From an uncultured Bacteroidales bacterium (lineage in GTDB: Bacteria > Bacteroidota > Bacteroidia > Bacteroidales > CAIWKO01): a stretch of DNA of 64,000 nt. The first letter of the stretch is position 1, and every line of letters begins with the position of its first letter. The stretch spans positions 1 to 64,000 of the forward strand of contig CAIWKO010000035.1 in assembly GCA_903913285.1 (NCBI GenBank), read 5' to 3'. Of the stretch, positions 1 through 64,000 are shown in pieces. The notes beneath the pieces are model-generated. The model saw only the letters and a program-made list of their open reading frames with translations, searched no databases and was not told where the DNA came from. The position numbers and the translations under genes are program-made.

Positions 1-3000
1 ACAAAAGTTCCCGCTGTTCCAGTTGGAGCAGTGACCGTAGCATTAGAGCCAGCAGGAATATTTATTGTAGTGTTTGTTGCTCCGTTTATATTGTAGGTTA
101 CAACTTCAGCTAAAGCCTGAGGATTTGTAAATGTAATAACAGGAGCAGTTCCATTCTGACAAACAGTGGTAGTACCGCTTATAGTTGCAGTAGGAGTTGG
201 ATTTACTGTCACTGTCACCGTAAAAGTAGCCCCAACGCAACTTCCTAATGAAGGAGATGATGTAGGTGTAACGGTATAGGTCTCTGTTGCAGGACTACTT
301 GTTGTATTGGTAAGTGTTTGGCTAATTGTAGTCTGTCCAATTGTCTGTAGAATGCCACCTGTAATGGCGCCTAAAGGGCTACTAACAGGAGCAGTCCAGG
401 TATAAGATGTACCCAGCGGCACAATAATTCCTAAAGGAATATTATTAGTTGGGGATACATTAAAAGTTCCCCCACTACAAATTGTTGATGTTTGATTTGG
501 AATTACTGGTTTTGGATTAACTGTTAAAGTCGTTTGACTTGAAGGACTTGCTCCACACTCATTAGTTTCAGTTACTGAAATTGCATAAGCTATGGGCGTG
601 CTTCCATTATTTGGATATGTGATTGCAGGAGGCACTTGTTGGGAGCTATTATTAGGGGTTCCTCCAGGAAACAACCAATTATATGTCTTTATTGATCCAT
701 AACAATCTGCAAAAGTTGCAGTAGGGCTAACTGTCCCTCCTGCACAAATAGGTAAAAGAGTATTAATGTTTACAATTGGAGGGGCTTTAACAGTATCATA
801 TTTAGTAGAAGTATCCGTTCCACAGCTATTTGTAATCGAATATGATATTTTATAAACGCCAGGATCATTAAATGTAAAAGTGGCATCTTTCGTTGTCTGA
901 TCAGTCCCAGGCAGATAGGTCCCAGAAGATGGAATACAAGTCCCTGAACCAAGAAATGTGACATGCCAAAGATATGAGAAATCGCTACAAACATTAGGTG
1001 TCGATGATGCTCCATGAGCTGTTATTACTAATGGCTTGCATCCGGAGGTTTTGTCAAGTGTGAAATTTGATATTGGAATTGGGCTTACACAAATAGTCTT
1101 ATACATTGTGTCAGCGGCACAAGTTCCGTTGTCTGCAATTAAAGTCACAATGTACAATCCCGTAGAATTATATAAATGAGTTGGATTTTCGAGAAGCGAA
1201 GTATTACTATCTCCTGTTGATGGATCACCAAAATACCAAATATAATTGGTAGAAATATCACAACTGAATGCAAAACCATGAATAGAAGTATTTGTAAAAC
1301 TAACTGCTGTTGAAATACAATTAATTATCGGGAATAAAAAATTTGCATGAGGCCTTTTATAAACAGCGATATTTCCACCAGTGGAATTCTGACTACATGT
1401 TAAAATAGATGCTGAAACATTTATTATATATGGGTGGTTAATATCTGTAGTAGTATCACAAGTAGTAGTTTTATATGTGTGACAAATCTTAATGCTATCA
1501 GTGCCTAAAGGAGGTTGGGTGCTATTTCCAATATATCCATCTCCAAAATTGAAATTATAAATTGTTTGAGCTGCATTTGAGCTAATTCCAGTTAAGGTCA
1601 CACAATAATGACTCGAATCACAATCATACCCGACTATTGGCCATGTTATTGTAAAGCCTGGACGAGAAATTACAGAGACTGGAATCAGAATAGAATCTTT
1701 GCATAAATTAGTATTTGTAACAACATATTTAAGTGTATAAGCACCTGTAAGTGAATAGGTGTGAGTTCTTGTACTAGTAAAAGGAGTAGGAATACTTGAC
1801 GATGCTCCATCACCCCAATAAATTATTAGTGTTGAAAAATTCGAGCTATTTGCAGTAGATGAGTCTTTAACTGTAAGTGTTTTTGTATCGCATAAAATAA
1901 AATTATTATGACTTATGTCAATAAGTTTAGGTATTGGCAATGAATTAACTGTAACACTAACACTTGCTGTACTTGAGCATCCAAGGTTTGTTCCAGTAAC
2001 AACATAAGTCATTGTTGAATTAGGAGATACTATTTTTGGGTTCCCTGAGCCTAACCCGCTACTCCAGACATATGTTGTCGCTCCTCCTCCAGTTAAAGTG
2101 CTTGATGAACCTTTACAAATTGGAGTTGGATTTGCGCTAGCTGTTACTGAAGGTAAAGGGTTTACCAGAATAGGATAGTTAGCTGATACAGTTCCATTAC
2201 CGCAGGCATTTGTTCCAGTAACTGTTAGAATCCCTGAAGTAGCTGAAGCGTAAAATGTAATTGTTATTGAATTAGTTGATCCATTAATTGTATAACCAGT
2301 ACCAGAATAAATCCAATTATACACGGTTGCATTTGTAATTACAGGAACACTATATGAAACTCCAGCTTGCCCCTGACAAACAGTTGCTGGTCCAGATATT
2401 GTTCCAGCTCCTAATGGTAAAGGATTTACACTAATAATTACAGAATTTCCGGTAAATCCATTGGAGCGGACGCAACCGTTGGCATCTGTTACCGAAACTA
2501 GATTATAAGTTGTTGTTGTTGTAACAGGGTTAGTAAATACATTGAAGGCAGTTCCACTGATTACAGAGTTTTGAGTTCGGTTTGATGTGCCGTCATTATA
2601 TACTACTGTATAAGGTCCAGTGCCAAAAGTAGCCGTCCAAGTTAACATTCCTGTGCCAGTAACACAAAATGGTCCATTAGCTGTAAGGCTGCCTTGAGGA
2701 TTTGGATTTACAGTAATAATATCAGAAGGGTCAGTAAATCCACTTGATCGGACGCATCCGTTTGCATCTGTTACCGAAATTAGGCTATAAGTAGTAGTAG
2801 TTGATACAGGGTTAATAGCTACATTGAAGGCATTTCCACTAAATACATTTGTTTTGGTATGATTTGATACACCATCATTATACACTACGATGAAGGGTCC
2901 AGTGCCGGAAGTTGCTGTCCAGGTTAATGTTCCTATACCAGAAGCACAAAATGGCCCATTAGCGGCAAGACTGCCTTGTGGTAATGGGTTTAGAGTGAGA

Positions 3001-3371
3001 GTTACTGTATTCGACGTGCTATTTGAACTTGCACAAGTTATATTGCAACGATACTGATAAGCACCACTATTGGTAATTCCACTTATAGTCATTGCGGCGG
3101 AAGTAGCATTAGTATAAATAGAGCCTGCCGGTGTGCCATTAGTTACATTCCCCCAAGGCCCACCATTTTTATATTGCCATTGATAAGAAATCGCAAAAGG
3201 ATCCACAACAGTTAAGACAACACTAGTCCCAATACATACTGTTGTGTCTTGAGGTTGTATTGTGATATTACATTGAGCAGATAAATTAAAACTGTGTAAA
3301 AATGGAATTATTAGAATAATTATCGAAAATGTTCTTATAAAGAAATATTTCAAAGGAATAATTATTTTCAT
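1..3371 (-). CDS. Giant secreted surface protein, 5' part (C-terminus beyond window)
   Basis: The frame is open from an ATG at 3371 to the left window edge, about 1123 codons. The protein starts with a signal peptide (MKIIIPLKYFFIRTFSIIIL then a hydrophobic stretch, ending near LSAQ). It continues as a Thr/Ser/Gly-rich chain of Ig-like and PKD-like modules, each with a C-x-G or VC-x-G element and ending in TVNP, TLNP or similar linkers. Bacteroidota proteins of this type are usually T9SS-exported adhesins or cell-surface structural proteins ending in a type A sorting or gliding-type domain; that end would lie left of the window and is not seen. Two adjacent modules, about 2430-2700 and 2700-2990, are near-duplicates. 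No enzymatic domain was recognised. The function, surface adhesion or matrix, is inferred from architecture only. Confidence 0.85.
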   Translation of the reverse strand, partial: MKIIIPLKYFFIRTFSIIILIIPFLHSFNLSAQCNITIQPQDTTVCIGTSVVLTVVDPFAISYQWQYKNGGPWGNVTNGTPAGSIYTNATSAAMTISGITNSGAYQYRCNITCASSNSTSNTVTLTLNPLPQGSLAANGPFCASGIGTLTWTATSGTGPFIVVYNDGVSNHTKTNVFSGNAFNVAINPVSTTTTYSLISVTDANGCVRSSGFTDPSDIITVNPNPQGSLTANGPFCVTGTGMLTWTATFGTGPYTVVYNDGTSNRTQNSVISGTAFNVFTNPVTTTTTYNLVSVTDANGCVRSNGFTGNSVIISVNPLPLGAGTISGPATVCQGQAGVSYSVPVITNATVYNWIYSGTGYTINGSTNSITITFYASATSGILTVTGTNACGNGTVSANYPILVNPLPSVTASANPTPICKGSSSTLTGGGATTYVWSSGLGSGNPKIVSPNSTMTYVVTGTNLGCSSTASVSVTVNSLPIPKLIDISHNNFILCDTKTLTVKDSSTANSSNFSTLIIYWGDGASSSIPTPFTSTRTHTYSLTGAYTLKYVVTNTNLCKDSILIPVSVISRPGFTITWPIVGYDCDSSHYCVTLTGISSNAAQTIYNFNFGDGYIGNSTQPPLGTDSIKICHTYKTTTCDTTTDINHPYIINVSASILTCSQNSTGGNIAVYKRPHANFLFPIINCISTAVSFTNTSIHGFAFSCDISTNYIWYFGDPSTGDSNTSLLENPTHLYNSTGLYIVTLIADNGTCAADTMYKTICVSPIPISNFTLDKTSGCKPLVITAHGASSTPNVCSDFSYLWHVTFLGSGTCIPSSGTYLPGTDQTTKDATFTFNDPGVYKISYSITNSCGTDTSTKYDTVKAPPIVNINTLLPICAGGTVSPTATFADCYGSIKTYNWLFPGGTPNNSSQQVPPAITYPNNGSTPIAYAISVTETNECGASPSSQTTLTVNPKPVIPNQTSTICSGGTFNVSPTNNIPLGIIVPLGTSYTWTAPVSSPLGAITGGILQTIGQTTISQTLTNTTSSPATETYTVTPTSSPSLGSCVGATFTVTVTVNPTPTATISGTTTVCQNGTAPVITFTNPQALAEVVTYNINGATNTTINIPAGSNATVTAPTGTAGTF

Positions 3372-4189
3372 ATAAAATTAACCTTTCAACAATATAAATT
3401 TTTAGACCATATAACCAAAATTGGTAATTAAATTTTTTACAAAAACTGTGAGAATATTAGTTGGCCGTTTATTTTGTTAGTGGATAAATTTAGATGAAAT
3501 AAGTATAGAAGAATTTATAAAAAATTTAGCGTCAAATGTAGATATTAATCCGTAATAAAACAAGAATAATTTAATAATTAATTTTTTAGCCAATGATATG
3601 TAGGCATAGAGACATTAATAATTTTATGATAAAAAGGATAGCTTATAATTTTAGGTTATTTGAAATGAAGAAATCTTTGTGATTTAATAAAAATTTATGA
3701 AAATATTATGAACATTAATTTAGTAGAAAATTCTTTTATGTCATTAACAGCCGCTCTATTTTTTGAATAAATCATATCGTGTTTTAAAACAAACCTAATT
3801 ATATGTTTTTTAAAAAAATTTCAAATATAAATATATGAATTTATAATTTACAAAAAATAGCATGTGTTCTAACAAATAAAAATGGCATTCTACAAACGTC
3901 ATAATTATTAGCTATAAAAATGTTATTTTACCCCGACGTTGCAATAAATAATCAATTCCAAAAAAACATCTGCTGCAATTTTTTGAAGTTTTTTTGTAAC
4001 TATTTTTTTTACTAATGAATACATGGTATCGAAAAGATGTCAAAAAAACTGGAACTAATCATGACGTATTTCTTAAAATCTTTACGAATTCATCAAATTA
4101 GTTTTGTGTTTTTTCGTGTTTACAAAAAAACACATAAAACCATTCATCCACACGTAGCTACACGTAATATTACGTAAAAACATCAAATT
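3372..4189. other. AT-rich non-coding stretch
   Basis: No credible coding frame is seen in this roughly 0.8-kb stretch upstream of the giant surface protein. It is very AT-rich with many homopolymer runs. It holds a perfect 14-bp palindrome, ACGTAATATTACGT, at 4162-4175, preceded by CACGTAGCTAC. The promoter of the minus-strand surface gene should lie near 3380-3450, but no clean TAnnTTTG element was found. Confidence 0.5.
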
Positions 4190-4300
4190 TTTTGCAAAAT
4201 AATTCAAGGATATGTTGAAATTATGTTGAATAGAGTGGGGGCAGATCCGTATAGAAAAAAATTATTCTCCGAAAAATTTGCAAGAAAAGGTGAATGAACC
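4190..4300. repeat. Leader-like dispersed repeat, copy 1 (without array)
   Basis: About 110 bp are closely similar to 7685-7795. Shared blocks include AAAATAATTCAAGGA, TGAAATTATGTTGAAT, GTGGGGGCAGA, CCGTATAGAAAAAAATTATT and CTCCGAAAAATTTGCAAGAA. At 7.7 kb the same sequence is followed by a 21-bp tandem array; here it ends at about 4300 and abuts the end of a broken gene instead. A shorter part recurs at 7360-7428. It is a dispersed repeat, probably the fixed flank of an element family. Confidence 0.75.
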
Positions 4301-4623
4301 TAATTATTGATGTGTTTTTAAGTGCTTGCTGCAATTCATTCGGGTATGGCACATAACTACCCTCTGGTTTGCAAGAAACGTTTGTAATAAAAATAACAGT
4401 GTCAATTGTCAAATGAGTTTCATTTGCATCTTTTGTTGGAAATGCTACATAAACACCGCTTTTTCTTTTCGTGGTTCATAACTATCCTGAATTTGCTTGG
4501 TTGCCTTGTCTGAAAAATGAATTTTGCAAGGTGTTTTTAAATGTAAATAGTATGACCATTCTTTTGTCCTTCAATCAGAATTCCGTCTTGTTTAAGTGCT
4601 AAAATCCAGTCTTTAGTTGTCAT
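4283..4623 (-). pseudogene. Broken small gene of unknown function
   Basis: Reading leftwards from an ATG at 4623, the protein starts MTTKDWILALKQDGILIEG and hits a stop after about 28 codons. A change of frame near 4537 continues with LKTPCKIHFSDKATKQ and reaches SYEPRKEKA. A second change, in an A-rich run near 4460, continues with VYVAFPTKDANETHL, then VIFITNVSCKPEGSYVP and PNELQQALKNTS. All three segments look like protein and line up in order, so I read this as one former gene of about 110 codons with two frameshifts. Its 3' end merges with the dispersed repeat at 4190-4300, which may have inserted there. I do not recognise the family. Confidence 0.55.
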
Positions 4624-4655
4624 AGGTTTATGATTTATTAAAGGTGCTACTAACG

Positions 4656-4735
4656 TTTAAGATTTTATCCGTAATTTATGATTACTTTAGTGCCTAAATT
4701 TATTTTTTTGGCTAAACGGAGGATAAAATCTTAAA
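4656..4735. repeat. 80-bp element with perfect 15-bp terminal inverted repeats
   Basis: TTTAAGATTTTATCC at 4656-4670 is repeated in perfect inverse orientation at 4721-4735, with 50 bp between. The stem can extend by a further GT/AC pair across a one-base bulge. It lies in non-coding DNA between the broken gene and the MORN gene. It could be a tiny non-autonomous element (MITE-like) or a long RNA hairpin. No flanking target duplication was evident. Confidence 0.5.
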
Positions 4736-4871
4736 TGACCGCTTGACTAAGGTAGAGCAGAAAAAAGAGTAAAAGAGCGGCTTTTGAAAAGTTTAGAGTC
4801 GAAAAAAAATATTAAAAAGGATTAACCCGATTGTTATTAAATAAAGTTAGAAAAATATTAATTAATAAAAA

Positions 4872-5278
4872 ATGAAAAAGTTAATTTATTCAATCAATTT
4901 ATTTCTACTAATTTTTATTTTAGGGATTGAGTTTTCTGTGGGTCAAAATACTGAAAAATGTATTAGTGGTAATTTCCAAAATGGATATGGTATTTACATA
5001 TATGATTGTAATACAGCTGGTAATTGTATTAAATATGAAGGCTATTGGAAAGATGGTAAAAGAAATGGAAAAGGAACAGAGACTGAGACATCAGGAAATG
5101 ATATGAAGATAATTGGAAAGATGATAAAAGAACTGGAGAAGGTACTTTTACCTCTAATAATGGAGATAAACGGATTGGAACATGGAAGGATGGTAAACCA
5201 ATAAAAGGAGATACTATAAAGGAAGTTAATAAAATTTCTGACGAAAAGCAACAGCGAGTTGATAACACAGCAAAATGA
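4872..5278 (+). pseudogene. Secreted MORN-repeat protein, frameshifted
   Basis: The gene begins MKKLIYSINLFLLIFILGIE with a cleavable signal peptide ending FSVGQ. MORN-type repeats follow: YEGYWKDGKRNGKG in the first frame (about residues 55-68), then NWKDDKRTGEGTFTSNNGDK and GTWKDGKPIKG in the +1 frame. One missing base near 5100-5104 (GAT-ATG-AAG where GAT-TAT-GAA is expected) splits the repeat run. In the original frame translation stops at 5204; in the shifted frame it runs to TGA at 5276-5278. MORN proteins are usually membrane- or surface-associated scaffolds. This may be a true pseudogene or a base-calling error. Confidence 0.7.
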
Positions 5279-5303
5279 TACTATTAGTTATGATTCTTAA
5301 ATT

Positions 5304-5684
5304 ATGGATGAAAAAAACTTAAATATTTACCTGAGAGATTTGAAATTTGTAGTTATTGCAGATTCTACTAGCCATAATCCAATAGGAATATATTTTGATT
5401 TTCGGTTACCTTCAATACACGCCGATATTTTTTTGGATGCAGTAGCAAAATATAAATTAATTGGACAAAGTATTAGTGTTCAGGGAGGAGGTAGAATTAC
5501 AAAAAGAGAAAATTATATCGTATTTCACGGACGTTCGCAAAAATATGGACGTTATGAAGATAAAGTTGTTCTTTTGTTAGCGCTGGAGCAACCCTATTTT
5601 AAAGACAAAAAATACACATTACTATCAAAAGCCGGAAGAGATGATGTGGATGAAATTATTAATGAATTTTGCAGCAAAAAATAA
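5304..5684 (+). CDS. Janus/Ocnus (phosphohistidine phosphatase)-like protein
   Basis: A 126-residue cytoplasmic protein with no signal peptide. Three elements match the Janus/Ocnus family, whose best known member is the 14-kDa animal phosphohistidine phosphatase PHPT1. SIHADIF (His39) corresponds to the catalytic-His segment YHADIYDK; GGGRI at residues 61-65 corresponds to LGGGRI; and FHGRSQKYG at about 74-82 corresponds to the YGYSMAYG segment. The length agrees with the family (about 125 residues). Family knowledge predicts removal of phosphate from phosphohistidine or phospholysine; activity here is inference. It lies 25 bp after the frameshifted MORN gene and 24 bp before a transpeptidase-like lipoprotein, so the three may share a transcript. 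Confidence 0.75.
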   Translation: MDEKNLNIYLRDLKFVVIADSTSHNPIGIYFDFRLPSIHADIFLDAVAKYKLIGQSISVQGGGRITKRENYIVFHGRSQKYGRYEDKVVLLLALEQPYFKDKKYTLLSKAGRDDVDEIINEFCSKK

Positions 5685-5708
5685 AACAAATTTTAAAAAA
5701 CAAAAACT

Positions 5709-6809
5709 ATGAAAACAAAGCAAAGAGTTGATTTTATCGTGGTATTAGTTTTTATATCAATTATTTTGTGTGTTACTTCTTGTAAAAGCCACAAAAATCT
5801 GCAACCAAAATCGACCCTTGACACCCTGTTGCAAAAAGTTGCTGAATCAGAATTAAAAGAAACGATGCAAATGAACAAAGCTGACTGGGGTTGCGTTGTG
5901 CTGATGGATGTGGACAGCGGTGAGATAAAAACTATGGTTAATCTTGGACGTGATACTGCCTCCGATAAATTTTATACGAAATCGCCTAACTATGCAACCA
6001 CTAAACTTATTGAACCGGGACAATTGTTCACACTTGCATCCATTATGGTTTGTTTGCAGGATAAATTAATTAACTTAAACGATTTAACATTTACAGGAAC
6101 CATAACTTTTTTGGATGCAAAAATGATGGATTCGGATACGAATATGAAAAGCTGTACTATTCAACATGCTTTTGAATATTCTTCTAACGTTGCCATTGCA
6201 AAAATGGTGACTCAAAATTATAGGGCAAACCCTGAAAAATTTGTTGACCATCTTAAAGAATTCATGCTTGATAAACCTTTAGGATTAAATGATGTTGCTG
6301 AGCCAAATCCAGTAATGATTACTCCTACATCCCGGGCTTGGTGTCCAATAAGTTTACCCTGGCTTTCTATTGGGTACGGAATAAAATTGACCCCCATGCA
6401 GATACTTTCATTTTACAACGCAGTTGCAAATAATGGTAAATTGCTAAAACCAATTCTTACAAAATGTGATACTACCATCATTCCTCATGTGCTTAAAGAT
6501 CAGATTTGCTCTATAGATGCACTTGCTAAAACCAAAACTTTACTTAATGGAACTGTAAACAAGGGGGCTATGCATGAAATTGGATGGCCAGGAATGTCAG
6601 TCGCAGGAAAAGGGGCAATCGTAAAAAATTATTCGGTAAAAGAAAATGGTAATAGTAGTTTGATGCTTTGTGCCGGATATTTTCCTGCTGATAAACCGAA
6701 ATATTCTTATATTGTCGCTATCAATCATTATGGAGACATATACCCAAACTGGTCGCCCCTTATTATCAGAAATATTATTGGTTATATGCTTTGTGGAGAA
6801 AAAAAATAA
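5709..6809 (+). CDS. Lipoprotein with degenerate penicillin-binding transpeptidase domain
   Basis: A 366-residue protein with an N-terminal hydrophobic segment and lipobox VTSC (Cys25), so a predicted lipoprotein. From about residue 60 it follows the FtsI/PBP2-type transpeptidase fold: WGCVVLMDVDSGEIKTMVNL, then IEPGQLFTLAS, FEYSSNVAIAKM and a conserved SIGYGIKLTPMQILSFYNAV block. The active site is altered. The SxxK motif that follows EPG is Q-L-F-T (residues 105-108), so both the nucleophilic Ser and the Lys are missing. The SxN motif is kept (S158-S159-N160). The KTG triad is K-G-A (301-303). The N-terminal dimerisation domain of true class B PBPs is also absent. It is therefore probably a non-catalytic paralogue that binds peptidoglycan or a partner. 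It is followed 36 bp later by a small secreted protein. Confidence 0.8.
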   Translation: MKTKQRVDFIVVLVFISIILCVTSCKSHKNLQPKSTLDTLLQKVAESELKETMQMNKADWGCVVLMDVDSGEIKTMVNLGRDTASDKFYTKSPNYATTKLIEPGQLFTLASIMVCLQDKLINLNDLTFTGTITFLDAKMMDSDTNMKSCTIQHAFEYSSNVAIAKMVTQNYRANPEKFVDHLKEFMLDKPLGLNDVAEPNPVMITPTSRAWCPISLPWLSIGYGIKLTPMQILSFYNAVANNGKLLKPILTKCDTTIIPHVLKDQICSIDALAKTKTLLNGTVNKGAMHEIGWPGMSVAGKGAIVKNYSVKENGNSSLMLCAGYFPADKPKYSYIVAINHYGDIYPNWSPLIIRNIIGYMLCGEKK

Positions 6810-6845
6810 ATTATGCATTTTTATAAGAAACTTAAACAATAAATT

Positions 6846-7223
6846 ATGAAAAAATTATTATTCTTTTCATTGCTGGTACTGATGATAACAATGAACATTA
6901 AAGGCTATTCCCAAACATGGGATAAAAAGAATATTGAGAAAAGAGAATTTGAAATATTGTATAAAACTTGTAAGTTGGGACAGGGTATAGACCAAAATGA
7001 TTTCACCGACCTATTTGTAAACGGGCTAATTGAGGAAATGATTAAAAATATTAAAGACACCAAGAATATGGAGCAAATAAAAATGATAATCGATAATAGC
7101 CGAAGTTATTTCGATTTGAAGTGTGCTTCTTATATTGCAAAAGTTGATTCAGCACATAAAGCTTACATTCTTAATATTAAGGCCGATAGTGTGGTTATGC
7201 CTGAAAACGGAAAAAGAGACTAA
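6846..7223 (+). CDS. Small secreted protein of unknown function
   Basis: A 125-residue protein starting MKKLLFFSLLVLMITMNIKG, a typical signal peptide with cleavage likely after YSQ. The mature part is charged and mostly helical in character (WDKKNIEKREFEILYKTCKL, then two helices rich in Asp, Lys and Ile), with Cys residues in KTCKLG and LKCASY that could form a disulfide. I recognise no domain. It lies 36 bp after the transpeptidase-like lipoprotein in the same orientation and is probably co-transcribed with it. The 3' side runs into the repeat-array region with no obvious terminator. Confidence 0.65.
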   Translation: MKKLLFFSLLVLMITMNIKGYSQTWDKKNIEKREFEILYKTCKLGQGIDQNDFTDLFVNGLIEEMIKNIKDTKNMEQIKMIIDNSRSYFDLKCASYIAKVDSAHKAYILNIKADSVVMPENGKRD

Positions 7224-7359
7224 ATTTTGTTTGTGATTTTTGTTAAATCATAAGCACCGAAATGTTCAGAGACTGGCGACTGAGATACCTGGATAGCCGA
7301 AAATATCGATAGACTTCGGATACTTTCTTGATTGAAGGAGGGAAAATAACCCTTTCAGG
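7224..7359. other. Non-coding spacer before array region
   Basis: About 135 bp between the small secreted protein and the first leader-like repeat. No gene or structured RNA is supported. Open frames that cross it on the minus strand are extensions of the array and do not look like protein. Confidence 0.4.
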
Positions 7360-7428
7360 CATCGAAAAATTTGCAAGAACATGTGTATGAACCTTTTTTG
7401 AAGGTGAGTGTCCTAAAAACAACCTGAC
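7360..7428. repeat. Leader-like dispersed repeat, copy 2 (short)
   Basis: The stretch CGAAAAATTTGCAAGAA is followed after a few bases by GAACCTTTTTTGAAGG, TGAGTGTCCT and CAACCTGAC. The same order of blocks occurs at 7773-7836 in front of array B. The outer part of the leader (GTGGGGGCAGA and CCGTATAGAAAAAAATTATT) is missing here. Array A starts directly after it. Confidence 0.7.
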
Positions 7429-7680
7429 TACGTCGCCAAACAAATTGACCACGTCGCAAAACGAAATGACCGTATCGCAAAACAACTTGACCATGCCGCG
7501 AAAACAAATTACCGTATCGCAAAACAACTTGACCATGCCGTAAAACGAAATGACTGTGTCGCAAAACAACTTGATTACGTCGCAAAACAACATGATCATA
7601 TCGTAAAACAACATGACTACGTCGCAAAACAACTTGACTACGTTGCAAAACAAAATAACCTTGTCGCAAAATAGTAGGTA
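7429..7680. repeat. 21-bp tandem array A (12 units)
   Basis: Twelve consecutive units of exactly 21 bp. The best conserved core is GTCGCAAAACAACTTGAC, with variants such as GCCGTAAAACGAAATGAC. Positions 3-10 of the unit (CGCAAAAC) vary least. Because 21 is divisible by 3 and the units have few stops, several frames stay open on both strands and give seven-residue protein repeats. These have no plausible start or N-terminus, and array B keeps a different frame relative to the same flank, so I regard the array as non-coding. There are no unique spacers between units, so it is not a CRISPR array. Confidence 0.9.
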
Positions 7681-7689
7681 AAAACAACG

Positions 7690-7836
7690 TTTTTTGTAAA
7701 ATAATTCAAGGAAAGTGTGAAATTATGTTGAATTGGGTGGGGGCAGACCCGTATAGAAAAAAATTATTCTCCGAAAAATTTGCAAGAATAGGTAGGGACC
7801 TTTTTTGAAGTTGAGTGTCCTGAAATGCAACCTGAC
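7690..7836. repeat. Leader-like dispersed repeat, copy 3 (full length, precedes array B)
   Basis: The first about 105 bp match 4190-4300 and the last about 65 bp match 7360-7428, so this copy joins the two halves. It contains AAAATAATTCAAGGA, GTGGGGGCAGA, CCGTATAGAAAAAAATTATT, CCGAAAAATTTGCAAGAA, CCTTTTTTGAAG, TGAGTGTCCTGAAA and CAACCTGACC, then array B begins. Between copies 2 and 3 the last segment differs by one base in length. A conserved reading frame through leader and array is therefore not maintained. Confidence 0.75.
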
Positions 7837-8298
7837 CACGCCGTAAAACAACTTGACTACGTCGCAAAATAACTTGACCGTACCGCAAAGCAAAATGAAC
7901 GTGTCGCAAAACAACTTGACCACGTAACGAAGAAAATTGACTACACCGCGAAGCAAAAGGAGCGCACCGCGAAACAAAAGGAACGTACCGCGAAACAAAA
8001 GGAGCGCACTGCGAAGTAAAGGGAACGGACCGCGAAACAAAGGGAGCGCACCGCGAAACAAAGGGAACGAACCGCGAAGCAAAAGGAACGTACCGCGAAA
8101 CAAAAGGAACGGACTGCGGAACAAAGGGAACGGACCGCGAAACAAAAGGAGCGCACCGCGAAACAAAGGGAACGGACCGCGATGCAAAAGGAACGCGCCG
8201 CGAAGCAAAAGGAACGTACCGCGAAACAAAAGGAGCACACCGAAATGTTAAGGGGGCACACCGCGAAACAAAAGGAACGCACCGCGAAGCCGCCGGCA
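7837..8298. repeat. 21-bp tandem array B (22 units)
   Basis: Twenty-two units of exactly 21 bp. The first five resemble array A (GTCGCAAAACAACTTGAC type); the remaining ones share the core CCGCGAAACAAAAGGAACG, strongly purine-rich on the plus strand. The shift from one type to the other along the array suggests that the second type spread by amplification from one end. Each unit has an A-rich run at the same phase. Frames on both strands stay open for over 100 codons (Lys/Arg-rich on plus, Phe/Arg- or Cys/Val-rich on minus); these are by-products of the period. The array ends about 35 bp before the left end of the IS256 element. Confidence 0.92.
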
Positions 8299-8337
8299 TG
8301 TATTACGAAACTAACGTTTAAACCGAGAGCGCAAATC

Positions 8338-8356
8338 AGATTGTGTAAACAGGTTT
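8338..8356. repeat. Left terminal inverted repeat of the IS256 element
   Basis: AGATTGTGTAAACAGGTTT, identical to the reverse complement of 9670-9688. It lies at the 3' side of the transposase gene, with the stop codon only a few bases inside. Confidence 0.85.
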
Positions 8357-8357
8357 T

Positions 8358-9575
8358 TTATTGTTTGCACCTGTCTTCAAAGATAATTAAAAACTGATTA
8401 AGTATAAGTCCCCAATTTTTGATTGGGAGATTCCAAGCATTTTCTATGTTTTTAATAGCTAAATAAATTGACTTGGAAGCAGCATTTTCATTAGGGAACT
8501 GTGTTTTTGTTTTGGTATATTTTCTTATACCACGGTTTAGATTTTCAATCGTATTAGTGGTATAAATAATTCGTCTAAGTTCCAGTGGATACTCAAAGTA
8601 ATTGGATAAATTATCCCAATTTACTTCCCATGATTTGATTGCATATTTGTACTTTCCCTGCCATTTAAGTTTAAATTTTTCAAACTCCTCAAAGGCTATT
8701 TCTTTGTTTATGGCGGTGTATACTTTTTTCAGGTCTTGACAAAATTCTTTTCTGTCTTTCCAAACAACAAACTTGCAGCTATTGCGGATTTGGTGGACAA
8801 TACACAGCTGTGTAACTGTTTCGGGGAATACGGCATTAATAGCCTGGGTAAAGCCTTTAAGGTTATCAGTACAAGCAATAAGTATATCTTCTACACCTCT
8901 GGCTTTTAAATCGGTTAAAACACTCATCCAAAAAGCGGCTGATTCTGTTTTCTCAATCCAAAATCCGAGCACTTCTTTTATGCCATCAGGTTTAAGACCT
9001 ATAACGATGTAAACACATTTGTTTATCACCTTATTATCTGTTCTGATCTTAATAACAATGCCATCCATCCACACTGTATAATAGACTGGTTCCAGTGTTC
9101 GTTGTTGCCATTCTTTGGCAGAGACCATGATACTTTCTGTAATATTGGAAACAGTTGTATCACTAATTTCAAGCCCATAAATCTCAAGCACCTGTGCTCG
9201 TACATCAGAGGTGGTCATTCCACGGCTATACATCCCGACTATGGCATCTTCTATCTTGCTACTGATAGTCTCTCCCTTTGGTATAATAAGCGGTTCGAAC
9301 GCTCCGTTTCTATCTCTTGGAATGTTTAGTAATACTTCTCCTACATTCTCTGTTGTAATGGTTTTTGGAAAAGATCCATTGCGGCTGTTACCTGTATTGT
9401 AGCCCTGTTTGGCATGTTTGGAATAGCCCAGATGTTCGTCAAGTTCACATTGAAGCATTTCTTCTATGCCTTGCTTGAACAACGAATTAAAATATTCCTG
9501 AAACGATTCTTTGCTTTTAAATTGTTTGAAAAAGCCTTTGGGAAATTGTTCTCCCGTGTGTTTTTTGTTTTCCAT
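8358..9575 (-). CDS. IS256-family (Mutator-type) transposase
   Basis: About 405 residues from the ATG at 9575 (MENKKHTGEQFPKG). An in-frame extension to 9653 exists but would run through the leader hairpin, so I prefer the inner start. Domains follow the family order. The N-terminal region carries the typical MLQCELDEHLGY segment and the SRNGSFPKTI motif. The DDE catalytic core has the first Asp in VWMDGIVIKI, the second in ACTDNLKGF and the Glu in TTNTIENLNRGIRK. The C-Q-L-C-I-V-H-Q-I-R-N block between the second Asp and the Glu is also characteristic. The length is normal for the family and the frame is intact, so the element may still be active. Its role is cut-and-paste or copy-out transposition of its own element. 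Confidence 0.95.
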   Translation of the reverse strand: MENKKHTGEQFPKGFFKQFKSKESFQEYFNSLFKQGIEEMLQCELDEHLGYSKHAKQGYNTGNSRNGSFPKTITTENVGEVLLNIPRDRNGAFEPLIIPKGETISSKIEDAIVGMYSRGMTTSDVRAQVLEIYGLEISDTTVSNITESIMVSAKEWQQRTLEPVYYTVWMDGIVIKIRTDNKVINKCVYIVIGLKPDGIKEVLGFWIEKTESAAFWMSVLTDLKARGVEDILIACTDNLKGFTQAINAVFPETVTQLCIVHQIRNSCKFVVWKDRKEFCQDLKKVYTAINKEIAFEEFEKFKLKWQGKYKYAIKSWEVNWDNLSNYFEYPLELRRIIYTTNTIENLNRGIRKYTKTKTQFPNENAASKSIYLAIKNIENAWNLPIKNWGLILNQFLIIFEDRCKQ

Positions 9576-9610
9576 TTTAGTATTTGGTTTAAAGGTAAAT
9601 AAAATTTTCC

Positions 9611-9664
9611 AGAGTTGGCTTGTGCTTCGTTTCGCTACGCTCCACTTCAGCACAAGCCAACTCT
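9611..9664. promoter_or_regulatory. Perfect 16-bp hairpin in the transposase leader
   Basis: AGAGTTGGCTTGTGCT at 9611-9626 pairs exactly with AGCACAAGCCAACTCT at 9649-9664, leaving a 22-base loop. It lies inside the element, between the right inverted repeat and the transposase start. Insertion sequences often carry such leader structures to stop transposase expression by transcription entering from outside; that role is inferred. Confidence 0.65.
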
Positions 9665-9669
9665 CCTCT

Positions 9670-9688
9670 AAACCTGTTTACACAATCT
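9670..9688. repeat. Right terminal inverted repeat of the IS256 element
   Basis: AAACCTGTTTACACAATCT, the reverse complement of 8338-8356. A related copy, CTGTTTACAAAATCTAATTT, follows at 9721-9740, outside the element. Confidence 0.85.
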
Positions 9689-9756
9689 AATTTATGCTAC
9701 CTTTAAACCTGCTAAATCATCTGTTTACAAAATCTAATTTATACTACCTATTACTC

Positions 9757-9810
9757 TAATTGGAAATTGAAAAGGCTTGCATTGATGCAAGCCTTTTCAA
9801 TTTCCAATTA
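9757..9810. terminator. Perfect 25-bp stem-loop, likely bidirectional terminator
   Basis: The 25 bases at 9757-9781 pair perfectly with 9786-9810 around a TTGA loop. The stem contains GAAAAGGCTTGCA and its complement, the usual form of Bacteroidota terminators (A-run, GC block, T-run). It separates the IS element from the tRNA-Ala gene. Confidence 0.7.
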
Positions 9811-9841
9811 GGGTGTTCGAGAATCTATTTCAACGATACAA

Positions 9842-9875
9842 TAAAAAAAACCTTGTATCGGAAAAAGATACAAGG
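9842..9875 (-). terminator. Terminator downstream of tRNA-Ala
   Basis: CCTTGTATC (9851-9859) pairs with GATACAAGG (9867-9875). On the minus strand the hairpin is followed by a run of eight T. It lies 13 bp after the 3' end of the tRNA. Confidence 0.75.
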
Positions 9876-9888
9876 CAAAAAAAAATTG

Positions 9889-9962
9889 TGGAGCGTATGG
9901 GAGTCGAACCCATGACCTTCAGACTGCCAGTCTGACACTCTAGCCAACTGAGCTAACGCCCC
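9889..9962 (-). tRNA. tRNA-Ala (anticodon GGC)
   Basis: A 74-base cloverleaf on the minus strand. The acceptor stem GGGGCGT pairs with ACGCTCC and includes the G3:U70 wobble that marks alanine tRNAs. The anticodon stem TCAGA/TCTGA encloses loop CTGGCAG, anticodon GGC. The T-arm ATGGGTTCGACTCCCAT is standard, discriminator A. CCA is not encoded (the gene is followed by CAAT). Confidence 0.95.
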
Positions 9963-9976
9963 AAGCAATTCGGGAG

Positions 9977-9984
9977 CAAATTTA
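9977..9984 (-). promoter_or_regulatory. Promoter -7 element of tRNA-Ala
   Basis: On the minus strand this reads TAAATTTG, matching the Bacteroidota -7 consensus TAnnTTTG, 14 bp before the tRNA. A TTG lies 21 bp further upstream, close to the usual -33 distance. Confidence 0.6.
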
Positions 9985-10028
9985 ATTATAAAATCCGTAC
10001 ATTTACAAAGATTTTATTCAGAAATTTT

Positions 10029-10580
10029 ATGAAACGCATTTTCGCTGCCGTCAGGATCGAGCCACAGCAAGCCATCCATAATTTAATGCAGCAGATGAAA
10101 CATCAGCTTGCTGCCGACCGCATTAAATGGGTTGAAGAAGAAAACATGCACATCACCCTGAAATTTTTTGGCGAAACCCCCGACGATAAAGTGATCGAAA
10201 TAGCAGAGGCACTCAAAGAAATTGCACCAACACCATCATTTAGTATCGAATTTACCCACCTGGGAATTTTTGGCAGCAGCTACAAACCTAGGGTAATTTG
10301 GTTGGGAACAGACGATGGCGGAAATCTTGCAAACTTATCCGAAGCCGTGCGAAAAACAATATTGCCGCTTGGTTTTGAAGATGATCGTCAAAACTTTGTT
10401 CCGCATCTGACTCTGGGAAGAATTAACTTTATTAACGATAAAAGCTATTTTCAGAAAACGATCGACAGTTTCAGTACCGTAAAATTTTCAAATCAGCCTA
10501 TTAACGGCTTTTATCTTTACGAAAGTATTCTGAGCCCGGCAGGTCCAAAATATAGCGTTATAGAATCCTATAAGCTTTGA
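10029..10580 (+). CDS. thpR: RNA 2',3'-cyclic phosphodiesterase (2H family)
   Basis: A 183-residue cytoplasmic enzyme of the 2H phosphoesterase family (formerly LigT), which opens 2',3'-cyclic phosphate ends of RNA to 2'-phosphate. Both signature motifs are present: HITLKF near residue 41 and HLTLGR near residue 126, each with the catalytic H-x-T/S-x form. The start MKRIFAAVRIEP is the family's normal N-terminus (short strand before the first motif). It lies between two tRNA genes on opposite strands and appears to be a single-gene unit. Confidence 0.93.
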   Translation: MKRIFAAVRIEPQQAIHNLMQQMKHQLAADRIKWVEEENMHITLKFFGETPDDKVIEIAEALKEIAPTPSFSIEFTHLGIFGSSYKPRVIWLGTDDGGNLANLSEAVRKTILPLGFEDDRQNFVPHLTLGRINFINDKSYFQKTIDSFSTVKFSNQPINGFYLYESILSPAGPKYSVIESYKL

Positions 10581-10627
10581 TTATAAAGAAAAAAACACAA
10601 AAATGTTTTTTTAATCAAAAAATTTCA

Positions 10628-10635
10628 TATTTTTG
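10628..10635 (+). promoter_or_regulatory. Promoter -7 element of tRNA-Gln
   Basis: TATTTTTG matches TAnnTTTG and sits 11 bp before the tRNA-Gln gene. No clear TTG was seen at the -33 position. Confidence 0.6.
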
Positions 10636-10646
10636 CACGCTCAAAT

Positions 10647-10719
10647 TGTCCGATGGTGTAATTGGCAACACGTCTGATTTTGGTTCAGAAGAGTTCAGGT
10701 TCGAAACCTGATCGGACAA
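10647..10719 (+). tRNA. tRNA-Gln (anticodon TTG)
   Basis: A 73-base cloverleaf. Acceptor TGTCCGA pairs with TCGGACA, discriminator A. The anticodon stem TCTGA/TCAGA encloses TTTTGGT, anticodon TTG. The T-arm TCAGGTTCGAAACCTGA is standard. CCA is not encoded. Confidence 0.95.
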
Positions 10720-10738
10720 CAGAAAAGGGAAAGTTGGT

Positions 10739-10763
10739 GAGGGGACGTCAGTCCCCTCTTTTA
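10739..10763 (+). terminator. Terminator after tRNA-Gln
   Basis: GAGGGGAC (10739-10746), loop GTCA, GTCCCCTC (10751-10758), then TTTTA. It lies between the tRNA and the rimP start at 10773, so it could also act as a leader structure for rimP-nusA-infB. Confidence 0.8.
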
Positions 10764-10772
10764 TTAAATTAT

Positions 10773-11228
10773 ATGATTACATCAGAAAAAATAATAGCAC
10801 TCGTAAACGAATATCTTTCAGACACCGAACTGTTTTTTGTTGAAGCCCGGGTTAGAAGCGGTAACCGCATTAGCGTGTTTATCGATTCCGATACTCAGGT
10901 GCTCATAAAAGATTGTGCCGAACTGAGCCGTTATATCGAATCGAATCTCGATCGCGAAAAAGAAGATTTTGAACTCGAAGTATCATCGGCAGGCATAGAT
11001 CAGCCCCTGAAATTTCACCGTCAATATCAAAAAAACATTGGTAACGATCTGAAAATTGAAACCAAAGACGGCAAAACTCTGATAGCAGCACTTTTAGGAG
11101 TCGATGAGAAAAACATCATCTTGCTGGTGCCCGAAAACAAAAAACTTAAAACTCCCGAACAAGAAGTTTTGATAGCCTTTTCGGATATAAAAGAAGCAAA
11201 AATTGTAATAAAAATAAACAGTAAATAA
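10773..11228 (+). CDS. rimP: Ribosome maturation factor RimP
   Basis: About 151 residues starting MITSEKIIALVNEYL. An open frame extends upstream to 10662 but covers the tRNA-Gln gene and terminator, so the ATG at 10773 is the start. RimP assists maturation of the 30S ribosomal subunit. The conserved FELEVSSAGIDQPLKFHRQY block (family form SSPGldrPL) is at about residues 69-88, followed by the SH3-like C-terminal domain. The first gene of the classic rimP-nusA-infB operon; nusA follows after 36 bp. Confidence 0.95.
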   Translation: MITSEKIIALVNEYLSDTELFFVEARVRSGNRISVFIDSDTQVLIKDCAELSRYIESNLDREKEDFELEVSSAGIDQPLKFHRQYQKNIGNDLKIETKDGKTLIAALLGVDEKNIILLVPENKKLKTPEQEVLIAFSDIKEAKIVIKINSK

Positions 11229-11264
11229 ACACAAAGAAACAATAAATTAAAAAGGATATTACAA

Positions 11265-12500
11265 ATGGAAAATATCAATTTAGTAGACTCATTTTCGGAA
11301 TTTAAAGAATTCAAAAATATTGAACGCGAAACCATGATGCGTATTCTGGAAGATGTATTCAGACACATGCTGATAAAAAAATATGGCTCCGACGAAAACT
11401 TTGATATCATCGTAAATATTGATAAGGGCGATCTGGAAGTTTGGCGCAGAAGAACTATTGTTGAAGACAGCGAAGTTGTTGATGATAATAAAGAAATTGC
11501 CTATTCGCTGGCTATAAAGATCGAACCCGATTTCGAAATTGGAGAAGATGTTTCGGAAGAAGTAAAACTAAAAGATTTCGGTCGTCGCGAAATTCTTTCC
11601 ATGCGTCAAAACCTTATCGCGAAAATTTTAGAATTCGAAAAAGATAACATTTATAAAGACTATATCGACCGCGTTGGACAAATCATCACTGGAGAAGTTT
11701 ATCAGGTTTGGAAAAAAGAGATCCTCGTATTGGATGATGATGGCATTGAGCTGATACTTCCCAAATCAGAACAAATTCCTTCCGATTTTTACCGCAAAGG
11801 CGATACAATTCGTGCGGTTGTTTTAAAAGTGGAAATGAAAAACGGAACTCCGTTTATTATCCTGTCGCGTATTTCGCCCGTATTCCTCGAACGATTGTTC
11901 GAATCCGAAGTTCCCGAAGTATTCGATGGTTTGATAACTATAAAAAAGATCGTCAGAATTCCAGGCGAACGTGCAAAAGTTGCAGTAGAATCCTATGACG
12001 ATCGTATCGATCCGGTTGGTGCCTGCGTTGGTATGAAGGGTGCACGTATTCATGGCATCGTTCGCGAACTCCGCAACGAAAACATCGATGTGATCAACTA
12101 TACTGTAAATTCTTCGCTTTATATCACTCGTGCTTTGAGCCCTGCAAAAGTATCATCGATAAAGATCGATGAAAAAACCAAAAAAGCTGATGTATATTTA
12201 AAACCCGATCAAGTTTCGCTTGCAATTGGTAAAGGTGGATACAATATCAAATTAGCTTCAAAACTTTCGGGATACGAAATTGATGTTTATCGTGATGCCG
12301 ATAATGATTATGAAGATGTGGATCTGCAGGAATTTTCAGACGAAATCGATCAGTGGATCATCGATGAACTTAAGAAGATAGGTTGCGATACGGCTAAAAC
12401 AGTGCTTGAAATACCTGTTGAAGATTTGGTGCAACGTACCGATCTGGAAGAAGAAACAATAAAAGAAGTGGTAAAAATATTAAGATCAGAATTTGAATAA
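11265..12500 (+). CDS. nusA: Transcription termination/antitermination factor NusA
   Basis: 411 residues. Order of domains: N-terminal RNA-polymerase-binding domain (about 1-125), S1 domain (about 130-200, starting VGQIITGEVYQVW), then KH domains with VGACVGMKGARIHGIVREL near residue 250 and LAIGKGGYNIKLASKLSGY near residue 320. After KH2 there is a short acidic tail with a helix-hairpin-helix-like segment (ELKKIGCDTAKTVLEIPVED). It lacks the two long acidic repeats of enterobacterial NusA, as usual in Bacteroidota. It binds RNA polymerase and nascent RNA to control pausing and termination. Second gene of rimP-nusA-infB. Confidence 0.97.
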   Translation: MENINLVDSFSEFKEFKNIERETMMRILEDVFRHMLIKKYGSDENFDIIVNIDKGDLEVWRRRTIVEDSEVVDDNKEIAYSLAIKIEPDFEIGEDVSEEVKLKDFGRREILSMRQNLIAKILEFEKDNIYKDYIDRVGQIITGEVYQVWKKEILVLDDDGIELILPKSEQIPSDFYRKGDTIRAVVLKVEMKNGTPFIILSRISPVFLERLFESEVPEVFDGLITIKKIVRIPGERAKVAVESYDDRIDPVGACVGMKGARIHGIVRELRNENIDVINYTVNSSLYITRALSPAKVSSIKIDEKTKKADVYLKPDQVSLAIGKGGYNIKLASKLSGYEIDVYRDADNDYEDVDLQEFSDEIDQWIIDELKKIGCDTAKTVLEIPVEDLVQRTDLEEETIKEVVKILRSEFE

Positions 12501-12563
12501 TAAATATCCAATAAAATGGGTATCAAAATAAGAAAATAACAATACTGGTTCAACAGGCAAAAT

Positions 12564-15500
12564 ATGGAAGAAACCGTAAGAACACACCGATTAAGTAAAG
12601 TAGCTATCGAGTTCAACATCAAGGTCGATACTGTGGTTAAATTCCTTTCGAATAAAGGAATTAAGATCGATAGTAATCCGAATGGAAAGATAACCGAACA
12701 GATGTACGAGATGCTGCAAAAAGAATTTCAATCGGAAAAGCAGTTGAAAGAAACATCAAAAAAACTGGATATCGGTATATCCCGTCATGAAACCGTAACC
12801 CTCGATAAAGCCAAGGAACGTGAAATAGATTCTGACCTTGATAAAGATCTATTTATTAAAAATGTTCCCGTAACTTTTTCGAAAGAACCCGAAAAACATG
12901 TTGAAAAGTCAAAAGAAGAACTTAAGAAACTTGATGAACCTCAAATTAAAAAGCCTGTAGAAGAGATTATACAAATAGTTACCGAACCCGAAAAACCAGT
13001 TGATACAAAACCTGCTGAAAAACCTCATAAAAAAGAATCTGTTTCTGAAGAACCCACAAAAGTTGTTGAAGAAAACAGACAAGAAATTTCCGAACCAGGT
13101 TTCGAACAGATAGGCCCTAAAGTGCTTCGCACGATCGACTTGGAAAAAGTAAATTCGAAGAAACCCAGCAAAAAAACCGCTGAAGAAAAGAAAATTGCAG
13201 AAAAAGCAAAAGAGGAAGCTTCAACCGATGTTGAACCTAAAGTTGTTGAAAAACCTGCAAAAAAGAGTGGCGATTCCGTTGAAAAAAGCGATGCAATTGA
13301 AGAAATAGTTGCAACTACTCAGAATGATCATGCAATTATACTGGATTCACAAGTAGATGAACCAGATTTGATTCCTCATGCTGAGCTTGAAAGTGAAGAT
13401 GAAAAGCTGGATAAAAATTTTATTACAACACAATATACCGTGTTGGAAGGGGTAACCATTTTAGGTAAAATAGATCTGCCGGCAGCAAGAGAACCACAGA
13501 AAAAACAACCTGTTGCTTCTTCCTCCGACGAAAAGGGGTATAATAAAAAGAAAAAGCGGAAACGCATTAAGAGTGAAGAAACCCCAGTTGAAAAAACTTC
13601 TCCTCAAACCGGTGTAAAAACAAATCAAGCGACAGGTGCTAATGTGGGAGCTTCACAAAAGCCAGGATTTAAAAAGCAAAAAGGAAAAACAATTTTACGT
13701 CCTGAAGTTTCTGATGAAGATATTCAAAAACAAATTCGCGAAACTTTGGCCCGTTTGAGCGGTCCTTCCAAATCTAAAGCTTCTAAATATCGTCGTCAAA
13801 AACGCGATGCTTTCCAACAACAGGTCGAAGAGGAGCAATTAAAGCTCGAAGAAGACAAAAAGACATTAATGGTTACGGAGTTCGTCACTGTTAGCGAACT
13901 TTCAAAACTTATGGGTGTTTCGGTCAACGATATTATTTCAACATGTATGAGTTTGGGACTGTTTGTTTCTATCAACCAGCGCCTCGATGCCGAAGTACTG
14001 ACTATTGTTGCCGAAGAATTTGGTTTTAAAACAGAATTTGTCAGTACCGAAGTTCAGGATACCGTTTATAGCGAAACCGATTCGCCTGAAGATCTGGTTG
14101 AACGTCCCCCAATTGTAACGGTAATGGGTCATGTCGATCATGGAAAGACTTCTTTGCTCGATTATATCCGTAACGCAAATGTTATTGCAGGTGAAGCCGG
14201 AGGAATAACCCAACATATCGGTGCTTATGAAGTTAAACTTGAGAACGGAAAGAAAATTACATTTCTTGATACACCCGGACACGAAGCTTTTACAGCCATG
14301 CGTGCCCGTGGCGCTAAAGTTACCGACATCGCAATTATTGTGATTGCCGCAGATGACAGTGTGATGCCGCAAACGGTTGAAGCTATCAATCATGCTCAGG
14401 CTGCCAAAGTTCCTATTATTTTTGCAATCAACAAAATTGATAAGGATGGTGCAAATCCTGAAAAAATTAAAGAAGCACTGGCAAATATGAACTTGTTGGT
14501 TGAAGATTGGGGTGGGAAATATCAATGTCAGGAAATTTCTGCGAAAAAAGGTATCAATGTAGATAAATTGCTCGAAAAAGTACTGCTCGAATCGGAAATG
14601 CTCGAATTGAAAGCAAATCCAAAACGCAATGCAATAGGAACAGTTCTTGAATCGTCGCTCGAAAAGGGCAGGGGATACGTTGCAAAATTATTGATGTTAA
14701 ACGGTTCATTACGAGTGGGCGATATGGTTTTGGCAGGATATAGTTATGGTAGAGTGAAAGCTATGTATAACGAACGCAATCTCCAGATTGATTATGCAGG
14801 TCCTTCTACTCCGGTTTTATTGCTTGGATTAAATGGTGCTCCGCAAGCCGGAGATGCATTTAATGTATTGACCGACGAACGCGAAGCGAAAGAAATTGCC
14901 AATAAAAGGTTCCAGTTGCAACGCGAACAAAGCATCCGGACCCATAAACATATTACGCTCGACGAAATTGGTCGTCGTATTGCCATCGGTGACTTTAAGG
15001 AGCTGAATATTATCATCAAGGGTGATGTGGATGGTTCTATCGAAGCTTTATCAGATTCTTTATTAAAATTGTCGAACGAAGAAGTTCAGGTGAATGTAAT
15101 TCACAAATCGGTTGGACAAATCACTGAGTCTGATGTTTTGCTGGCTTCTGCATCGAACGCTATTATTATCGGATTCCAGGTTCGTCCTTCGCTCAGCGCA
15201 CGTAAACTTGCAGAGCAGGAACAAATTGATATTCGCTTGTATTCTATCATTTATAACGCCATCAACGAACTGAAATCGGCTATTGAAGGTATGCTTTCTC
15301 CCGAAATCGAGGAAAAAATTGTTTGTAATCTTGAGGTCAGAGAAGTATTTAAGATCACTAAAGTTGGTACTATCGCAGGTTGTCAGTGTTTGGACGGGAA
15401 AATTGCCCGTGCAACATTGGTTCGCCTTATCCGTAATGGTATTGTGGTTTATTCAGGTAAACTGGGTTCGCTTAAACGCTTCAAAGATGATGTTAAAGAA

Positions 15501-15611
15501 GTTTTTGCCGGACAGGAATGCGGTTTGAATATTGAAAACTTTAATGATATTAAAGTTGACGATATTATTGAAGGATACGAACAAACAGAAGTGAAACGGA
15601 AGCTGGACTAA
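12564..15611 (+). CDS. infB: Translation initiation factor IF-2
   Basis: 1015 residues. N-terminal IF2_N module ([20 protein letters not shown]), then a long Lys/Glu/Pro-rich linker to about residue 430, a second IF2_N module, and the GTPase domain with G1 GHVDHGKT (near 523), a GGITQHIGA switch [10 protein letters not shown] (G3) and NKIDK (G4). The C-terminal domains that bind initiator tRNA follow. IF-2 brings fMet-tRNA to the 30S subunit and promotes subunit joining. Last gene of the operon. Its stop lies only two bases from the stop of the convergent ansA gene and no terminator is visible between them, so the two transcripts must overlap. Confidence 0.98.
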
Positions 15612-15613
15612 AA

Positions 15614-16642
15614 TTAAACGGTGATTTCACCGCGCAATGAAGTTTGCAGAAGTTCCCTGATATTTTCTTTTGAATTAATATTTCCAAGTAGGAACATTAT
15701 TTTTGTTATTGCTGCTTCAGTGGTTATATCATATCCGCTGATGACACCAATTCTACCCAGATCGCGACTGGTTTCGTATTTGCCGATCTCAACCGAACCA
15801 CCTTTGCATTGGGTTACAACAAAAACGATGATCCCATTTTGGATGGCTTGTTCAATAGCTTCGATAAACCAGACATCGGTTGGTGCATTTCCTGAGCCGA
15901 AAGTTTCGAGAACCAAAGCCTTAATTCCTTCGGTATGCAATACTGCCTGAACCAATTGTTTCGAAATGCCCGGATATAATTTCAGCAAAGCAACATCACG
16001 ATCGATATTTTTATAGACTTTGAGTTTTTTAAAGTTTGGTTTCTGAATATATTCTTTGTGATATTTTATTTTCACTCCCACTTCGGCAAGTAAAGGATAA
16101 TTGCCCGAAAGAAATGCTTTGAAGTTTTCGGAATTGAATTTGGTGGTTCGGTTGCCCCTGAATAATTTATTGTCGAAAAATATACACACTTCCGGTACAA
16201 TAGGTGTGTCATTTTGATATGCTGCAGCAATTTCAACTGCATTGATAAAGTTATCACGGCCATCTGTTCGGATAACCCCGAGGGGCAATTGCGAACCAGT
16301 GAAGATAACCGGTTTGTTAAGATTTTCGAGCATGAAACTCAGCATCGATGCACTGAACGACATAGTGTCGGTGCCATGCAACACAACAAATCCATCATAA
16401 TCTTCGTATTTTGTTTCAATCACACCCGCGAGTTTTATCCAAAATTCAGGATTTACATTCGAGGAATCGATCAAACTGTCGAACACAAAAAAATCGATGG
16501 TGTAATTAAAGTTTTTTAGAACCGGAATATATTCGTATAAATTTTCAAAATTGAAAGGCATCAAACTTCCGGTTTCACTATCCTGTACCATGCCTATAGT
16601 GCCACCGGTATAAATAACTAACAACGATCGGTTTTGATTCAT
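15614..16642 (-). CDS. ansA: Type I L-asparaginase
   Basis: 342 residues, starting MNQNRSLLVIYTGGTIGMVQ. It has the hallmark motifs of the asparaginase/glutaminase family: the first catalytic Thr in YTGGTIG, the second in VLHGTDTMSFSASM (Thr-Asp pair), and FTGSQLPLG. The lack of a signal peptide and the size point to the cytoplasmic type I enzyme, which hydrolyses asparagine to aspartate and ammonia. Its ATG overlaps the stop of tatD in an ATGA, so the two genes form one operon. The 3' end faces infB. Confidence 0.94.
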   Translation of the reverse strand: MNQNRSLLVIYTGGTIGMVQDSETGSLMPFNFENLYEYIPVLKNFNYTIDFFVFDSLIDSSNVNPEFWIKLAGVIETKYEDYDGFVVLHGTDTMSFSASMLSFMLENLNKPVIFTGSQLPLGVIRTDGRDNFINAVEIAAAYQNDTPIVPEVCIFFDNKLFRGNRTTKFNSENFKAFLSGNYPLLAEVGVKIKYHKEYIQKPNFKKLKVYKNIDRDVALLKLYPGISKQLVQAVLHTEGIKALVLETFGSGNAPTDVWFIEAIEQAIQNGIIVFVVTQCKGGSVEIGKYETSRDLGRIGVISGYDITTEAAITKIMFLLGNINSKENIRELLQTSLRGEITV

Positions 16643-17415
16643 GATGCAATTATTTTAAACAAATTTTCAGCATTTTGGGTAGTAACTTCGGCCACTTCGG
16701 CTATGTCGCACTGTTTTAGTCCGGCTATGAAAGCAGCAATTATCGGAATATTTGCACTTTCATTTCGTTTTCCGCGCAAAGGAGCAGGACTCAGATAAGG
16801 TGCATCCGTTTCGATTAATATATGGTTTAGACTAAAGTTTTTGACAACTTCGGCCATCGAAGAGTTTTTGTAGGTTACCACGCCCCCAATGCCTAAATAA
16901 AATCCGAAATCTATTGCCCGCTGCGCTTCCTGAATATTGCCCGGGAAACAATGAAACACACCGGTCAGCCCCTTGTTTTTAAAATTATTCAGAACTGAAA
17001 AAATTTCGTTGAGCGACTTCCGTGCATGAATTACGATAGGGAGTTCGAATCTTATTGCCAGCTCAACCTGATAAGTGAATGAGTCAATTTGTTCGTCTAA
17101 GAATGTTTTATCCCAATACAGGTCGATGCCGGTTTCGCCGATGCCGCAAAAACGATTTTTATCAATAATTCGGTCTATTTCCTCCAGTTCTTTTTTGTAG
17201 TTTTCTTTAACGGAAGTGGGATGAAGCCCAAGCATCACGGGGCATTGCTCGGGAAAACGATCATGCAGATCCATCATCGACAGGCGGGTGGTACTATCGA
17301 TATCGGGCAACAAAAGTTTTTTCACGTTCAGCTCGCTGGCATGATTTATCACACGATCAATATCACTAGTGAACTCTTCGGCATACAGATGTGTGTGGGT
17401 GTCGATAAATTTCAT
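16639..17415 (-). CDS. tatD: TatD family metal-dependent hydrolase (DNase)
   Basis: 258 residues from the ATG at 17415 (MKFIDTHTHLYAEEF). A longer frame to 17445 would cover the promoter -7 element, so I reject it. Metal ligands typical of TatD enzymes are visible: DTHTHLY at the N-terminus, GIGETGIDLYWDK (Glu) near residue 85, PIVIHARKS (His) and VFHCFPG (His), and the final Asp in LIETDAPYLSP. The family acts as 3'-5' exonuclease or DNase in DNA repair and degradation. It is the first gene of an operon with ansA. Confidence 0.93.
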   Translation of the reverse strand: MKFIDTHTHLYAEEFTSDIDRVINHASELNVKKLLLPDIDSTTRLSMMDLHDRFPEQCPVMLGLHPTSVKENYKKELEEIDRIIDKNRFCGIGETGIDLYWDKTFLDEQIDSFTYQVELAIRFELPIVIHARKSLNEIFSVLNNFKNKGLTGVFHCFPGNIQEAQRAIDFGFYLGIGGVVTYKNSSMAEVVKNFSLNHILIETDAPYLSPAPLRGKRNESANIPIIAAFIAGLKQCDIAEVAEVTTQNAENLFKIIAS

Positions 17416-17419
17416 GAAA

Positions 17420-17427
17420 CAAAGGTA
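17420..17427 (-). promoter_or_regulatory. Promoter -7 element of tatD-ansA
   Basis: On the minus strand this is TACCTTTG, a perfect TAnnTTTG, ending only four bases before the tatD ATG. Transcription would start at or next to the start codon, which implies a leaderless or nearly leaderless mRNA. Confidence 0.65.
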
Positions 17428-17570
17428 GGCAGAAATTTTATTCAAATTTTCAGTACTTAAACTTTTTAAGTTTATCAGTAAATTCAGGAGTAATAAAATA
17501 TTATTAATTATGAAATCAGCTATTGACTTACTTTTTACTATTTTTGATAAAGTTTTAGTAGTTGGCTTAT

Positions 17571-18569
17571 ATGCACAGCATCAAAAAAATATTGGTCATC
17601 CGTTTCAGTTCTATAGGCGATATCGTGCTTACTACTCCTGTAGTTCGATGCATCAAACAGCAAATTCCACAGGTTGAAGTGCATTACCTCACTAAGAAAC
17701 AATATGCGCCGTTATTATCGTTCAATCCCTATATCGATAAAGTTTTTACCATCGATAAAAAAGTTGGCGAGGTTATCAATGCGCTTAAAGCCGAAAACTA
17801 CGATTTTGTTGTCGATCTGCATAAAAATCTGCGGTCATCTCAGGTGCTCATGCATCTTGGGGTTCAATCGGGTTCTTTTAATAAATTGAACAAACAAAAG
17901 TGGCTGCTCACAAATTTCAAAGTTAATTTGTTGCCCAAAATTCATATTATTGACCGCTATTATAGGGCCGTTAAGAAAATACACGTTAAGAACGATGGTT
18001 TGGGTCTCGATTATTTTATACCCGATTCTGAAAAGATTGATATTAAAAGCTTTTTGCCCGATTCATTTCAAAATGGGTATGTGGTTTTGGTTATTGGAAG
18101 TCAACAGCAAACAAAGCAGATTCCCCGCGAGAAAATGCTTGAAATAATCGGCCGGCTTAATAAACCTGTCGTTCTGCTGGGAGGAAAAGAAGATTTTGAA
18201 AAGGCAAAGCAGTTGATGGATGTTGTCGGGAATAAAACGTTTAACGCTTGTGGTTCGCTTTCGGTCAATCAGTCGGCATCCATAATTCAGCAAGCTTCAG
18301 TTGTCATTACTCCCGATACGGGGATGATGCATATAGCCGCGGCCTTACGAAAAAAAGTTATTTCGGTGTGGGGCAACACCATTCCGGGTTTTGGTATGTA
18401 TCCGTATTACCCGAAAGGGGAAGAAAACTTTACAATTGTGGAAGTAAAAAACCTGAGATGTCGTCCTTGCAGCAAACTGGGTTATAAAGAATGTCCGAAA
18501 AAACATTTCAAATGCATGATGGATATCAACGTGGACGAGATCATTGATGCTGTTGGGGATTCAAAATGA
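17571..18569 (+). CDS. Glycosyltransferase family 9 (heptosyltransferase-like)
   Basis: 332 residues from the ATG at 17571 (MHSIKKILVIRFSSIGDIVL); an upstream TTG at 17562 is in frame but unlikely. Family 9 features: the N-terminal RFSSIGDIVLTTPVVR, and the C-terminal donor-binding region VVITPDTGMMHIAAALRKK followed by VSVWGNT-like VISVWGNTIPGFG. Enzymes of this family add heptose or a related sugar from an ADP- or nucleotide-activated donor to lipopolysaccharide core. A Cys-rich stretch close to the end (CRPCSKLGYKECPKKHFKC) is common in Bacteroidota members. The substrate cannot be told from sequence. It ends 4 bp before a convergent gene. Confidence 0.9.
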   Translation: MHSIKKILVIRFSSIGDIVLTTPVVRCIKQQIPQVEVHYLTKKQYAPLLSFNPYIDKVFTIDKKVGEVINALKAENYDFVVDLHKNLRSSQVLMHLGVQSGSFNKLNKQKWLLTNFKVNLLPKIHIIDRYYRAVKKIHVKNDGLGLDYFIPDSEKIDIKSFLPDSFQNGYVVLVIGSQQQTKQIPREKMLEIIGRLNKPVVLLGGKEDFEKAKQLMDVVGNKTFNACGSLSVNQSASIIQQASVVITPDTGMMHIAAALRKKVISVWGNTIPGFGMYPYYPKGEENFTIVEVKNLRCRPCSKLGYKECPKKHFKCMMDINVDEIIDAVGDSK

Positions 18570-18573
18570 CCGC

Positions 18574-19011
18574 CTATTTCATTTTGGGTAGATACATCCA
18601 GTAAAGAAAAACAAACAGCAAACAAAAAATAAGTGAGAAAACCTGGCTCATTATTAAATACGACATGCCCAAACTGCCCAGAAAAAGCAACGGAAGTATA
18701 AGCAGGGCTACCTGGATTCCGATATAAATATAAAATCCTTTTCGTTGCATTTTCAATAATAGGATAACGCTAAAAATAATGGTGGCATGAAGCGCTATTT
18801 CCAGTATAAAGAAAAGGATATTCCCATGCAAACCTTCTTCCGTAATAACATCTGTAACCGGAATTTTTAGCAAAAAGTTGTTGGTATCGATACCATATAA
18901 AAGGAAAGCATTGATCAGGATCGAAACAGAATTTGAAAAGATACTGATGATCCCGATTATCAGTAAAAATATGGGTCTTTGGACCTTGGTGTCTGATAAA
19001 CTTTCTTCCAT
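18574..19011 (-). CDS. Four-helix integral membrane protein, unknown function
   Basis: 145 residues, with hydrophobic segments at about 13-37, 65-87, 92-113 and 117-141. It has a short polar N-terminus (MEESLSDTKVQRP) and ends YLPKMK. It overlaps the preceding gene by one base and shows the same size and topology, so the two look like paralogues in one operon; a third related gene is at 22618. I recognise no named domain. The neighbours do not show a function. Confidence 0.75.
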   Translation of the reverse strand: MEESLSDTKVQRPIFLLIIGIISIFSNSVSILINAFLLYGIDTNNFLLKIPVTDVITEEGLHGNILFFILEIALHATIIFSVILLLKMQRKGFYIYIGIQVALLILPLLFLGSLGMSYLIMSQVFSLIFCLLFVFLYWMYLPKMK

Positions 19012-19442
19012 TATTTTTTTTTTATTTGCTTGTAGGCTTTAACATACAGAAAAATAAAAATGATGCTGACGACAATAAAGAGAATGTTTATAAAATTCAT
19101 TACCACAAAAAACGATAGAAATATCATCATAGCATTTGCCGATAAATAGATCCAGAACCCGGAATGTTTCAACCGGAACATTAAAAATGCGCCTGTTAAC
19201 GAACTTCCGAAAAGAATAAAAACCGCAAGGAAAAATAATATAAAAACTGTTCCTCCGATATTATAAAACCCTTTTACAAAAGTGTTGATATAATTTGCCA
19301 TCCATCCCGAAAGGAAAAACCCGCCAAAAGAAAACAGTGTCATGCTTCCGCTGAAAAAAAATGTGATATAACAAAGTCGGCGAAGCAACAATGGTCTTTT
19401 TGAAGTGTTGGTTATATCGGCATAAATTTCTTCAAATTCCAT
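19011..19442 (-). CDS. Four-helix integral membrane protein, unknown function (paralogue)
   Basis: 143 residues from the ATG at 19442 (MEFEEIYADITNTSKRP). The frame is open to a TTG at 19472, but that region holds the promoter -7 element. Four hydrophobic segments, with the first preceded by SKRPLLLRR. The pattern E-I ... SKR ... four helices matches the protein at 22618-23049 (ending NETPSKRKFLLTFL before its first helix), so these are members of one family. The second helix pair carries the motif GTVFILFF / GSLLLILS in both. Function unknown. Confidence 0.75.
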   Translation of the reverse strand: MEFEEIYADITNTSKRPLLLRRLCYITFFFSGSMTLFSFGGFFLSGWMANYINTFVKGFYNIGGTVFILFFLAVFILFGSSLTGAFLMFRLKHSGFWIYLSANAMMIFLSFFVVMNFINILFIVVSIIFIFLYVKAYKQIKKK

Positions 19443-19459
19443 AAAAAAACAGATTACTG

Positions 19460-19467
19460 CAAACGTA
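19460..19467 (-). promoter_or_regulatory. Promoter -7 element before the 4TM gene pair
   Basis: Minus strand TACGTTTG, a perfect TAnnTTTG, 17 bp before the chosen ATG at 19442. It supports that start against the upstream TTG. Confidence 0.55.
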
Positions 19468-19501
19468 GCCAAAAATAATTAAAGCACCAAAAAATTCCCG
19501 A

Positions 19502-20773
19502 TCATATAAAGAATAAAAGAAGGATATTGGCAATTATGATCACCGAAAATGCCACGGCAATAATTATCCGAATATGTTTACCCGAAAATGAAAGTGCATA
19601 AATTAATTTCAACACATTGTTGCTGATAATAGCCTGAAACGTTGCCCTCGATATCAGATCGATTGTAATATTGTATTTCCCTCCGAAAAGTGTGATAAGA
19701 AAAGGGTCGATATCGGTAACGCCCACCACTAACGATAAGGTATTCAGTCCATGATCGCCGAAGTATTTAACCGCAAAATAGGTAAGAAAAGTAAAAGCAA
19801 CGAACAATACCATAAACAACATGGCAACTTTAAATTCGAGAGGGTTTTTATCTTTCAGGAAATTTATTTCCGTAGCTTCAGGTTGTTTGTGATGATAAAA
19901 GAAAACTATTATTCCAACAATCATTGAGATCACAAACATAATAAGAAAGGAAATCAAATTATGCTGGAATAACACCAAATTAAAGATCATCATCAGTATG
20001 GCAATACGCAGATACATCATGGCAGTGGCAAAAATTATGGCCGAAGCATAATTGTTCTTCAAATGGGAGTTTTTTTTGCTCTTTTTTGCAAGTATGATGG
20101 TGGTTGCAGTGCTACTGTACATTCCTCCTAATAAACCCGAAATGATGATTCCGGATTTTTTAAATACGAACTTCTTTAGCAAATAGCTGAAGTAAGATAT
20201 ACTGGAGATAATCACAACAGCAAACCATATTTTATAAGGGGTTAGCGAAAGATAATCAACTATGGGTTTATTAGGGACTATGGGTAAAATTATGCCCGCA
20301 ATGATCAGAAATTTTGCCAGCGTAATAAATTCTTCTTTTTCTATTTGTTCGGTTAGTGTGGTGAAAGTTTCTTTGAGCTCGGTAAAGATCAAAACTGTAA
20401 CAACGACCAAAATATAAAGCCAAGCAGGTTGTGTAATGATCAGGGGAGCCATGCAATAGGTAATAAGTGCAATAATTACGGTTGTAAGCCCATAATCTTT
20501 ATATACCGAGATCTTGAAAAAATAATGTATCCCAATAAAAATGCTTATTACAAACCCTCCACCCATGAATAGAAACATCGATTCGGGGTCGATGATGTAC
20601 AGAATATAGCCCAGTATTCCTATAAAAGTAAAGGTTCGGTCGGTGCCGAACAAACGCATATCTTCATTGGAGGCATGCAGTTTTCGTTGCGATAGCCCAA
20701 TAAATAAAGAAAACAACGTAACCAATAAAAAATCTAATAATTGTTTAGGTATCAGTTGCGTGATTTGTTCCAT
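19502..20773 (-). CDS. MgtC/DUF4010 family membrane protein
   Basis: 423 residues with about ten to twelve transmembrane segments. The N-terminal part is MgtC-like (FSLFIGLSQRK, FGTDRTFTFIGILGYIL), and the C-terminal part matches DUF4010, with GLLGGMYSSTATTIILAKKS near residue 215 and a VVGVTDIDPFLITL segment near residue 350. Proteins of this architecture are widespread in Bacteroidota; MgtC domains are linked to growth at low magnesium, but the function of the full-length family is not established. It is separated from the PiT gene by 57 bp in the same direction and may belong to the same transcript. Confidence 0.85.
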   Translation of the reverse strand: MEQITQLIPKQLLDFLLVTLFSLFIGLSQRKLHASNEDMRLFGTDRTFTFIGILGYILYIIDPESMFLFMGGGFVISIFIGIHYFFKISVYKDYGLTTVIIALITYCMAPLIITQPAWLYILVVVTVLIFTELKETFTTLTEQIEKEEFITLAKFLIIAGIILPIVPNKPIVDYLSLTPYKIWFAVVIISSISYFSYLLKKFVFKKSGIIISGLLGGMYSSTATTIILAKKSKKNSHLKNNYASAIIFATAMMYLRIAILMMIFNLVLFQHNLISFLIMFVISMIVGIIVFFYHHKQPEATEINFLKDKNPLEFKVAMLFMVLFVAFTFLTYFAVKYFGDHGLNTLSLVVGVTDIDPFLITLFGGKYNITIDLISRATFQAIISNNVLKLIYALSFSGKHIRIIIAVAFSVIIIANILLLFFI

Positions 20774-20830
20774 TACAAGCTTTTATTTTTTATACGAAAA
20801 ACTTCCCCGAAAGTTTTCGGTAATAAGAAA

Positions 20831-21829
20831 CTACAAAAACAAATGTATCAGAAAATACACCAATGCTGAAAGTCCCATAGTACAGGGTATGGTTATGATC
20901 CAGGCAACAACAATATTTCCTGCAAGTCTCCACTTAACTGCACTGGCACGTTTGGTCACTCCAACACCCATAATTGCACCAGTGATGGTATGAGTTGTAC
21001 TAACAGGAATTCCTGCTATAGTAACAGCAAACAATGTTAAGGCTCCGGCTGTTTCCGCACAAAATCCGCCGATAGGTTTCAAATGTGTGAGCCCTGCTCC
21101 TAACGTTTTCACGATTTTTCTCGAACCTAAAAGTGTTCCCAGAGCAATGGCAGTATAGCAAATGATGATGATCCAAAACGGTGGACTTGTTGTATCGGCG
21201 GGCAAATAACCAGTTCCGATGAGCAGCATCATGATGATTCCCATGGTTTTTTGTGCATCGTTTCCTCCGTGTCCCAAACTGAATGCTGCAGAGGATGCCA
21301 ATTGCAGAACACGAAAATAGCGGTCAATCTTTAGGGGAGGTTTTCGGCCCCAGATCATAAGTGTTATCGCCATAAAAAAGTATCCGATAACAAAACCAAA
21401 CAAAGGAGCTAAAGCAATAAAAATAATAATTTTAAAAAGTCCGGCTGCAAAAACAGCACTCGTTCCACCTTTTATCAAAGCAGGACCAATCAAACCGCCA
21501 ATCAGTGCGTGCGAAACACTGTTGGGAATTCCGTTCAATCCACATATCAAAACCCAAGTTCCGGCTCCAAGCAACGAACAAAGTATAAAAATATAATCGC
21601 CCTTGATAACATCGGGAACAATAACTCCTTTGCCTATGGTAGCAGCAACATGGGTTCCGAGTATTGCAATGGCCAGAAAATTGAAAAAGGCAGCCCAGGC
21701 AACAGCAAGTTTTGGGGACAGCACATTAGTGGCAACTATCGTGGCAATTGAGTTTCCGGCATCGTTCATACCGTTCAGAAAATCGTAGATTACGGCAACA
21801 CAAATGGTGATGATCACTAAGGTTAACAT
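20831..21829 (-). CDS. pit: Inorganic phosphate transporter, PiT family
   Basis: 332 residues with about ten transmembrane helices. Both PiT signature repeats are present: GMNDAGNSIATIVATNVLSP near the N-terminus, and GHGGNDAQKTMGIIMM near residue 190, the latter carrying the conserved GxNDxxK-like core. The PVSTTHTITGAIMGVG block near the C-terminus is also typical. It is a low-affinity inner-membrane phosphate symporter. It starts 12 bp after the DUF47 gene, a standard PiT-DUF47 operon. High-affinity uptake genes (pstSCAB) lie on the other strand 3.7 kb away. Confidence 0.95.
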   Translation of the reverse strand: MLTLVIITICVAVIYDFLNGMNDAGNSIATIVATNVLSPKLAVAWAAFFNFLAIAILGTHVAATIGKGVIVPDVIKGDYIFILCSLLGAGTWVLICGLNGIPNSVSHALIGGLIGPALIKGGTSAVFAAGLFKIIIFIALAPLFGFVIGYFFMAITLMIWGRKPPLKIDRYFRVLQLASSAAFSLGHGGNDAQKTMGIIMMLLIGTGYLPADTTSPPFWIIIICYTAIALGTLLGSRKIVKTLGAGLTHLKPIGGFCAETAGALTLFAVTIAGIPVSTTHTITGAIMGVGVTKRASAVKWRLAGNIVVAWIITIPCTMGLSALVYFLIHLFL

Positions 21830-21841
21830 AACAGGATGGGA

Positions 21842-22492
21842 TTATGCAACTTTAACAATGATTGATTTCAACACATCCGAAACATCTTCGGCTTTATCGG
21901 TGGCAGTTTCCAGCGTTTTCAATATAGCGTCTTTTTTGATCAGTTCGATGGCATTTTTTTCGTTCTCGAACAGATCGGAGATCGACATATAATACAAATC
22001 GTCCACCTGATTCTCTATTTCGTTCAGTTTCACACAAGCATTTTTTATTACTTGCGGATGTTTCAGGTTTTTCAATTCACCGATGGCAATTTTAAGTTCG
22101 CGGCTTGCCTGCACCAAAAGTTCCGAAATTTCGATGGTGTTGATTGGTAATTCAGTCACACGATAAAGTTCCAGACGCTTTGCACACGAATTAATATAAT
22201 CCAGCACATCGTCAAGCGATGAAGTCAGCGTTTGTATATCTTCCCGATCGAACGGAGTAATAAAGGTTTTGTTTAATTCTTCAAATATTTTATGTGTAAT
22301 GTCATCACCCAATTCCTCGCACTGCTTTATTTGAGCAACAAGCGAATGTTTTTCTTCTTCGTTATTAAAAAGCAATAACAATTTGTTGAGCAACACGGCT
22401 CCTTTCTCAACGTTTTCGGCAACAGCTTCAAACAGCGGAAAAAATTTCTTTTCCTTTGGAATAAAGAACTGAAAAACTTTGTTCAGACCCAT
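21842..22492 (-). CDS. DUF47 (PhoU-like) accessory protein of PiT
   Basis: 216 residues, all-helical, starting MGLNKVFQFFIPKEKKFFPL, as is typical of DUF47 (FIPKekKFF.lF). PhoU-like features: HKIFEELNKTFITPFDREDI near residue 75 and LDDVLDYINSC, both metal-binding-type segments of the fold, and DKAEDVSDVLKSIIVK at the end. Family members are encoded beside PiT transporters and are believed to regulate them. First gene of the minus-strand operon with the PiT gene. Confidence 0.92.
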   Translation of the reverse strand: MGLNKVFQFFIPKEKKFFPLFEAVAENVEKGAVLLNKLLLLFNNEEEKHSLVAQIKQCEELGDDITHKIFEELNKTFITPFDREDIQTLTSSLDDVLDYINSCAKRLELYRVTELPINTIEISELLVQASRELKIAIGELKNLKHPQVIKNACVKLNEIENQVDDLYYMSISDLFENEKNAIELIKKDAILKTLETATDKAEDVSDVLKSIIVKVA

Positions 22493-22515
22493 AATTTTTT
22501 AAATTTATAAACAAG

Positions 22516-22523
22516 CAAATTTA
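22516..22523 (-). promoter_or_regulatory. Promoter -7 element of the DUF47-PiT operon
   Basis: Minus strand TAAATTTG, matching TAnnTTTG, 23 bp before the DUF47 start. No 11-bp CTTAA repeats are present here, unlike the two Pho-like promoters of the window. Confidence 0.55.
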
Positions 22524-22550
22524 TAACTATTGCGGCAAATAAAATATAAA

Positions 22551-22586
22551 AATTAAAAAAAACAGCAGAAATTATTCTGCTGTTTT
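22551..22586 (-). terminator. Terminator downstream of the third 4TM gene
   Basis: A 12-bp perfect stem, AAAACAGCAGAA (22559-22570) and TTCTGCTGTTTT (22575-22586), loop ATTA. On the minus strand it is followed by a run of eight T and lies 32 bp after the 22618 stop. Confidence 0.85.
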
Positions 22587-22617
22587 CATAAAGTGGGACT
22601 TTATAAGTAATTGGGGT

Positions 22618-23049
22618 TTACTTCATGTTTTTAACTTGCGTAGCATATAAAATAATAAATGCCACGCTCACCGATAAATAAATTATCAGGTAGGGGTTGC
22701 GTGCTGAAAAAATCGCGATAATATTCACTACCAACAACAACCCATTGGGGATAACATACATAATGTATCCGCCTTTTCGCTGATAGAACATCAATATGGC
22801 TCCCCACAACGATAACCCGAAAATAATAAGGCACACAAATGAAAGGATCAAAAGCAAACTGCCTCCTAACGTCCCATAACCGGGAGCAAAATCTTCCATC
22901 GCCTGGGCTATCCAACTTGATGAAAAAACACCCGCCAGCGACGCAATTACAAAAAAACCACTCGATATAAATGTCAGTACGCACAGAAATGTGAGTAAAA
23001 ACTTTCGTTTCGAAGGGGTTTCGTTGTTTGAATTCGCAATTTCGTTCAA
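22618..23049 (-). CDS. Four-helix integral membrane protein, third family member (start uncertain)
   Basis: About 144 residues from a TTG at 23049. No in-frame ATG exists before residue 60 or so, which is inside the second helix. The TTG start gives LNEIANSNNETPSKRK, which aligns with MEFEEIYADITNTSKRP of the paralogue at 19442. The same bases read TATCTTTG on this strand, a perfect -7 element, with TTG exactly 19 bp upstream (from 23076); if this is the promoter, translation must begin later or at an unusual codon. Four transmembrane segments; a GTLGGSLLLILSF segment matches its paralogue. Function unknown. Confidence 0.6.
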   Translation of the reverse strand: MNEIANSNNETPSKRKFLLTFLCVLTFISSGFFVIASLAGVFSSSWIAQAMEDFAPGYGTLGGSLLLILSFVCLIIFGLSLWGAILMFYQRKGGYIMYVIPNGLLLVVNIIAIFSARNPYLIIYLSVSVAFIILYATQVKNMK

Positions 23050-23230
23050 AGATAAAATTATTGATGTTGGCAACAATACGTCATTTTATCTAAAAGGTTA
23101 CATACATTCAAGATGGATGATATTACAGAAAGTTTCTAATATTAATTAATCATAAAAAAAATTAAAAAATTTGGTTTTCACAGCAAAAAGTATTTTCTTT
23201 GCTTCTAATATTAACTAAAAACAAAAAATC

Positions 23231-23599
23231 ATGGAAGAACAAAACACAAACACACAACCTCAGGCACAAACCGTTCCACCAGTACCAGGTGCTATCATGG
23301 CATTGGTATTTGGTATTATCTCATTAGTATTATGCTGGTACTTTTGGTTCCCATTTGTTGGTTTGGTATTAAATATCGTTTGCCTGGTCTTTGGTATTCT
23401 GGCAATGGGTAAAGGTAAAAAAGCAATGGCAGAGTTCAATGCTTCACCGGCTTTATACAAACCAAGTTCTTTAGGCTTAGCTAAAGTTGGCAAAATTTTA
23501 GGCCTTGTAGGCTTAATTCTGAATATTTTATTTTTGATTATTGCCATCATTTTTTCATTCGTTATTGGCGGAGCAATAGTACAACATGGTATGATGTAA
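23231..23599 (+). CDS. Small membrane protein, DUF4190-like
   Basis: 122 residues: a polar Gln/Thr/Pro-rich N-terminus (MEEQNTNTQPQAQTVPPVPG), then two hairpins of hydrophobic helices (about 20-60 and 85-118) separated by a basic loop with GKGKKAMAEF. This matches the DUF4190 layout, in which each helix pair has Gly-rich small-residue packing. Two related small proteins are at 47695 and 48029. The function is unknown. It is a single-gene unit ended by a strong terminator. Confidence 0.7.
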   Translation: MEEQNTNTQPQAQTVPPVPGAIMALVFGIISLVLCWYFWFPFVGLVLNIVCLVFGILAMGKGKKAMAEFNASPALYKPSSLGLAKVGKILGLVGLILNILFLIIAIIFSFVIGGAIVQHGMM

Positions 23600-23618
23600 G
23601 ATCTTTGATTCAAAATTG

Positions 23619-23648
23619 AAAGCCGCCTTTGGGCGGCTTTTTTTTTGC
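23619..23648 (+). terminator. Strong intrinsic terminator
   Basis: AGCCGCC (23621-23627) pairs with GGCGGCT (23632-23638), flanked by AA and a run of more than ten T. It ends the DUF4190-like gene. Confidence 0.92.
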
Positions 23649-23705
23649 CATACACATTCCTTAATTTCAATAAAACAAAATACCTGCAAACACTTCACTT
23701 AACGT

Positions 23706-24019
23706 GGATAGAAATCTCCTTCCCTGAATAGTAATTCCCATAAAGCGAATAGAAATTCCCAAAAAGCAGGTAGTATTTCTCCAAAAGCGAATAGTACTCT
23801 AAAAAAAGGAAGTAGAAATTTCAAAAAAGGAAGTAGAAACCTCAAAAAGGCAAATAGAAATTCCCAAAAAGTACATGGAAATCTCCATCCCGTGAGTAGT
23901 AATTCAAAATAGGAAGTAGTAATCCCCAAAAAGCGAGTAGTAATTCCAAAAAAGCACATGGAAATCTCCGTCCGGTAAGTAGTAATTCCAAAGAAGTGAG
24001 TAGTAACCTACATAATAGG
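23706..24019. repeat. 21-bp tandem array C (15 units)
   Basis: Fifteen units, fourteen of 21 bp and one of 20 bp. The common core is AGTAGTAATTCCCAAAAAGC, more degenerate than in the other arrays, with every unit holding an A-rich run of four to seven at the same phase. A higher-order pattern is visible: units starting CATGGAAATCTCC recur at 23874 and 23957 and a related one opens the array. The sequence is unrelated to arrays A, B and D. It lies between the terminator at 23.63 kb and the Pho-like promoter of the porin-pst genes. A minus-strand open frame through it (Phe/Leu-rich) is a by-product of the period. Confidence 0.85.
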
Positions 24020-24052
24020 CATATTCCAAATCAAGAATACCAAAGCAACAAA

Positions 24053-24079
24053 CTTAACAGTAACTTAATATCGGCTTAA
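24053..24079 (+). promoter_or_regulatory. Candidate Pho box before the porin-pst operon
   Basis: CTTAA at 24053, 24064 and 24075, three copies with exact 11-bp spacing. Pho boxes bound by PhoB-type regulators are direct repeats with an 11-bp period. A -7-like TTATTTTG lies at 24102-24109. The same arrangement occurs at 30589-30626, and the genes that follow here encode phosphate uptake. The consensus differs from E. coli and binding is inferred. Confidence 0.7.
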
Positions 24080-24149
24080 TATTCACGTAATATTACAGCA
24101 GTTATTTTGCATCGTGAAAAATAAATTAAAAACCAAAAACAAAACTGCT

Positions 24150-25526
24150 ATGAAAATGAAATTTATTCCAATGATGTTTTTCTTCTTAGTATACTTAGGT
24201 ATAAATAAGATGTATGCACAGGAACAACCACAAGCCAATGGCGACACTATCAGCCCCAAGATAGAGGAAGTAAAAAAAAGTATTGATTTATTAAAAACGG
24301 AAATAGATATACTAAAGAAAATAAAATTTTCCGGTTACATTCAAGGCCAATTTCAACTTGCCGATCGGGTTGGAACCAAAACCTATGAAGGTGGCGATTT
24401 TTCACCAATCAGCGATAAAAGGTTTATGGTTCGCAGAGGCCGTCTGAAGCTTGCTTACATGGGAGATTTAACCCAGTATGTATTGCAAATTGATGTTACC
24501 GAAAAAGGTTTTGCCTTAAAAGATGCTTATGCAAGCTTTACGGAACCCTGGTTGAAAACATTTGGAATTACAGTTGGGGTATTCAATCGCCCATTTGGTT
24601 TTGAAATACCCTATTCATCAAGTTTGCGCGAATCGCCTGAACGCGCCAGAATGTCGCAGATTTTATTTCCGGGCGAAAGAGATCTGGGTGCCGAACTCGT
24701 AATCCAGGCTCCTAAAACAGTACGTATATGGAGCGGGTTTAAACTCGAAGCAGGTTTGTTTTCTGGCAATGGTATTAACCCCGATTTTAAAGAAATAAAA
24801 GATTTTATCGGTCATCTGACCTATACGGGCAGTACAAAAAACGAATTATTTAAATACTCAGCCGGTGTTTCCTATTATAATGGTAAAGTGTATCAGGGAA
24901 CCAAGTACATTTATTCAATGAATACGTTAAAAGATAACATGACCAAAGGGTTTACCGTTGATTCAGCAGCTATCAATAAAGGCGGATATGCTAAAAGAGA
25001 ATATTTCGGTGCTGATATTCAACTTATCATTGCTACACCCGTTATTGGAATAACCCAGTTGCGCGGCGAATTCATCATGGGACAACAACCTGCTTACGAC
25101 AATTTAGGTTCAACAAGTACAAGCGATGCAACATTTTCGAAAACTCCTCCAACCAGAGATACATACATCCGTAAATTCAACGGAGCTTATTTTTACTTAG
25201 TTCAGAACATCGGAAAATCGAAATTCGGCATCGTGGTAAAATACGATTGGTATGATCCGAATACTGACGTAAAAGGACAAGATGTAATACCTACCTATTC
25301 TTATACAGATGGCACGGGAACAGTAATCCCGAACAACAAAACTTTATTAACGGCTTCGGATATTAAATACCAGACCTTAGGGATAGGTGTGAATTATAAA
25401 ATGACCGAAAATATTAAATGGACCGTTTACGGAGCCTGGGTTGTGAACGAAAAAACCGGTATAACAGGCTACGGCGGCGATCTGTACGACAATGTCTACA
25501 CACTCAGAATGCAATATAAATTTTAA
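24150..25526 (+). CDS. Phosphate-selective porin O/P family outer-membrane protein
   Basis: About 458 residues from ATG 24150 (MKMKFIPMMFFFLVYLGINK, signal peptide ending YAQ). An upstream GTG at 24114 is in frame but would put a Lys-rich stretch before the signal peptide. After a short coiled-coil-like segment (KIEEVKKSIDLLKTEIDILKK) the barrel starts with FSGYIQGQFQLADRVG, the normal opening of the Porin_O_P family, and continues in alternating beta strands to the terminal aromatic LRMQYKF. Such porins admit phosphate through the outer membrane. It is followed 49 bp later by pstS and preceded by a Pho-like promoter, so it is probably the first gene of the phosphate-starvation operon. Confidence 0.9.
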   Translation: MKMKFIPMMFFFLVYLGINKMYAQEQPQANGDTISPKIEEVKKSIDLLKTEIDILKKIKFSGYIQGQFQLADRVGTKTYEGGDFSPISDKRFMVRRGRLKLAYMGDLTQYVLQIDVTEKGFALKDAYASFTEPWLKTFGITVGVFNRPFGFEIPYSSSLRESPERARMSQILFPGERDLGAELVIQAPKTVRIWSGFKLEAGLFSGNGINPDFKEIKDFIGHLTYTGSTKNELFKYSAGVSYYNGKVYQGTKYIYSMNTLKDNMTKGFTVDSAAINKGGYAKREYFGADIQLIIATPVIGITQLRGEFIMGQQPAYDNLGSTSTSDATFSKTPPTRDTYIRKFNGAYFYLVQNIGKSKFGIVVKYDWYDPNTDVKGQDVIPTYSYTDGTGTVIPNNKTLLTASDIKYQTLGIGVNYKMTENIKWTVYGAWVVNEKTGITGYGGDLYDNVYTLRMQYKF

Positions 25527-25575
25527 TTAATGAACAAACTCGAAACAATCAAAACAAACTAAAAAAACAAAGATT

Positions 25576-26403
25576 ATGAAAAAAATTATTTTAACCGCAA
25601 CCGCAATAATATTATGTGTTTCGGTAATCAACGCGCAGAAAGTGGTCTGCAAAATTAAAGGAAGCGATACCTGTTTACCCTTATCGCAAAAACTCTCCGA
25701 AAAATTCATGAAAAAATATGCAGGTTCTTCCATATCAGTTACCGGCGGAGGATCGGGAGTTGGCATTTCAGCATTGCTGAATTCAACAACGGATATAGCC
25801 CAATCGTCGAGACCTTTGAGTATGGACGAAAAACTAAAACTGCAGGAAGCCGGAAAATCATACAAGCAAACCATTATTGCTTACGATGCCATTTCGTTTA
25901 TCGTGAATCCGACAAACGGAGTGAACCAACTTACCCGCGAACAACTGGAAGGTATTTATACCGGAAAGATCAAGAACTGGAAAGAAGTTGGCGGTGCTGA
26001 TATGACTATTGTTGTTTACTCCAGAGAAAGCAGTTCGGGAACCTATGATTTTGTGAAAGAACATGTGCTGATGAAAAAGAATTTTGCATCAACCTGTATG
26101 CTGATGCCTGCAACCGGTGCCATTGTACAATCTGTTAGCCAGACAAAAGGCGCCATTGGTTATGTAGGTTTGGCCTACGTTGAAAAAAACGTGAAAGCGT
26201 TAAAAGTATCCTACGATAAAGGCAAAACCTATGTTGCCCCGTCGGTTGCTAATGCAAAAAACAAAACTTATCCTATCACGCGTCCTTTATACTATTATTA
26301 TCTGAATTCAACCGAAAAAACAATTCTGCCTTTCATCAATTTTATTTTATCGGCCGAAGGCCAGCAAATTGTTTTAACCGAAGGATATGTTCCTATAAAA
26401 TAA
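25576..26403 (+). CDS. pstS: Phosphate ABC transporter substrate-binding protein PstS
   Basis: 275 residues with a signal peptide (MKKIILTATAIILCVSVINA). Phosphate-binding motifs: GSDTCLPL near residue 33 (family GSdt..pl), VTGGGSGVGISAL near 56, DIAQSSRPL, and YSRESSSGTYDFVKEHVL near 153. The NQLTREQLEGIYTGKIKNW stretch is typical of the second lobe. It captures phosphate in the periplasm and hands it to PstCA. Second gene of the operon; pstC begins 27 bp later. It has no lipobox, so it is soluble. Confidence 0.96.
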   Translation: MKKIILTATAIILCVSVINAQKVVCKIKGSDTCLPLSQKLSEKFMKKYAGSSISVTGGGSGVGISALLNSTTDIAQSSRPLSMDEKLKLQEAGKSYKQTIIAYDAISFIVNPTNGVNQLTREQLEGIYTGKIKNWKEVGGADMTIVVYSRESSSGTYDFVKEHVLMKKNFASTCMLMPATGAIVQSVSQTKGAIGYVGLAYVEKNVKALKVSYDKGKTYVAPSVANAKNKTYPITRPLYYYYLNSTEKTILPFINFILSAEGQQIVLTEGYVPIK

Positions 26404-26430
26404 TTGTTCAGGTTATGAAAACCAATACCC

Positions 26431-27630
26431 ATGAAACGTAAAAGATTAAAAATATTTGAGAAAGCTTTTGGTGTAGTGTTGTTTTCGAGTAGTACCGTCA
26501 CTAGTTTGACGGTACTTTTTATCATTATATTCTTGTTCAACGAAGGCATAGGTTTGTTCAACAGCACTCCTGTCGAACAAAAATACAAGTTTATCGTCAG
26601 CAACGATAACACGGTAAAAGAGCTCACTAGCAAACAACTGAAAGATATTTTTAATTACGATATCACAAATTGGAAACAAGTGGGAGGGAAGAATGACAGC
26701 ATTATTCTGTTTACCATTAACGATCTGTCGACTTATTTTACCGACGACGAACTGGGAGCTAATTTTGAAAACCTTCCCTCAAAGATCAACGAACTGATAA
26801 AAAAACAACCGGGTATACTGGCTTATCTTTCCGACAAATATGTTCCGTCGCAACTGGAAGGGCATGTGTTGCCTTTGACAAAAATTACGGTTAAGGAATT
26901 TGTTACCGGAAAAGAATGGTATCCAACATCAAAGCCTGCACCGCAATTTGGTGTGCTGCCGCTGATATTGGGAACGCTTTGGGTAAGCCTCGGCGCCATA
27001 TTGATTGCATTGCCTTTGGGTTTGGCTACCGCCATTTTTATGGCCGAGGTGGCAAGTCAAAGGTTGCGAAACATATTGAAACCCATTATTGAGTTGTTGG
27101 CAGGTATCCCTTCTGTGGTATACGGCTTTTTCGGACTCGTGGTGCTTGTTCCTTTAATTCAGCATTTGTTCAATCTGCCGGTTGGTGAAACAGCCCTTGC
27201 AGGTAGTATTATTCTGGGAATAATGGCCCTGCCCACCATAATCACCGTATCGGAAGATGCCCTGCGAACCACACCCACCTCGCTCAAGGAAGCGAGTCTG
27301 GCATTGGGAGCTACGCGTTGGCAAACCATCACAAGGGTTACTGTACCCTATGCCCGTTCGGGTATTACCGCAGCCTCTATTTTAGGCATCGGCAGAGCCG
27401 TGGGCGAAACCATGGCGGTGTTGATGGTTACGGGTAACGCAGGCGTTATACCTCATACATTCCTCGAACCAGTCAGAACAATTCCGGCAACCATTGCGGC
27501 TGAGTTAGGCGAAGCTCCTTTTGGCGGACTGCATTTCAAAGCTTTGTTTGCATTAGGAATTCTACTCTTTTTAATAACCTTTATCATCAATACTTCTGTT
27601 GAACTTATTAAAACCCGCAAAAAGTCATGA
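26431..27630 (+). CDS. pstC: Phosphate ABC transporter permease PstC with PstS-like periplasmic insertion
   Basis: 399 residues. The first transmembrane helix is at about 15-40 and the permease core (five or more helices, including GRAVGETMAVLMVTGNAG) runs from about 170 to the end. Between them lies a periplasmic stretch of about 120 residues that resembles PstS: ELTSKQLKDIFNYDITNWKQ corresponds to QLTREQLEGIYTGKIKNWKE of the adjacent PstS, and PGILAYLSDKYVPSQLEGHV to its AIGYVGLAYVEKNVKALKV. The SSSGTYDF phosphate loop of PstS is not conserved. The usual PstC loop at this place is short. The insert may dock PstS or respond to phosphate. Its stop overlaps the pstA start as ATGA. Confidence 0.93.
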   Translation: MKRKRLKIFEKAFGVVLFSSSTVTSLTVLFIIIFLFNEGIGLFNSTPVEQKYKFIVSNDNTVKELTSKQLKDIFNYDITNWKQVGGKNDSIILFTINDLSTYFTDDELGANFENLPSKINELIKKQPGILAYLSDKYVPSQLEGHVLPLTKITVKEFVTGKEWYPTSKPAPQFGVLPLILGTLWVSLGAILIALPLGLATAIFMAEVASQRLRNILKPIIELLAGIPSVVYGFFGLVVLVPLIQHLFNLPVGETALAGSIILGIMALPTIITVSEDALRTTPTSLKEASLALGATRWQTITRVTVPYARSGITAASILGIGRAVGETMAVLMVTGNAGVIPHTFLEPVRTIPATIAAELGEAPFGGLHFKALFALGILLFLITFIINTSVELIKTRKKS

Positions 27631-28493
27631 TGTCGTTTATCAATAAAAGAGCTAAACAAAAAATAGCATTCTCATTTTTCAGCCTCGTCAGTTTCACGGT
27701 TGTTGCTATTTTGTTTGTCATCCTGGGGTTTATCATCATCAGAGGAATTTCGGTGATCAATTGGGGCTTTATCACCAAAATGCCCGAAGAGGGTATGACC
27801 AAAGGCGGTATACTGCCCGCGATAGTCGGAACACTTTGCCTGATAGCCGGAAGTATGATATTTGCGTTCCCTGTGGGGGTGTTGTCGGCAATTTATATCA
27901 ACGAATACCTGAAAGAAAACTGGCTGAAGAAGTTTATGCGCTCTATGACCAACAACCTGGCAGGAATACCTTCCATAGTGTTTGGTTTGTTCGGCATGGC
28001 TTTGTTTGTCGATAAACTCAAATTCGGCGATTCAATTCTAGCAGGCTCTTTAACGCTTGGTTTATTGGCCCTGCCTGTTATCATCCGCACCACCGAAGAA
28101 GCCCTGAAATCGGTTCCCAACGATCTGCGTGTCGGAAGCTATGCTTTGGGTGCTACCAAACTGCAAACCATCCGCAGGGTGGTTTTTCCCATTGCTTCGC
28201 CCAACATCATCACGGGTTTGATACTATCCATAAGCAGGGTTTCGGGCGAAACGGCTCCCATACTTTTCACCGTGGCGGCTTATTTTCTGCCAAAACTTCC
28301 GCACAGCATGTTCGATCAGGCTATGGCGCTTCCGTATCACTTGTATGTGCTCACAACCAGCGGAACCAACATGGAAGCCAGCCGCCCTATGGCATACGGC
28401 ACCGCCTTCGTTCTGATATTTATCGTTCTGGTGGCAAACCTGCTGGCAAACGCTTTCCGCCGCTATTTCGGCAAAAAAAACAAAATGAATTGA
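27627..28493 (+). CDS. pstA: Phosphate ABC transporter permease PstA
   Basis: 288 residues with six predicted transmembrane helices. Family features: GGILPAIVGTLCLIAGSMIF near residue 52, the EAA-type cytoplasmic loop LKSVPNDLRVGSYALGATKL with LQTIRRVVFPIASPNIITGL, and ISRVSGETAPILFTVAAYF. It forms the membrane channel with PstC. Starts inside the pstC stop codon (ATGATG) and is followed 3 bp later by pstB, so the genes are translationally coupled. Confidence 0.96.
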   Translation: MMSFINKRAKQKIAFSFFSLVSFTVVAILFVILGFIIIRGISVINWGFITKMPEEGMTKGGILPAIVGTLCLIAGSMIFAFPVGVLSAIYINEYLKENWLKKFMRSMTNNLAGIPSIVFGLFGMALFVDKLKFGDSILAGSLTLGLLALPVIIRTTEEALKSVPNDLRVGSYALGATKLQTIRRVVFPIASPNIITGLILSISRVSGETAPILFTVAAYFLPKLPHSMFDQAMALPYHLYVLTTSGTNMEASRPMAYGTAFVLIFIVLVANLLANAFRRYFGKKNKMN

Positions 28494-28496
28494 GAA

Positions 28497-29306
28497 ATGA
28501 AAGACACAGATACTATACAAATTAACGAAAAGGATACTTTAACCTATAACGGCTTGCATAAAGCAGAAGCAAAAAATGTGAACCTTTTCTACAAAGATTT
28601 TCACGCCTTGAAAAATATCAACCTGGTGGTGAAACCAAACACCGTTACGGCGCTTATCGGGCCTTCGGGATGCGGCAAATCTACGTTCCTCAGGCTGTTC
28701 AACCGCATGAACGATCTGATCGACGGCGTTAAGATCACCGGCGATGTGATGCTGGAAGGCCGCAACGTTTACGGAAAAGATATCATCGTCGATGAGTTGC
28801 GCAAATCGGTAGGCATGGTGTTCCAAAAACCCAATCCCTTCCCGAAATCGATATTCGAGAACGTGGCTTACGGGCTGCGCGTGAACGGTTTTAACCATAA
28901 AGACAAAATGGAAGATATCGTCGAACGCTCGTTGATACAGGCGGCGCTTTGGGACGAGGTGAAAGATAAGTTGAAAAAATCGGCCTACGAACTTTCGGGC
29001 GGTCAGCAGCAGCGTTTGTGCATTGCACGGGCTCTGGCCATCGAGCCATCCCTTATCCTGATGGACGAACCCGCTTCGGCTCTCGACCCTTTGTCGACTT
29101 CCAAAATTGAAGAACTCATCTACGACCTGAAAGATAAATATACCATCATCATCGTAACCCACAATATGCAGCAGGCCGGAAGGGTGAGCGACTATACCGC
29201 CTTTTTCTACCTGGGCGAACTGATAGAGTTCGATAAAACCAAAACCATGTTCATCAACCCGCAAAATGTAAAAACGCAGAACTATATAACCGGCCGTTTC
29301 GGTTGA
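28497..29306 (+). CDS. pstB: Phosphate ABC transporter ATP-binding protein PstB
   Basis: 269 residues. Walker [10 protein letters not shown] near residue 55, Q-loop [12 protein letters not shown], signature [15 protein letters not shown], Walker [15 protein letters not shown] and the His-switch [11 protein letters not shown] are all intact. It energises PstCA by ATP hydrolysis on the cytoplasmic face. Three bases after pstA. This gene and the next are noticeably more GC-rich than the flanking window. Confidence 0.98.
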
Positions 29307-29345
29307 TTGTTAAATTAATTTGATAACAACAAAAACCAAAAAATC

Positions 29346-30020
29346 ATGAGTCATTTAGATACAGAAATTCAGGAACTCAAATCCGATGTGCTCGAAATGT
29401 GGAGTTTGGTGATAAACCAGATCACCAAATCGAAAGAAGCCATTGTTAACTTCGATAAAGAAATTGCCAACGAGATACACGTGAACGAAAAACGCGTGGA
29501 TGCTTTCGAGCTGAAACTCAACATGGATTGCGAAAAGATACTGGCCCTGTTCAACCCCGTGGCCATCGACCTGAGGTTTGTGCTGGCAGCCCTGAAAATT
29601 AATTATAATCTGGAACGCATAGGCGATTATGCCAACGGCATTTCGCACGTCGTGCTCGATTCCGAGAAGCCGTTTTGCGAGGAGTTGCTTCAGGAAACCC
29701 GCATCCTCGAAATGTTCGAAACCAGCATCGAGATGCTCAACGAAGCTTTCGCATCGTTCGAAAAAGAAGACAAGCATTTGGTGGCTAACCTGTTTTATAA
29801 AGATAAAAAACTCGACGAGGTGAACCTCGAAGCCAATAAGATCATTGCCCGCCTCATTCAAAAAGATCCGCAATGCATCGATCAGAGTTTGAACCTGCTT
29901 TCGGTTATCCGCAAGTTGGAGCGCGTGGGCGATCAAACCCTCAACATAGCCGAAGAGATCATCTTTTTTATCGAAGCAAAAGTGCTGCGCCACAGCCGGC
30001 CAAAGAAAATCGGGAAATAA
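29346..30020 (+). CDS. phoU: Phosphate signalling protein PhoU
   Basis: 224 residues, two three-helix PhoU modules. The metal-binding helix motifs are clear: DLRFVLAALKINYNLERIGDYA near residue 77 and LSVIRKLERVGDQTLNIAEEI near 186. PhoU links the Pst transporter to the PhoR/PhoB regulators and keeps the response off when phosphate is plentiful; no phoR or phoB is in the window. It lies 39 bp after pstB. A weak 7-bp hairpin (AATAAAC/GTTTATT) follows at 30019-30041 before arsC. Confidence 0.95.
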   Translation: MSHLDTEIQELKSDVLEMWSLVINQITKSKEAIVNFDKEIANEIHVNEKRVDAFELKLNMDCEKILALFNPVAIDLRFVLAALKINYNLERIGDYANGISHVVLDSEKPFCEELLQETRILEMFETSIEMLNEAFASFEKEDKHLVANLFYKDKKLDEVNLEANKIIARLIQKDPQCIDQSLNLLSVIRKLERVGDQTLNIAEEIIFFIEAKVLRHSRPKKIGK

Positions 30021-30082
30021 TAAACGATAGCATTGTTTATTAAAAAGAATTTTACGGATAAATTTTACAAAGTATCATAAAT

Positions 30083-30514
30083 ATGGTAACAAAAGTTTTA
30101 TTTCTGTGCATACACAATTCGGCCCGAAGCCAAATGGCTGAAGCATATTTAAAAGAGTTTGGCGGCAACCGCTTCGAGGTTGAAAGTGCCGGTTTGGAAG
30201 TCGGTATTCTGAATCCTTTGGCAGTTGAAGTGATGCAACAGGACGGCATTGATATTTCCGGAAACAAAACAAAAGATGTTTTCGATTTTTTTAAGCAAGG
30301 GAAGATCTACGAATATGTGATAACTGTTTGCGATCCTGAAGCTGCTGAAAAGTGTCCTATCTTTCCCGGAATGGTTAAAATGATTCATTGGCTCTTCGAC
30401 GACCCATCGAAATTTACGGGAACACACAGCGAAAAAATTGAGCAAACGCTTAAAGTCCGCGATCAAATTAAACAAGCTGTCAGGGATTTCATCCTTGAAC
30501 TCGACAACAAATAA
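30083..30514 (+). CDS. arsC: Arsenate reductase, thioredoxin-coupled (LMW-PTP type)
   Basis: 143 residues. N-terminal P-loop CIHNSARS (Cys9) as in the low-molecular-weight phosphatase fold, plus the redox pair in [16 protein letters not shown] (Cys83 and Cys91). All three Cys of the thioredoxin-linked ArsC triad are therefore present. It reduces arsenate to arsenite. It lies 62 bp after phoU on the same strand, so it may be part of the phosphate-starvation transcript. Since Pst and phosphate porins also take in arsenate, the link makes sense; no arsenite exporter is nearby. Confidence 0.93.
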
Positions 30515-30520
30515 AAAGAG

Positions 30521-30579
30521 ATTTGTGCTGCATGTAAATAATGCACAAATACCAAAAACGTCAGCAACTATTTAGTTGC
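30521..30579. terminator. Two hairpins between arsC and the Pho-like promoter
   Basis: ATTTGTGC at 30521-30528 pairs with GCACAAAT at 30543-30550, and GCAACT/AGTTGC form a small hairpin at 30564-30579. Neither has a long T-run, so termination of the pst operon here is only possible. Confidence 0.35.
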
Positions 30580-30588
30580 CCTATCAAA

Positions 30589-30626
30589 CTTAATAGTTCG
30601 GTAATACGGGCTTAATCATAGCTTAA
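30589..30626 (+). promoter_or_regulatory. Candidate Pho box before the small TPR-like genes
   Basis: CTTAA at 30589, GGTAA at 30600, CTTAA at 30611 and CTTAA at 30622: four positions with exact 11-bp spacing. The last repeat ends 11 bp before a perfect -7 element (30638), the distance expected if the regulator replaces the -33 contact. The same motif and period stand before the porin-pst operon. Confidence 0.72.
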
Positions 30627-30637
30627 TACGCGTGTTG

Positions 30638-30645
30638 TACCTTTG
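30638..30645 (+). promoter_or_regulatory. Promoter -7 element of the small TPR-like genes
   Basis: TACCTTTG, a perfect TAnnTTTG, 17 bp before the first ATG. No TTG at -33; the 11-bp CTTAA repeats occupy that region. Confidence 0.7.
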
Positions 30646-30662
30646 TTGCGTAATTCAAATTT

Positions 30663-30875
30663 ATGAATACCGACAATATGGAAACAAATGTTGCTGAACT
30701 CGAAAACCTGCTTTTAGTACAGGGAAATTATTTCGAAAACCTGATGAAACTCGGATTGCTGTTTGAAAATTGCGGACAGCGCAAGAAAGCCTTCGAAATT
30801 TATCAGAAAGGGATTGTTGAAGCCGAAAAAGCCAAAGCAAAACTCGAATATTCCATGTTGGGAATGTTGGATTAA
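30663..30875 (+). CDS. Small TPR-like helical protein, probably Pho-regulated (1)
   Basis: 70 residues (66 if the ATG at 30678 is used). The core GNYFENLMKLGLLFENCGQRKKAFEIYQKGIVEAEKAKAKLE has the spacing of a single tetratricopeptide repeat: small residue at G, then A-F-E-I-Y-Q-K-G-I. One TPR alone is normally too short to fold as a superhelix, so it may dimerise or bind a partner. It sits directly behind the Pho-like promoter and is followed 81 bp later by a clear paralogue. No known family name. Confidence 0.75.
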   Translation: MNTDNMETNVAELENLLLVQGNYFENLMKLGLLFENCGQRKKAFEIYQKGIVEAEKAKAKLEYSMLGMLD

Positions 30876-30956
30876 TATCCGGGCTTTTTCAGTATTAAAA
30901 TTAACCGATAACATACAGTCACCGTCAACTATATAATTCCAGACAAACATAATGTT

Positions 30957-31169
30957 ATGAAAAGAAAAATTATGGACGCAAATTTATCGGAACACGAACG
31001 CCTGCTTACTATTCAGGAAAACTATTTTGATAATTTGTTGAAAATGGGCGTGGTTCTTCAAAATTCGGGACAATATCAAAAGGCTATCGAGGTTTATAAA
31101 AAAGGAATCGAAAAAGCCGAACATGCTAAAACCGATTTTATGGGAACCATGTTATCATTGTTATATTAA
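30957..31169 (+). CDS. Small TPR-like helical protein, probably Pho-regulated (2)
   Basis: 70 residues (65 from the inner ATG at 30972, MDANLSEHERLL). It is a tandem paralogue of the previous gene: ENYFDNLLKMGVVLQNSGQY against GNYFENLMKLGLLFENCGQR, and KAIEVYKKGIEKAEHAK against KAFEIYQKGIVEAEKAK. Both end in a hydrophobic run (TMLSLLY / SMLGMLD). The conservation of both copies supports real genes. No further promoter was seen between them, so they are likely co-transcribed. Confidence 0.75.
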   Translation: MKRKIMDANLSEHERLLTIQENYFDNLLKMGVVLQNSGQYQKAIEVYKKGIEKAEHAKTDFMGTMLSLLY

Positions 31170-31211
31170 ACCCAAGTCTTTTTATGTTCTTCTTTCAGGC
31201 AACAAGTGGTG

Positions 31212-32459
31212 TTAGCGATGTGCCTTCTTAAATTCGGCAGGTGTTTTTCCGGTTAATTTTTTAAATGCAGGATTAAAAACCGATTTTGAATTAAACCCAA
31301 CTTCTTTTGCTAATCCTTCAATTGAAAGATTATCATAATTAGGGTCTAAAAGTCGTAATTGTGCTTCTTTAATTCTATATTCATTAATAAAATTAAAAAA
31401 GTTCTTATTATAGGTTTCATTGATAACTTGAGATAAAATATTTCGATTAATTTTTAAACGATCTGCCAGATCTGGGAGACTGAGTGTACTGTCAAGATAG
31501 GGTTTATCAGTTTCCATTATTGTTTTGAGTTTAAGAATATAGCTGTTCATGATCTCTTTTGGGACTTTTATTTTATTCTCAAAAGTTGGATTATCTATTT
31601 CATTCGAATTTATTATAGTAGCGGTTTCAATAATTTCTTTATTTGGATCTTTTGTTAACTGTTCAACAATCTGCCCGAAAGAAAGGTTTGAATTATTTAG
31701 TTCTTTCAAATCTTTCAACCGTCCTATGTAAATATCGGTTTGTTTGACTCCGAAAAAACCAAGAAAAAGAAAATAAATGTTAATTATTACTAGATACAGA
31801 GATACAGAATAATCATAAAACAATATTTCGTATAAAGAAATTAATACAAAAGCAATTATAAAAATCCCTAACCAGTTAAGTGAAATATTTTCAGTATAAG
31901 AGAAGTAAGTGTAAATATTTTTTCTATGCTTGCGCAGCCGAAGTATCATTAAAATGCTGTATAACAAAACCTGTCCATTATAGAAGAATTGAGATGTTAG
32001 GAAATAAGCCTTAGTAAAAAAATTTAGAAAAAAGCTATCTGAAGGATTCAGGCTAAAATGTTTCTGCATGATAATGTCTATTTTTACATCATGCGAGATA
32101 TTGCCATAAGAAAAGATATTGATAATTAAAATAATAGCTGCCGGAGCAAAATGAACCAGAAATAGCCATCTGGGTTTATAATCCGGAATGGTTAATATTC
32201 TGACATACAGATATAAGATTGGGGCATTGCATAACATTAACGGTATAATCAGATAATATCCAATTATAGCCCCTTCATAGAATTTAAAAATTTCAAAAGC
32301 ATTCAGAAGAAATTGAGCAAAGGTTATCAGCATAAAAACAGAAAGAACCTTGTTGGATTGTCCTCTTAAATTTCTAAATGAAAATAATATCAACGAAAAC
32401 AATAAGGTCTGTAAAACCAAAATAATGTGAAGAATAGTACTGAAATCAATCTCTGTCAT
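31212..32459 (-). CDS. Membrane-anchored AraC-family transcriptional regulator
   Basis: 415 residues. Seven or eight hydrophobic helices span about 1-240, then a linker, then a C-terminal AraC-type DNA-binding domain (about 305-415). The first HTH contains SLPDLADRLKINRNILSQVI and the second LSIEGLAKEVGFNSKSVFNPAFKKLTG, ending TPAEFKKAHR. Proteins of this design sense a signal in or at the membrane and regulate nearby genes; the target here is unknown. The neighbouring paired surface-protein genes are divergently oriented and could be targets. The start at 32459 is supported by a promoter 19 bp upstream. Confidence 0.9.
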   Translation of the reverse strand: MTEIDFSTILHIILVLQTLLFSLILFSFRNLRGQSNKVLSVFMLITFAQFLLNAFEIFKFYEGAIIGYYLIIPLMLCNAPILYLYVRILTIPDYKPRWLFLVHFAPAAIILIINIFSYGNISHDVKIDIIMQKHFSLNPSDSFFLNFFTKAYFLTSQFFYNGQVLLYSILMILRLRKHRKNIYTYFSYTENISLNWLGIFIIAFVLISLYEILFYDYSVSLYLVIINIYFLFLGFFGVKQTDIYIGRLKDLKELNNSNLSFGQIVEQLTKDPNKEIIETATIINSNEIDNPTFENKIKVPKEIMNSYILKLKTIMETDKPYLDSTLSLPDLADRLKINRNILSQVINETYNKNFFNFINEYRIKEAQLRLLDPNYDNLSIEGLAKEVGFNSKSVFNPAFKKLTGKTPAEFKKAHR

Positions 32460-32477
32460 TACGAAATTTTATTGGTT

Positions 32478-32485
32478 CAAAGGTA
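32478..32485 (-). promoter_or_regulatory. Promoter -7 element of the AraC-type regulator
   Basis: Minus strand TACCTTTG, a perfect TAnnTTTG, 18 bp before the ATG. Confidence 0.6.
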
Positions 32486-32665
32486 TAATATTTTTTTGTC
32501 ATCGAAAAACTTGGTCTTAATTTTTATTAAAACGAAGTATATCATGTTAACTGAAGATGGGACAAAAACTCTATTTTGTTACCGTTAAAATGCTCTATTT
32601 TGTTAATTCAAACCAAAGTATAATATTAATTCCAGAATTTAAGGTATTATAATAACTTTGCAGTC

Positions 32666-32687
32666 GTTCTATCTTATAAATCCGAAC
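32666..32687. promoter_or_regulatory. Palindromic site upstream of the first LTD-SprB protein
   Basis: The 22 bp run from GTTC to GAAC with TTATAA near the centre; symmetry is partial. It lies about 130 bp before the start codon and is aligned with the more perfect palindrome at 35010-35031 before the paralogous gene. The flanks match too (CATTCATC and TTCTTTGTAATTTCGTTT here, TATTCACC and TTCTTTGTAGTTTTGTTT there). Possible operator or duplicated promoter relic. Confidence 0.5.
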
Positions 32688-32817
32688 ATAAATTCCATTC
32701 ATTCATCCTGCGTTCTTTGTAATTTCGTTTCACTATATAAACTTCTTAAAAGTTGATAAAGCTATTATGATGTGTAAATTTAAAAGTATGGATTTTAAAT
32801 TTAATGGTATAAATAAT

Positions 32818-34824
32818 ATGATCTACAGAAAATCCATTTTGCTGACATTTGCTTTTGCGTTTTGTTGTTATTTTGCGCAATCTCAAACTATGGTTGTAAA
32901 CGAAATCATGTTTAAACCTGGGCCATCAACAGTGGGTTGTGACCAAAAAATGGCATCACAACCTGCGCCCACTTGTGGTAGAGAATACGTTGAACTTTAC
33001 AATTCTGATTGCAATCACGATTTTGATTTAAGTGGTTATGTTCTTGCAAGTGCAAACGTTAACGATCCTACTGTTGGTAATGGTGGCGCGATATGTTTTC
33101 CTCCGGGAACCATAGTACCTGCAGGTTCATTTCTAATTGTCGGTGGTGCAAACGATCATAATACAGCAAACGGCACTTTTGATTACCCTGCAAATTCTTT
33201 TGATTTTAAAATACCAACTTATCTGGGGACACAATATCTTTGTTTGAACACTACAAATACCTATTGGTTTTTAAGCAATTATGACGGATGGATGGCTTTG
33301 TATGAGCCAAGTGGAAATGTGCATTCGGCAGTTTACTGGTCAGCGGCTGCAGGTGATATTTCAACCACTTCTGATTTCACAGTTAATCCTTGTTCACCAA
33401 CTGCTTATACAGGTGTTCAACTTAAAACAGCCAAACAGATCTTTCAAACCACTCCCGCTTTAATTCAATACATGGGCGATCCTGCAGCTTGCAACACCGG
33501 AAACACCTTTAGCCGTTTGCCTGATGGTGGAACTTTTCAGACTAACCGGCCTCCTACAATAGGACCTTTGCGAACAGATAGGTGTAACGATGGTTCATGC
33601 ATAGCATGTGGAAATCTGGTGTTATCTTCTTCACCTGATACTTGCGGTGGTCATAACGGAAGCATTTCTGCTCAGATCATGAATCAGATCACTTCACCTC
33701 CGCCCTATATATACAATGTTACAGGTCCGGTTAATATTGGTCCGATTACTACGTCTACAAACCCTTATATTTTCAACAATCTTCCTGCCGGGACGTATAT
33801 TGTGAGTGTAAGCGATAATTTTGTTCCCCCGAATTACACTGTAGATACCATTGTTGTTGGGTCGACGGGTTCATTAACCATTACAAGCATAACTTCCACT
33901 CCGGCAAGTTGTAATGCAAGCGATGGTACTGCTACAGTAAATGCATCAGGTGGCAATGGCACATATAATTACAGTTGGAGTACTACTCCGGTTCAACATA
34001 CTCAAATTGCAACAAATCTGCCTCTGGGTATATATTCGGTAACAATAACCAGTGGTGGTTGTAGTGCATCAGATAATGTTGTGGTCACAGGTCAAAACGG
34101 ACCAACTGTTGTATCTTCATTTACTCCGGAACATTGCGGAGTGTCAGATGGAACGGCATCTGTTTTAGCTTCAGGGGGTAGCGGAACTTATTCTTATGTT
34201 TGGAACACTACGCCTCCTGCAAATTCTGCAACCATTACAGGATTACAAGCAGGTTCGTATACCGTAACTGTTAGTGATGGGGGAAGTTGTTCGCCTGTTG
34301 TTACTATTATTGTTAATGATATTCCCGGACCAACTGCTGGTTTATCAGTTACTCCGATCTTTGCACAACCCGGACAAAATATAGTTCTGCAATCTCTTAA
34401 TAATACAAATGTGGTTGGTTGGCATTGGAACTTTGGAGATGGTAACCAAACTCAAACTATTGTTCCTGCCCTTAACTACAATTACTCCACACCGGGGGAT
34501 TATACGATTTGGCTGCTCGTAACCGACAATAATGGTTGTAAGGATTCTATTTCTGTAAAGATTACAATTGTTGAATTTAAAGTTCCGAATATTATTACGC
34601 CTAATGGTGATGGTACGAACGAGTTTTTTTATATAAAAGGTCTGGAAGCAATTCCTGATAAAAAACTTACAATTTTTAATCGTTGGGGAAAACCAGTGTT
34701 TAAAAGCTCCGATTATCAGAACGATTGGAATGGAGGAAAATGTGCCGATGGTGTGTATTATTACGTTTTAATTGTTCCCGGAATTGATAAAGAGATCAAT
34801 GGTACTATAACCATTTTAAGATAA
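32818..34824 (+). CDS. Secreted protein: lamin-tail domain, SprB repeats, PKD, gliding-type C-terminus
   Basis: 668 residues from ATG 32818 (MIYRKSILLTFAFAFCCYFA, signal peptide ending SQ), chosen because the paralogue starts at the same residue; an upstream frame to 32767 is not conserved. A lamin-tail domain follows (MVVNEIMFKPGPST, GREYVELYNSD, FDLSGYVL, to about residue 240). Then come three SprB-like modules (GTYNYSWSTTP, LPLGIYSVTITSGGC), a PKD domain (GWHWNFGDGNQTQ) near 540, and a type B (CHU_C-like) end with VPNIITPNGDGTNEFF and LTIFNRWGKPVFKS. These proteins are exported by T9SS and placed on the cell surface. The ligand is unknown. Confidence 0.9.
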   Translation: MIYRKSILLTFAFAFCCYFAQSQTMVVNEIMFKPGPSTVGCDQKMASQPAPTCGREYVELYNSDCNHDFDLSGYVLASANVNDPTVGNGGAICFPPGTIVPAGSFLIVGGANDHNTANGTFDYPANSFDFKIPTYLGTQYLCLNTTNTYWFLSNYDGWMALYEPSGNVHSAVYWSAAAGDISTTSDFTVNPCSPTAYTGVQLKTAKQIFQTTPALIQYMGDPAACNTGNTFSRLPDGGTFQTNRPPTIGPLRTDRCNDGSCIACGNLVLSSSPDTCGGHNGSISAQIMNQITSPPPYIYNVTGPVNIGPITTSTNPYIFNNLPAGTYIVSVSDNFVPPNYTVDTIVVGSTGSLTITSITSTPASCNASDGTATVNASGGNGTYNYSWSTTPVQHTQIATNLPLGIYSVTITSGGCSASDNVVVTGQNGPTVVSSFTPEHCGVSDGTASVLASGGSGTYSYVWNTTPPANSATITGLQAGSYTVTVSDGGSCSPVVTIIVNDIPGPTAGLSVTPIFAQPGQNIVLQSLNNTNVVGWHWNFGDGNQTQTIVPALNYNYSTPGDYTIWLLVTDNNGCKDSISVKITIVEFKVPNIITPNGDGTNEFFYIKGLEAIPDKKLTIFNRWGKPVFKSSDYQNDWNGGKCADGVYYYVLIVPGIDKEINGTITILR

Positions 34825-34881
34825 ATAGATACTGATTTAAAAGCAGATTTAGGCAAATATTGCGGGGCAATAATTGGAGAC

Positions 34882-34932
34882 AGACGGGGATTCAGCCCCG
34901 GGCGTTCAATGCCCGGATCTCCGTCTTTTTTT
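34882..34932 (+). terminator. Branched terminator
   Basis: Outer stem AGACGG (34882-34887) with CCGTCT (34921-34926) encloses two short hairpins, GGGG-ATTCAG-CCCC and GGGC-GTTCAAT-GCCC, and is followed by seven T. It separates the two paralogous surface genes. Confidence 0.8.
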
Positions 34933-35009
34933 AGTTCGGATATAGTATTTTAAATTGGAATTGCCTTATTGGAATATTGAAATTAATGGAAGTTTTTCAG
35001 CATTAAAAT

Positions 35010-35031
35010 GTTCTGACTTATAAGTCCGAAC
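35010..35031. promoter_or_regulatory. Near-perfect 22-bp palindrome upstream of the second LTD-SprB protein
   Basis: GTTC-T-GACTTATAAGTC-C-GAAC: ten of eleven base pairs are symmetrical. It lies 122 bp before the start codon, with TTCTTTG downstream as a possible -7 element. A related site stands at the same place before the first paralogue. Confidence 0.55.
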
Positions 35032-35153
35032 GTGACACCCATTTATTCACCCCAAATTCTTTGTAGTTTTGTTTTATCATTAGCCTCTTTATTAATGGCA
35101 AGTTGAAAAAGCTTTTACAATATTTAAATTTATAATTTAATGGTTCTTATAAG

Positions 35154-38100
35154 ATGATTTATAGAAAATCAATTTTACTGACATTTTTATTTGCGTTTTG
35201 TTGTTATTTTGCGCAATCGCAAACGATGGTTGTAAACGAAATTATGTTTAAACCGGGGCCATCAACAGTGGGTTGTGACCAAAAAATGGCTTCACAACCT
35301 CAACCCACTTGTGGTAGAGAATACGTTGAACTTTATAATTCCGATTGTACTCACGATTTTGATCTAAGCGGTTTTGTTCTTGCAAGTGCAAACATTAACG
35401 ATCCTACTGTTGGTAATGGTGGTGCAATATGTTTCCCTCCGGGAACCATAGTTCCTGCAGGTTCTTTTCTGATTGTCGGTGGTGCAAACGATCATAATAC
35501 GGTAAACGGCACTTTTGATTATCTTGCAGGCTCTTTCGATTTTAAAATACCCAATTATATCGGAACACAATACCTTTGCTTGAACACTGCAAATACCTAT
35601 TGGTTTTTAAGCAATTATGACGGATGGATGGCTTTGTATGAGCCAAGCGGTATTGTGCATTCGGCAGTTTACTGGTCAGCAGCAGCAGGTGATATTTCAA
35701 CCACTTCTGATTTCACAGTTAATCCGTGTTCCCCAACTGCTTATACAGGTGTTCAACTTAAATCGGCCCTGCAGATCTTTCAAACAACTCCCGCTTTAAT
35801 TCAATATATGGGCGATCCTGCCGGCTGCAACACCGGAAACACATTTAGCCGTTTGCCTGATGGTGGTACTTTTCAAACCAACAGGCCTCCAACTATAGGC
35901 CCTTTACGAACGCAGAGGTGTAATGATGGTTCATGCATTGCGTGTGGAAACCTGATTTTATCTTCAACTCCCGACACGTGTGGTGCTCATAACGGCTCTA
36001 TTTCTGCTTTGATATTGAATCAAACTGCTTCACCACCTCCTTATTCATTTCAGGTAACCGGACCGGTTAATATTGGGCCTGTCAGTACTTCTACTGATCC
36101 TTATACTTTTAGCAACCTTCCTGCCGGGACGTATATTGTGAGTGTTACCGATAATTTCGTTCCACCAAACCATACCGTAGATACGATTATCGTTGGGTCA
36201 ACGGGTTCATTAACTATTACAGGTATCACTTCCACTCCTGCAAGTTGCAATGCAAGCAATGGTTCTGCTACAGTTAATGCTACGGGAGGTTCCGGTATTT
36301 CATACACCTGGAGTAGTATTCCTGTTCAGAGCACACAAACTGCTGCCAATCTTCCTGCAGGTAACTACACTGTGACTGTTTCCTCTTCAGGTTGTTCTGC
36401 AACAAGCAGTGTAACCGTTTCAAGTCTCAACGGACCCACAGTATCAATAGCCGGTACAACTCAGGCTGGTTGTGGCATGTCAAATGGAGGAGCAACAACA
36501 AGTGCTAATGGAGGTAGTTTACCATACACCTACAATTGGAATAGTATCCCCGTACAAACTACTGCCAACCTTCAAAATGTACCGGCAGGAAGTTATAGTG
36601 TTACTATTACGGATTCAGGTAACTGCTCTGCAACAGCCACTGTAGTTATCACAAGTTTGACGGGACCCTCAGCATCCATCAACGCCACTGTCCCTGCTAA
36701 CTGTGGATTATCCAATGGTTCTGCCACCGCTTCAGTGCAGGGAGGTTCTCTTCCCTATACCTATGCATGGAGCACAACCCCTGTTCAAAATTCTCAAACA
36801 GCTTCCGGTCTTCCCGCAGGCAGTTATTCTGTAACTATATCGGATGCAGGTAGCTGCACCGCAACAGCCACAACAGTTATCACGAGTTTGCCGGGTCCCT
36901 CAGCATCAATCAGCACCACTGTCCCTGCTAATTGTGGATTATCCAATGGTTCTGCCACCGTTTCAGGGCAGGGAGGTTCTCTTCCCTATACCTATGCATG
37001 GAGCACAACCCCTGTTCAAAATACTCAAACTGCTTCCGGTCTTCCCGCAGGCAGTTATTCTGTAACTGTATCGGATGCAGGTAACTGCACCGCAACAGCC
37101 ACAACAGTCATCACCAGTTTACCGGGTCCATCAGCATCCCTCAGCAGCACTGTTCCTGCTAATTGTGGATTATCCAATGGTTCTGCCACCGTTTCAGGGC
37201 AGGGAGGTTCTCTTCCCTATACTTATACATGGAACTCAACCCCTGTTCAAAACACTCAAACCGCTGCAAATCTTCCGGCTGGCAGTTATTCTGTAACTGT
37301 TACCGATGCAGGTAACTGCACCGCAACCGCCTCTGCAGTTATCACCAGTTTGCCGGGCCCCTCTGCATCTATCAGCACCACTGTTCCCGCTATCTGTGGT
37401 TTATCCGATGGTTCAATAAGCGTTTCAGTGCACGGAGGTTCTCTTCCTTATACCTATGCATGGAACACAACTCCTGTTCAAAACACTCAAACTGCCGCCA
37501 ATCTTCCCACAGGCAGTTATTCTGTGACTGTTACCGATGCAGGTAACTGCACCTCCATTGCAAGTGGCACTATAGCGGTTAATAATAATTTACAACTTAC
37601 TTTTGCTGTAATTGATGCCCACTGTGGCCAGGCCGACGGACAGGCTTCTGTTGCCGTGGCAGGTGGTTCCGGCAGCTATTCTTATGTATGGAACACAAAT
37701 CCACCGGCAAATACCGCTGCTATTGTAGCTGTTTCCCCTGGAAGCTATTCTGTTACTGTTGATGGTGGGGGATGTTCAAGTTCGGCTTCTTGTGTTATTG
37801 GCAATATATCCGGTCCTGAAGCTGTTATTTATGTTAGTCCGCATATAGTTAGTGATATTTATACCGATGGAACAGTTACATTCAATGATTTGTCGGTTGG
37901 GAACATTGTTAACTTGCAATGGAATCTGGGCGATGGAAATACTTCTACTCAGCAAAATTTTTTATATAATTATGCCAGTCCGGGTTCTTATATTATAACT
38001 TTAACCGTAACAGATCCCTTCGGATGTTCTGACACTGCAACCGACTCTGTGAAAGTATATGATCTTTTTACGGTTTATATTCCTAATGCTTTTTCGCCAG

Positions 38101-38354
38101 TTTCATCTGATGGAAAAAATGATTTCTTCTTCCCCAAAGGTAATTTTCCCAAAGAAGATTTTAGGTTTTATATTTATGACCGTTGGGGCGGATTATTTTT
38201 CCAAACCGACGACCCTGATATTCATTGGAATGGAACAAAATTCAATTCAGGTTCTGATAATAATATCGCAACAGGGATTTATGTCTATTACATAACACTG
38301 AAAGACTGGATGGGTCTTACGCATCAATACAAAGGTATTGTTTCTGTTATGTAA
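35154..38354 (+). CDS. Secreted protein: lamin-tail domain, expanded SprB repeats, PKD, gliding-type C-terminus
   Basis: 1066 residues. The signal peptide and lamin-tail domain (to about residue 250) are almost identical to those of the gene before it. Then about eight SprB-like modules of 70-77 residues follow, four of which (nt 36661-37584) are near-identical. A PKD domain (LQWNLGDGNTSTQQNFLYNY) is near residue 920. The end is gliding-type (VYIPNAFSPVSSDGKNDFFF, FYIYDRWGGLFFQT, ATGIYVYYITL) but differs clearly from that of the first paralogue. So the pair arose by duplication, with later repeat expansion and exchange of the C-terminus. Likely a T9SS-exported adhesin or surface filament component. 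Confidence 0.92.
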   Translation: MIYRKSILLTFLFAFCCYFAQSQTMVVNEIMFKPGPSTVGCDQKMASQPQPTCGREYVELYNSDCTHDFDLSGFVLASANINDPTVGNGGAICFPPGTIVPAGSFLIVGGANDHNTVNGTFDYLAGSFDFKIPNYIGTQYLCLNTANTYWFLSNYDGWMALYEPSGIVHSAVYWSAAAGDISTTSDFTVNPCSPTAYTGVQLKSALQIFQTTPALIQYMGDPAGCNTGNTFSRLPDGGTFQTNRPPTIGPLRTQRCNDGSCIACGNLILSSTPDTCGAHNGSISALILNQTASPPPYSFQVTGPVNIGPVSTSTDPYTFSNLPAGTYIVSVTDNFVPPNHTVDTIIVGSTGSLTITGITSTPASCNASNGSATVNATGGSGISYTWSSIPVQSTQTAANLPAGNYTVTVSSSGCSATSSVTVSSLNGPTVSIAGTTQAGCGMSNGGATTSANGGSLPYTYNWNSIPVQTTANLQNVPAGSYSVTITDSGNCSATATVVITSLTGPSASINATVPANCGLSNGSATASVQGGSLPYTYAWSTTPVQNSQTASGLPAGSYSVTISDAGSCTATATTVITSLPGPSASISTTVPANCGLSNGSATVSGQGGSLPYTYAWSTTPVQNTQTASGLPAGSYSVTVSDAGNCTATATTVITSLPGPSASLSSTVPANCGLSNGSATVSGQGGSLPYTYTWNSTPVQNTQTAANLPAGSYSVTVTDAGNCTATASAVITSLPGPSASISTTVPAICGLSDGSISVSVHGGSLPYTYAWNTTPVQNTQTAANLPTGSYSVTVTDAGNCTSIASGTIAVNNNLQLTFAVIDAHCGQADGQASVAVAGGSGSYSYVWNTNPPANTAAIVAVSPGSYSVTVDGGGCSSSASCVIGNISGPEAVIYVSPHIVSDIYTDGTVTFNDLSVGNIVNLQWNLGDGNTSTQQNFLYNYASPGSYIITLTVTDPFGCSDTATDSVKVYDLFTVYIPNAFSPVSSDGKNDFFFPKGNFPKEDFRFYIYDRWGGLFFQTDDPDIHWNGTKFNSGSDNNIATGIYVYYITLKDWMGLTHQYKGIVSVM
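36661..37584 (+). repeat. Four 231-bp coding tandem repeats (SprB modules)
   Basis: Near-identical units begin at about 36661, 36892, 37123 and 37354 (each with a GGTCC/GGACC-CTCAGCATC-type junction). Each encodes 77 residues with CGLSNGSATVSGQGGSLPY and LPAGSYSVTVSDAGNC. Identity is highest between the second and third units, as expected from recent unequal exchange. Confidence 0.88.
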
Positions 38355-38463
38355 TGAGCATTAACCCATACTAAATTTAGGGGTTTATAAGCTAAAAGAA
38401 TTTCCTTCATGGCTGCTGTTTTTCTATAACAATTACAGCTTTTCAGATATTGGCAAAGTAAAA

Positions 38464-38485
38464 GACCCGAACTCTCGTCCGGGCC
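38464..38485. terminator. Bidirectional terminator between convergent genes
   Basis: GACCCGAAC, loop TCTC, GTCCGGGCC: nine pairs including two G-U. On the minus strand it is followed by TTTTA; on the plus strand by TTACTCTTT. It lies between the surface gene ending at 38354 and the lipoprotein ending at 38616. The rest of 38355-38615 shows no gene. Confidence 0.7.
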
Positions 38486-38615
38486 TTACTCTTTAAATTA
38501 TTACCATCCAACTACCAACTACCAGATACTCTATACAAGTTGCTGCGTGTATCTATAGATAATACTTTTTGTTAGGTTTTTTTGTGGGAAGTAAACCAGG
38601 CACCTAACGGGACGT

Positions 38616-39059
38616 TTATTGTTTTTTAAACTCCAGGTATTTTTCATCACAATCTGTAAAATAGTGATAGTTGTTTTGGCTGTTACCTTCATTCTGTATG
38701 GTGAGCGTATTATCCTTAAACAATCCGCTTACGGTTTTCGGAGGTGTGTTGCCGATTGGACCATCGAAAGTAACATAAAAACCATCTGCCTCGGTGCTGA
38801 GCAGGGCTACGCCTTCCAGATCGAGATGTTCGCCTTTGAAAAAATATTTGAAACCATTTTTCTCTTTTGTTATGGTAAGCGCAATGTCGCAGCCTGTTTC
38901 GGGCAGACGGTAATAGCCTGCTATATCGGGAAGTGTATTGGCAGGTTTTGAATTTTGCACAGCAGTCGAATCTGTTTTAGCTGAATTGTTATTACCCGGG
39001 TTGTGGCATGAAACAAGCACCATTGCCATGAGAACGATAGCGAAAATCTTTTGGATCAT
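38616..39059 (-). CDS. Small lipoprotein of unknown function
   Basis: 147 residues. MIQKIFAIVLMAMVLVSCHN gives a lipoprotein signal with lipobox LVSC (Cys18), followed by an Asn/Ser/Thr-rich linker. The globular part (about 43-147) begins DIAGYYRLPETGCDIALTI and looks like a beta-sandwich or lipocalin-like domain with three Cys; I cannot name the family. A terminator of the upstream operon lies at 39084, so it probably has its own promoter, though none was recognised. Confidence 0.7.
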   Translation of the reverse strand: MIQKIFAIVLMAMVLVSCHNPGNNNSAKTDSTAVQNSKPANTLPDIAGYYRLPETGCDIALTITKEKNGFKYFFKGEHLDLEGVALLSTEADGFYVTFDGPIGNTPPKTVSGLFKDNTLTIQNEGNSQNNYHYFTDCDEKYLEFKKQ

Positions 39060-39083
39060 TTTTTTATGTTTTTTTGAATGAAT

Positions 39084-39114
39084 AAAAAACCCCTAAAACC
39101 AAATTGGAAAGGGG
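39084..39114 (-). terminator. Terminator of the restriction-modification operon
   Basis: CCCCT (39090-39094) pairs with AGGGG (39110-39114); on the minus strand a run of six T follows. It is about 285 bp downstream of the methylase stop. Confidence 0.6.
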
Positions 39115-39398
39115 AGAACAAAATTAATCATCTTATTGAAAGGAGTGGTTGATTTTGCGTTTTATATTTTCGGATAACTGACCACGCCTATTTAAGAACA
39201 CGCCATGGCATATCCCTGTGGATTGCATTGCCACACCGGGAAACCAATGCAATGGTTTTGCGATAACAAAAGGGCGTCTGCAAAACGCACTTGCTTTTTC
39301 CATTGTTTCCAGCCATAAGCCATTAGCTATGACTTAGCGATTGGTGATTTGAAGGGATGGGGCGAGGGGGGTAGGATGGAGACGAATGGGGACTGTTA
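39115..39398. other. Non-coding spacer downstream of the methylase
   Basis: About 280 bp with no supported gene. It contains CCATTAGC/GCCATAAGCCATTAGC-like words and a GATTGGTGATTT that reappear in inverse orientation around 47600-47650, suggesting weak dispersed intergenic repeats. Confidence 0.4.
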
Positions 39399-40277
39399 CT
39401 ATATCCACCACGAGAAATTATCCGAAATAATTATTTCATTCTTTTCCCAATGGTGAGTTGTTTTCATAGGAATTGTTCGGTAGGACAATTTATATTTTTC
39501 AGCAAGTTGTCTTATTTCGACACTATCATCATAGGTTAGCATAAACTTACCCTTAATTTGTGCTGAAAGTTTAAACAATTCTTCATCATCAATGTCGAAA
39601 TGTGTATAAAGACGTTTCCCCGCTTTAGTATATGGTGGGTCAATAAAAAAATAGGCCTTTTCATTATTTAAATTCTGCTCTATTACTTTAAAAGCATCTC
39701 CCTTAATAAAACTTATTTTTTCCTTTACATAACTAATAGCAAGTATTCTGTCACGTAAAGTTTTTGGATACCAACGCGAGGCTATTCCTTTTCCGTTTTC
39801 ACCATGCTTTATCATTCCCGAACCCTTCGCAAGAATTCCACCATGAAAAACTCTGTTTTTCAAAATAGTGCAAAAGGCAACATCCCTCAACTGCTTATTG
39901 GGATTGTCCAATTCCGATTTAATATTCTCGTGCGTCAGGCTATAAGAAAATATTTTATCAGCCAGCCATTTATTTTCCCCATTTAATATTATCTCCCAAA
40001 CTGCGGCAATTTCTTCATCCATTTCCACCATAACAATTTGATCAGCTAATTTTTCAAATGTGGCTGTCAAACTCACAATACCACCTCCTGCAAATGGTTC
40101 AATCAGTATATTTGCAGGTTCGGTTTCTTGTTTTAGCCAGCGTCTCACAGTAGGTATAAGCCATGTCTTCCCCCCCGGATAACGAAAAGGACTGCGTTGC
40201 GGAACCGAAGCAACATTGATAACAGCCTGCTCATTACTTTTTTCACCCATGTCGAACATGGTTATTTGGCTTTTCAT
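39399..40277 (-). CDS. D12-class N6-adenine DNA methyltransferase
   Basis: 292 residues. Domains follow the Dam/D12 family: FRYPGGKTWLIP (residues 31-42, AdoMet-binding start), the glycine motif IEPFAGGG (59-66), the adenine-methylase motif FIDPPYTKAG near 213, and an AYxDP-like C-terminal MLTYDDSVEI. It transfers a methyl group to N6 of adenine. Its ATG lies within the last codons of the preceding nuclease gene (4-bp overlap), so the two are translationally coupled and form a restriction-modification pair. The recognition sequence is not readable from the protein. Confidence 0.92.
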   Translation of the reverse strand: MKSQITMFDMGEKSNEQAVINVASVPQRSPFRYPGGKTWLIPTVRRWLKQETEPANILIEPFAGGGIVSLTATFEKLADQIVMVEMDEEIAAVWEIILNGENKWLADKIFSYSLTHENIKSELDNPNKQLRDVAFCTILKNRVFHGGILAKGSGMIKHGENGKGIASRWYPKTLRDRILAISYVKEKISFIKGDAFKVIEQNLNNEKAYFFIDPPYTKAGKRLYTHFDIDDEELFKLSAQIKGKFMLTYDDSVEIRQLAEKYKLSYRTIPMKTTHHWEKNEIIISDNFSWWI

Positions 40278-41158
40278 TCTGCAACTATATTTTCCAGGTT
40301 ATAATTATCGGGTTTGCCTGACCTTTTGGCATCAAGTTTTTTCTGTAAAAGTTCTGTAAATTGAATAACCGGACCAGCTTCAAATTTCGCAATCTGTTCT
40401 AAAGCATTATCAAATTTTGTGTATACAATCCTATCCAGTGTAAGCGTCATAACATTTGTTTTCTTGTCGGGTAAAAGGTCGTAAAGAAAAAATGCAAAAT
40501 CCGATTCCGCTTTTTCAAATTCGGGTAATGTTGGAAGTGTATTATAAAAAGAGGTTTGCAAAGCCACAACTTGTTTCTTGCCCCATTGTTTTAAGATTGA
40601 TCCTTTTGCTATGATTTGCGGTATCAATCGTTTTCTCGACGACGAAAGATAATCCGGCTTAGGATATTTAAAAGCCCTTGTCCAGTTAAATTCCGGTAAA
40701 GGTTCTTCAAAGTATGCTGAAAATGGCCCGGTTAGATTCCCTGAAATATAAACGGCCTGAACTTCTAGTGAACCAAAATTAATCACCCGTCCTTTGTCAT
40801 CATACGAAACCAAAACATAATCAATGTTACCAGCCGATTTTCCGTGTTTATCTTTCAATTTAACTTCGCCTACATGTGTCCATGCCACCTTGCCGTCAAA
40901 AATAAAACTAGCAGCATCGCTTATAATTGTCCAGTCTTCCCTGAATCTTACCGGGCAAATTATTACCGGGCTGCCCTTGTGAAATAAACTGCAAACCCCT
41001 AAAGGAAATTCTATGCTATTTTTAGTACAATTCGAAACAATATTATTGAACGGACAAAGCTTATTTTCTCTGTATCTTTTGGCCCTGTCAGTCTCATTAC
41101 ATATCGGAAACCCAAAAATTTCGGCCAAAGGTTGTTCGATTTTAGTTGTATCGTTCAT
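40274..41158 (-). CDS. NotI-like type II restriction endonuclease
   Basis: 294 residues. It matches the NotI family in two signatures. A Cys-rich N-terminal region has KLCPFNNIVSNC and PLGVCSLFH then VIICPVRF (Cys35, 44, 56, 68), in the same order as the iron-binding Cys of NotI (CPF ... SC ... GVC ... VCP). The PD-(D/E)xK-type active site appears as NIDYVL (Asp113) and SLEVQAVYISG (Glu132, Gln134), corresponding to D, E and Q of NotI (LEIQTMDFHG). NotI cuts an 8-bp site; the specificity here is unknown. It is translated upstream of the adenine methylase. NotI itself is protected by a cytosine methylase, so this pairing is different. Confidence 0.83.
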   Translation of the reverse strand: MNDTTKIEQPLAEIFGFPICNETDRAKRYRENKLCPFNNIVSNCTKNSIEFPLGVCSLFHKGSPVIICPVRFREDWTIISDAASFIFDGKVAWTHVGEVKLKDKHGKSAGNIDYVLVSYDDKGRVINFGSLEVQAVYISGNLTGPFSAYFEEPLPEFNWTRAFKYPKPDYLSSSRKRLIPQIIAKGSILKQWGKKQVVALQTSFYNTLPTLPEFEKAESDFAFFLYDLLPDKKTNVMTLTLDRIVYTKFDNALEQIAKFEAGPVIQFTELLQKKLDAKRSGKPDNYNLENIVAE

Positions 41159-41295
41159 CTTTCAAAAGTAATAAAATTTAATCAAACAAATCACCTTAAT
41201 CAGCAGTTCAGACAATTTTTCCCTAATCATCTGGCTTTTAAGTTCCGCCCTGTTTCACTTCCGGCTTCGGTCTCCCGTCTTCCAACTATTCACTA

Positions 41296-42513
41296 TTATC
41301 TAACCAGTGAAACATCCCCCTTTTTCATCTCCTTCTCCCCATTCTTAAAGGTGATCTCCGCCCAATAAGCATAAACTCCTGCTTCGCATTTCTTCCCACT
41401 ATATGTTCCATCCCAAGCCCCGTTAATATCTTTTGTTTCAAACACCATATTGCCCCAGCGGTTGTATACCTGCAAATGCAAGCTATCTATTTCGGGCCCG
41501 CGCACCCGAAACACATCGTTTGCCCCATCGCCGTTAGGGGAGAAGATATTGGGGATATATACGATATTTTTATTACAACTTTCATCCACTGTAACGGTAA
41601 CTGTATCGCTTGTAATATCGTATTTAAAATCTTCAAGCTTTAAAACATAACTTGTGGTAGTTGTGGGTGAAACGGTTAAATAACTGCTTGTATCAATTAA
41701 CTCGCCGCCAAAAGTATACCATTTATACAGGTATTCATCGTAGCGTTGCATACCCAGTTTTACACTTTCTCCTTTACAAATGGTAATATCCCTGCCTGCC
41801 TTTGCTGTATTTACTGGTGCATCGCACTCATATACCGCCACATCATCAAGCAAATAATAAGCAACACCATCTGCAATCCCATTTAGATTAATGTAATTAG
41901 TTTGGCTATTTGTTTTAAAATTTCCAAATGTAAAAAAGCGTTCACCTCCGGCAGCTATGAATGTACCAGATATTTTTACCCAATTTAAAGTATCAGTAAT
42001 AATATTTAAACTATCATTTGCAATTTGTGGTTTTACATCATATACACCAGAAGAGTCTGTAATAAGACTATCATTTGTAAAATATAAACCTAATGCATCT
42101 ATTCCATAATACGAGAATGGATTTGAAAGATTCACATAAAATGATACACAGTAACTTTCTCCTTGCACTAAAGGATGTTTTAAAGTTCCTTCAATATATT
42201 CCCTATAATCTTCATAATATACGAAACAACCTGTACCTACATATCCATTTCCGGTTCTTGCATATTGATACGTGAATCCATTATCAGGGACACCAACTGT
42301 ACTAGGATTACTACAAGCATTGAAATATTCTGATGAACCACTACCTCCCCAGTTTGCCGAAAACCAGTATTTTGCTTTACTTAATTGCCCAAAATTATCA
42401 GGACATGAAGAATAATCCTCAAAACTACCGTTGTAGACTAAATTTTGGCTAAACCCATCTGATATGGATAGTATCCAAAATAGAATGATAAACAGAAGCT
42501 TCAGGCGGGGCAT
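41296..42513 (-). CDS. Secreted protein with gliding-type C-terminal domain
   Basis: 405 residues. Signal peptide MPRLKLLFIILFWILSISDG with cleavage near FSQ. The N-terminal two-thirds start NLVYNGSFEDYSSCPDNFGQ, the usual opening of a choice-of-anchor or carbohydrate-binding-like beta-sandwich in Bacteroidota, with LLDDVAVYECDAP at its end. A short Ig-like part (AGRDITICKGESVKLG) follows. The end is a type B T9SS domain: IVYIPNIFSPNGDGANDVFR, LQVYNRWGNMVFET, GVYAYWAEI. Likely exported and attached to the cell surface. It has no operon partners. Confidence 0.88.
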   Translation of the reverse strand: MPRLKLLFIILFWILSISDGFSQNLVYNGSFEDYSSCPDNFGQLSKAKYWFSANWGGSGSSEYFNACSNPSTVGVPDNGFTYQYARTGNGYVGTGCFVYYEDYREYIEGTLKHPLVQGESYCVSFYVNLSNPFSYYGIDALGLYFTNDSLITDSSGVYDVKPQIANDSLNIITDTLNWVKISGTFIAAGGERFFTFGNFKTNSQTNYINLNGIADGVAYYLLDDVAVYECDAPVNTAKAGRDITICKGESVKLGMQRYDEYLYKWYTFGGELIDTSSYLTVSPTTTTSYVLKLEDFKYDITSDTVTVTVDESCNKNIVYIPNIFSPNGDGANDVFRVRGPEIDSLHLQVYNRWGNMVFETKDINGAWDGTYSGKKCEAGVYAYWAEITFKNGEKEMKKGDVSLVR

Positions 42514-42586
42514 GTAAATGAAGTATTAATTGAGATTAAAAGTACAAAATTTATTCATTCAATTATCCATAAAAAAACAGGCAAAC

Positions 42587-42619
42587 AAAAAAGGGCATTG
42601 CAAAACGCCCCTTCTTTTT
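42587..42619 (-). terminator. Terminator downstream of the CarboxypepD-like gene
   Basis: GGGC (42593-42596) pairs with GCCC (42607-42610) with flanking A and T runs; on the minus strand TTTTTT follows. It lies about 50 bp after the stop at 42670. Confidence 0.55.
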
Positions 42620-42669
42620 ACCATTTTACCATTTACCATCTACCATCTACCAGATACCTCTTCCCTTCC

Positions 42670-43875
42670 TCAAGCATCCGGTGCCGGAGGCCCGTCGTCT
42701 ATCGGGTCCATAGGGATGTCGATTTCGTTGTCCGTATCGGGTTCGAGGGTAATGTCTTTATGCCAATCCTGAAAGCCGGGGGCGGTGGCGCTCATGTGTG
42801 TGCAGTTGGCGGGAGTATTATCTTTGCCGTAGGTGCCGTCGTCTTCGGTTTCTTCCGCGTTGGCCACGTATTGAAAAAACACCAGGCCGGTGCCAATGCC
42901 ATCGTTGGTGGCTGTGTTATACATTTTGCCGTAAACGTTGGCGTAGCCCGTGCTTGCAGGCGTTGTATCGCCCGAAGTACTCACTTTCTGCAGCGCGATG
43001 CTGAGTTTAGCAACCTCTCCATCCACCACCTTAATCTTGTTTTTAAACACCGTGATATAGGCTTTGTTTTCGCACCTGAGCGCCCAACTGCCCGAAGCCA
43101 GACTGTAGAGCGTCAGCAAACCTTTTTTGCTGCTTTTCCGCACCACGGTGGTGATATCGTTGGTAGCCGTAACCTTCACTTTTTCCAGCGGAGCCCCGGT
43201 GTCGGCATCCGTAATAAAGGCCACCAGCGATTTGTGGTGCGACCCCACCGGCGTAATTACTTTGATGGCAGCCCGCCATTCCGGGTAGAGCGATGGTTTG
43301 TACGCAAAAATTATTTTACCGATATATTTTTGCGACAGACTGAGTTTTTTCAGCAAGGCAGGAATAGGATCGGTGCCTATAGATTTTTTCTTACTGATAA
43401 GCAATTGAGGCAAACTTTTTGCATCGCCGAATTTGGTGATGGCTTTGGTCATCGTAACGATGTCGGCAGCATCCAGTTCGGTGAAACTGGTCAGGTTGTC
43501 GCTCATCAAGTCTCTCAATTTGCTTGCCCGGTCGAAAGCCTCGTTGGCTTCGGCTTTAATGATAAAATAAATAGATTTGTCGAGCTCAACTTCGAGTTTG
43601 GTGAGCCCCAGTTGATGTGCCTGCACCACGCAGCGCGCGGCAAAGGGGATGACGGTTTCGCCCATCACAATTTTCAGATTTATTTTGTCGGTGCTCAAGC
43701 CCTCCGATTCTAAAGCCTGAATCATACGTGCTTTTTCAATATCCACAAGTATGGCATCGTGATTGGCTTTTTCGGCCGGGTAGGTTGCTATGGTGTTTAA
43801 TTCTGTGGCGTGATCGTCCAGAAGATTTTTGCCTCTTATGCCTGCATTATAGCGGGAATTATATTTTCTTCTCAT
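42670..43875 (-). CDS. Protein with carboxypeptidase-regulatory-like domain
   Basis: 401 residues, no signal peptide (MRRKYNSRYNAGIRGKNLLD). The first half is helical (about 1-190, a four-helix-bundle-like pattern around LRDLMSDNLTSFTELDAADI). A beta-rich domain (about 205-285) follows with LVAFITDADTGAPLEKVKVT and GLLTLYSLASGSWALRCE, typical of the carboxypeptidase-regulatory-like fold. The C-terminus has a second beta domain (YANVYGKMYNTATNDGIGTG) and an acidic, Pro-rich tail. GC content is higher than in its neighbours. It lies 11 bp after the array-D protein in the same direction. The function is not known. Confidence 0.8.
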   Translation of the reverse strand: MRRKYNSRYNAGIRGKNLLDDHATELNTIATYPAEKANHDAILVDIEKARMIQALESEGLSTDKINLKIVMGETVIPFAARCVVQAHQLGLTKLEVELDKSIYFIIKAEANEAFDRASKLRDLMSDNLTSFTELDAADIVTMTKAITKFGDAKSLPQLLISKKKSIGTDPIPALLKKLSLSQKYIGKIIFAYKPSLYPEWRAAIKVITPVGSHHKSLVAFITDADTGAPLEKVKVTATNDITTVVRKSSKKGLLTLYSLASGSWALRCENKAYITVFKNKIKVVDGEVAKLSIALQKVSTSGDTTPASTGYANVYGKMYNTATNDGIGTGLVFFQYVANAEETEDDGTYGKDNTPANCTHMSATAPGFQDWHKDITLEPDTDNEIDIPMDPIDDGPPAPDA

Positions 43876-43886
43876 TTTATTTGGGT

Positions 43887-44345
43887 TTAATTTATAATTA
43901 ATTGATTTATACTATATTTAAACTGTGATTTATTTTGAACAGATGCGAAAAAAATCATTTCCTGATGGGCCGCGTCATAAACCTGATGGGCCGCGTCATA
44001 AACCTGATGGGCCGCGTCATAAACCTGATGGGCCGGGTCATAAACCTGATGGGCCGCGTCATAAACCTGATGGGCCGCGTTATAAACATGATGGGCCGCG
44101 TCATAAACCTGGAAGGCCGCGTCATAAACTTGATGGGCCGCGTTATAAACCTGATGGGCCGCGTCATAAACAGGATGGTCCGCATCATAAACAAGATGGG
44201 CCGCGTCATAAACCGTGCAAACCCCGTTTTCGCCATCGCCTGAAGTATTCCGAACATCACTTTCAGGCAGGTTTTTCAAACCATAATAAACCTTATCAGC
44301 AAAAACTGCATACTGCAAAATATCGGAATGTTGTTGAGCGTCCAT
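43887..44345 (-). CDS. Hypothetical protein built on 21-bp array D (heptad repeat protein)
   Basis: 152 residues. The first 44 (MDAQQHSDILQYAVFADKVY, then YGLKNLPESDVRNTSGDGEN) look like genuine protein with normal codon use. After that twelve seven-residue repeats of the type VYDAAHQ follow, encoded by array D, and a 24-residue AT-rich tail. I call it a gene because of its N-terminus. The repeat part may be an array that invaded or grew inside the gene, and the tail looks like read-through. Substitutions among units are not clearly silent. The CarboxypepD-like gene follows after 11 bp. Confidence 0.45.
   Translation of the reverse strand: MDAQQHSDILQYAVFADKVYYGLKNLPESDVRNTSGDGENGVCTVYDAAHLVYDADHPVYDAAHQVYNAAHQVYDAAFQVYDAAHHVYNAAHQVYDAAHQVYDPAHQVYDAAHQVYDAAHQVYDAAHQEMIFFASVQNKSQFKYSINQLIIN
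43961..44212. repeat. 21-bp tandem array D (12 units)
   Basis: Twelve units of exactly 21 bp with the core GATGGGCCGCGTCATAAAC, several of them identical. Variation is confined to a few positions (for example GTTATAAA for GTCATAAA). The length is the same as in arrays A-C. The consensus shares only the CCGCG block and the central AAA with array B. No unique spacers are present. Adjacent 44213-44230 is not repeated. Confidence 0.93.
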
Positions 44346-44508
44346 ACTCTTGTTTCAATTTTGATTTTACAAAATTAAAAACCGGTAATGTCAGCAACTG
44401 ATTTTCTAAAAAAAAATGAAAAAATTTTTTAAAGAGATAAAAAATTTTCAGAAATGGCTTTAAACCAGCATTGCAAAAAAGTTCACAATACTATTATATA
44501 CAGTTTAT
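44346..44508. other. AT-rich spacer
   Basis: About 160 bp, A-rich, between the WYL regulator stop and the array-D gene start. The promoter of the array-D gene should be here, but no clear TAnnTTTG was identified. Confidence 0.35.
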
Positions 44509-45441
44509 CTAACTGTTATTTGTACCAAAACGCCACTTTTTCATCTTAGTATAGCCGTCTTTGCAATGCCGTTTCAAAAAATCTACAAAATCTTTGGGTT
44601 TTATCACTTCAATATCGTCCATCAAGCCCATCACAAACCTGCCGATGCCATACACCGAACAAATGGGTGCATCCAGCAGCCAGTGCGTGTTGTCGGTTTT
44701 GGTGAGGTATGCCGCCGCCGCGGGATACTCTTCCAGCAGCAAATTGGCAGCACGCACGTTCAACTTCAGCTGATACTGCACGGTGTGGCTGCTGTTCATC
44801 CTGAAAATATCGGTATAGCCCGCGTCGTGCAGCGGCTCAAATTTCCATGCGGTATCTAAAACTTCCACCCGGCCGATGCGGGCAATTTTAAAAAGTTTGT
44901 TTTTTTGATCTTCCGGATCGTAGCACCACAACTGTATAAAATTAAGTTCAAACCGAAAGGGTTCAACCAGCCTGTCGCGGGTGGTTTCGCTGTTGGCCGA
45001 AGCATAATCCTTAAGCACCACCTGCTTTTGTTGCCTGATAGCATCGCTCAAAGCCTGTATGTTCACCGAGATCTGAGGCACTTCAATGGTTTGAGCCAGC
45101 AATTTGAACTCCGCAAAACGGCTGATCTTGTTTCTCAGAGTTTGTTTCACGGGGTTGGTTTCGTCCAGACTATCGATGCCTTTAAGCAGCATAGCCGCTT
45201 CAATATCGTTAAAACAAAGCAGGTCGAAAAACAATTTAAAAAAAGGCGACATCCGCCTGATGCTTTTAATGCCGTCGTTGTCGTCAATTTCGATACCTTT
45301 TTCCTTAAACAGCTTAATATACCGCGAAACGGTTTGTTCCGAAACCTCCAGCCGTTCGGCCAGATCGCCAACGCTGTAGCGGGTGTTGTCGGCAAGCAAA
45401 ATCATTGCATGCATCAATCGTTCAAGCCGTGCCTGTTCCAT
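44509..45441 (-). CDS. WYL-domain transcriptional regulator
   Basis: 310 residues. The N-terminal winged HTH (about 1-60) includes YSVGDLAERLEVSEQTVSRY, a DeoR-like recognition helix. The middle holds a WYL domain with LVEPFRFELNFIQLWCYDPE near residue 165, where the typical W-Y-L reads Q-L-W-C-Y. A WCX-like end follows, with ICSVYGIGRFVMGLMDDIEV. WYL domains bind nucleic acid or nucleotide ligands and often regulate defence or DNA-damage genes. The target is unknown; the restriction-modification genes are 3.4 kb away on the same strand with unrelated genes between. Confidence 0.9.
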   Translation of the reverse strand: MEQARLERLMHAMILLADNTRYSVGDLAERLEVSEQTVSRYIKLFKEKGIEIDDNDGIKSIRRMSPFFKLFFDLLCFNDIEAAMLLKGIDSLDETNPVKQTLRNKISRFAEFKLLAQTIEVPQISVNIQALSDAIRQQKQVVLKDYASANSETTRDRLVEPFRFELNFIQLWCYDPEDQKNKLFKIARIGRVEVLDTAWKFEPLHDAGYTDIFRMNSSHTVQYQLKLNVRAANLLLEEYPAAAAYLTKTDNTHWLLDAPICSVYGIGRFVMGLMDDIEVIKPKDFVDFLKRHCKDGYTKMKKWRFGTNNS

Positions 45442-45507
45442 AGATGATGCTAAATTATAAAAAAAATCAAAACATAATTAGATTTCTTTTTATTAAATAA
45501 ATTGTTG

Positions 45508-45515
45508 TATCTTTG
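45508..45515 (+). promoter_or_regulatory. Promoter -7 element of the BNR-repeat gene
   Basis: TATCTTTG, a perfect TAnnTTTG, 17 bp before the ATG at 45533. AGGGGAGG follows, one of the few Shine-Dalgarno-like stretches in the window (45516-45523). Confidence 0.6.
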
Positions 45516-45532
45516 AGGGGAGGAAAATATTT

Positions 45533-47548
45533 ATGAAAAGAATTATTTTACTTTTTCTAGTAATGTTTCAAATACATCTGGTTAAAGCACAATGGCAACC
45601 AACTAATGGTCCTTATGGCGGAAGAACAAATTGTATTACCTACTTAGGAACCAATTTATTTGCGGGCACCAATAACAACGGAGTATTTTTATCTACAGAT
45701 AATGGACTGAATTGGACTCAGGTAAATAATGGATTAACTAGTAAAACGGTTTTTGCACTTGCAGTTAATGGATCAACTATTTATGCAGGCACTACAAACG
45801 GAGTTTATACTTCCACCAATAATGGCTCAAATTGGATTCATAAAGGTACTTTTCCTACCTATATAACATGTTTTCTATTTGTTGATAGCACCATCTTTGT
45901 TGGAACACAATATGACAGATTGTATAGAACCACATTAAATGATACTATTTGGACACCTATCACTCTTGGAAATACAGGTATATGGGTCACTTGTTTAACG
46001 AAAACAAACACATGTCTTTTTGCAGGAACATATAGCGACGGAATATACAGGTCATGCGATCATGGTGGAACCTGGTCTGCAATAAACAATGGAATTTCAC
46101 AACAAAAGATTCAATCTATATTTTATGATGGTACAAAAATATATGCAGGGGCAACATGTCATGATTTATTTCTTTCCTCAGATAGCGGAAGCACATGGGT
46201 TGACGCGAATAATGGTATAACGAGTAATGTGCTATCATTTGCAAAGGATGATTCTAACCTTTATGCGGCAACCTGGAATGGCGGCGTTTGTCGAATGCCT
46301 GTCAATGGCAGCAGTTGGTCTGCTATTAATACGGGTTTGACGACGCAATGGACTAATGCCATTACAACTTTTAATGGTAATATTTTTGTAAGTACATTTG
46401 GAGAAGGAATCTATTTTTCTAATAATTTTGGTAAAAGTTGGACACAACACAATAATGGGCTTGTTGGAACATATATAAAATCAATGGTAAAAATAAGAGA
46501 AAAGATTGTTGCTACTTCCGACAACTATAATTTGTATATCTCTGATAATACTGTTAACAGTTGGCCCACTAACGATATAATTACGCATTCCATAAACTTA
46601 GGAAACTTATCTGCCATTGCTGCCTCTGATTCTACTTTGTATTTAGCCTGTGACACATTATTGTTACTTTCTTCGGACACTGGAAATACATGGTCGGCAA
46701 TTAGCCAAATCCCGACGGCAACATCGCTAACCTTAAACGATACTGACATTATTATGGGAACAACTGGCAAAGGTGTATATTTGTCTCACGATAATGGGGC
46801 ACAATGGATCCCCCTTAACCCGGAATTGCTTTCATTTAATTATGTTTATGCCAGTGCTCTTATCGGACATACTATTTTTGATGCGGCAAATCAAGACTAC
46901 GGCCTATACTCATCAGACGATTACGGTGTCAGTTGGCATTATTCCATACTTGGAGGAGATATCATGGCCATGCAAACATACCATAATAAAGTATTTGCCG
47001 GGACGTTGAATTATGGGATTTACTTTACTACAGATACCGGGCAAATCTGGCATAATGCTATTGGAAATGTTTCCATATTCTCTCTTACTGCAGACGATTC
47101 GATTCTATTAGCTTCAACAGGTCAGGGAGATGTTCTAATTTCGATAGATGATGGTAATACTTGGAATATGGTTGATAACGGTTCAATAAAACTGCCAATT
47201 TCTTTTATAAAAATATTCGGGTCTGAAGTTTATGCAGGAACTTACGGTCGTGGTATTTGGAAAAGTTCATTATCAGAACTAATAAATAATACCATTATTA
47301 CAAAATTGAATTCCAATTCCAATTCAGATTTTTCTTTATTTCCAAACCCTGCAAATGATCATATAACAATTGAGACTCCAATAAAGACAAGAATAGAAAT
47401 TATTAATATGGAGGGTCAAATTATTACTTCATTCGATAATGTATATTATGAAAAGACAATTGATATAAGGAGATTATCATCCGGCGTTTATATTATTAAA
47501 GCAATTACTGAAAAGGGAAGTAGCGTAAAGAAATTTATTAAAGAATAA
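45533..47548 (+). CDS. Secreted BNR/photosystem-like repeat protein with T9SS type A signal
   Basis: 671 residues. Signal peptide MKRIILLFLVMFQIHLVKAQ. About twelve beta-propeller-like repeats of some 45 residues follow, each containing an Asp box (for example LSTDNGLNWTQVNNGLTS, SSDSGSTWVDANNGITS) and an AGT-type strand (LFAGTNNNGVFLS, IYAGTTNGVY). This is the sialidase/BNR or ycf48-like architecture without catalytic residues that I could place. The C-terminal T9SS type A domain begins DFSLFPNPANDHITIE and ends KKFIKE. Probably a surface or extracellular binding protein. Single gene, divergent from the WYL regulator. Confidence 0.9.
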   Translation: MKRIILLFLVMFQIHLVKAQWQPTNGPYGGRTNCITYLGTNLFAGTNNNGVFLSTDNGLNWTQVNNGLTSKTVFALAVNGSTIYAGTTNGVYTSTNNGSNWIHKGTFPTYITCFLFVDSTIFVGTQYDRLYRTTLNDTIWTPITLGNTGIWVTCLTKTNTCLFAGTYSDGIYRSCDHGGTWSAINNGISQQKIQSIFYDGTKIYAGATCHDLFLSSDSGSTWVDANNGITSNVLSFAKDDSNLYAATWNGGVCRMPVNGSSWSAINTGLTTQWTNAITTFNGNIFVSTFGEGIYFSNNFGKSWTQHNNGLVGTYIKSMVKIREKIVATSDNYNLYISDNTVNSWPTNDIITHSINLGNLSAIAASDSTLYLACDTLLLLSSDTGNTWSAISQIPTATSLTLNDTDIIMGTTGKGVYLSHDNGAQWIPLNPELLSFNYVYASALIGHTIFDAANQDYGLYSSDDYGVSWHYSILGGDIMAMQTYHNKVFAGTLNYGIYFTTDTGQIWHNAIGNVSIFSLTADDSILLASTGQGDVLISIDDGNTWNMVDNGSIKLPISFIKIFGSEVYAGTYGRGIWKSSLSELINNTIITKLNSNSNSDFSLFPNPANDHITIETPIKTRIEIINMEGQIITSFDNVYYEKTIDIRRLSSGVYIIKAITEKGSSVKKFIKE

Positions 47549-47656
47549 CCCCCCTTTTTCACCTTCTCCTCCGCTTCCCCTAAACCCCTAAACCGCTAAT
47601 CATGGCTTATGGCTAATGGCTTTTGGCTATTCCTATCGCCAATCACCAATTTTTAC

Positions 47657-47664
47657 TATATTTG
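47657..47664 (+). promoter_or_regulatory. Promoter -7 element of the small membrane-protein pair
   Basis: TATATTTG, a perfect TAnnTTTG, 30 bp before the ATG at 47695. Confidence 0.6.
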
Positions 47665-47694
47665 CAATCGCATCATACCTCAACATCAAACATT

Positions 47695-48003
47695 ATGGCA
47701 GCAAAAAAACACTCTACCATCTCCATACTCACCGGCGTATTATCGCTGATGATGTGCTGGTTTTTCTGGATCCCGGTCTACGGCATCATCATCACGGTGT
47801 TCACCATGGCCTTGTCGGTAACCGCCATCATCACCGGGCGCAAATTCATCAAACTCAGCAAACAGAAGGCCGAAGTATGCCACCGTGCGCAGATGCAAAA
47901 TGCCCGCTACGGTTTGGTGCTTGGCTTTATCGGAATATTTATGTCGGTAATTTGCTTTATTGCTGCATTATTATTTACTTTGTACTATCATTTATTAACC
48001 TGA
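47695..48003 (+). CDS. Small membrane protein, DUF4190-like
   Basis: 102 residues from the ATG at 47695 (MAAKKHSTISILTGVLSLMM). A frame open from a TTG at 47623 would include the promoter. Two helical hairpins (about 8-45 and 72-100) flank a basic loop (GRKFIKLSKQKAEVCHRAQM), as in the DUF4190-like gene at 23231. A small membrane protein of related design follows 25 bp later. Function unknown. Confidence 0.7.
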   Translation: MAAKKHSTISILTGVLSLMMCWFFWIPVYGIIITVFTMALSVTAIITGRKFIKLSKQKAEVCHRAQMQNARYGLVLGFIGIFMSVICFIAALLFTLYYHLLT

Positions 48004-48028
48004 TAAACTTGTAAAAAATAGATTCACA

Positions 48029-48388
48029 ATGGAACAAATAAACACCGAAATCACTCAAAAAGAATTCCTGCCCGAAGCCGGCACTGCTCTTACCTACAGC
48101 ATTTGGGGCAATGCAGTTAGTTTTCTCTACATGATCCCCTTTCTGGGCATACTGGCCTGCGTAGCCGGAGTTATCATCAGCATCGTTGGCATGACCAAAG
48201 GCCGCGGCGGCATGGAACTATGGAAAACCGACAAACAACGCTACCATGGCGGTTCGTTTGCCAAAACCCTCATTGCATTCATACTTGGCATCGTGGGCAT
48301 AGTGCAGGGCGCATTGCTTTCTATCTACGGGGTTGTTTTCACCGTTTTGATTATGAGCAGAGGCTTTCATTCCCATTTATTGTTTTAG
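48029..48388 (+). CDS. Small membrane protein, DUF4190-like
   Basis: 119 residues. A polar N-terminus (MEQINTEITQKEFLPEAGTA) precedes two hydrophobic hairpins (about 22-55 and 78-112) with the connecting segment GMTKGRGGMELWKTDKQRYH. Layout and size agree with its upstream neighbour and with the gene at 23231, so all three may be one family. Function unknown. No terminator was recognised before the large protease gene. Confidence 0.7.
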   Translation: MEQINTEITQKEFLPEAGTALTYSIWGNAVSFLYMIPFLGILACVAGVIISIVGMTKGRGGMELWKTDKQRYHGGSFAKTLIAFILGIVGIVQGALLSIYGVVFTVLIMSRGFHSHLLF

Positions 48389-48568
48389 AGATACTATTGC
48401 ATTATAAAAAACTTCTGTTTGTCTTCCCGTCTTCGCGGATGCAATTTAGTATACACTAACTGTGTAACAGATTCTTTATTTGTGTTAATTTTAGTTTAAT
48501 GACCTAAAAATAACACCAATTATCAAAAGCATTGAATAAATTTACCGCCTAAATAAATCAAAATTTTT

Positions 48569-51500
48569 ATGAAAAGATCAGCCCTTATCCTTTTAGTTGC
48601 ATTCATCGGCACGTTTTTCGTTCAAAATGCCAAAGCACAAATTAGTGAAGGAGGAACACCTCCGAGTTTCGTGAATACATCAAACATTTCAAGCGACTTC
48701 GACATCAAAACGGTCGACCCCATTGATGTGGTTCAGGCCTTGCAGGAAGATAATAACCGTCCCGGTCCCGAATGGGCCGGACGTTCCATACCCGTTAGCT
48801 ACGACATGAACAACTCGGGCACCTGGACCGATCTGCCCGACGGCCGCAAGATCTGGCGTCTGCAAATAACCTCAACCGGTGCACAGGCACTTGGCTTGTG
48901 TTATAATAACTTCTACTTACCCGAAGGCGGACAACTTTTCATTTACAATGCTTCCGAAAATCAGATACGCGGTGCCTACACCTTCAAAAACAATCCGGCC
49001 GACAAACTTTTTGCCACCGAATTGATACAAGGCGAATCTCTTACACTCGAATATGTTTCGCCTTCAACCGTGCTTAAAAAAACCGATCCCAACAAAGTAA
49101 TTAACGCAACACAGAACGGGAATAAAATTTCGTCGGGCAACAATCAACTCAGCAATTTGCCGATCATAAGCATCTCCGAAGTAGTTTACGTTTATAAGAC
49201 CATTCCCTTTCTGAAACAATACAATATGACCAAACAAACCGGATGGGGAGCTTCATTGGCTTGCGAGGTCAACATCAACTGTTCGGAAGGAACCAATTGG
49301 CAAATCCAAAAAAGAGGCGTTGCCGAAATTTGGTTAAAAATGGGGACCAGTTGGGGATGGTGCACAGGCGATCTGGTGAACACAACCAACAACAGCGGTA
49401 TTCCATATTTCTTAACTGCCGACCATTGCCACAGCGAAGGCGGCACCACTGCCTCTGCAGCCGACATGCTTCAATGGGGTTTCTATTTCAACTACGAAGG
49501 AACTGCCTGCGCCGATCCTGCTACCGAACCAACTTATAACACCATAACCGGATGTACCTTAAAAGCATCGAGCCCCATCAACGGTGGTTCCGATTTTTGT
49601 TTGGTATTACTCAATTCAGCTCCAACCATAAGCTTTAAGCCTTATTATAATGGATGGAACCACAACAACACTGCACCCACAAGCGGCGTTGGCATCCATC
49701 ATCCCGCCGGCGATATTAAAAAGATATCTACCTACACTGCCACTTTGGGAACAGGAACCTGGAACGACGGAACAAATGTTGGAACTACGAATGCCCATTG
49801 GTCGGGCAACTGGGTAGCAACTACCAACGGCTACGGTCAGGTAGAAGGAGGCTCGTCGGGTTCACCTCTTTTCAATCAAAACAATTTACAGGTCGGAACC
49901 CTCACAGGGGGGTCAGCAGCAAGTTGCACCACGGGTTCTTCTTTCGAATACGGTAAATTCTATTTCCACTGGGATCAGGACGGAACAGCCAGCACCGTGC
50001 GCCTGCGTCCATGGCTCGATCCTCTGGGCACCAACCCTGCAACAATAAACGGATACGATCCTTTTGCCGGATATCCCGATTTCTACGGAACCCCAACTAC
50101 TCTTTACGAAGGACAGTCGGCTAACTTTTTCGACCTGACCACCAATGCCACAACCTGGGCTTGGTCGTTCGAAGGCGGTTCGCCCTCCACTTCAACAATA
50201 AAAAACCCTACCAACATTGTGTATAATCAGCAGGGCACATACAGAGTTACCTTAACCACCAATACGGCTGTTGCCGGAACCCAATCCATTGAAAAGGTTG
50301 GATATATCACCGTTTTACCGGGAGTTCTGCCAACATCTATTTGGTGTGATGATTTTACCACTCCTGCTAACTGGACCTTATCCACATCGGGCGGATATAC
50401 AGATAACTGGGCAATAACAACGGCTGCACCCACCGGAACCTATAGCAGTACCATGGGACGTATCAGTTCAACATCAGGAGGCAACTATGCCTTGTTCGAT
50501 TCAGATGCTTTAGGCGCTGCTAGCGATAATCAATGGGCGAACATTTCTTCCGCAACCGGGCAGAATTGCAGCACCTACGAATCGGTATTTTTAAGATTCC
50601 AGGAAAATTATATGAAATTTTACGACAGCACATTGGTGTATGTTAGTACCGATAATTTTGTAACCTCCAAACGTTATGTGCTTCATTCTGATTTTGCAAA
50701 TAATGGTGCAACGACCAACCCATATGTCCAGAATATAGACATTTCAAGTGTTGCTGCCGGAAAAACAAATGTAAAAGTTAGGTTTACCTTCCGCAGCACT
50801 CAGAACATGAGCACCAATGCCGGCTGGGGATATGCATGGGAAATTGATGATGTTTGTTTGTTGGGTGTTGCTTATGGAAATACCCTGCCTACAGCAGATT
50901 TTACAGCAACTACCAGCAGGGATATAAGTCCGGGCGAGAGTGTAAGTTTTGCAGATCTTTCAACGCATGCAACATCGTGGTTATGGACATTTGAAGGTGG
51001 TACTCCTGCTACTTCAACCGTTCAAAACCCAACAAACATTGTGTATACCTCGCAAGGCTACTATAAAGTTACCTTAGCGGCTTCCAATCAGAACGGAACA
51101 ATCACTGCCGTAAAAACAGATTACATTCATGTGTATTCTGATTGCAGCTACGATGGTGCAAACATTCAGGACGATGATCAGCTTTCATACTCATTGGCAC
51201 CTACCGGAAACTGGGGCTACGTTCCGGGACATAACTATAACGGAGGCGTGACTTCCTATGCTTATGCCGACAGGTATACCATCGGTAACCTCACTGGGAA
51301 AGTAAAATCACTCGATGTCGGTGTGGCATTGGCATCAGTTGTGGGAGCTGCCACCAATGTTACCTTCACCATCTGGAGCGATAATGCCGGAACACCGGGA
51401 ACTGTGCTGATGACAAAAGCTGTTGCAGTTAGTTCATTACAACCGGGCTATATCAATACCATCGAATTCTCACCGGTTTCGGTAAGTAATTCCTTCTTTG

Positions 51501-54500
51501 CAGGCTTTCAACTTACCAACGTGGCGGCATTAGACACTTTTGCATGTTATATTGCCAAAGCAGGCGTGAACAGAATAAATACTGCTTATTGTTATAACGG
51601 CTCGACATGGCAAACCTATCTGGCTAAATATGGGGTTAATGCTTCCTTATATATTTTACCGGAGTTTTGTTTAGATAAACCAAATACCTATCCTCCCGAT
51701 GTCGATTTTTATGCCAGTCAAACTGAAATAACTCCCGGAACTTCCATAAACTTCTTCGATCAATCAACCGGGGGCCCGGTTCCAACATCATGGGCATGGT
51801 CGTTCAGTGGTGCTACACCAACGACTGCTACAACGCAGAATCCAGCAACCGAAAATTATGCTGCTGCAGGTCTGTATGATGTTTCACTGACGGCTGCAAA
51901 TTCAAATGGTTCAAATGCCAAGACCAAAGGCGGCTATATTTTGGTTTCTCCTGTGTCCAATATTGTTTATTGGAATTTTCCGAGCACTTCTGCAAATCTA
52001 ACAGCAGACGGAGGTATCACAGCCAATCTGGCAAAAACATTAACTGTAACGACGAGTGTTTCCACGCCGGTTTATGCTACAACAGGTGCTGGTGGGGGTA
52101 CCGATAAATGTGCAAGTTCTTTCGGCTGGAACGATGCGATCACTACAAACGATTATTGGTCGGTTGAATTTACTACAGCAGGTTATACTAACATAAAACT
52201 ATCATCAAAACAAAGCGGAACTACTACTGCAGCTCCAAAATATTTTTCAGTATATTATTCAATTGACGGCGGTAATAACTTCTCCTTCTTAACGGATGTC
52301 CCTGCCATGACAACAGCGAGTAACTGGACTCAGGGTGTTCTGAACAATTTTCCTTTACCTTCCGAATGCGACAATCAGGCAAGTGTAATGATCTTATGGT
52401 TAAAAACAGCAACTACATCTATGGCTGGGGGAACAATTACTTCAGCGGCTCTGACTTTAATTGATGATATTTATGTAAGTGGTCAGGTTTGCCCATACTC
52501 ACCTGCTGCCGCTGGAACAATTACCGGAACTTCAACGATCTGTCAGGGTCAGACGAATGTGGTGTATACGATTCCGGCAATTACCGGTGCTACTGTCTAC
52601 AATTGGACTGTTCCAACAGGTGCCACAATTGTGTCAGGACAATATACCAATACGATCACGGTTAACTATGCTCAGAATCAGGTAGCCGGTAACATTAACG
52701 TTTATGGTGAAAATATTTGCGGTACAGGAACTGTTTCCGCCAGTTTCCCGATCACGGTTAATCCCGTTCCGGTATCTCCCGGAACTATTACAGGAATACA
52801 GGCTGTAACAGGTGGTCAAAATGGTGTATCATATTCTGTTGGTGCTGTAACAGGTGCTACCAGTTATACATGGACCATGCCTGGATTTGCAACTATTGCG
52901 AGTGGTGGAACAACAAATAGTATTACTGCTAATTTTGCCTGCCCGGGTGATAACGGAAATATGACAGTTCATGCCAACAATGCTTGTGGCTCCGGTCCGG
53001 AATCGTATGCAAAAACTATAAACATAACTTGTGCGCCTGTTGCCGATTTTTATGCAAGTACACAGCAGATCTGTGCCGGAAGCACTGTTACATTTACAGA
53101 TATTAGTACAAATTCACCTACAGGATGGAGTTGGACTTTTACCGGTGGAGCTCCTGCAACAAGCACACTCGAACATCCTACAGTAACATACAATACTGCC
53201 GGAACCTATGCAGTTACTTTGATTGCTACCAATGCCACAGGAAATAATACAATTACTAAAACAGCGTATATCTCTGTAACTTCAGGAGCTGCATCAGTGA
53301 GCATTGCTGCTTCGTCCAATCCTGTTTGTTCAGGATCCGGAGAAACATTTACTGCAACTCCAACAAATGGCGGAACTCCTTCCTATCAATGGAAAGTAGG
53401 TGGGGTAAATGTCGGAACCAACAGTCCTTATTACTATAATTCTTCTCTGCCAACAGGCAGTGTGGTTACCTGTGTTATGACATCTACACTTTCGTGTGCG
53501 ACAGGAAGTCCGGCTACTTCAAATACCTTGACCATGACTGTTAATCCGGTGCTGGTTCCGTTAGTATCGATTGCTGTTACAACAGGAAGTAATCCATCTT
53601 GTGCTGGTTCATCAGTAACATTTACTGCAACACCTACCAATGGGGGAACAACTCCTTCATACCAGTGGACGGTTGATGGAGTGAATGCCGGAACCAATTC
53701 AACGACATTTACACCATCATCCCTGACAACAGGTCAGGTGGTTAGATGTATACTTACTTCAAATGCAACTTGTGTGAATCCTGCAACCTCGACAAGTTTG
53801 GGAACAACAATAACGGTTAACCCTGTTCCTGTTGTCACACCTGCAGCTTCACTTTCAACGATATGTGGTGGATCTGCATCCTCATTAAGTGCAAGCAGTA
53901 CAGTAACGGGAACAACCTATGCATGGATGCCTGGTAGTTTGAGCGGTACACCAGTTTCTGTTACACCATCATCTACAACTACATATACCTTAACAGGTAC
54001 TGCTTCGGGATGTACAGGATCTTCAACAGTAACAATAAGCGTTAATCCAAAACCTGTTGTTACTCCTGCAGCCTCTTATACAACAATATGTAACGGAACT
54101 GCATCTTCATTAAGTGCAAGTAGTACGGTAGGCGGAACAACCTATGGATGGACACCGGGTAGTTTGAGTGGAACACCAGTTTCTGTTACTCCATCAACGA
54201 CTACTACTTATACACTAACAGGAACAGCTTCGGGTTGTACAGGAACTGCAACTATTGCGGTAACCGTAAACCCAAATCCTGTTGTTACTCCTGCAGCTAC
54301 ATTGTCAACAATATGTAATGGTACAGCATCTTCATTAAGTGCGAGCAGTACTGTTGCCGGAACAAACTATACCTGGATGCCGGGTAGTTTGAGTGGTACA
54401 CCTGTTTCTGTAACTCCGGCGTCGACCACAACCTATACATTAACTGGTACAGCCTCCGGATGTACCGGAACTTCAACTATAGCAATAACCGTTAATCCAA

Positions 54501-56740
54501 AACCAGTTGTTACGCCTTCAGCTACATTATCAACAATATGTAATGGCACTTCATCTTCATTAAGTGCAAGCAGTACAGTAGGCGGAACAAATTATACATG
54601 GATGCCGGGTAGTTTGAGTGGAACACCAGTTTCGGTTACTCCATCATCTACAACAACATATACTTTATCAGGAACAGCTTCGGGTTGTACCGGAACTTCA
54701 ACTATAGCAATAACCGTTAATCCAAAACCTGTTGTTACACCTTCAGCTACATTATCAACAATATGTAACGGGTCTTCATCTTCACTAAGTGCAAGCAGTA
54801 CAGTAGGCGGAACAACCTATGGATGGATGCCGGGTAGTTTGGGCGGGACACCAGTTTCTGTTACTCCATCATCCACTACTACATATACCTTAACAGGTAC
54901 TGCTTCCGGATGTACAGGAACGGCAACTATTGCTGTCACCGTAAATCCAATTCCAACAGTAAATAACCCCGGAAACATTACTGTTTGCAATAATGGAACG
55001 GTTTCTTCAACAAGTTTTGTTAGCACACCAGTTGGTGGAACATTTGCCTGGTCGAACTCCAATACAGCAATAGGATTGGCTGCAAGCGGTTCAGGAAATA
55101 TTTCGGGATTTACAGCAACAAACACCGGAGTGGTTCCTATTACGGCGACTATAACGGTTACTCCAACTTTGAGTAATTGTTCCGGGACGCCCATAACTTA
55201 TACCATAACGGTAAATCCGACGGATAACTCTTCATTTAACTATTCGCCTTCAACGTTGTGCCAAACAGGAAGTGATATATTAGCAACAATTCCAGGTGGT
55301 GCAACAGGAACGTTTACTTCCAGTCCGTCAGGCTTAATATTTTTGAACACTTCTACCGGACAAATAGATGTAAGTGCCAGCGCAATTAACGCCTATACTA
55401 TTACATTTACAACAAATGGCACATGTCCGGGTAGCAGTATAAGCAGCATAACAATTACAACTTCGCCTTTAGCCACATTTAATTATACCGGGCCCTATTG
55501 TTCTGCAGGAATTGATCCAATGCCTACATATAATACAGGTTCAAGTGCCGGAACATTTAGTGCCAGTCCAACAGGTTTGGCTTTTATTAGTACGACTACA
55601 GGGCAGGTAGATGTATCTGTAAGTACTCCCGGTTCTTATACTGTTACAAATAGTATAGCTGCTTCAGGTGGTTGTTCAGCAGTCTCTGCAACAAGTTCAA
55701 TAACAATTAATGCAACACCGGACGTAACAGTTCCAACCAATATTGCAGTATGTGGGGGAAGTTCTATATCTGGAACTGCATTTACCAGCTCAGTTACAGG
55801 AACTAACTACTCATGGTCCAACTCAAACACTTCAATTGGTTTAGCTGCAAGTGGTACAGGAAATATTCCGGGATTTACAGCTGTGAATACAGCAACAAGC
55901 CCGATCACAGCAACGATTACAGTAACACCAAGCACTACAAGTTGTACAGGAACACCATCAACGTATACTATAACTGTAACTCCGCTCGTTACCCCAACAG
56001 TTTCAATTGTGCTGACATCGGGTACCAATCCTATGTGTTCTGGTTCTTCAGCAACTTTCACTGCAACGCCCGGCAATGAAGGAACCACACCTGCTTACCA
56101 ATGGCAGGTTAACACTGTGAATGCAGGTTCAGACTCTCCGATATTTACTACTTCAACTTTAAGTACCGGACAGATTGTTACATGTATATTAACTTCAAAC
56201 GCACTTTGTGTAAGTTCTACAACAGCAACCAGCACAGGAATAGGTATGACTGTCGATCCGCCAATTACGGTATCTGCCAACGCTACACCTACTTTGATCT
56301 GTGCAGGCTCATCGTCAACGATAGCTGCGAGCGGTGCTTTATCCTATGCCTGGGAACCGGGTACATTGAGCGGCATTTCTCAAGTTGTTTCTCCGTCAAG
56401 TACTTCTGTTTATACTGTTACCGGTACTTCATTAACGTGTACGGATACTGCCACGGTTACAGTTTCAGTTGACCCTTGTACAGGAATAGCTTCAGAAAAT
56501 GATCTGAACAACTTTACCATCGGACCAATTCCGGTAGATAACGAATTGATAATCGATTGTAAAAAACCTGTTGATATCGAGGTTTCTGTTTATTCAATTG
56601 AAGGGAAGCTGTTATCTCAAAGTGTCTTCTCAGGAGGTCAGACCTACAGTGTGCCTATGTTAGACCTGGCTACAGGTGTCTATATGATTCGCATCATTTC
56701 TGAGAATAACTCAAAGATCTTTAAGATCATTAAACAATAA
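48569..56740 (+). CDS. Giant secreted serine protease with PKD and Ig-like repeats, T9SS type A
   Basis: 2723 residues with signal peptide (MKRSALILLVAFIGTFFVQN). After a propeptide-like region (about 60-200), a trypsin-like S1 protease domain (about 220-505) resembles lysyl endopeptidases. The triad is visible: His in FLTADHCHS (near 285), Asp in NGGSDFCLVLL (near 340), Ser in EGGSSGSPLF (near 430). Then PKD domains (AWSFEGGSPSTSTIKNPTNI and others), jelly-roll segments, and many Ig-like modules with C-x-G starts follow. Five near-identical 75-residue modules are at about 1755-2129. The C-terminal type A sorting domain starts NNFTIGPIPVDNELIID and ends KIFKIIKQ. Likely an extracellular or surface-bound protease. 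Cleavage specificity is not assignable. Confidence 0.92.
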   Translation: MKRSALILLVAFIGTFFVQNAKAQISEGGTPPSFVNTSNISSDFDIKTVDPIDVVQALQEDNNRPGPEWAGRSIPVSYDMNNSGTWTDLPDGRKIWRLQITSTGAQALGLCYNNFYLPEGGQLFIYNASENQIRGAYTFKNNPADKLFATELIQGESLTLEYVSPSTVLKKTDPNKVINATQNGNKISSGNNQLSNLPIISISEVVYVYKTIPFLKQYNMTKQTGWGASLACEVNINCSEGTNWQIQKRGVAEIWLKMGTSWGWCTGDLVNTTNNSGIPYFLTADHCHSEGGTTASAADMLQWGFYFNYEGTACADPATEPTYNTITGCTLKASSPINGGSDFCLVLLNSAPTISFKPYYNGWNHNNTAPTSGVGIHHPAGDIKKISTYTATLGTGTWNDGTNVGTTNAHWSGNWVATTNGYGQVEGGSSGSPLFNQNNLQVGTLTGGSAASCTTGSSFEYGKFYFHWDQDGTASTVRLRPWLDPLGTNPATINGYDPFAGYPDFYGTPTTLYEGQSANFFDLTTNATTWAWSFEGGSPSTSTIKNPTNIVYNQQGTYRVTLTTNTAVAGTQSIEKVGYITVLPGVLPTSIWCDDFTTPANWTLSTSGGYTDNWAITTAAPTGTYSSTMGRISSTSGGNYALFDSDALGAASDNQWANISSATGQNCSTYESVFLRFQENYMKFYDSTLVYVSTDNFVTSKRYVLHSDFANNGATTNPYVQNIDISSVAAGKTNVKVRFTFRSTQNMSTNAGWGYAWEIDDVCLLGVAYGNTLPTADFTATTSRDISPGESVSFADLSTHATSWLWTFEGGTPATSTVQNPTNIVYTSQGYYKVTLAASNQNGTITAVKTDYIHVYSDCSYDGANIQDDDQLSYSLAPTGNWGYVPGHNYNGGVTSYAYADRYTIGNLTGKVKSLDVGVALASVVGAATNVTFTIWSDNAGTPGTVLMTKAVAVSSLQPGYINTIEFSPVSVSNSFFAGFQLTNVAALDTFACYIAKAGVNRINTAYCYNGSTWQTYLAKYGVNASLYILPEFCLDKPNTYPPDVDFYASQTEITPGTSINFFDQSTGGPVPTSWAWSFSGATPTTATTQNPATENYAAAGLYDVSLTAANSNGSNAKTKGGYILVSPVSNIVYWNFPSTSANLTADGGITANLAKTLTVTTSVSTPVYATTGAGGGTDKCASSFGWNDAITTNDYWSVEFTTAGYTNIKLSSKQSGTTTAAPKYFSVYYSIDGGNNFSFLTDVPAMTTASNWTQGVLNNFPLPSECDNQASVMILWLKTATTSMAGGTITSAALTLIDDIYVSGQVCPYSPAAAGTITGTSTICQGQTNVVYTIPAITGATVYNWTVPTGATIVSGQYTNTITVNYAQNQVAGNINVYGENICGTGTVSASFPITVNPVPVSPGTITGIQAVTGGQNGVSYSVGAVTGATSYTWTMPGFATIASGGTTNSITANFACPGDNGNMTVHANNACGSGPESYAKTINITCAPVADFYASTQQICAGSTVTFTDISTNSPTGWSWTFTGGAPATSTLEHPTVTYNTAGTYAVTLIATNATGNNTITKTAYISVTSGAASVSIAASSNPVCSGSGETFTATPTNGGTPSYQWKVGGVNVGTNSPYYYNSSLPTGSVVTCVMTSTLSCATGSPATSNTLTMTVNPVLVPLVSIAVTTGSNPSCAGSSVTFTATPTNGGTTPSYQWTVDGVNAGTNSTTFTPSSLTTGQVVRCILTSNATCVNPATSTSLGTTITVNPVPVVTPAASLSTICGGSASSLSASSTVTGTTYAWMPGSLSGTPVSVTPSSTTTYTLTGTASGCTGSSTVTISVNPKPVVTPAASYTTICNGTASSLSASSTVGGTTYGWTPGSLSGTPVSVTPSTTTTYTLTGTASGCTGTATIAVTVNPNPVVTPAATLSTICNGTASSLSASSTVAGTNYTWMPGSLSGTPVSVTPASTTTYTLTGTASGCTGTSTIAITVNPKPVVTPSATLSTICNGTSSSLSASSTVGGTNYTWMPGSLSGTPVSVTPSSTTTYTLSGTASGCTGTSTIAITVNPKPVVTPSATLSTICNGSSSSLSASSTVGGTTYGWMPGSLGGTPVSVTPSSTTTYTLTGTASGCTGTATIAVTVNPIPTVNNPGNITVCNNGTVSSTSFVSTPVGGTFAWSNSNTAIGLAASGSGNISGFTATNTGVVPITATITVTPTLSNCSGTPITYTITVNPTDNSSFNYSPSTLCQTGSDILATIPGGATGTFTSSPSGLIFLNTSTGQIDVSASAINAYTITFTTNGTCPGSSISSITITTSPLATFNYTGPYCSAGIDPMPTYNTGSSAGTFSASPTGLAFISTTTGQVDVSVSTPGSYTVTNSIAASGGCSAVSATSSITINATPDVTVPTNIAVCGGSSISGTAFTSSVTGTNYSWSNSNTSIGLAASGTGNIPGFTAVNTATSPITATITVTPSTTSCTGTPSTYTITVTPLVTPTVSIVLTSGTNPMCSGSSATFTATPGNEGTTPAYQWQVNTVNAGSDSPIFTTSTLSTGQIVTCILTSNALCVSSTTATSTGIGMTVDPPITVSANATPTLICAGSSSTIAASGALSYAWEPGTLSGISQVVSPSSTSVYTVTGTSLTCTDTATVTVSVDPCTGIASENDLNNFTIGPIPVDNELIIDCKKPVDIEVSVYSIEGKLLSQSVFSGGQTYSVPMLDLATGVYMIRIISENNSKIFKIIKQ
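53831..54955 (+). repeat. Five 225-bp coding tandem repeats (Ig-like modules)
   Basis: Units start at 53831, 54056, 54281, 54506 and 54731, each 225 bp. Each encodes 75 residues beginning VVTPAA/VVTPSA, with STICNGTASSLSASSTVGGT in the middle and TTTYTLTGTASGCTGT near the end. DNA identity between units is high, pointing to recent duplication. Confidence 0.9.
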
Positions 56741-56756
56741 GTACAGAATGCACAAT

Positions 56757-56789
56757 AAAAAAGGCGCTGTATTTTACAACGCCTTTTTT
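56757..56789. terminator. Bidirectional terminator between convergent genes
   Basis: AAAAAAGGCG (56757-56766) pairs with CGCCTTTTTT (56780-56789). A/T runs on both sides allow use by the protease gene (plus) and hutH (minus). Confidence 0.88.
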
Positions 56790-56829
56790 ATTTCTATAAA
56801 AGAAAGAGTTTCGAAACAATTTCAGAATA

Positions 56830-58371
56830 CTATTCTAAGCTTCCGATTGCTTTTTCAACTTCTTTCAGAATTTCGCACGATTGAACTAATTCTTTCATTT
56901 TATTATGATCGGGATATAACGGACGATCAATATCAAGATAATGAACATGCTTGCGTATGGTATCTTTAGCAACTTTTGTACCGTCGCCGAGTTTGTATTT
57001 TTCTTCATCAAACTTTTCGCGGAGGTCGAGAGCCTGAGCAGCTGCCATGAATTCAATACCTAAGATGCCGTAAGCATTTTCCATGATCTGGAGGTTTTTC
57101 AACACACCGTTCATTCCCATCGAAACAAAATCTTCCTGATCGGCAGCAGCCGGAATAGATTGTACGCAAGAAGGCATCGACAAAATACGCTGTTCAACGA
57201 TTTGCATATCTGCCGTATATTGGCTGAGCATCAGTCCTGAAAACATTCCGGCACCTTTGGTCAGAAATGGTGGTAAGCCAACGCTTAATGCGGGATTATT
57301 CAAGCGGTTCATTCTGCGTTCTGAAAGAACACAAACCATGGTAACAACCGCGCCAACCATATCCATAGGAACCGAAACAGGTGTTCCCTGGAAGTTAGCA
57401 CCCGAAAGCTGCAGATTATCTTCAGCAAAGAAAATAGGATTATCAGCAACTCCGTTCAATTCAATTTCTACCTGTGAACGAGCCCATGCAATTTGATCGT
57501 GAGCCGAACCGATAACCTGAGGTGTGGAACGCATTGAATAAGCATCCTGCACTTTAACTTTTATTTTATTTGTGGCAAGGTCGCCGTTCTGAGTAACTTT
57601 ACGAATTGCTGCAGCACTTCTGATTCCACCTTTAAAACCTCTTACTTCTAGCAAACGATTGTTGTATGGTTTCAGGTTTGCTTTCAGTGCTTCTAACGAC
57701 ATGGAACAAGCAATTTCTGCCTGTTTCAGGAAGTTGTTCACATCGTGAAGGATCAAACACGAAATACCGGTGATGCAGTTCGAACCATTAATCGCAGCCA
57801 GACCATCACGTGCCATTAATCCCGGTGTAGGAATTCCGGCCTGTTGCATAGCTTCTTTACCGGTGAGCAATTCACCTTTAAAATAAGCATGTCCTTCGCC
57901 CATCAGCAATAATGCTATCTGCGACATAGGTGCCAAATCGCCGCATGCACCTACAGAACCTTTTTTGCATACCATCGGTGTAACACCTTTGTTGAGCATG
58001 TCAACATAAGTAAGTGTTATTTCCGGACGGCAACCTGAATTACCATGAGCATGAACGTTGATACGGCTGAGCATAGCAGCACGAACATGTTCTATCGGCA
58101 TAGGTTCTCCAATGCCGGCAGCATGATTATAAATTAAATATTTCTGAAAATCCTGAACCTGATCATCGTTCAGAACGATTTCCGAAAACTCACCGATACC
58201 GGTGTTGATGCCGTACATGATCTCATGGTTTTCGAGTTTTTTCTCGAGCATGGCACGGCATTTTTTTATACGTTCAACTGCATCTGGATGCAATTCTATT
58301 TTTTCGTTGTAACGTGCTACGTTAACAACATCTTCTATGGTTAAATTTCCTCCATTGACTATGAGTGTCAT
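56830..58371 (-). CDS. hutH: Histidine ammonia-lyase family (MIO motif Ala-Cys-Gly)
   Basis: 513 residues of the aromatic amino-acid lyase family. YGINTGIG is at residues 53-60. The cofactor-forming loop reads GSVGACGDLAPMS: the tripeptide at 142-144 is A-C-G, not the usual A-S-G that cyclises to the MIO group. His83 in LIYNHAAG agrees with the histidine-specific lyase position (SH in Pseudomonas HAL). Further blocks typical of the family are VIGSAHDQIAWARSQVEIEL and QDFVSMGMNG-like DQEDFVSMGMNGVLKN. HAL removes ammonia from histidine to give urocanate; no other hut gene is nearby. Function as HAL is likely but aminomutase or another aromatic lyase is possible. Confidence 0.85.
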   Translation of the reverse strand: MTLIVNGGNLTIEDVVNVARYNEKIELHPDAVERIKKCRAMLEKKLENHEIMYGINTGIGEFSEIVLNDDQVQDFQKYLIYNHAAGIGEPMPIEHVRAAMLSRINVHAHGNSGCRPEITLTYVDMLNKGVTPMVCKKGSVGACGDLAPMSQIALLLMGEGHAYFKGELLTGKEAMQQAGIPTPGLMARDGLAAINGSNCITGISCLILHDVNNFLKQAEIACSMSLEALKANLKPYNNRLLEVRGFKGGIRSAAAIRKVTQNGDLATNKIKVKVQDAYSMRSTPQVIGSAHDQIAWARSQVEIELNGVADNPIFFAEDNLQLSGANFQGTPVSVPMDMVGAVVTMVCVLSERRMNRLNNPALSVGLPPFLTKGAGMFSGLMLSQYTADMQIVEQRILSMPSCVQSIPAAADQEDFVSMGMNGVLKNLQIMENAYGILGIEFMAAAQALDLREKFDEEKYKLGDGTKVAKDTIRKHVHYLDIDRPLYPDHNKMKELVQSCEILKEVEKAIGSLE

Positions 58372-58572
58372 AATATTTATAATTTAAAATTTGTGATTAA
58401 TAAAATGAAATATTGAAAAATGTAAATTGAAAATGAAACGGATTTCAGCAGAGTCCGCTGCGGTTGATCTTTATCTTGAATTTCAGAAACCAGTTAATCA
58501 TTTTTTATTGAAATTTTTATCAAAATTACGAATTTGTATTCAATCTGTTGTTATTTACCCTGATAAACTTTT

Positions 58573-59964
58573 TTATACTTTTATCAATTGCATTTCAACA
58601 TCGGGGAAAACTTCAAGGATTAGGTTTTCTATGCACATTAATTGTTCTTTTCCTGTACTCATGTTCTTTAACTTGAATAAATCCTGACTAATTTCTTCGC
58701 TTCCTGCCATAGCCACCCACGGGATGTTATGAGCATTGGCGTATGCTAGTTGTTTTTTAAGTTTTGCCGGTTCAGGATATAACTCGGATGCAACTCCTGC
58801 ATCGCGCATTTGAGTTAATCCCTGCAAGGCAAATATTTCTTCCTCGGATCCGAAATTGATAAAAAGTACACGGGTTGAAATCCCGCTTTCTTCAGGAAAT
58901 AAATGAAGTTCGTTCATAAGATCGTAGATGCGGTCGGCACCAAACGAAACTCCAACTCCCGAAACATCGGGCAGGCCAAACACACCGGTCAGATTATCAT
59001 AGCGTCCACCACCGCAAATGCTTCCCATTTCAACATCTTTGGCCTTAACTTCGATGATGGCCCCGGTATAGTAATCAAGTCCGCGGGCAAGCGTAAGGTC
59101 TAACTCCACCTTTGCTTTAGGTTTAATGCTTTTGATGTACGTAAAAATTTGTGTCAATTCTTCATTGCCTTTCAGCCCTGTTTCGGTTTTGCCAATAATG
59201 GTTTTTATCTTTTTAAGTTTAGCTTCGTTGGTACCTTTTAAGGTGAGAATGGGTTGAAGTTTTGCGATACTCTCAGCCGACAATCCTTTGCTTTGTAATT
59301 CTTGATTTACTTTCTCGAGACCGATCTTTTCGATCTTATCAATAGCCACAGTAATATCGATTATTTTATCAGGAGCCCCAATAACTTCAGCAATGCCGCT
59401 TAATATTTTACGATTATTAAGTTTTATTACGACCTTTAATCCGAGTTGCTCAAACACTTTGTCGATAACTTGTATCATATCTACCTCGCACAGCAATGAA
59501 TTGCTCCCGATCACGTCAACATCGCATTGATAGAACTCGCGATAGCGACCTTTTTGCGGACGATCGGCGCGCCAAACCGGTTGAATTTGATATCGCCTGA
59601 ACGGAAAGGTGATATTATTGCGGTTCATGGTTACATAACGGGCAAAGGGCACAGTGAGATCATAGCGAAGCGCTTTTTCACATATTTTGTTTGCCAGTTT
59701 TGCAGTACTGATTTTCTTCAATTCAGTATCCTGAACACCATCCAAAAAATCGCCCGAGTTCAGTATTTTAAAGATCAATCGGTCGCCTTCTTCACCATAT
59801 TTACCTGTCAGCGTGCTGAGGTTTTCCATGGCAGGGGTTTCGATGGGTCGATAGCCAAAAACCTGAAATTCGTTTTCAATGATCTCGAAAATATGTTTAC
59901 GACGTTTGATCTCTATAGGTGTGAAATCGCGTGTGCCTTTGGGTATTGATACATTAACTGCCAT
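58573..59964 (-). CDS. hisS: Histidine-tRNA ligase
   Basis: 463 residues. Class II motif 1 region starts [16 protein letters not shown]; motif 2 region is [20 protein letters not shown] followed by [13 protein letters not shown]. The histidine-specific ARGLDYYTG loop is near residue 290 and GGGRYDNL near 313. The C-terminal anticodon-binding domain holds [11 protein letters not shown] and the [16 protein letters not shown] strand. It charges tRNA-His. The gene appears alone on the minus strand, with the hutH gene 200 bp further on in the same direction. Confidence 0.97.
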
Positions 59965-60136
59965 CTGAAATTTTTTTGTAAAAATATGAAATTATCGCTG
60001 TTGTCCGATAAAATAAAATTAATTGTTGAAGGTCAGTAGGGTTAAACTCCGGCGGACTTGCAAAATGTAGTGCTTTATTTTTTTCTGCAATATACTAATA
60101 CAATCGTATGGATACATTGTCAAATTATGCAAAGTA

Positions 60137-60394
60137 CTTATGGATTTCTGTAAGCACTATGTCGTACCCCTGCAATATGCTTATAGGTTTCTATAAGTAC
60201 TATGTCGTACCCCTGCAATATACTTATGGGTTTCTATAAGTACTATGTCGTACCCCTGCAATATGCTTATAGGTTTCTATAAGTACTATGTCGTACCCCT
60301 GCAATATGCTTATGGGTTTCTATAAGTATTATGTCGTACCCCTGCAATATGCTTATGGGTTTCTATAAGTACTATGTCGTACCCCTGCAATATG
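60137..60394. repeat. 43-bp tandem array E (six units) with internal hairpin
   Basis: Six units of exactly 43 bp. Each starts with an inverted repeat (CTTATAG-GTTT-CTATAAG) followed by TACTATGTCGTACCCCTGCA and a short AT tail. In units with CTTATGG the partner stays CTATAAG, so a G-U pair keeps the stem; the first unit has CTTATGG/CTGTAAG, again pairing by wobble. Degenerate half-units flank the array on the left (from 60090). It lies between hisS and the gdpd gene, 3' of the latter. No unique spacers, so not CRISPR. Confidence 0.92.
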
Positions 60395-60480
60395 TCAATA
60401 CATTTGTACTGCCTGCTTCTTTTAACAAGCAAAGTACTCGCATCAAAAAATGCTTAGTCGGAATTAGTGCTGATTATCGA

Positions 60481-61299
60481 TTATTTATGCAATAACTCTT
60501 TTAGCATCGGTGGGTTGTCGGTCATAATGCCATCCACATTATTTTTAATCATTTTTTGTATGCGTTTAGCTTGGTTCACCGTCCAAACACAGGTTTTTTT
60601 ATTCTGGCTGTGGATAAATGATACAGCTTTTCTTGAAGCAAAACGATGATAAATATTTATCTCCGAAATGAAACTAAAGTGTGCAGGTTCTGCCTCCATC
60701 TTTTTTCGGGGAACTTTCAGGCTAAGGTATCCTATGACGATTTCAGGGTCAAGTTCGTGCACCTTGCTGATAGAGCTATAACTGAACGATTGAACAATGC
60801 ACCATTTTTGTGCATAATGTTTGTGAATCAAATCAACAACATCTTTTTCCAATCCTTCGTAGATATTCTCATTATTTTTGATTTCGATCAGAACCGTGCA
60901 TTGCCCGTTCACAAATGTCAACACTTCGTCCAGAGTAGGAATTTTTTCATTTTTAAATTTATCCGAAAACTTCACACCTGCATCAAAGCCGCATAATTCC
61001 TGATAGGTAAATGAATTCACATGCCCGCTTCCATTCGTAGTCCGGTCGATCCTGGCATCGTGCAGCACAATGGTAACTTTATCTTTGGTTTGCTGAACAT
61101 CCAGTTCAATTCTTTTAGCTCCCATGCCAACAGCATTTTTAAATGCCGCCAAAGTGTTTTCGGGAGCCAGTAAACTTCCGCCGCGATGTGCAATAACTTC
61201 AATTTTATGATCGTTCATCGGATGCGTTTCTTTTTGTGAAAAACCTGTTTCCATAATTAATAATAATGCAGAGATCAGCAGAAAATTCTTCAACTGCAT
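60481..61299 (-). CDS. Secreted glycerophosphodiester phosphodiesterase
   Basis: 272 residues. Signal peptide MQLKNFLLISALLLIMETGF with cleavage near FSQ. GDPD motifs: EVIAHRGGSLLAPENTLAAF (catalytic His and Arg), RIELDVQQTKD (metal-binding Glu and Asp), VLHDARIDRTTNGSG (second His). Later strands CTVLIEIKN and TVNQAKRIQKMIKNNVDGIM are also as in the family. It hydrolyses glycerophosphodiesters to glycerol 3-phosphate and an alcohol, in the periplasm or outside. Its start overlaps the wbuC-like stop by 10 bp. Release of glycerol phosphate may serve phosphate supply, but no Pho-like site lies upstream. Confidence 0.92.
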   Translation of the reverse strand: MQLKNFLLISALLLIMETGFSQKETHPMNDHKIEVIAHRGGSLLAPENTLAAFKNAVGMGAKRIELDVQQTKDKVTIVLHDARIDRTTNGSGHVNSFTYQELCGFDAGVKFSDKFKNEKIPTLDEVLTFVNGQCTVLIEIKNNENIYEGLEKDVVDLIHKHYAQKWCIVQSFSYSSISKVHELDPEIVIGYLSLKVPRKKMEAEPAHFSFISEINIYHRFASRKAVSFIHSQNKKTCVWTVNQAKRIQKMIKNNVDGIMTDNPPMLKELLHK

Positions 61300-61766
61300 A
61301 TTCCTGTTCTTTTAAGTATCGTTTCCAGATACTCATGGGCTTCATCACTTCCTTCTTCCGGGGCCCACGATGCAAAAACTTTATCGGTAGCCTGAACATA
61401 AGGCCCTTCTTTAAATTCAAAAGCAACCGAACCTGATTCCAGCGAAATGATGGTATGATAACGATCTGGAGGAAATTCCACGGCGAGATCCTCTGAATTT
61501 TTATTCAGAATGATTTGGTCGCATATGCTACCATCGTCATTGAATTCAACCAGCAAAAGTGTTCCCTGCAACACCACAAAAACTTCGTTCTTATCGGGGT
61601 TTATGTGTTTATGAGGCCTGATATACGTGCCCGGTTCCAAAGCATTCAGCATACGTTGCAGAACTGCATCATCGGCAGGATGAAAATTATAGTTCATCCG
61701 TTTGCGCGACGATTGCTTTGCTTTATCAATAAGGCTGTCGAGAAGTTTTTTATTGGTCCGTATCAT
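61290..61766 (-). CDS. WbuC-family cupin protein
   Basis: 158 residues. A cupin fold with metal-binding residues in PGTYIRPHKHINPDKNEVFVVLQG (two His and the Glu of cupin motif 1) and FPPDRYHTIISLESGSVAFEF (cupin motif 2 His). The C-terminal KEGPYVQATDKVFASWAPEE is characteristic of WbuC, found in O-antigen clusters and elsewhere. The reaction is unknown. Middle gene of log-wbuC-gdpd: its start is next to the LOG stop (1 bp apart) and its end overlaps the gdpd start. Confidence 0.85.
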   Translation of the reverse strand: MIRTNKKLLDSLIDKAKQSSRKRMNYNFHPADDAVLQRMLNALEPGTYIRPHKHINPDKNEVFVVLQGTLLLVEFNDDGSICDQIILNKNSEDLAVEFPPDRYHTIISLESGSVAFEFKEGPYVQATDKVFASWAPEEGSDEAHEYLETILKRTGICS

Positions 61767-62357
61767 TTAAAACTTTGTGTGTTTGAAATTTTCAAGCCAT
61801 TTATTGGTTTCTTTGGGAATAAATGTCCTCAGTTTCTCTATCAAATCATTTTCATCATCGCTCACAAAATAGAGTTCTTTATGCTCGGGGCGTATAAAAC
61901 GTTCCTCGATAAAGTGATCGAAAAGTTCGAACATCTTATCAAAATATCCCTCGATGTTGAAAATGCCGATGGGTTTTTTAATGATGCCCAATTGATTTAA
62001 GGTAAGCATTTCGAAGAGTTCGTCAAGGGTACCGAATCCTCCGGGCAATATTAGGTAGGCATCAGAAAGTTTATCGATCAGCACTTTTCGTTCACTCATC
62101 GAATCAACGATGTGAGTTTTGCTGATATGCTTATGATTCACCTCTACATCAACCAAACGCTGAGGTATCACACCAATCACCGTCCCGTTCTCTTCGAGCA
62201 TACTGTCTGCCAATACACCCATCAATCCCACATTACCCGAACCATATACCAGAGAAAAATCATTTTTCACAAATAGTTTTCCAAGCAGATGAGTTTTTGT
62301 TTTGTAAATTTCGCGATTACCCATAGCAGAACCACAAAACACAGCAATATTTTTCAT
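61767..62357 (-). CDS. LOG family protein (TIGR00730 type)
   Basis: 196 residues from the ATG at 62357 (MKNIAVFCGSAMGNREIYKT). A frame open to 62420 includes the promoter. Rossmann-like fold with the LOG signatures PGGFGTLDELFEMLTLNQLG (PGGxGTxxE) and GSGNVGLMGVLADSML. The family includes cytokinin-activating phosphoribohydrolases, which remove ribose 5-phosphate from nucleotides; most bacterial members act on AMP-like substrates. First gene of the three-gene minus-strand operon, divergent from the M16 peptidase. Confidence 0.93.
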   Translation of the reverse strand: MKNIAVFCGSAMGNREIYKTKTHLLGKLFVKNDFSLVYGSGNVGLMGVLADSMLEENGTVIGVIPQRLVDVEVNHKHISKTHIVDSMSERKVLIDKLSDAYLILPGGFGTLDELFEMLTLNQLGIIKKPIGIFNIEGYFDKMFELFDHFIEERFIRPEHKELYFVSDDENDLIEKLRTFIPKETNKWLENFKHTKF

Positions 62358-62377
62358 GTCATCAATTTTCTGTAGTA

Positions 62378-62385
62378 CAAAAGTA
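62378..62385 (-). promoter_or_regulatory. Promoter -7 element of the log-wbuC-gdpd operon
   Basis: Minus strand TACTTTTG, matching TAnnTTTG, 20 bp before the ATG at 62357. Confidence 0.6.
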
Positions 62386-62409
62386 GCAAAATAGGGCGAT
62401 AAAATGATG

Positions 62410-62417
62410 TACCTTTG
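62410..62417 (+). promoter_or_regulatory. Promoter -7 element of the M16 peptidase gene
   Basis: TACCTTTG, a perfect TAnnTTTG, ending six bases before the ATG at 62424. The mRNA would be leaderless or nearly so. It overlaps the region of the divergent log promoter. Confidence 0.65.
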
Positions 62418-62423
62418 CACCCG

Positions 62424-63689
62424 ATGAAAACAAACCCGGAATATAACTACGCCGAACTATCTAACGGAATACGTCTGATACACAAATCCAGTGGAACCCC
62501 CATTGTTCATCTTGGCTTTTTTATTGATGCCGGATCGCGCGATGAAACTGACAAAGAGCACGGACTGGCACATTTTATCGAACATGTGGTTTTTAAAGGA
62601 ACCAAAAAACGCAAATCTTATCAGATCTTTAATTGCATCGAAAATGTAGGCGGCGATCTAAATGCCTTTACTACCAAAGAAGATACCTGCATACATGCTT
62701 CGTTCACAAAAGAATATTTTGAAAAAGCTGCCGAACTCATCGCTGATGTTGCTTTCAATTCTGTATTTCCCGAAAAGGAACTGGCAAAAGAAAAGGATAT
62801 CATTGTTGATGAGATTTTCTATTATAAAGATATTCCCGAGGAATTGATCTTCGACGAGTTCGAAGAAATGGTCTTTGCCGGGCATCCGTTAGGAAGGAAT
62901 ATTTTAGGCGACCCGAATAAAATTCAAAAGTTCACCAAAACCGATATCGATAATTTTATCTATAAAAACTACCGACCACAAAACATTGTGATTAGTGTGG
63001 TTGGTGATATTGAATTTGCGAAGGTCGTGCGCATTATTAAAAAATATTATGATATTGTTCTTCCCGTTTCCGGAAAACTGAACAAGCGAAAATTATTCGA
63101 CAGCTACAAACCGGTAAAAAAAACCATTCCCAAAAAGATATTCCAAAGCCATTGTATCATGGGTAATGCAGCCTATTCTCATTTCAATAAGCATAAGATA
63201 GGTCTTACCCTGCTGAATAATCTGCTCGGTGGTCCTGCATCAAACGCATTGCTGAATATGTCGGTTCGCGAAAAACACGGCTTGACCTATAATATTGAAT
63301 CGAACTATGCCCCGTTTTATGATACCGGAATTTTTAGTATTTATGTGAGTGCCGACAACGATTCGCTGGATAAGACCTTGCAGATTATTAATAAAGACCT
63401 GAAGAAACTCCGCGATCAGAAAATGGGCAGTCTGCAACTGACGCGTGCTAAAAAACAATTATCGGGCAATCTGGCATTATCGTTCGAATCGAAGATAGCA
63501 GAAATGTTCTCCATCGGAAAAACCTTTATGATATTTAATCAGGTTGACACCATCGAAGATATCAATAAGAAGATCGAAAGAATAACTTCTGAAGAATTGC
63601 TGGAGATATCGAATGAAATTTTTGATGTTAATCGTTTCACACAATTAATTTATCAATCCAATGGATCTTACCGAACAGACGATATTTGA
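62424..63689 (+). CDS. M16-family zinc metallopeptidase
   Basis: 421 residues from the ATG at 62424 (MKTNPEYNYAELSNGIRLIH); an upstream TTG at 62415 is inside the promoter. The inverted zinc motif HxxEH is in GLAHFIEHVVFKG, with the third ligand Glu in KEKDIIVDEIFYYKD (76 or so residues later), so the catalytic site is intact. The C-terminal non-catalytic M16 half contains KHGLTYNIESNYAPF. Single-chain members of this length act as processing or oligopeptidases. It has no signal peptide. Its 3' end overlaps the next gene by 29 bp. Confidence 0.93.
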   Translation: MKTNPEYNYAELSNGIRLIHKSSGTPIVHLGFFIDAGSRDETDKEHGLAHFIEHVVFKGTKKRKSYQIFNCIENVGGDLNAFTTKEDTCIHASFTKEYFEKAAELIADVAFNSVFPEKELAKEKDIIVDEIFYYKDIPEELIFDEFEEMVFAGHPLGRNILGDPNKIQKFTKTDIDNFIYKNYRPQNIVISVVGDIEFAKVVRIIKKYYDIVLPVSGKLNKRKLFDSYKPVKKTIPKKIFQSHCIMGNAAYSHFNKHKIGLTLLNNLLGGPASNALLNMSVREKHGLTYNIESNYAPFYDTGIFSIYVSADNDSLDKTLQIINKDLKKLRDQKMGSLQLTRAKKQLSGNLALSFESKIAEMFSIGKTFMIFNQVDTIEDINKKIERITSEELLEISNEIFDVNRFTQLIYQSNGSYRTDDI

Positions 63690-64000
63690 GTATGCCGAAG
63701 CGATCTCTGCTCCCGAGAGTGAGATTCTGAAGCAGCTTACACGCGAAACCAATCTTAAAGTAATGAATCCCATCATGCTGACAGGGAAAATACAGGGAAA
63801 GATACTTCAGTTCATGAGTATGATGATACAACCCGAAACAATACTGGAGATTGGAACCTACACAGGATATTCCGCCATTTGTCTGGCTCAGGGCTTAAAA
63901 CCGGCAGGCAAATTACATACTATTGAAAAAGACCCTGAGTTGGAAGATATCTGCCGAAAATATATAGGCCTAAGCGGTCAGGAAAACAAGATCGAATTGC
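63661..64000 (+). CDS. SAM-dependent O-methyltransferase (family 3), 5' part
   Basis: The frame is open from ATG 63661 to the right edge, 113 codons. It starts MDLTEQTIFEYAEAISAPES. The AdoMet motif ILEIGTYTGYSAICLAQGL is near residue 62 and HTIEKDPELEDICRKYIGLS follows, with the acidic residue that binds the ribose. This matches the catechol O-methyltransferase-like family 3. Substrate unknown. It starts within the last ten codons of the M16 gene, so the two are likely translated from one mRNA. The C-terminus lies outside the window. Confidence 0.9.
   Translation, partial: MDLTEQTIFEYAEAISAPESEILKQLTRETNLKVMNPIMLTGKIQGKILQFMSMMIQPETILEIGTYTGYSAICLAQGLKPAGKLHTIEKDPELEDICRKYIGLSGQENKIEL

Follow-up and report, generated by a model that had tools for sequence, protein, structure and literature searches.

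Tandem arrays of constant step and free sequence, and their place before two gene families, in a lake Bacteroidales bacterium and its relatives

Tandem repeats of bacterial genomes have been surveyed by Subirana and Messeguer, reportedly in J Bacteriol in 2020. The class that they describe has constant size and variable sequence, with lengths of 20–23 and 52 nt; in the accessible part of the paper they remark on two turns of the helix and suggest nucleoid proteins or small RNAs as partners (PMC8161180). Porphyromonas gingivalis carries the BrickBuilt MITE with 23-nt arrays and the 464/PgRS elements with 41-nt arrays (PMC4596501, in part), and TAACTGA direct repeats have been described in Beggiatoaceae (PMC4679880, in part). 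In the accessible parts of the literature on such repeats, constant-step bacterial satellites have no established function, and we recognised no link of constant-step arrays to a gene family.

Arrays of the window and their described counterparts

The window analysed here, a 64,000-nucleotide stretch of an uncultured Bacteroidales genome, holds four arrays with a 21-bp step (A to D) and a fifth with a longer one. The features to which the text refers are as follows.

7385..7418, + strand: short leader preceding array A, 88% identical to the leader at 7792-7825
7416..7674, no strand: array A, 21-bp step, 12.3 units, between convergent genes, with no gene start facing it
7792..7825, + strand: short leader preceding array B, counterpart of the leader at 7385-7418
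7828..8290, no strand: array B, 21-bp step, 22.0 units, in the same convergent spacer as array A
23706..24009, no strand: array C, 21-bp step, 14.5 units, the least regular of A to D, 3′ of gene 23231-23599 and 104 bp upstream of gene 24114-25526
42670..43875, – strand: gene of family F2 (see below) beside array D, 401 aa, with a Pfam CarboxypepD_reg region
43961..44214, no strand: array D, 21-bp step, 12.1 units, separated by 86 bp from the F2 gene 42670-43875, upstream of which it lies
60137..60394, no strand: fifth array, 43-bp step, 6 units, found by Tandem Repeats Finder

A sequence-only reading of this DNA had reported four arrays with an exact 21-bp step and 12, 22, 15 and 12 units, in good agreement with the 12.3, 22.0, 14.5 and 12.1 units obtained in register. 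The top autocorrelation lags are 21, 42 and 63 in all four arrays, and Tandem Repeats Finder concurs with the in-register reading. Read in this way the units stand head to tail with no spacers in between; conserved repeats with unique spacers are absent, which rules out a CRISPR array. Array B begins on its left with A-type units, which pass gradually into B-type ones, so that A and B are related, while a comparison of units bears out the earlier statement that C and D have no clear consensus in common with A and B. Among 39 genomes, the A/B region matched only its own. Elsewhere in the window, positions 4166-4291 are an 88% copy of the sequence between A and B with no adjacent array, and a Mutator-family transposase gene at 8358-9653 adjoins array B; the same-genus genome G001 has one copy of it at 79% identity and several incomplete ones. 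Two very large proteins have long repeats in their coding sequence, 231 and 225 bp in length (36585-37553 and 53828-54950).

Like the repeats of Subirana and Messeguer, as the accessible part of their paper presents them (PMC8161180), the arrays are non-coding, constant in size and of unrelated, species-specific sequence, with several families per genome; all the properties by which that class is defined are found here. What goes beyond that class, within the same part of the paper, is a link to two gene families, of which it holds no counterpart, together with the replacement of units at matching sites, a family-specific step and an array-free genome of the same genus. The P. gingivalis elements resemble ours in that they are intergenic arrays of a Bacteroidota species, with steps of 22–23 and 41 nt and with leader and tail segments; however, BrickBuilt has a single 23-nt unit in 19 copies within a mobile element with terminal inverted repeats, whereas here units vary from place to place and there is no demonstrated mobile element (PMC4596501, in part). 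The Beggiatoaceae repeats also form many intergenic sets per genome, but there it is a 7-nt sequence that is fixed, and in our arrays it is the step, with the sequence free (PMC4679880, in part).

Step and unit sequence across genomes

The genome of the lake bacterium (G000) comprises 3,996,376 bases in 70 contigs, of which we sampled 802,315 bp (20%), including the 64-kb window, the locus L005, picked for its arrays, and three short contigs reading N. Intergenic arrays, placed with a home-made gene caller, were those with a Tandem Repeats Finder score of at least 80, at least 2.5 copies and a step of at least 10. The sample holds 39 of them, a count that takes in the three arrays of L005 and omits array D, which was called within a weakly scored open frame. 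The step is 21 in 28 arrays, 22 in two, 41 in three, 42 in two and 43 in one, with 13, 15 and 18 occurring once each, so that 36 of the 39 lie at 21–22 or 41–43 bp; an order-3 Markov sequence of the same size gave no arrays. The earlier claim that the step is conserved and not the sequence thus holds genome-wide, both in this spectrum and in the 52 mutually unrelated units described below, and the many other unit lengths at similar frequency that would speak against it did not occur, 28 of 39 arrays being at 21.

In three further genomes of the genus, the stretches compared are nonrandom, several having been chosen for synteny or for a match (L052 for its match to the 43-bp array). G001 (258 kb) has 13 arrays at 21 and one each at 43, 63, 10 and 11, and G003 (187 kb) has ten at 21, three at 42 and one at 14. 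No intergenic array passes the thresholds in G002 (247 kb), where a more sensitive scan found one degenerate 21-bp stretch and four with 14; degenerate 14-bp intergenic periodicities lie there at L057:5986-6363, L108:15394-15582 and L111:9094-9282. Sampled stretches of eleven genomes belonging to other families of the order yielded five arrays, coding and non-coding together, with steps of 21, 22, 23, 23 and 60. In other Bacteroidota, for which 78 loci surrounding one gene were covered (1.35 Mb), nine of 14 intergenic arrays have steps of 21, 22, 42 or 63. Arrays of 20 bp are also present, at targeted loci added after the genome sampling. In the lake bacterium and two close relatives, a step of about 21 letters is kept while the array sequence changes freely.

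Several composite or dispersed repeats were seen alongside. At L005:2393-3622, where a methylase-like gene of type I restriction-modification stands on one side and a recombinase-like gene on the other, two B-like 21-bp arrays flank a 42-bp array whose two 21-bp halves have diverged. The 43-bp arrays of three genomes (window 60137-60394; L052:15030-15337; L205:1-312; L206:1-286; L211:432-744; L212:173-428), their consensus units compared by eye, seemingly have one conserved half in common and a hairpin-like half that varies by place. Short dispersed intergenic repeats (L098:954-994, L098:1993-2061, L083:7273-7429) recur at many places in G001 and G003, some of them near arrays.

Comparison of the loci in related genomes, a check that the sequence-only reading had proposed, finds units replaced, or arrays absent, at matching sites. 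Downstream (3′) of gene 29346-30020, G001 and G003 have common flanking DNA followed by arrays of unrelated units, that of G003 reaching its contig end, and the window has no array. Genes 61290-61766 and 61767-62420 abut in the window and are separated by a clear array in G001 and by a degenerate one in G003. The 43-bp array at 60137-60394 is missing at the matching site in both relatives, and the sites of arrays L098:12159 and L096:1958 are likewise empty in both; at the site of L096:14991 both relatives have 43-bp arrays, and on the far side of that spacer are 20-bp arrays which, by eye, are nearly identical in G001 and G003. Some units are common to these two genomes. Near 23682, 24049 and 30007 arrays fall at breaks of synteny, as the idea of arrays as rearrangement breakpoints would have it, in few cases that are confounded by spacer length.

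Unit length appears largely conserved. Among 54 sampled arrays, 34 are gap-free, and in 11 of the remaining 20 the gaps sum to zero; taken raw, however, the 97 gap events and 1,490 substitutions give a ratio (0.065) inside the range that non-coding DNA lacking arrays shows when the genomes are compared (0.045, 0.178 and 0.186). A stiffer gap penalty, applied to 54 arrays of F1 and F2 genes (see below), gave 38 gap positions for 1,831 substitutions; cancelling plus and minus pairs within 15 bp leaves 16 gaps, and 24 of 24 test deletions were detected. These counts are suggestive of arrays poorer in uncompensated gaps than ordinary non-coding DNA, after such cancelling only, the two aligners differing and Tandem Repeats Finder possibly favouring regular arrays. 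By a simpler count, which an indel within a unit can escape, 493 of 493 adjacent units are one period apart.

The units themselves were compared as 52 consensus 21-bp sequences from three genomes, in all rotations and on both strands. They resemble shuffled units and are mutually unrelated except for a few pairs, most being found at one sampled place only. An A-rich run in every unit, forming a ladder on one face of the DNA, had been proposed from arrays A to D; the run is present in those four but is not general, since A or T runs of at least 4 occur in 14 of 52 units, the chance level (27% in shuffles), and A/T bases show no excess period at 10.5 or 21 bp (z –2.2 and 0.1; 52 units), which leaves the ladder without support. 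Curvature, the companion proposal, fared similarly in part: under a wedge model with wedge values from general knowledge, the predicted bend of a unit (16.2 degrees) is not higher than that of shuffled units (17.0 and 17.9), but a purely geometric version survives, in that the model predicts a coherent bend of 16 degrees per unit for any unit at exactly 21 bp and less than 2 degrees at 19, 20, 22, 23 and 24. Steps of 20, 22, 41 and 43 do not match exactly 10.5 bp per turn and count against this version. A weak periodicity of purines is seen at 21 and at 3 (z about 3; 3.2 for period 3). Genes of HU/IHF type number two in each of four genomes, the array-free G002 being equal to the three array-rich ones. 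A hairpin or dyad as the hidden common feature was considered and rejected: the enrichment is weak (mean best stem score 4.07 versus 3.48; 9 of 68 units at p<0.05), and although stem positions are less variable in 29 of 39 arrays (p 0.0015), compensatory changes in stems are at chance (16 versus 14), leaving the inverted-repeat enrichment as a minor, unexplained feature.

Two gene families and the arrays before them

Two loci with different arrays, L013 and L082, are paralogous genes with both flanks in common. With the L082 protein as query, 35 matches were found (14 in G000, 12 in G001, 9 in G003, none in G002) and are here called family F1; with the gene beside array D as query, 43 matches (22, 12, 9 and none) constitute family F2. 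The array-free G002 therefore has neither family. F1 proteins have about 205 aa and a C-terminal part that is fibronectin type III-like (titin, 5e-24), with no Pfam match in the one member scanned and no NCBIfam match in three members; F2 proteins have 300–400 aa. No homology between F1 and F2 is detectable, and a single superfamily of F1, F2 and F3 is not supported. Relatives were absent from plasmids, phages and viral contigs for the F1 protein L230, from viral contigs for an F2 protein, from plasmids and viral contigs for L168 and from plasmids for L177; in PHROGs, the Fn3 part of L230 weakly matches phage tail proteins. Single-sequence structure predictions reached a mean pLDDT of 42.6 and 34.2. 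Beyond the arrays of two F1 paralogs, long CT dinucleotide runs lie upstream of the genes (L013:690-830 and L082:12437-12600).

An array was taken as upstream if it lies within 700 bp with no gene between, at a score of 60 (the background was held to the stricter 80). By this measure F1 has an upstream array in 27 of 35 cases and none in five, with three at contig ends, and two of the array-less members, L224 and L246, are the second genes of pairs whose first gene bears the array. For F2 the corresponding numbers are 33 of 43, three and seven. Thus, for the 78 matches, of which 68 can be evaluated, an array lies directly upstream in 60 of 68 (57 of 65 without the three discovery loci L217, L232 and L247); of these 60 arrays, 49 lie no more than 200 bp from the start and 53 comprise five or more copies. 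Other genes that have their own upstream spacer carry an upstream array in 51 of 865 cases, compared with 11 of 17 F1/F2 genes in the same stretches, discovery cases included (Fisher 7.6e-10). Even against spacers of at least 300 bp, a harsh control because arrays lengthen spacers, the difference is 60/68 versus 46/135 (5e-14). Four remote F1 members have the array just downstream instead. Constant-size, variable-sequence satellites of 20–21 bp are already known; the arrays before most members of F1 and F2 are new.

A promoter common to F1 and F2 was another candidate that was rejected, the Bacteroidota-type consensus (from general knowledge) occurring at chance (9 of 44, shuffled 8) and no known promoter consensus exceeding chance in the interval from array to start. 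Some 20 nt ahead of the F1 and F2 starts lies a weak A-rich leader, which probably reflects translation initiation.

Genome-wide, arrays follow intergenic space and have no preference for gene starts: 29 lie in tandem spacers (60% of spacer bases), 16 in divergent ones (28%) and 10 in convergent ones (11%), and of the 29 in tandem spacers 18 are closer to the upstream stop. Out of 61 array-bearing spacers, an F1 or F2 gene faces the array in 11 and has it downstream in 4, about a quarter; arrays A and B, in their convergent spacer, and C, facing a 470-aa gene, have no F1/F2 gene. Other array-facing genes belong to further small families, some of whose relatives also have arrays, and in other Bacteroidota the arrays at L166, L168 and L177 face small proteins, similar by eye only, and those at L138, L155 and L181 do not. 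Co-occurrence of arrays with F1 and F2 refers to four genomes.

For the nine F1 pairs whose proteins are 70% or more identical, the units have an identity of 0.66 in the same orientation, 0.49 in the opposite one and 0.50 when shuffled; below 50% protein identity, unit identity is near the shuffled level. Proteins that are 79–80% identical have units that are unrelated (L217/L223, L239/L243) or nearly the same (L222/L230), and proteins that are 98% identical have units that are 67% alike (L263/L264) or identical (L260/L261). The step is 21 in all 33 F2 arrays; in F1 it is 21 in 18, 20 in six (five of them in one clade) and 22, 41 and 42 in one each (F1 versus F2, Fisher 3e-4). Unit sequence is replaced faster than protein, and the step follows the gene family.

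Geometry, descent and other origins

An upstream position, a free sequence and a kept step together suggest an element that is read by geometry. Constant-step, free-sequence satellites would act in cis through geometry and not through a base-specific site: any unit repeated at about two helical turns would place all its copies on the same face of the DNA and could give the DNA before the promoter a phased and coherent curvature, a platform on which a sequence-tolerant architectural or polymerising protein, or curvature itself, might set the expression of that gene copy. Units could then be gained or lost without rotating the upstream DNA, and arrays away from F1 and F2 may be solitary, relocated or tied to further families. 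We hold this reading tentatively, as a possibility well short of an even chance. In its favour are the step of 20–22 or 41–43 at unrelated sequences, the 60 of 68 upstream arrays, the absence of both families from G002, the few uncompensated gaps, the orientation to the gene shared by the still-similar units of relatives and the coherent bend that the wedge model predicts at 21 bp. Against it stand a placement that follows intergenic space, with about a quarter of array spacers adjoining F1 or F2, the six F1 arrays at 20 and others at 41–43, for which no coherent bend is expected at 10.5 bp per turn, an ordinary raw gap ratio and a promoter consensus at chance between array and start. The geometric cis-element is narrowly favoured over descent with concerted evolution, in which arrays were duplicated with their genes, variant units spread and unit length changed slowly, the step having no function of its own. 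Although somewhat unlikely in our judgement, plain descent with fast unit turnover accounts nearly as well for the family-specific step, with F2 at 21 throughout and one F1 clade at 20; it also fits units that are alike, in the same orientation, between close relatives only, the grading of array B from one unit type to another, and the paralogs L013 and L082. It sits less well with the same step beside unrelated genes and at sites empty in both relatives (L098:12159, L096:1958), or with the lack of detectable homology between F1 and F2.

The placement along intergenic space and the empty sites in relatives, as well as the lack of arrays in the whole of the same-genus G002 at the threshold used, would also fit a mutational ruler, a replication or repair process that duplicates about two helical turns anywhere in intergenic DNA. 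Such a process is improbable, as two-copy duplications show no peak at 21 (a length found for 4 of the 39 intergenic ones in G000, G001 and G003), 20- and 21-bp arrays coexist within genomes according to gene family, and the link to F1 and F2 is left unexplained. More improbable still is a MITE-like mobile element bearing the array, comparable to BrickBuilt of P. gingivalis. The leader common to A and B and the dispersed flanks that some arrays share point that way, as do short imperfect inverted repeats on both sides of C (12 nt, 92%) and of D (15 nt, 87%), matches that are uncalibrated against chance and have no equivalent at A and B; yet most units occur at one sampled place only and not as the same unit in many dispersed copies, and the flanks common to L013 and L082 take in the paralogous gene as well. 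Seven-residue coding repeats or their remains, which the sequence-only reading had offered as its alternative, are very unlikely. It is true that 21 is three times seven, that at least one frame is open in 46 of 47 arrays (2.77 open frames versus 2.22 when columns are shuffled), that purines have the weak period of 3 and that D lies within a weakly scored open frame. However, the variation has neither 3-periodicity (0.047 versus 0.050) nor synonymous bias (0.443 versus 0.449), consensus open frames match dinucleotide shuffles (4.29 versus 4.20), and steps of 20, 22, 41 and 43 occur, none a multiple of 3. Variation of this kind, with no coding signature, agrees with the non-coding nature of the class of Subirana and Messeguer.

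Returning to the geometric cis-element, a bolder and unlikely extension would make array and protein one module, a quickly diversifying multigene family whose copies each have a private, fast-changing DNA tag, read through the two-turn step, to choose, tune or recombine paralogs. The fixed place of the arrays before two countable families, together with a same-genus genome that lacks both, makes the question testable, since one can name the genes concerned, the distance and a control genome. Should geometry prove to be how the step is read, the arrays would be a regulatory element whose sequence is almost irrelevant.
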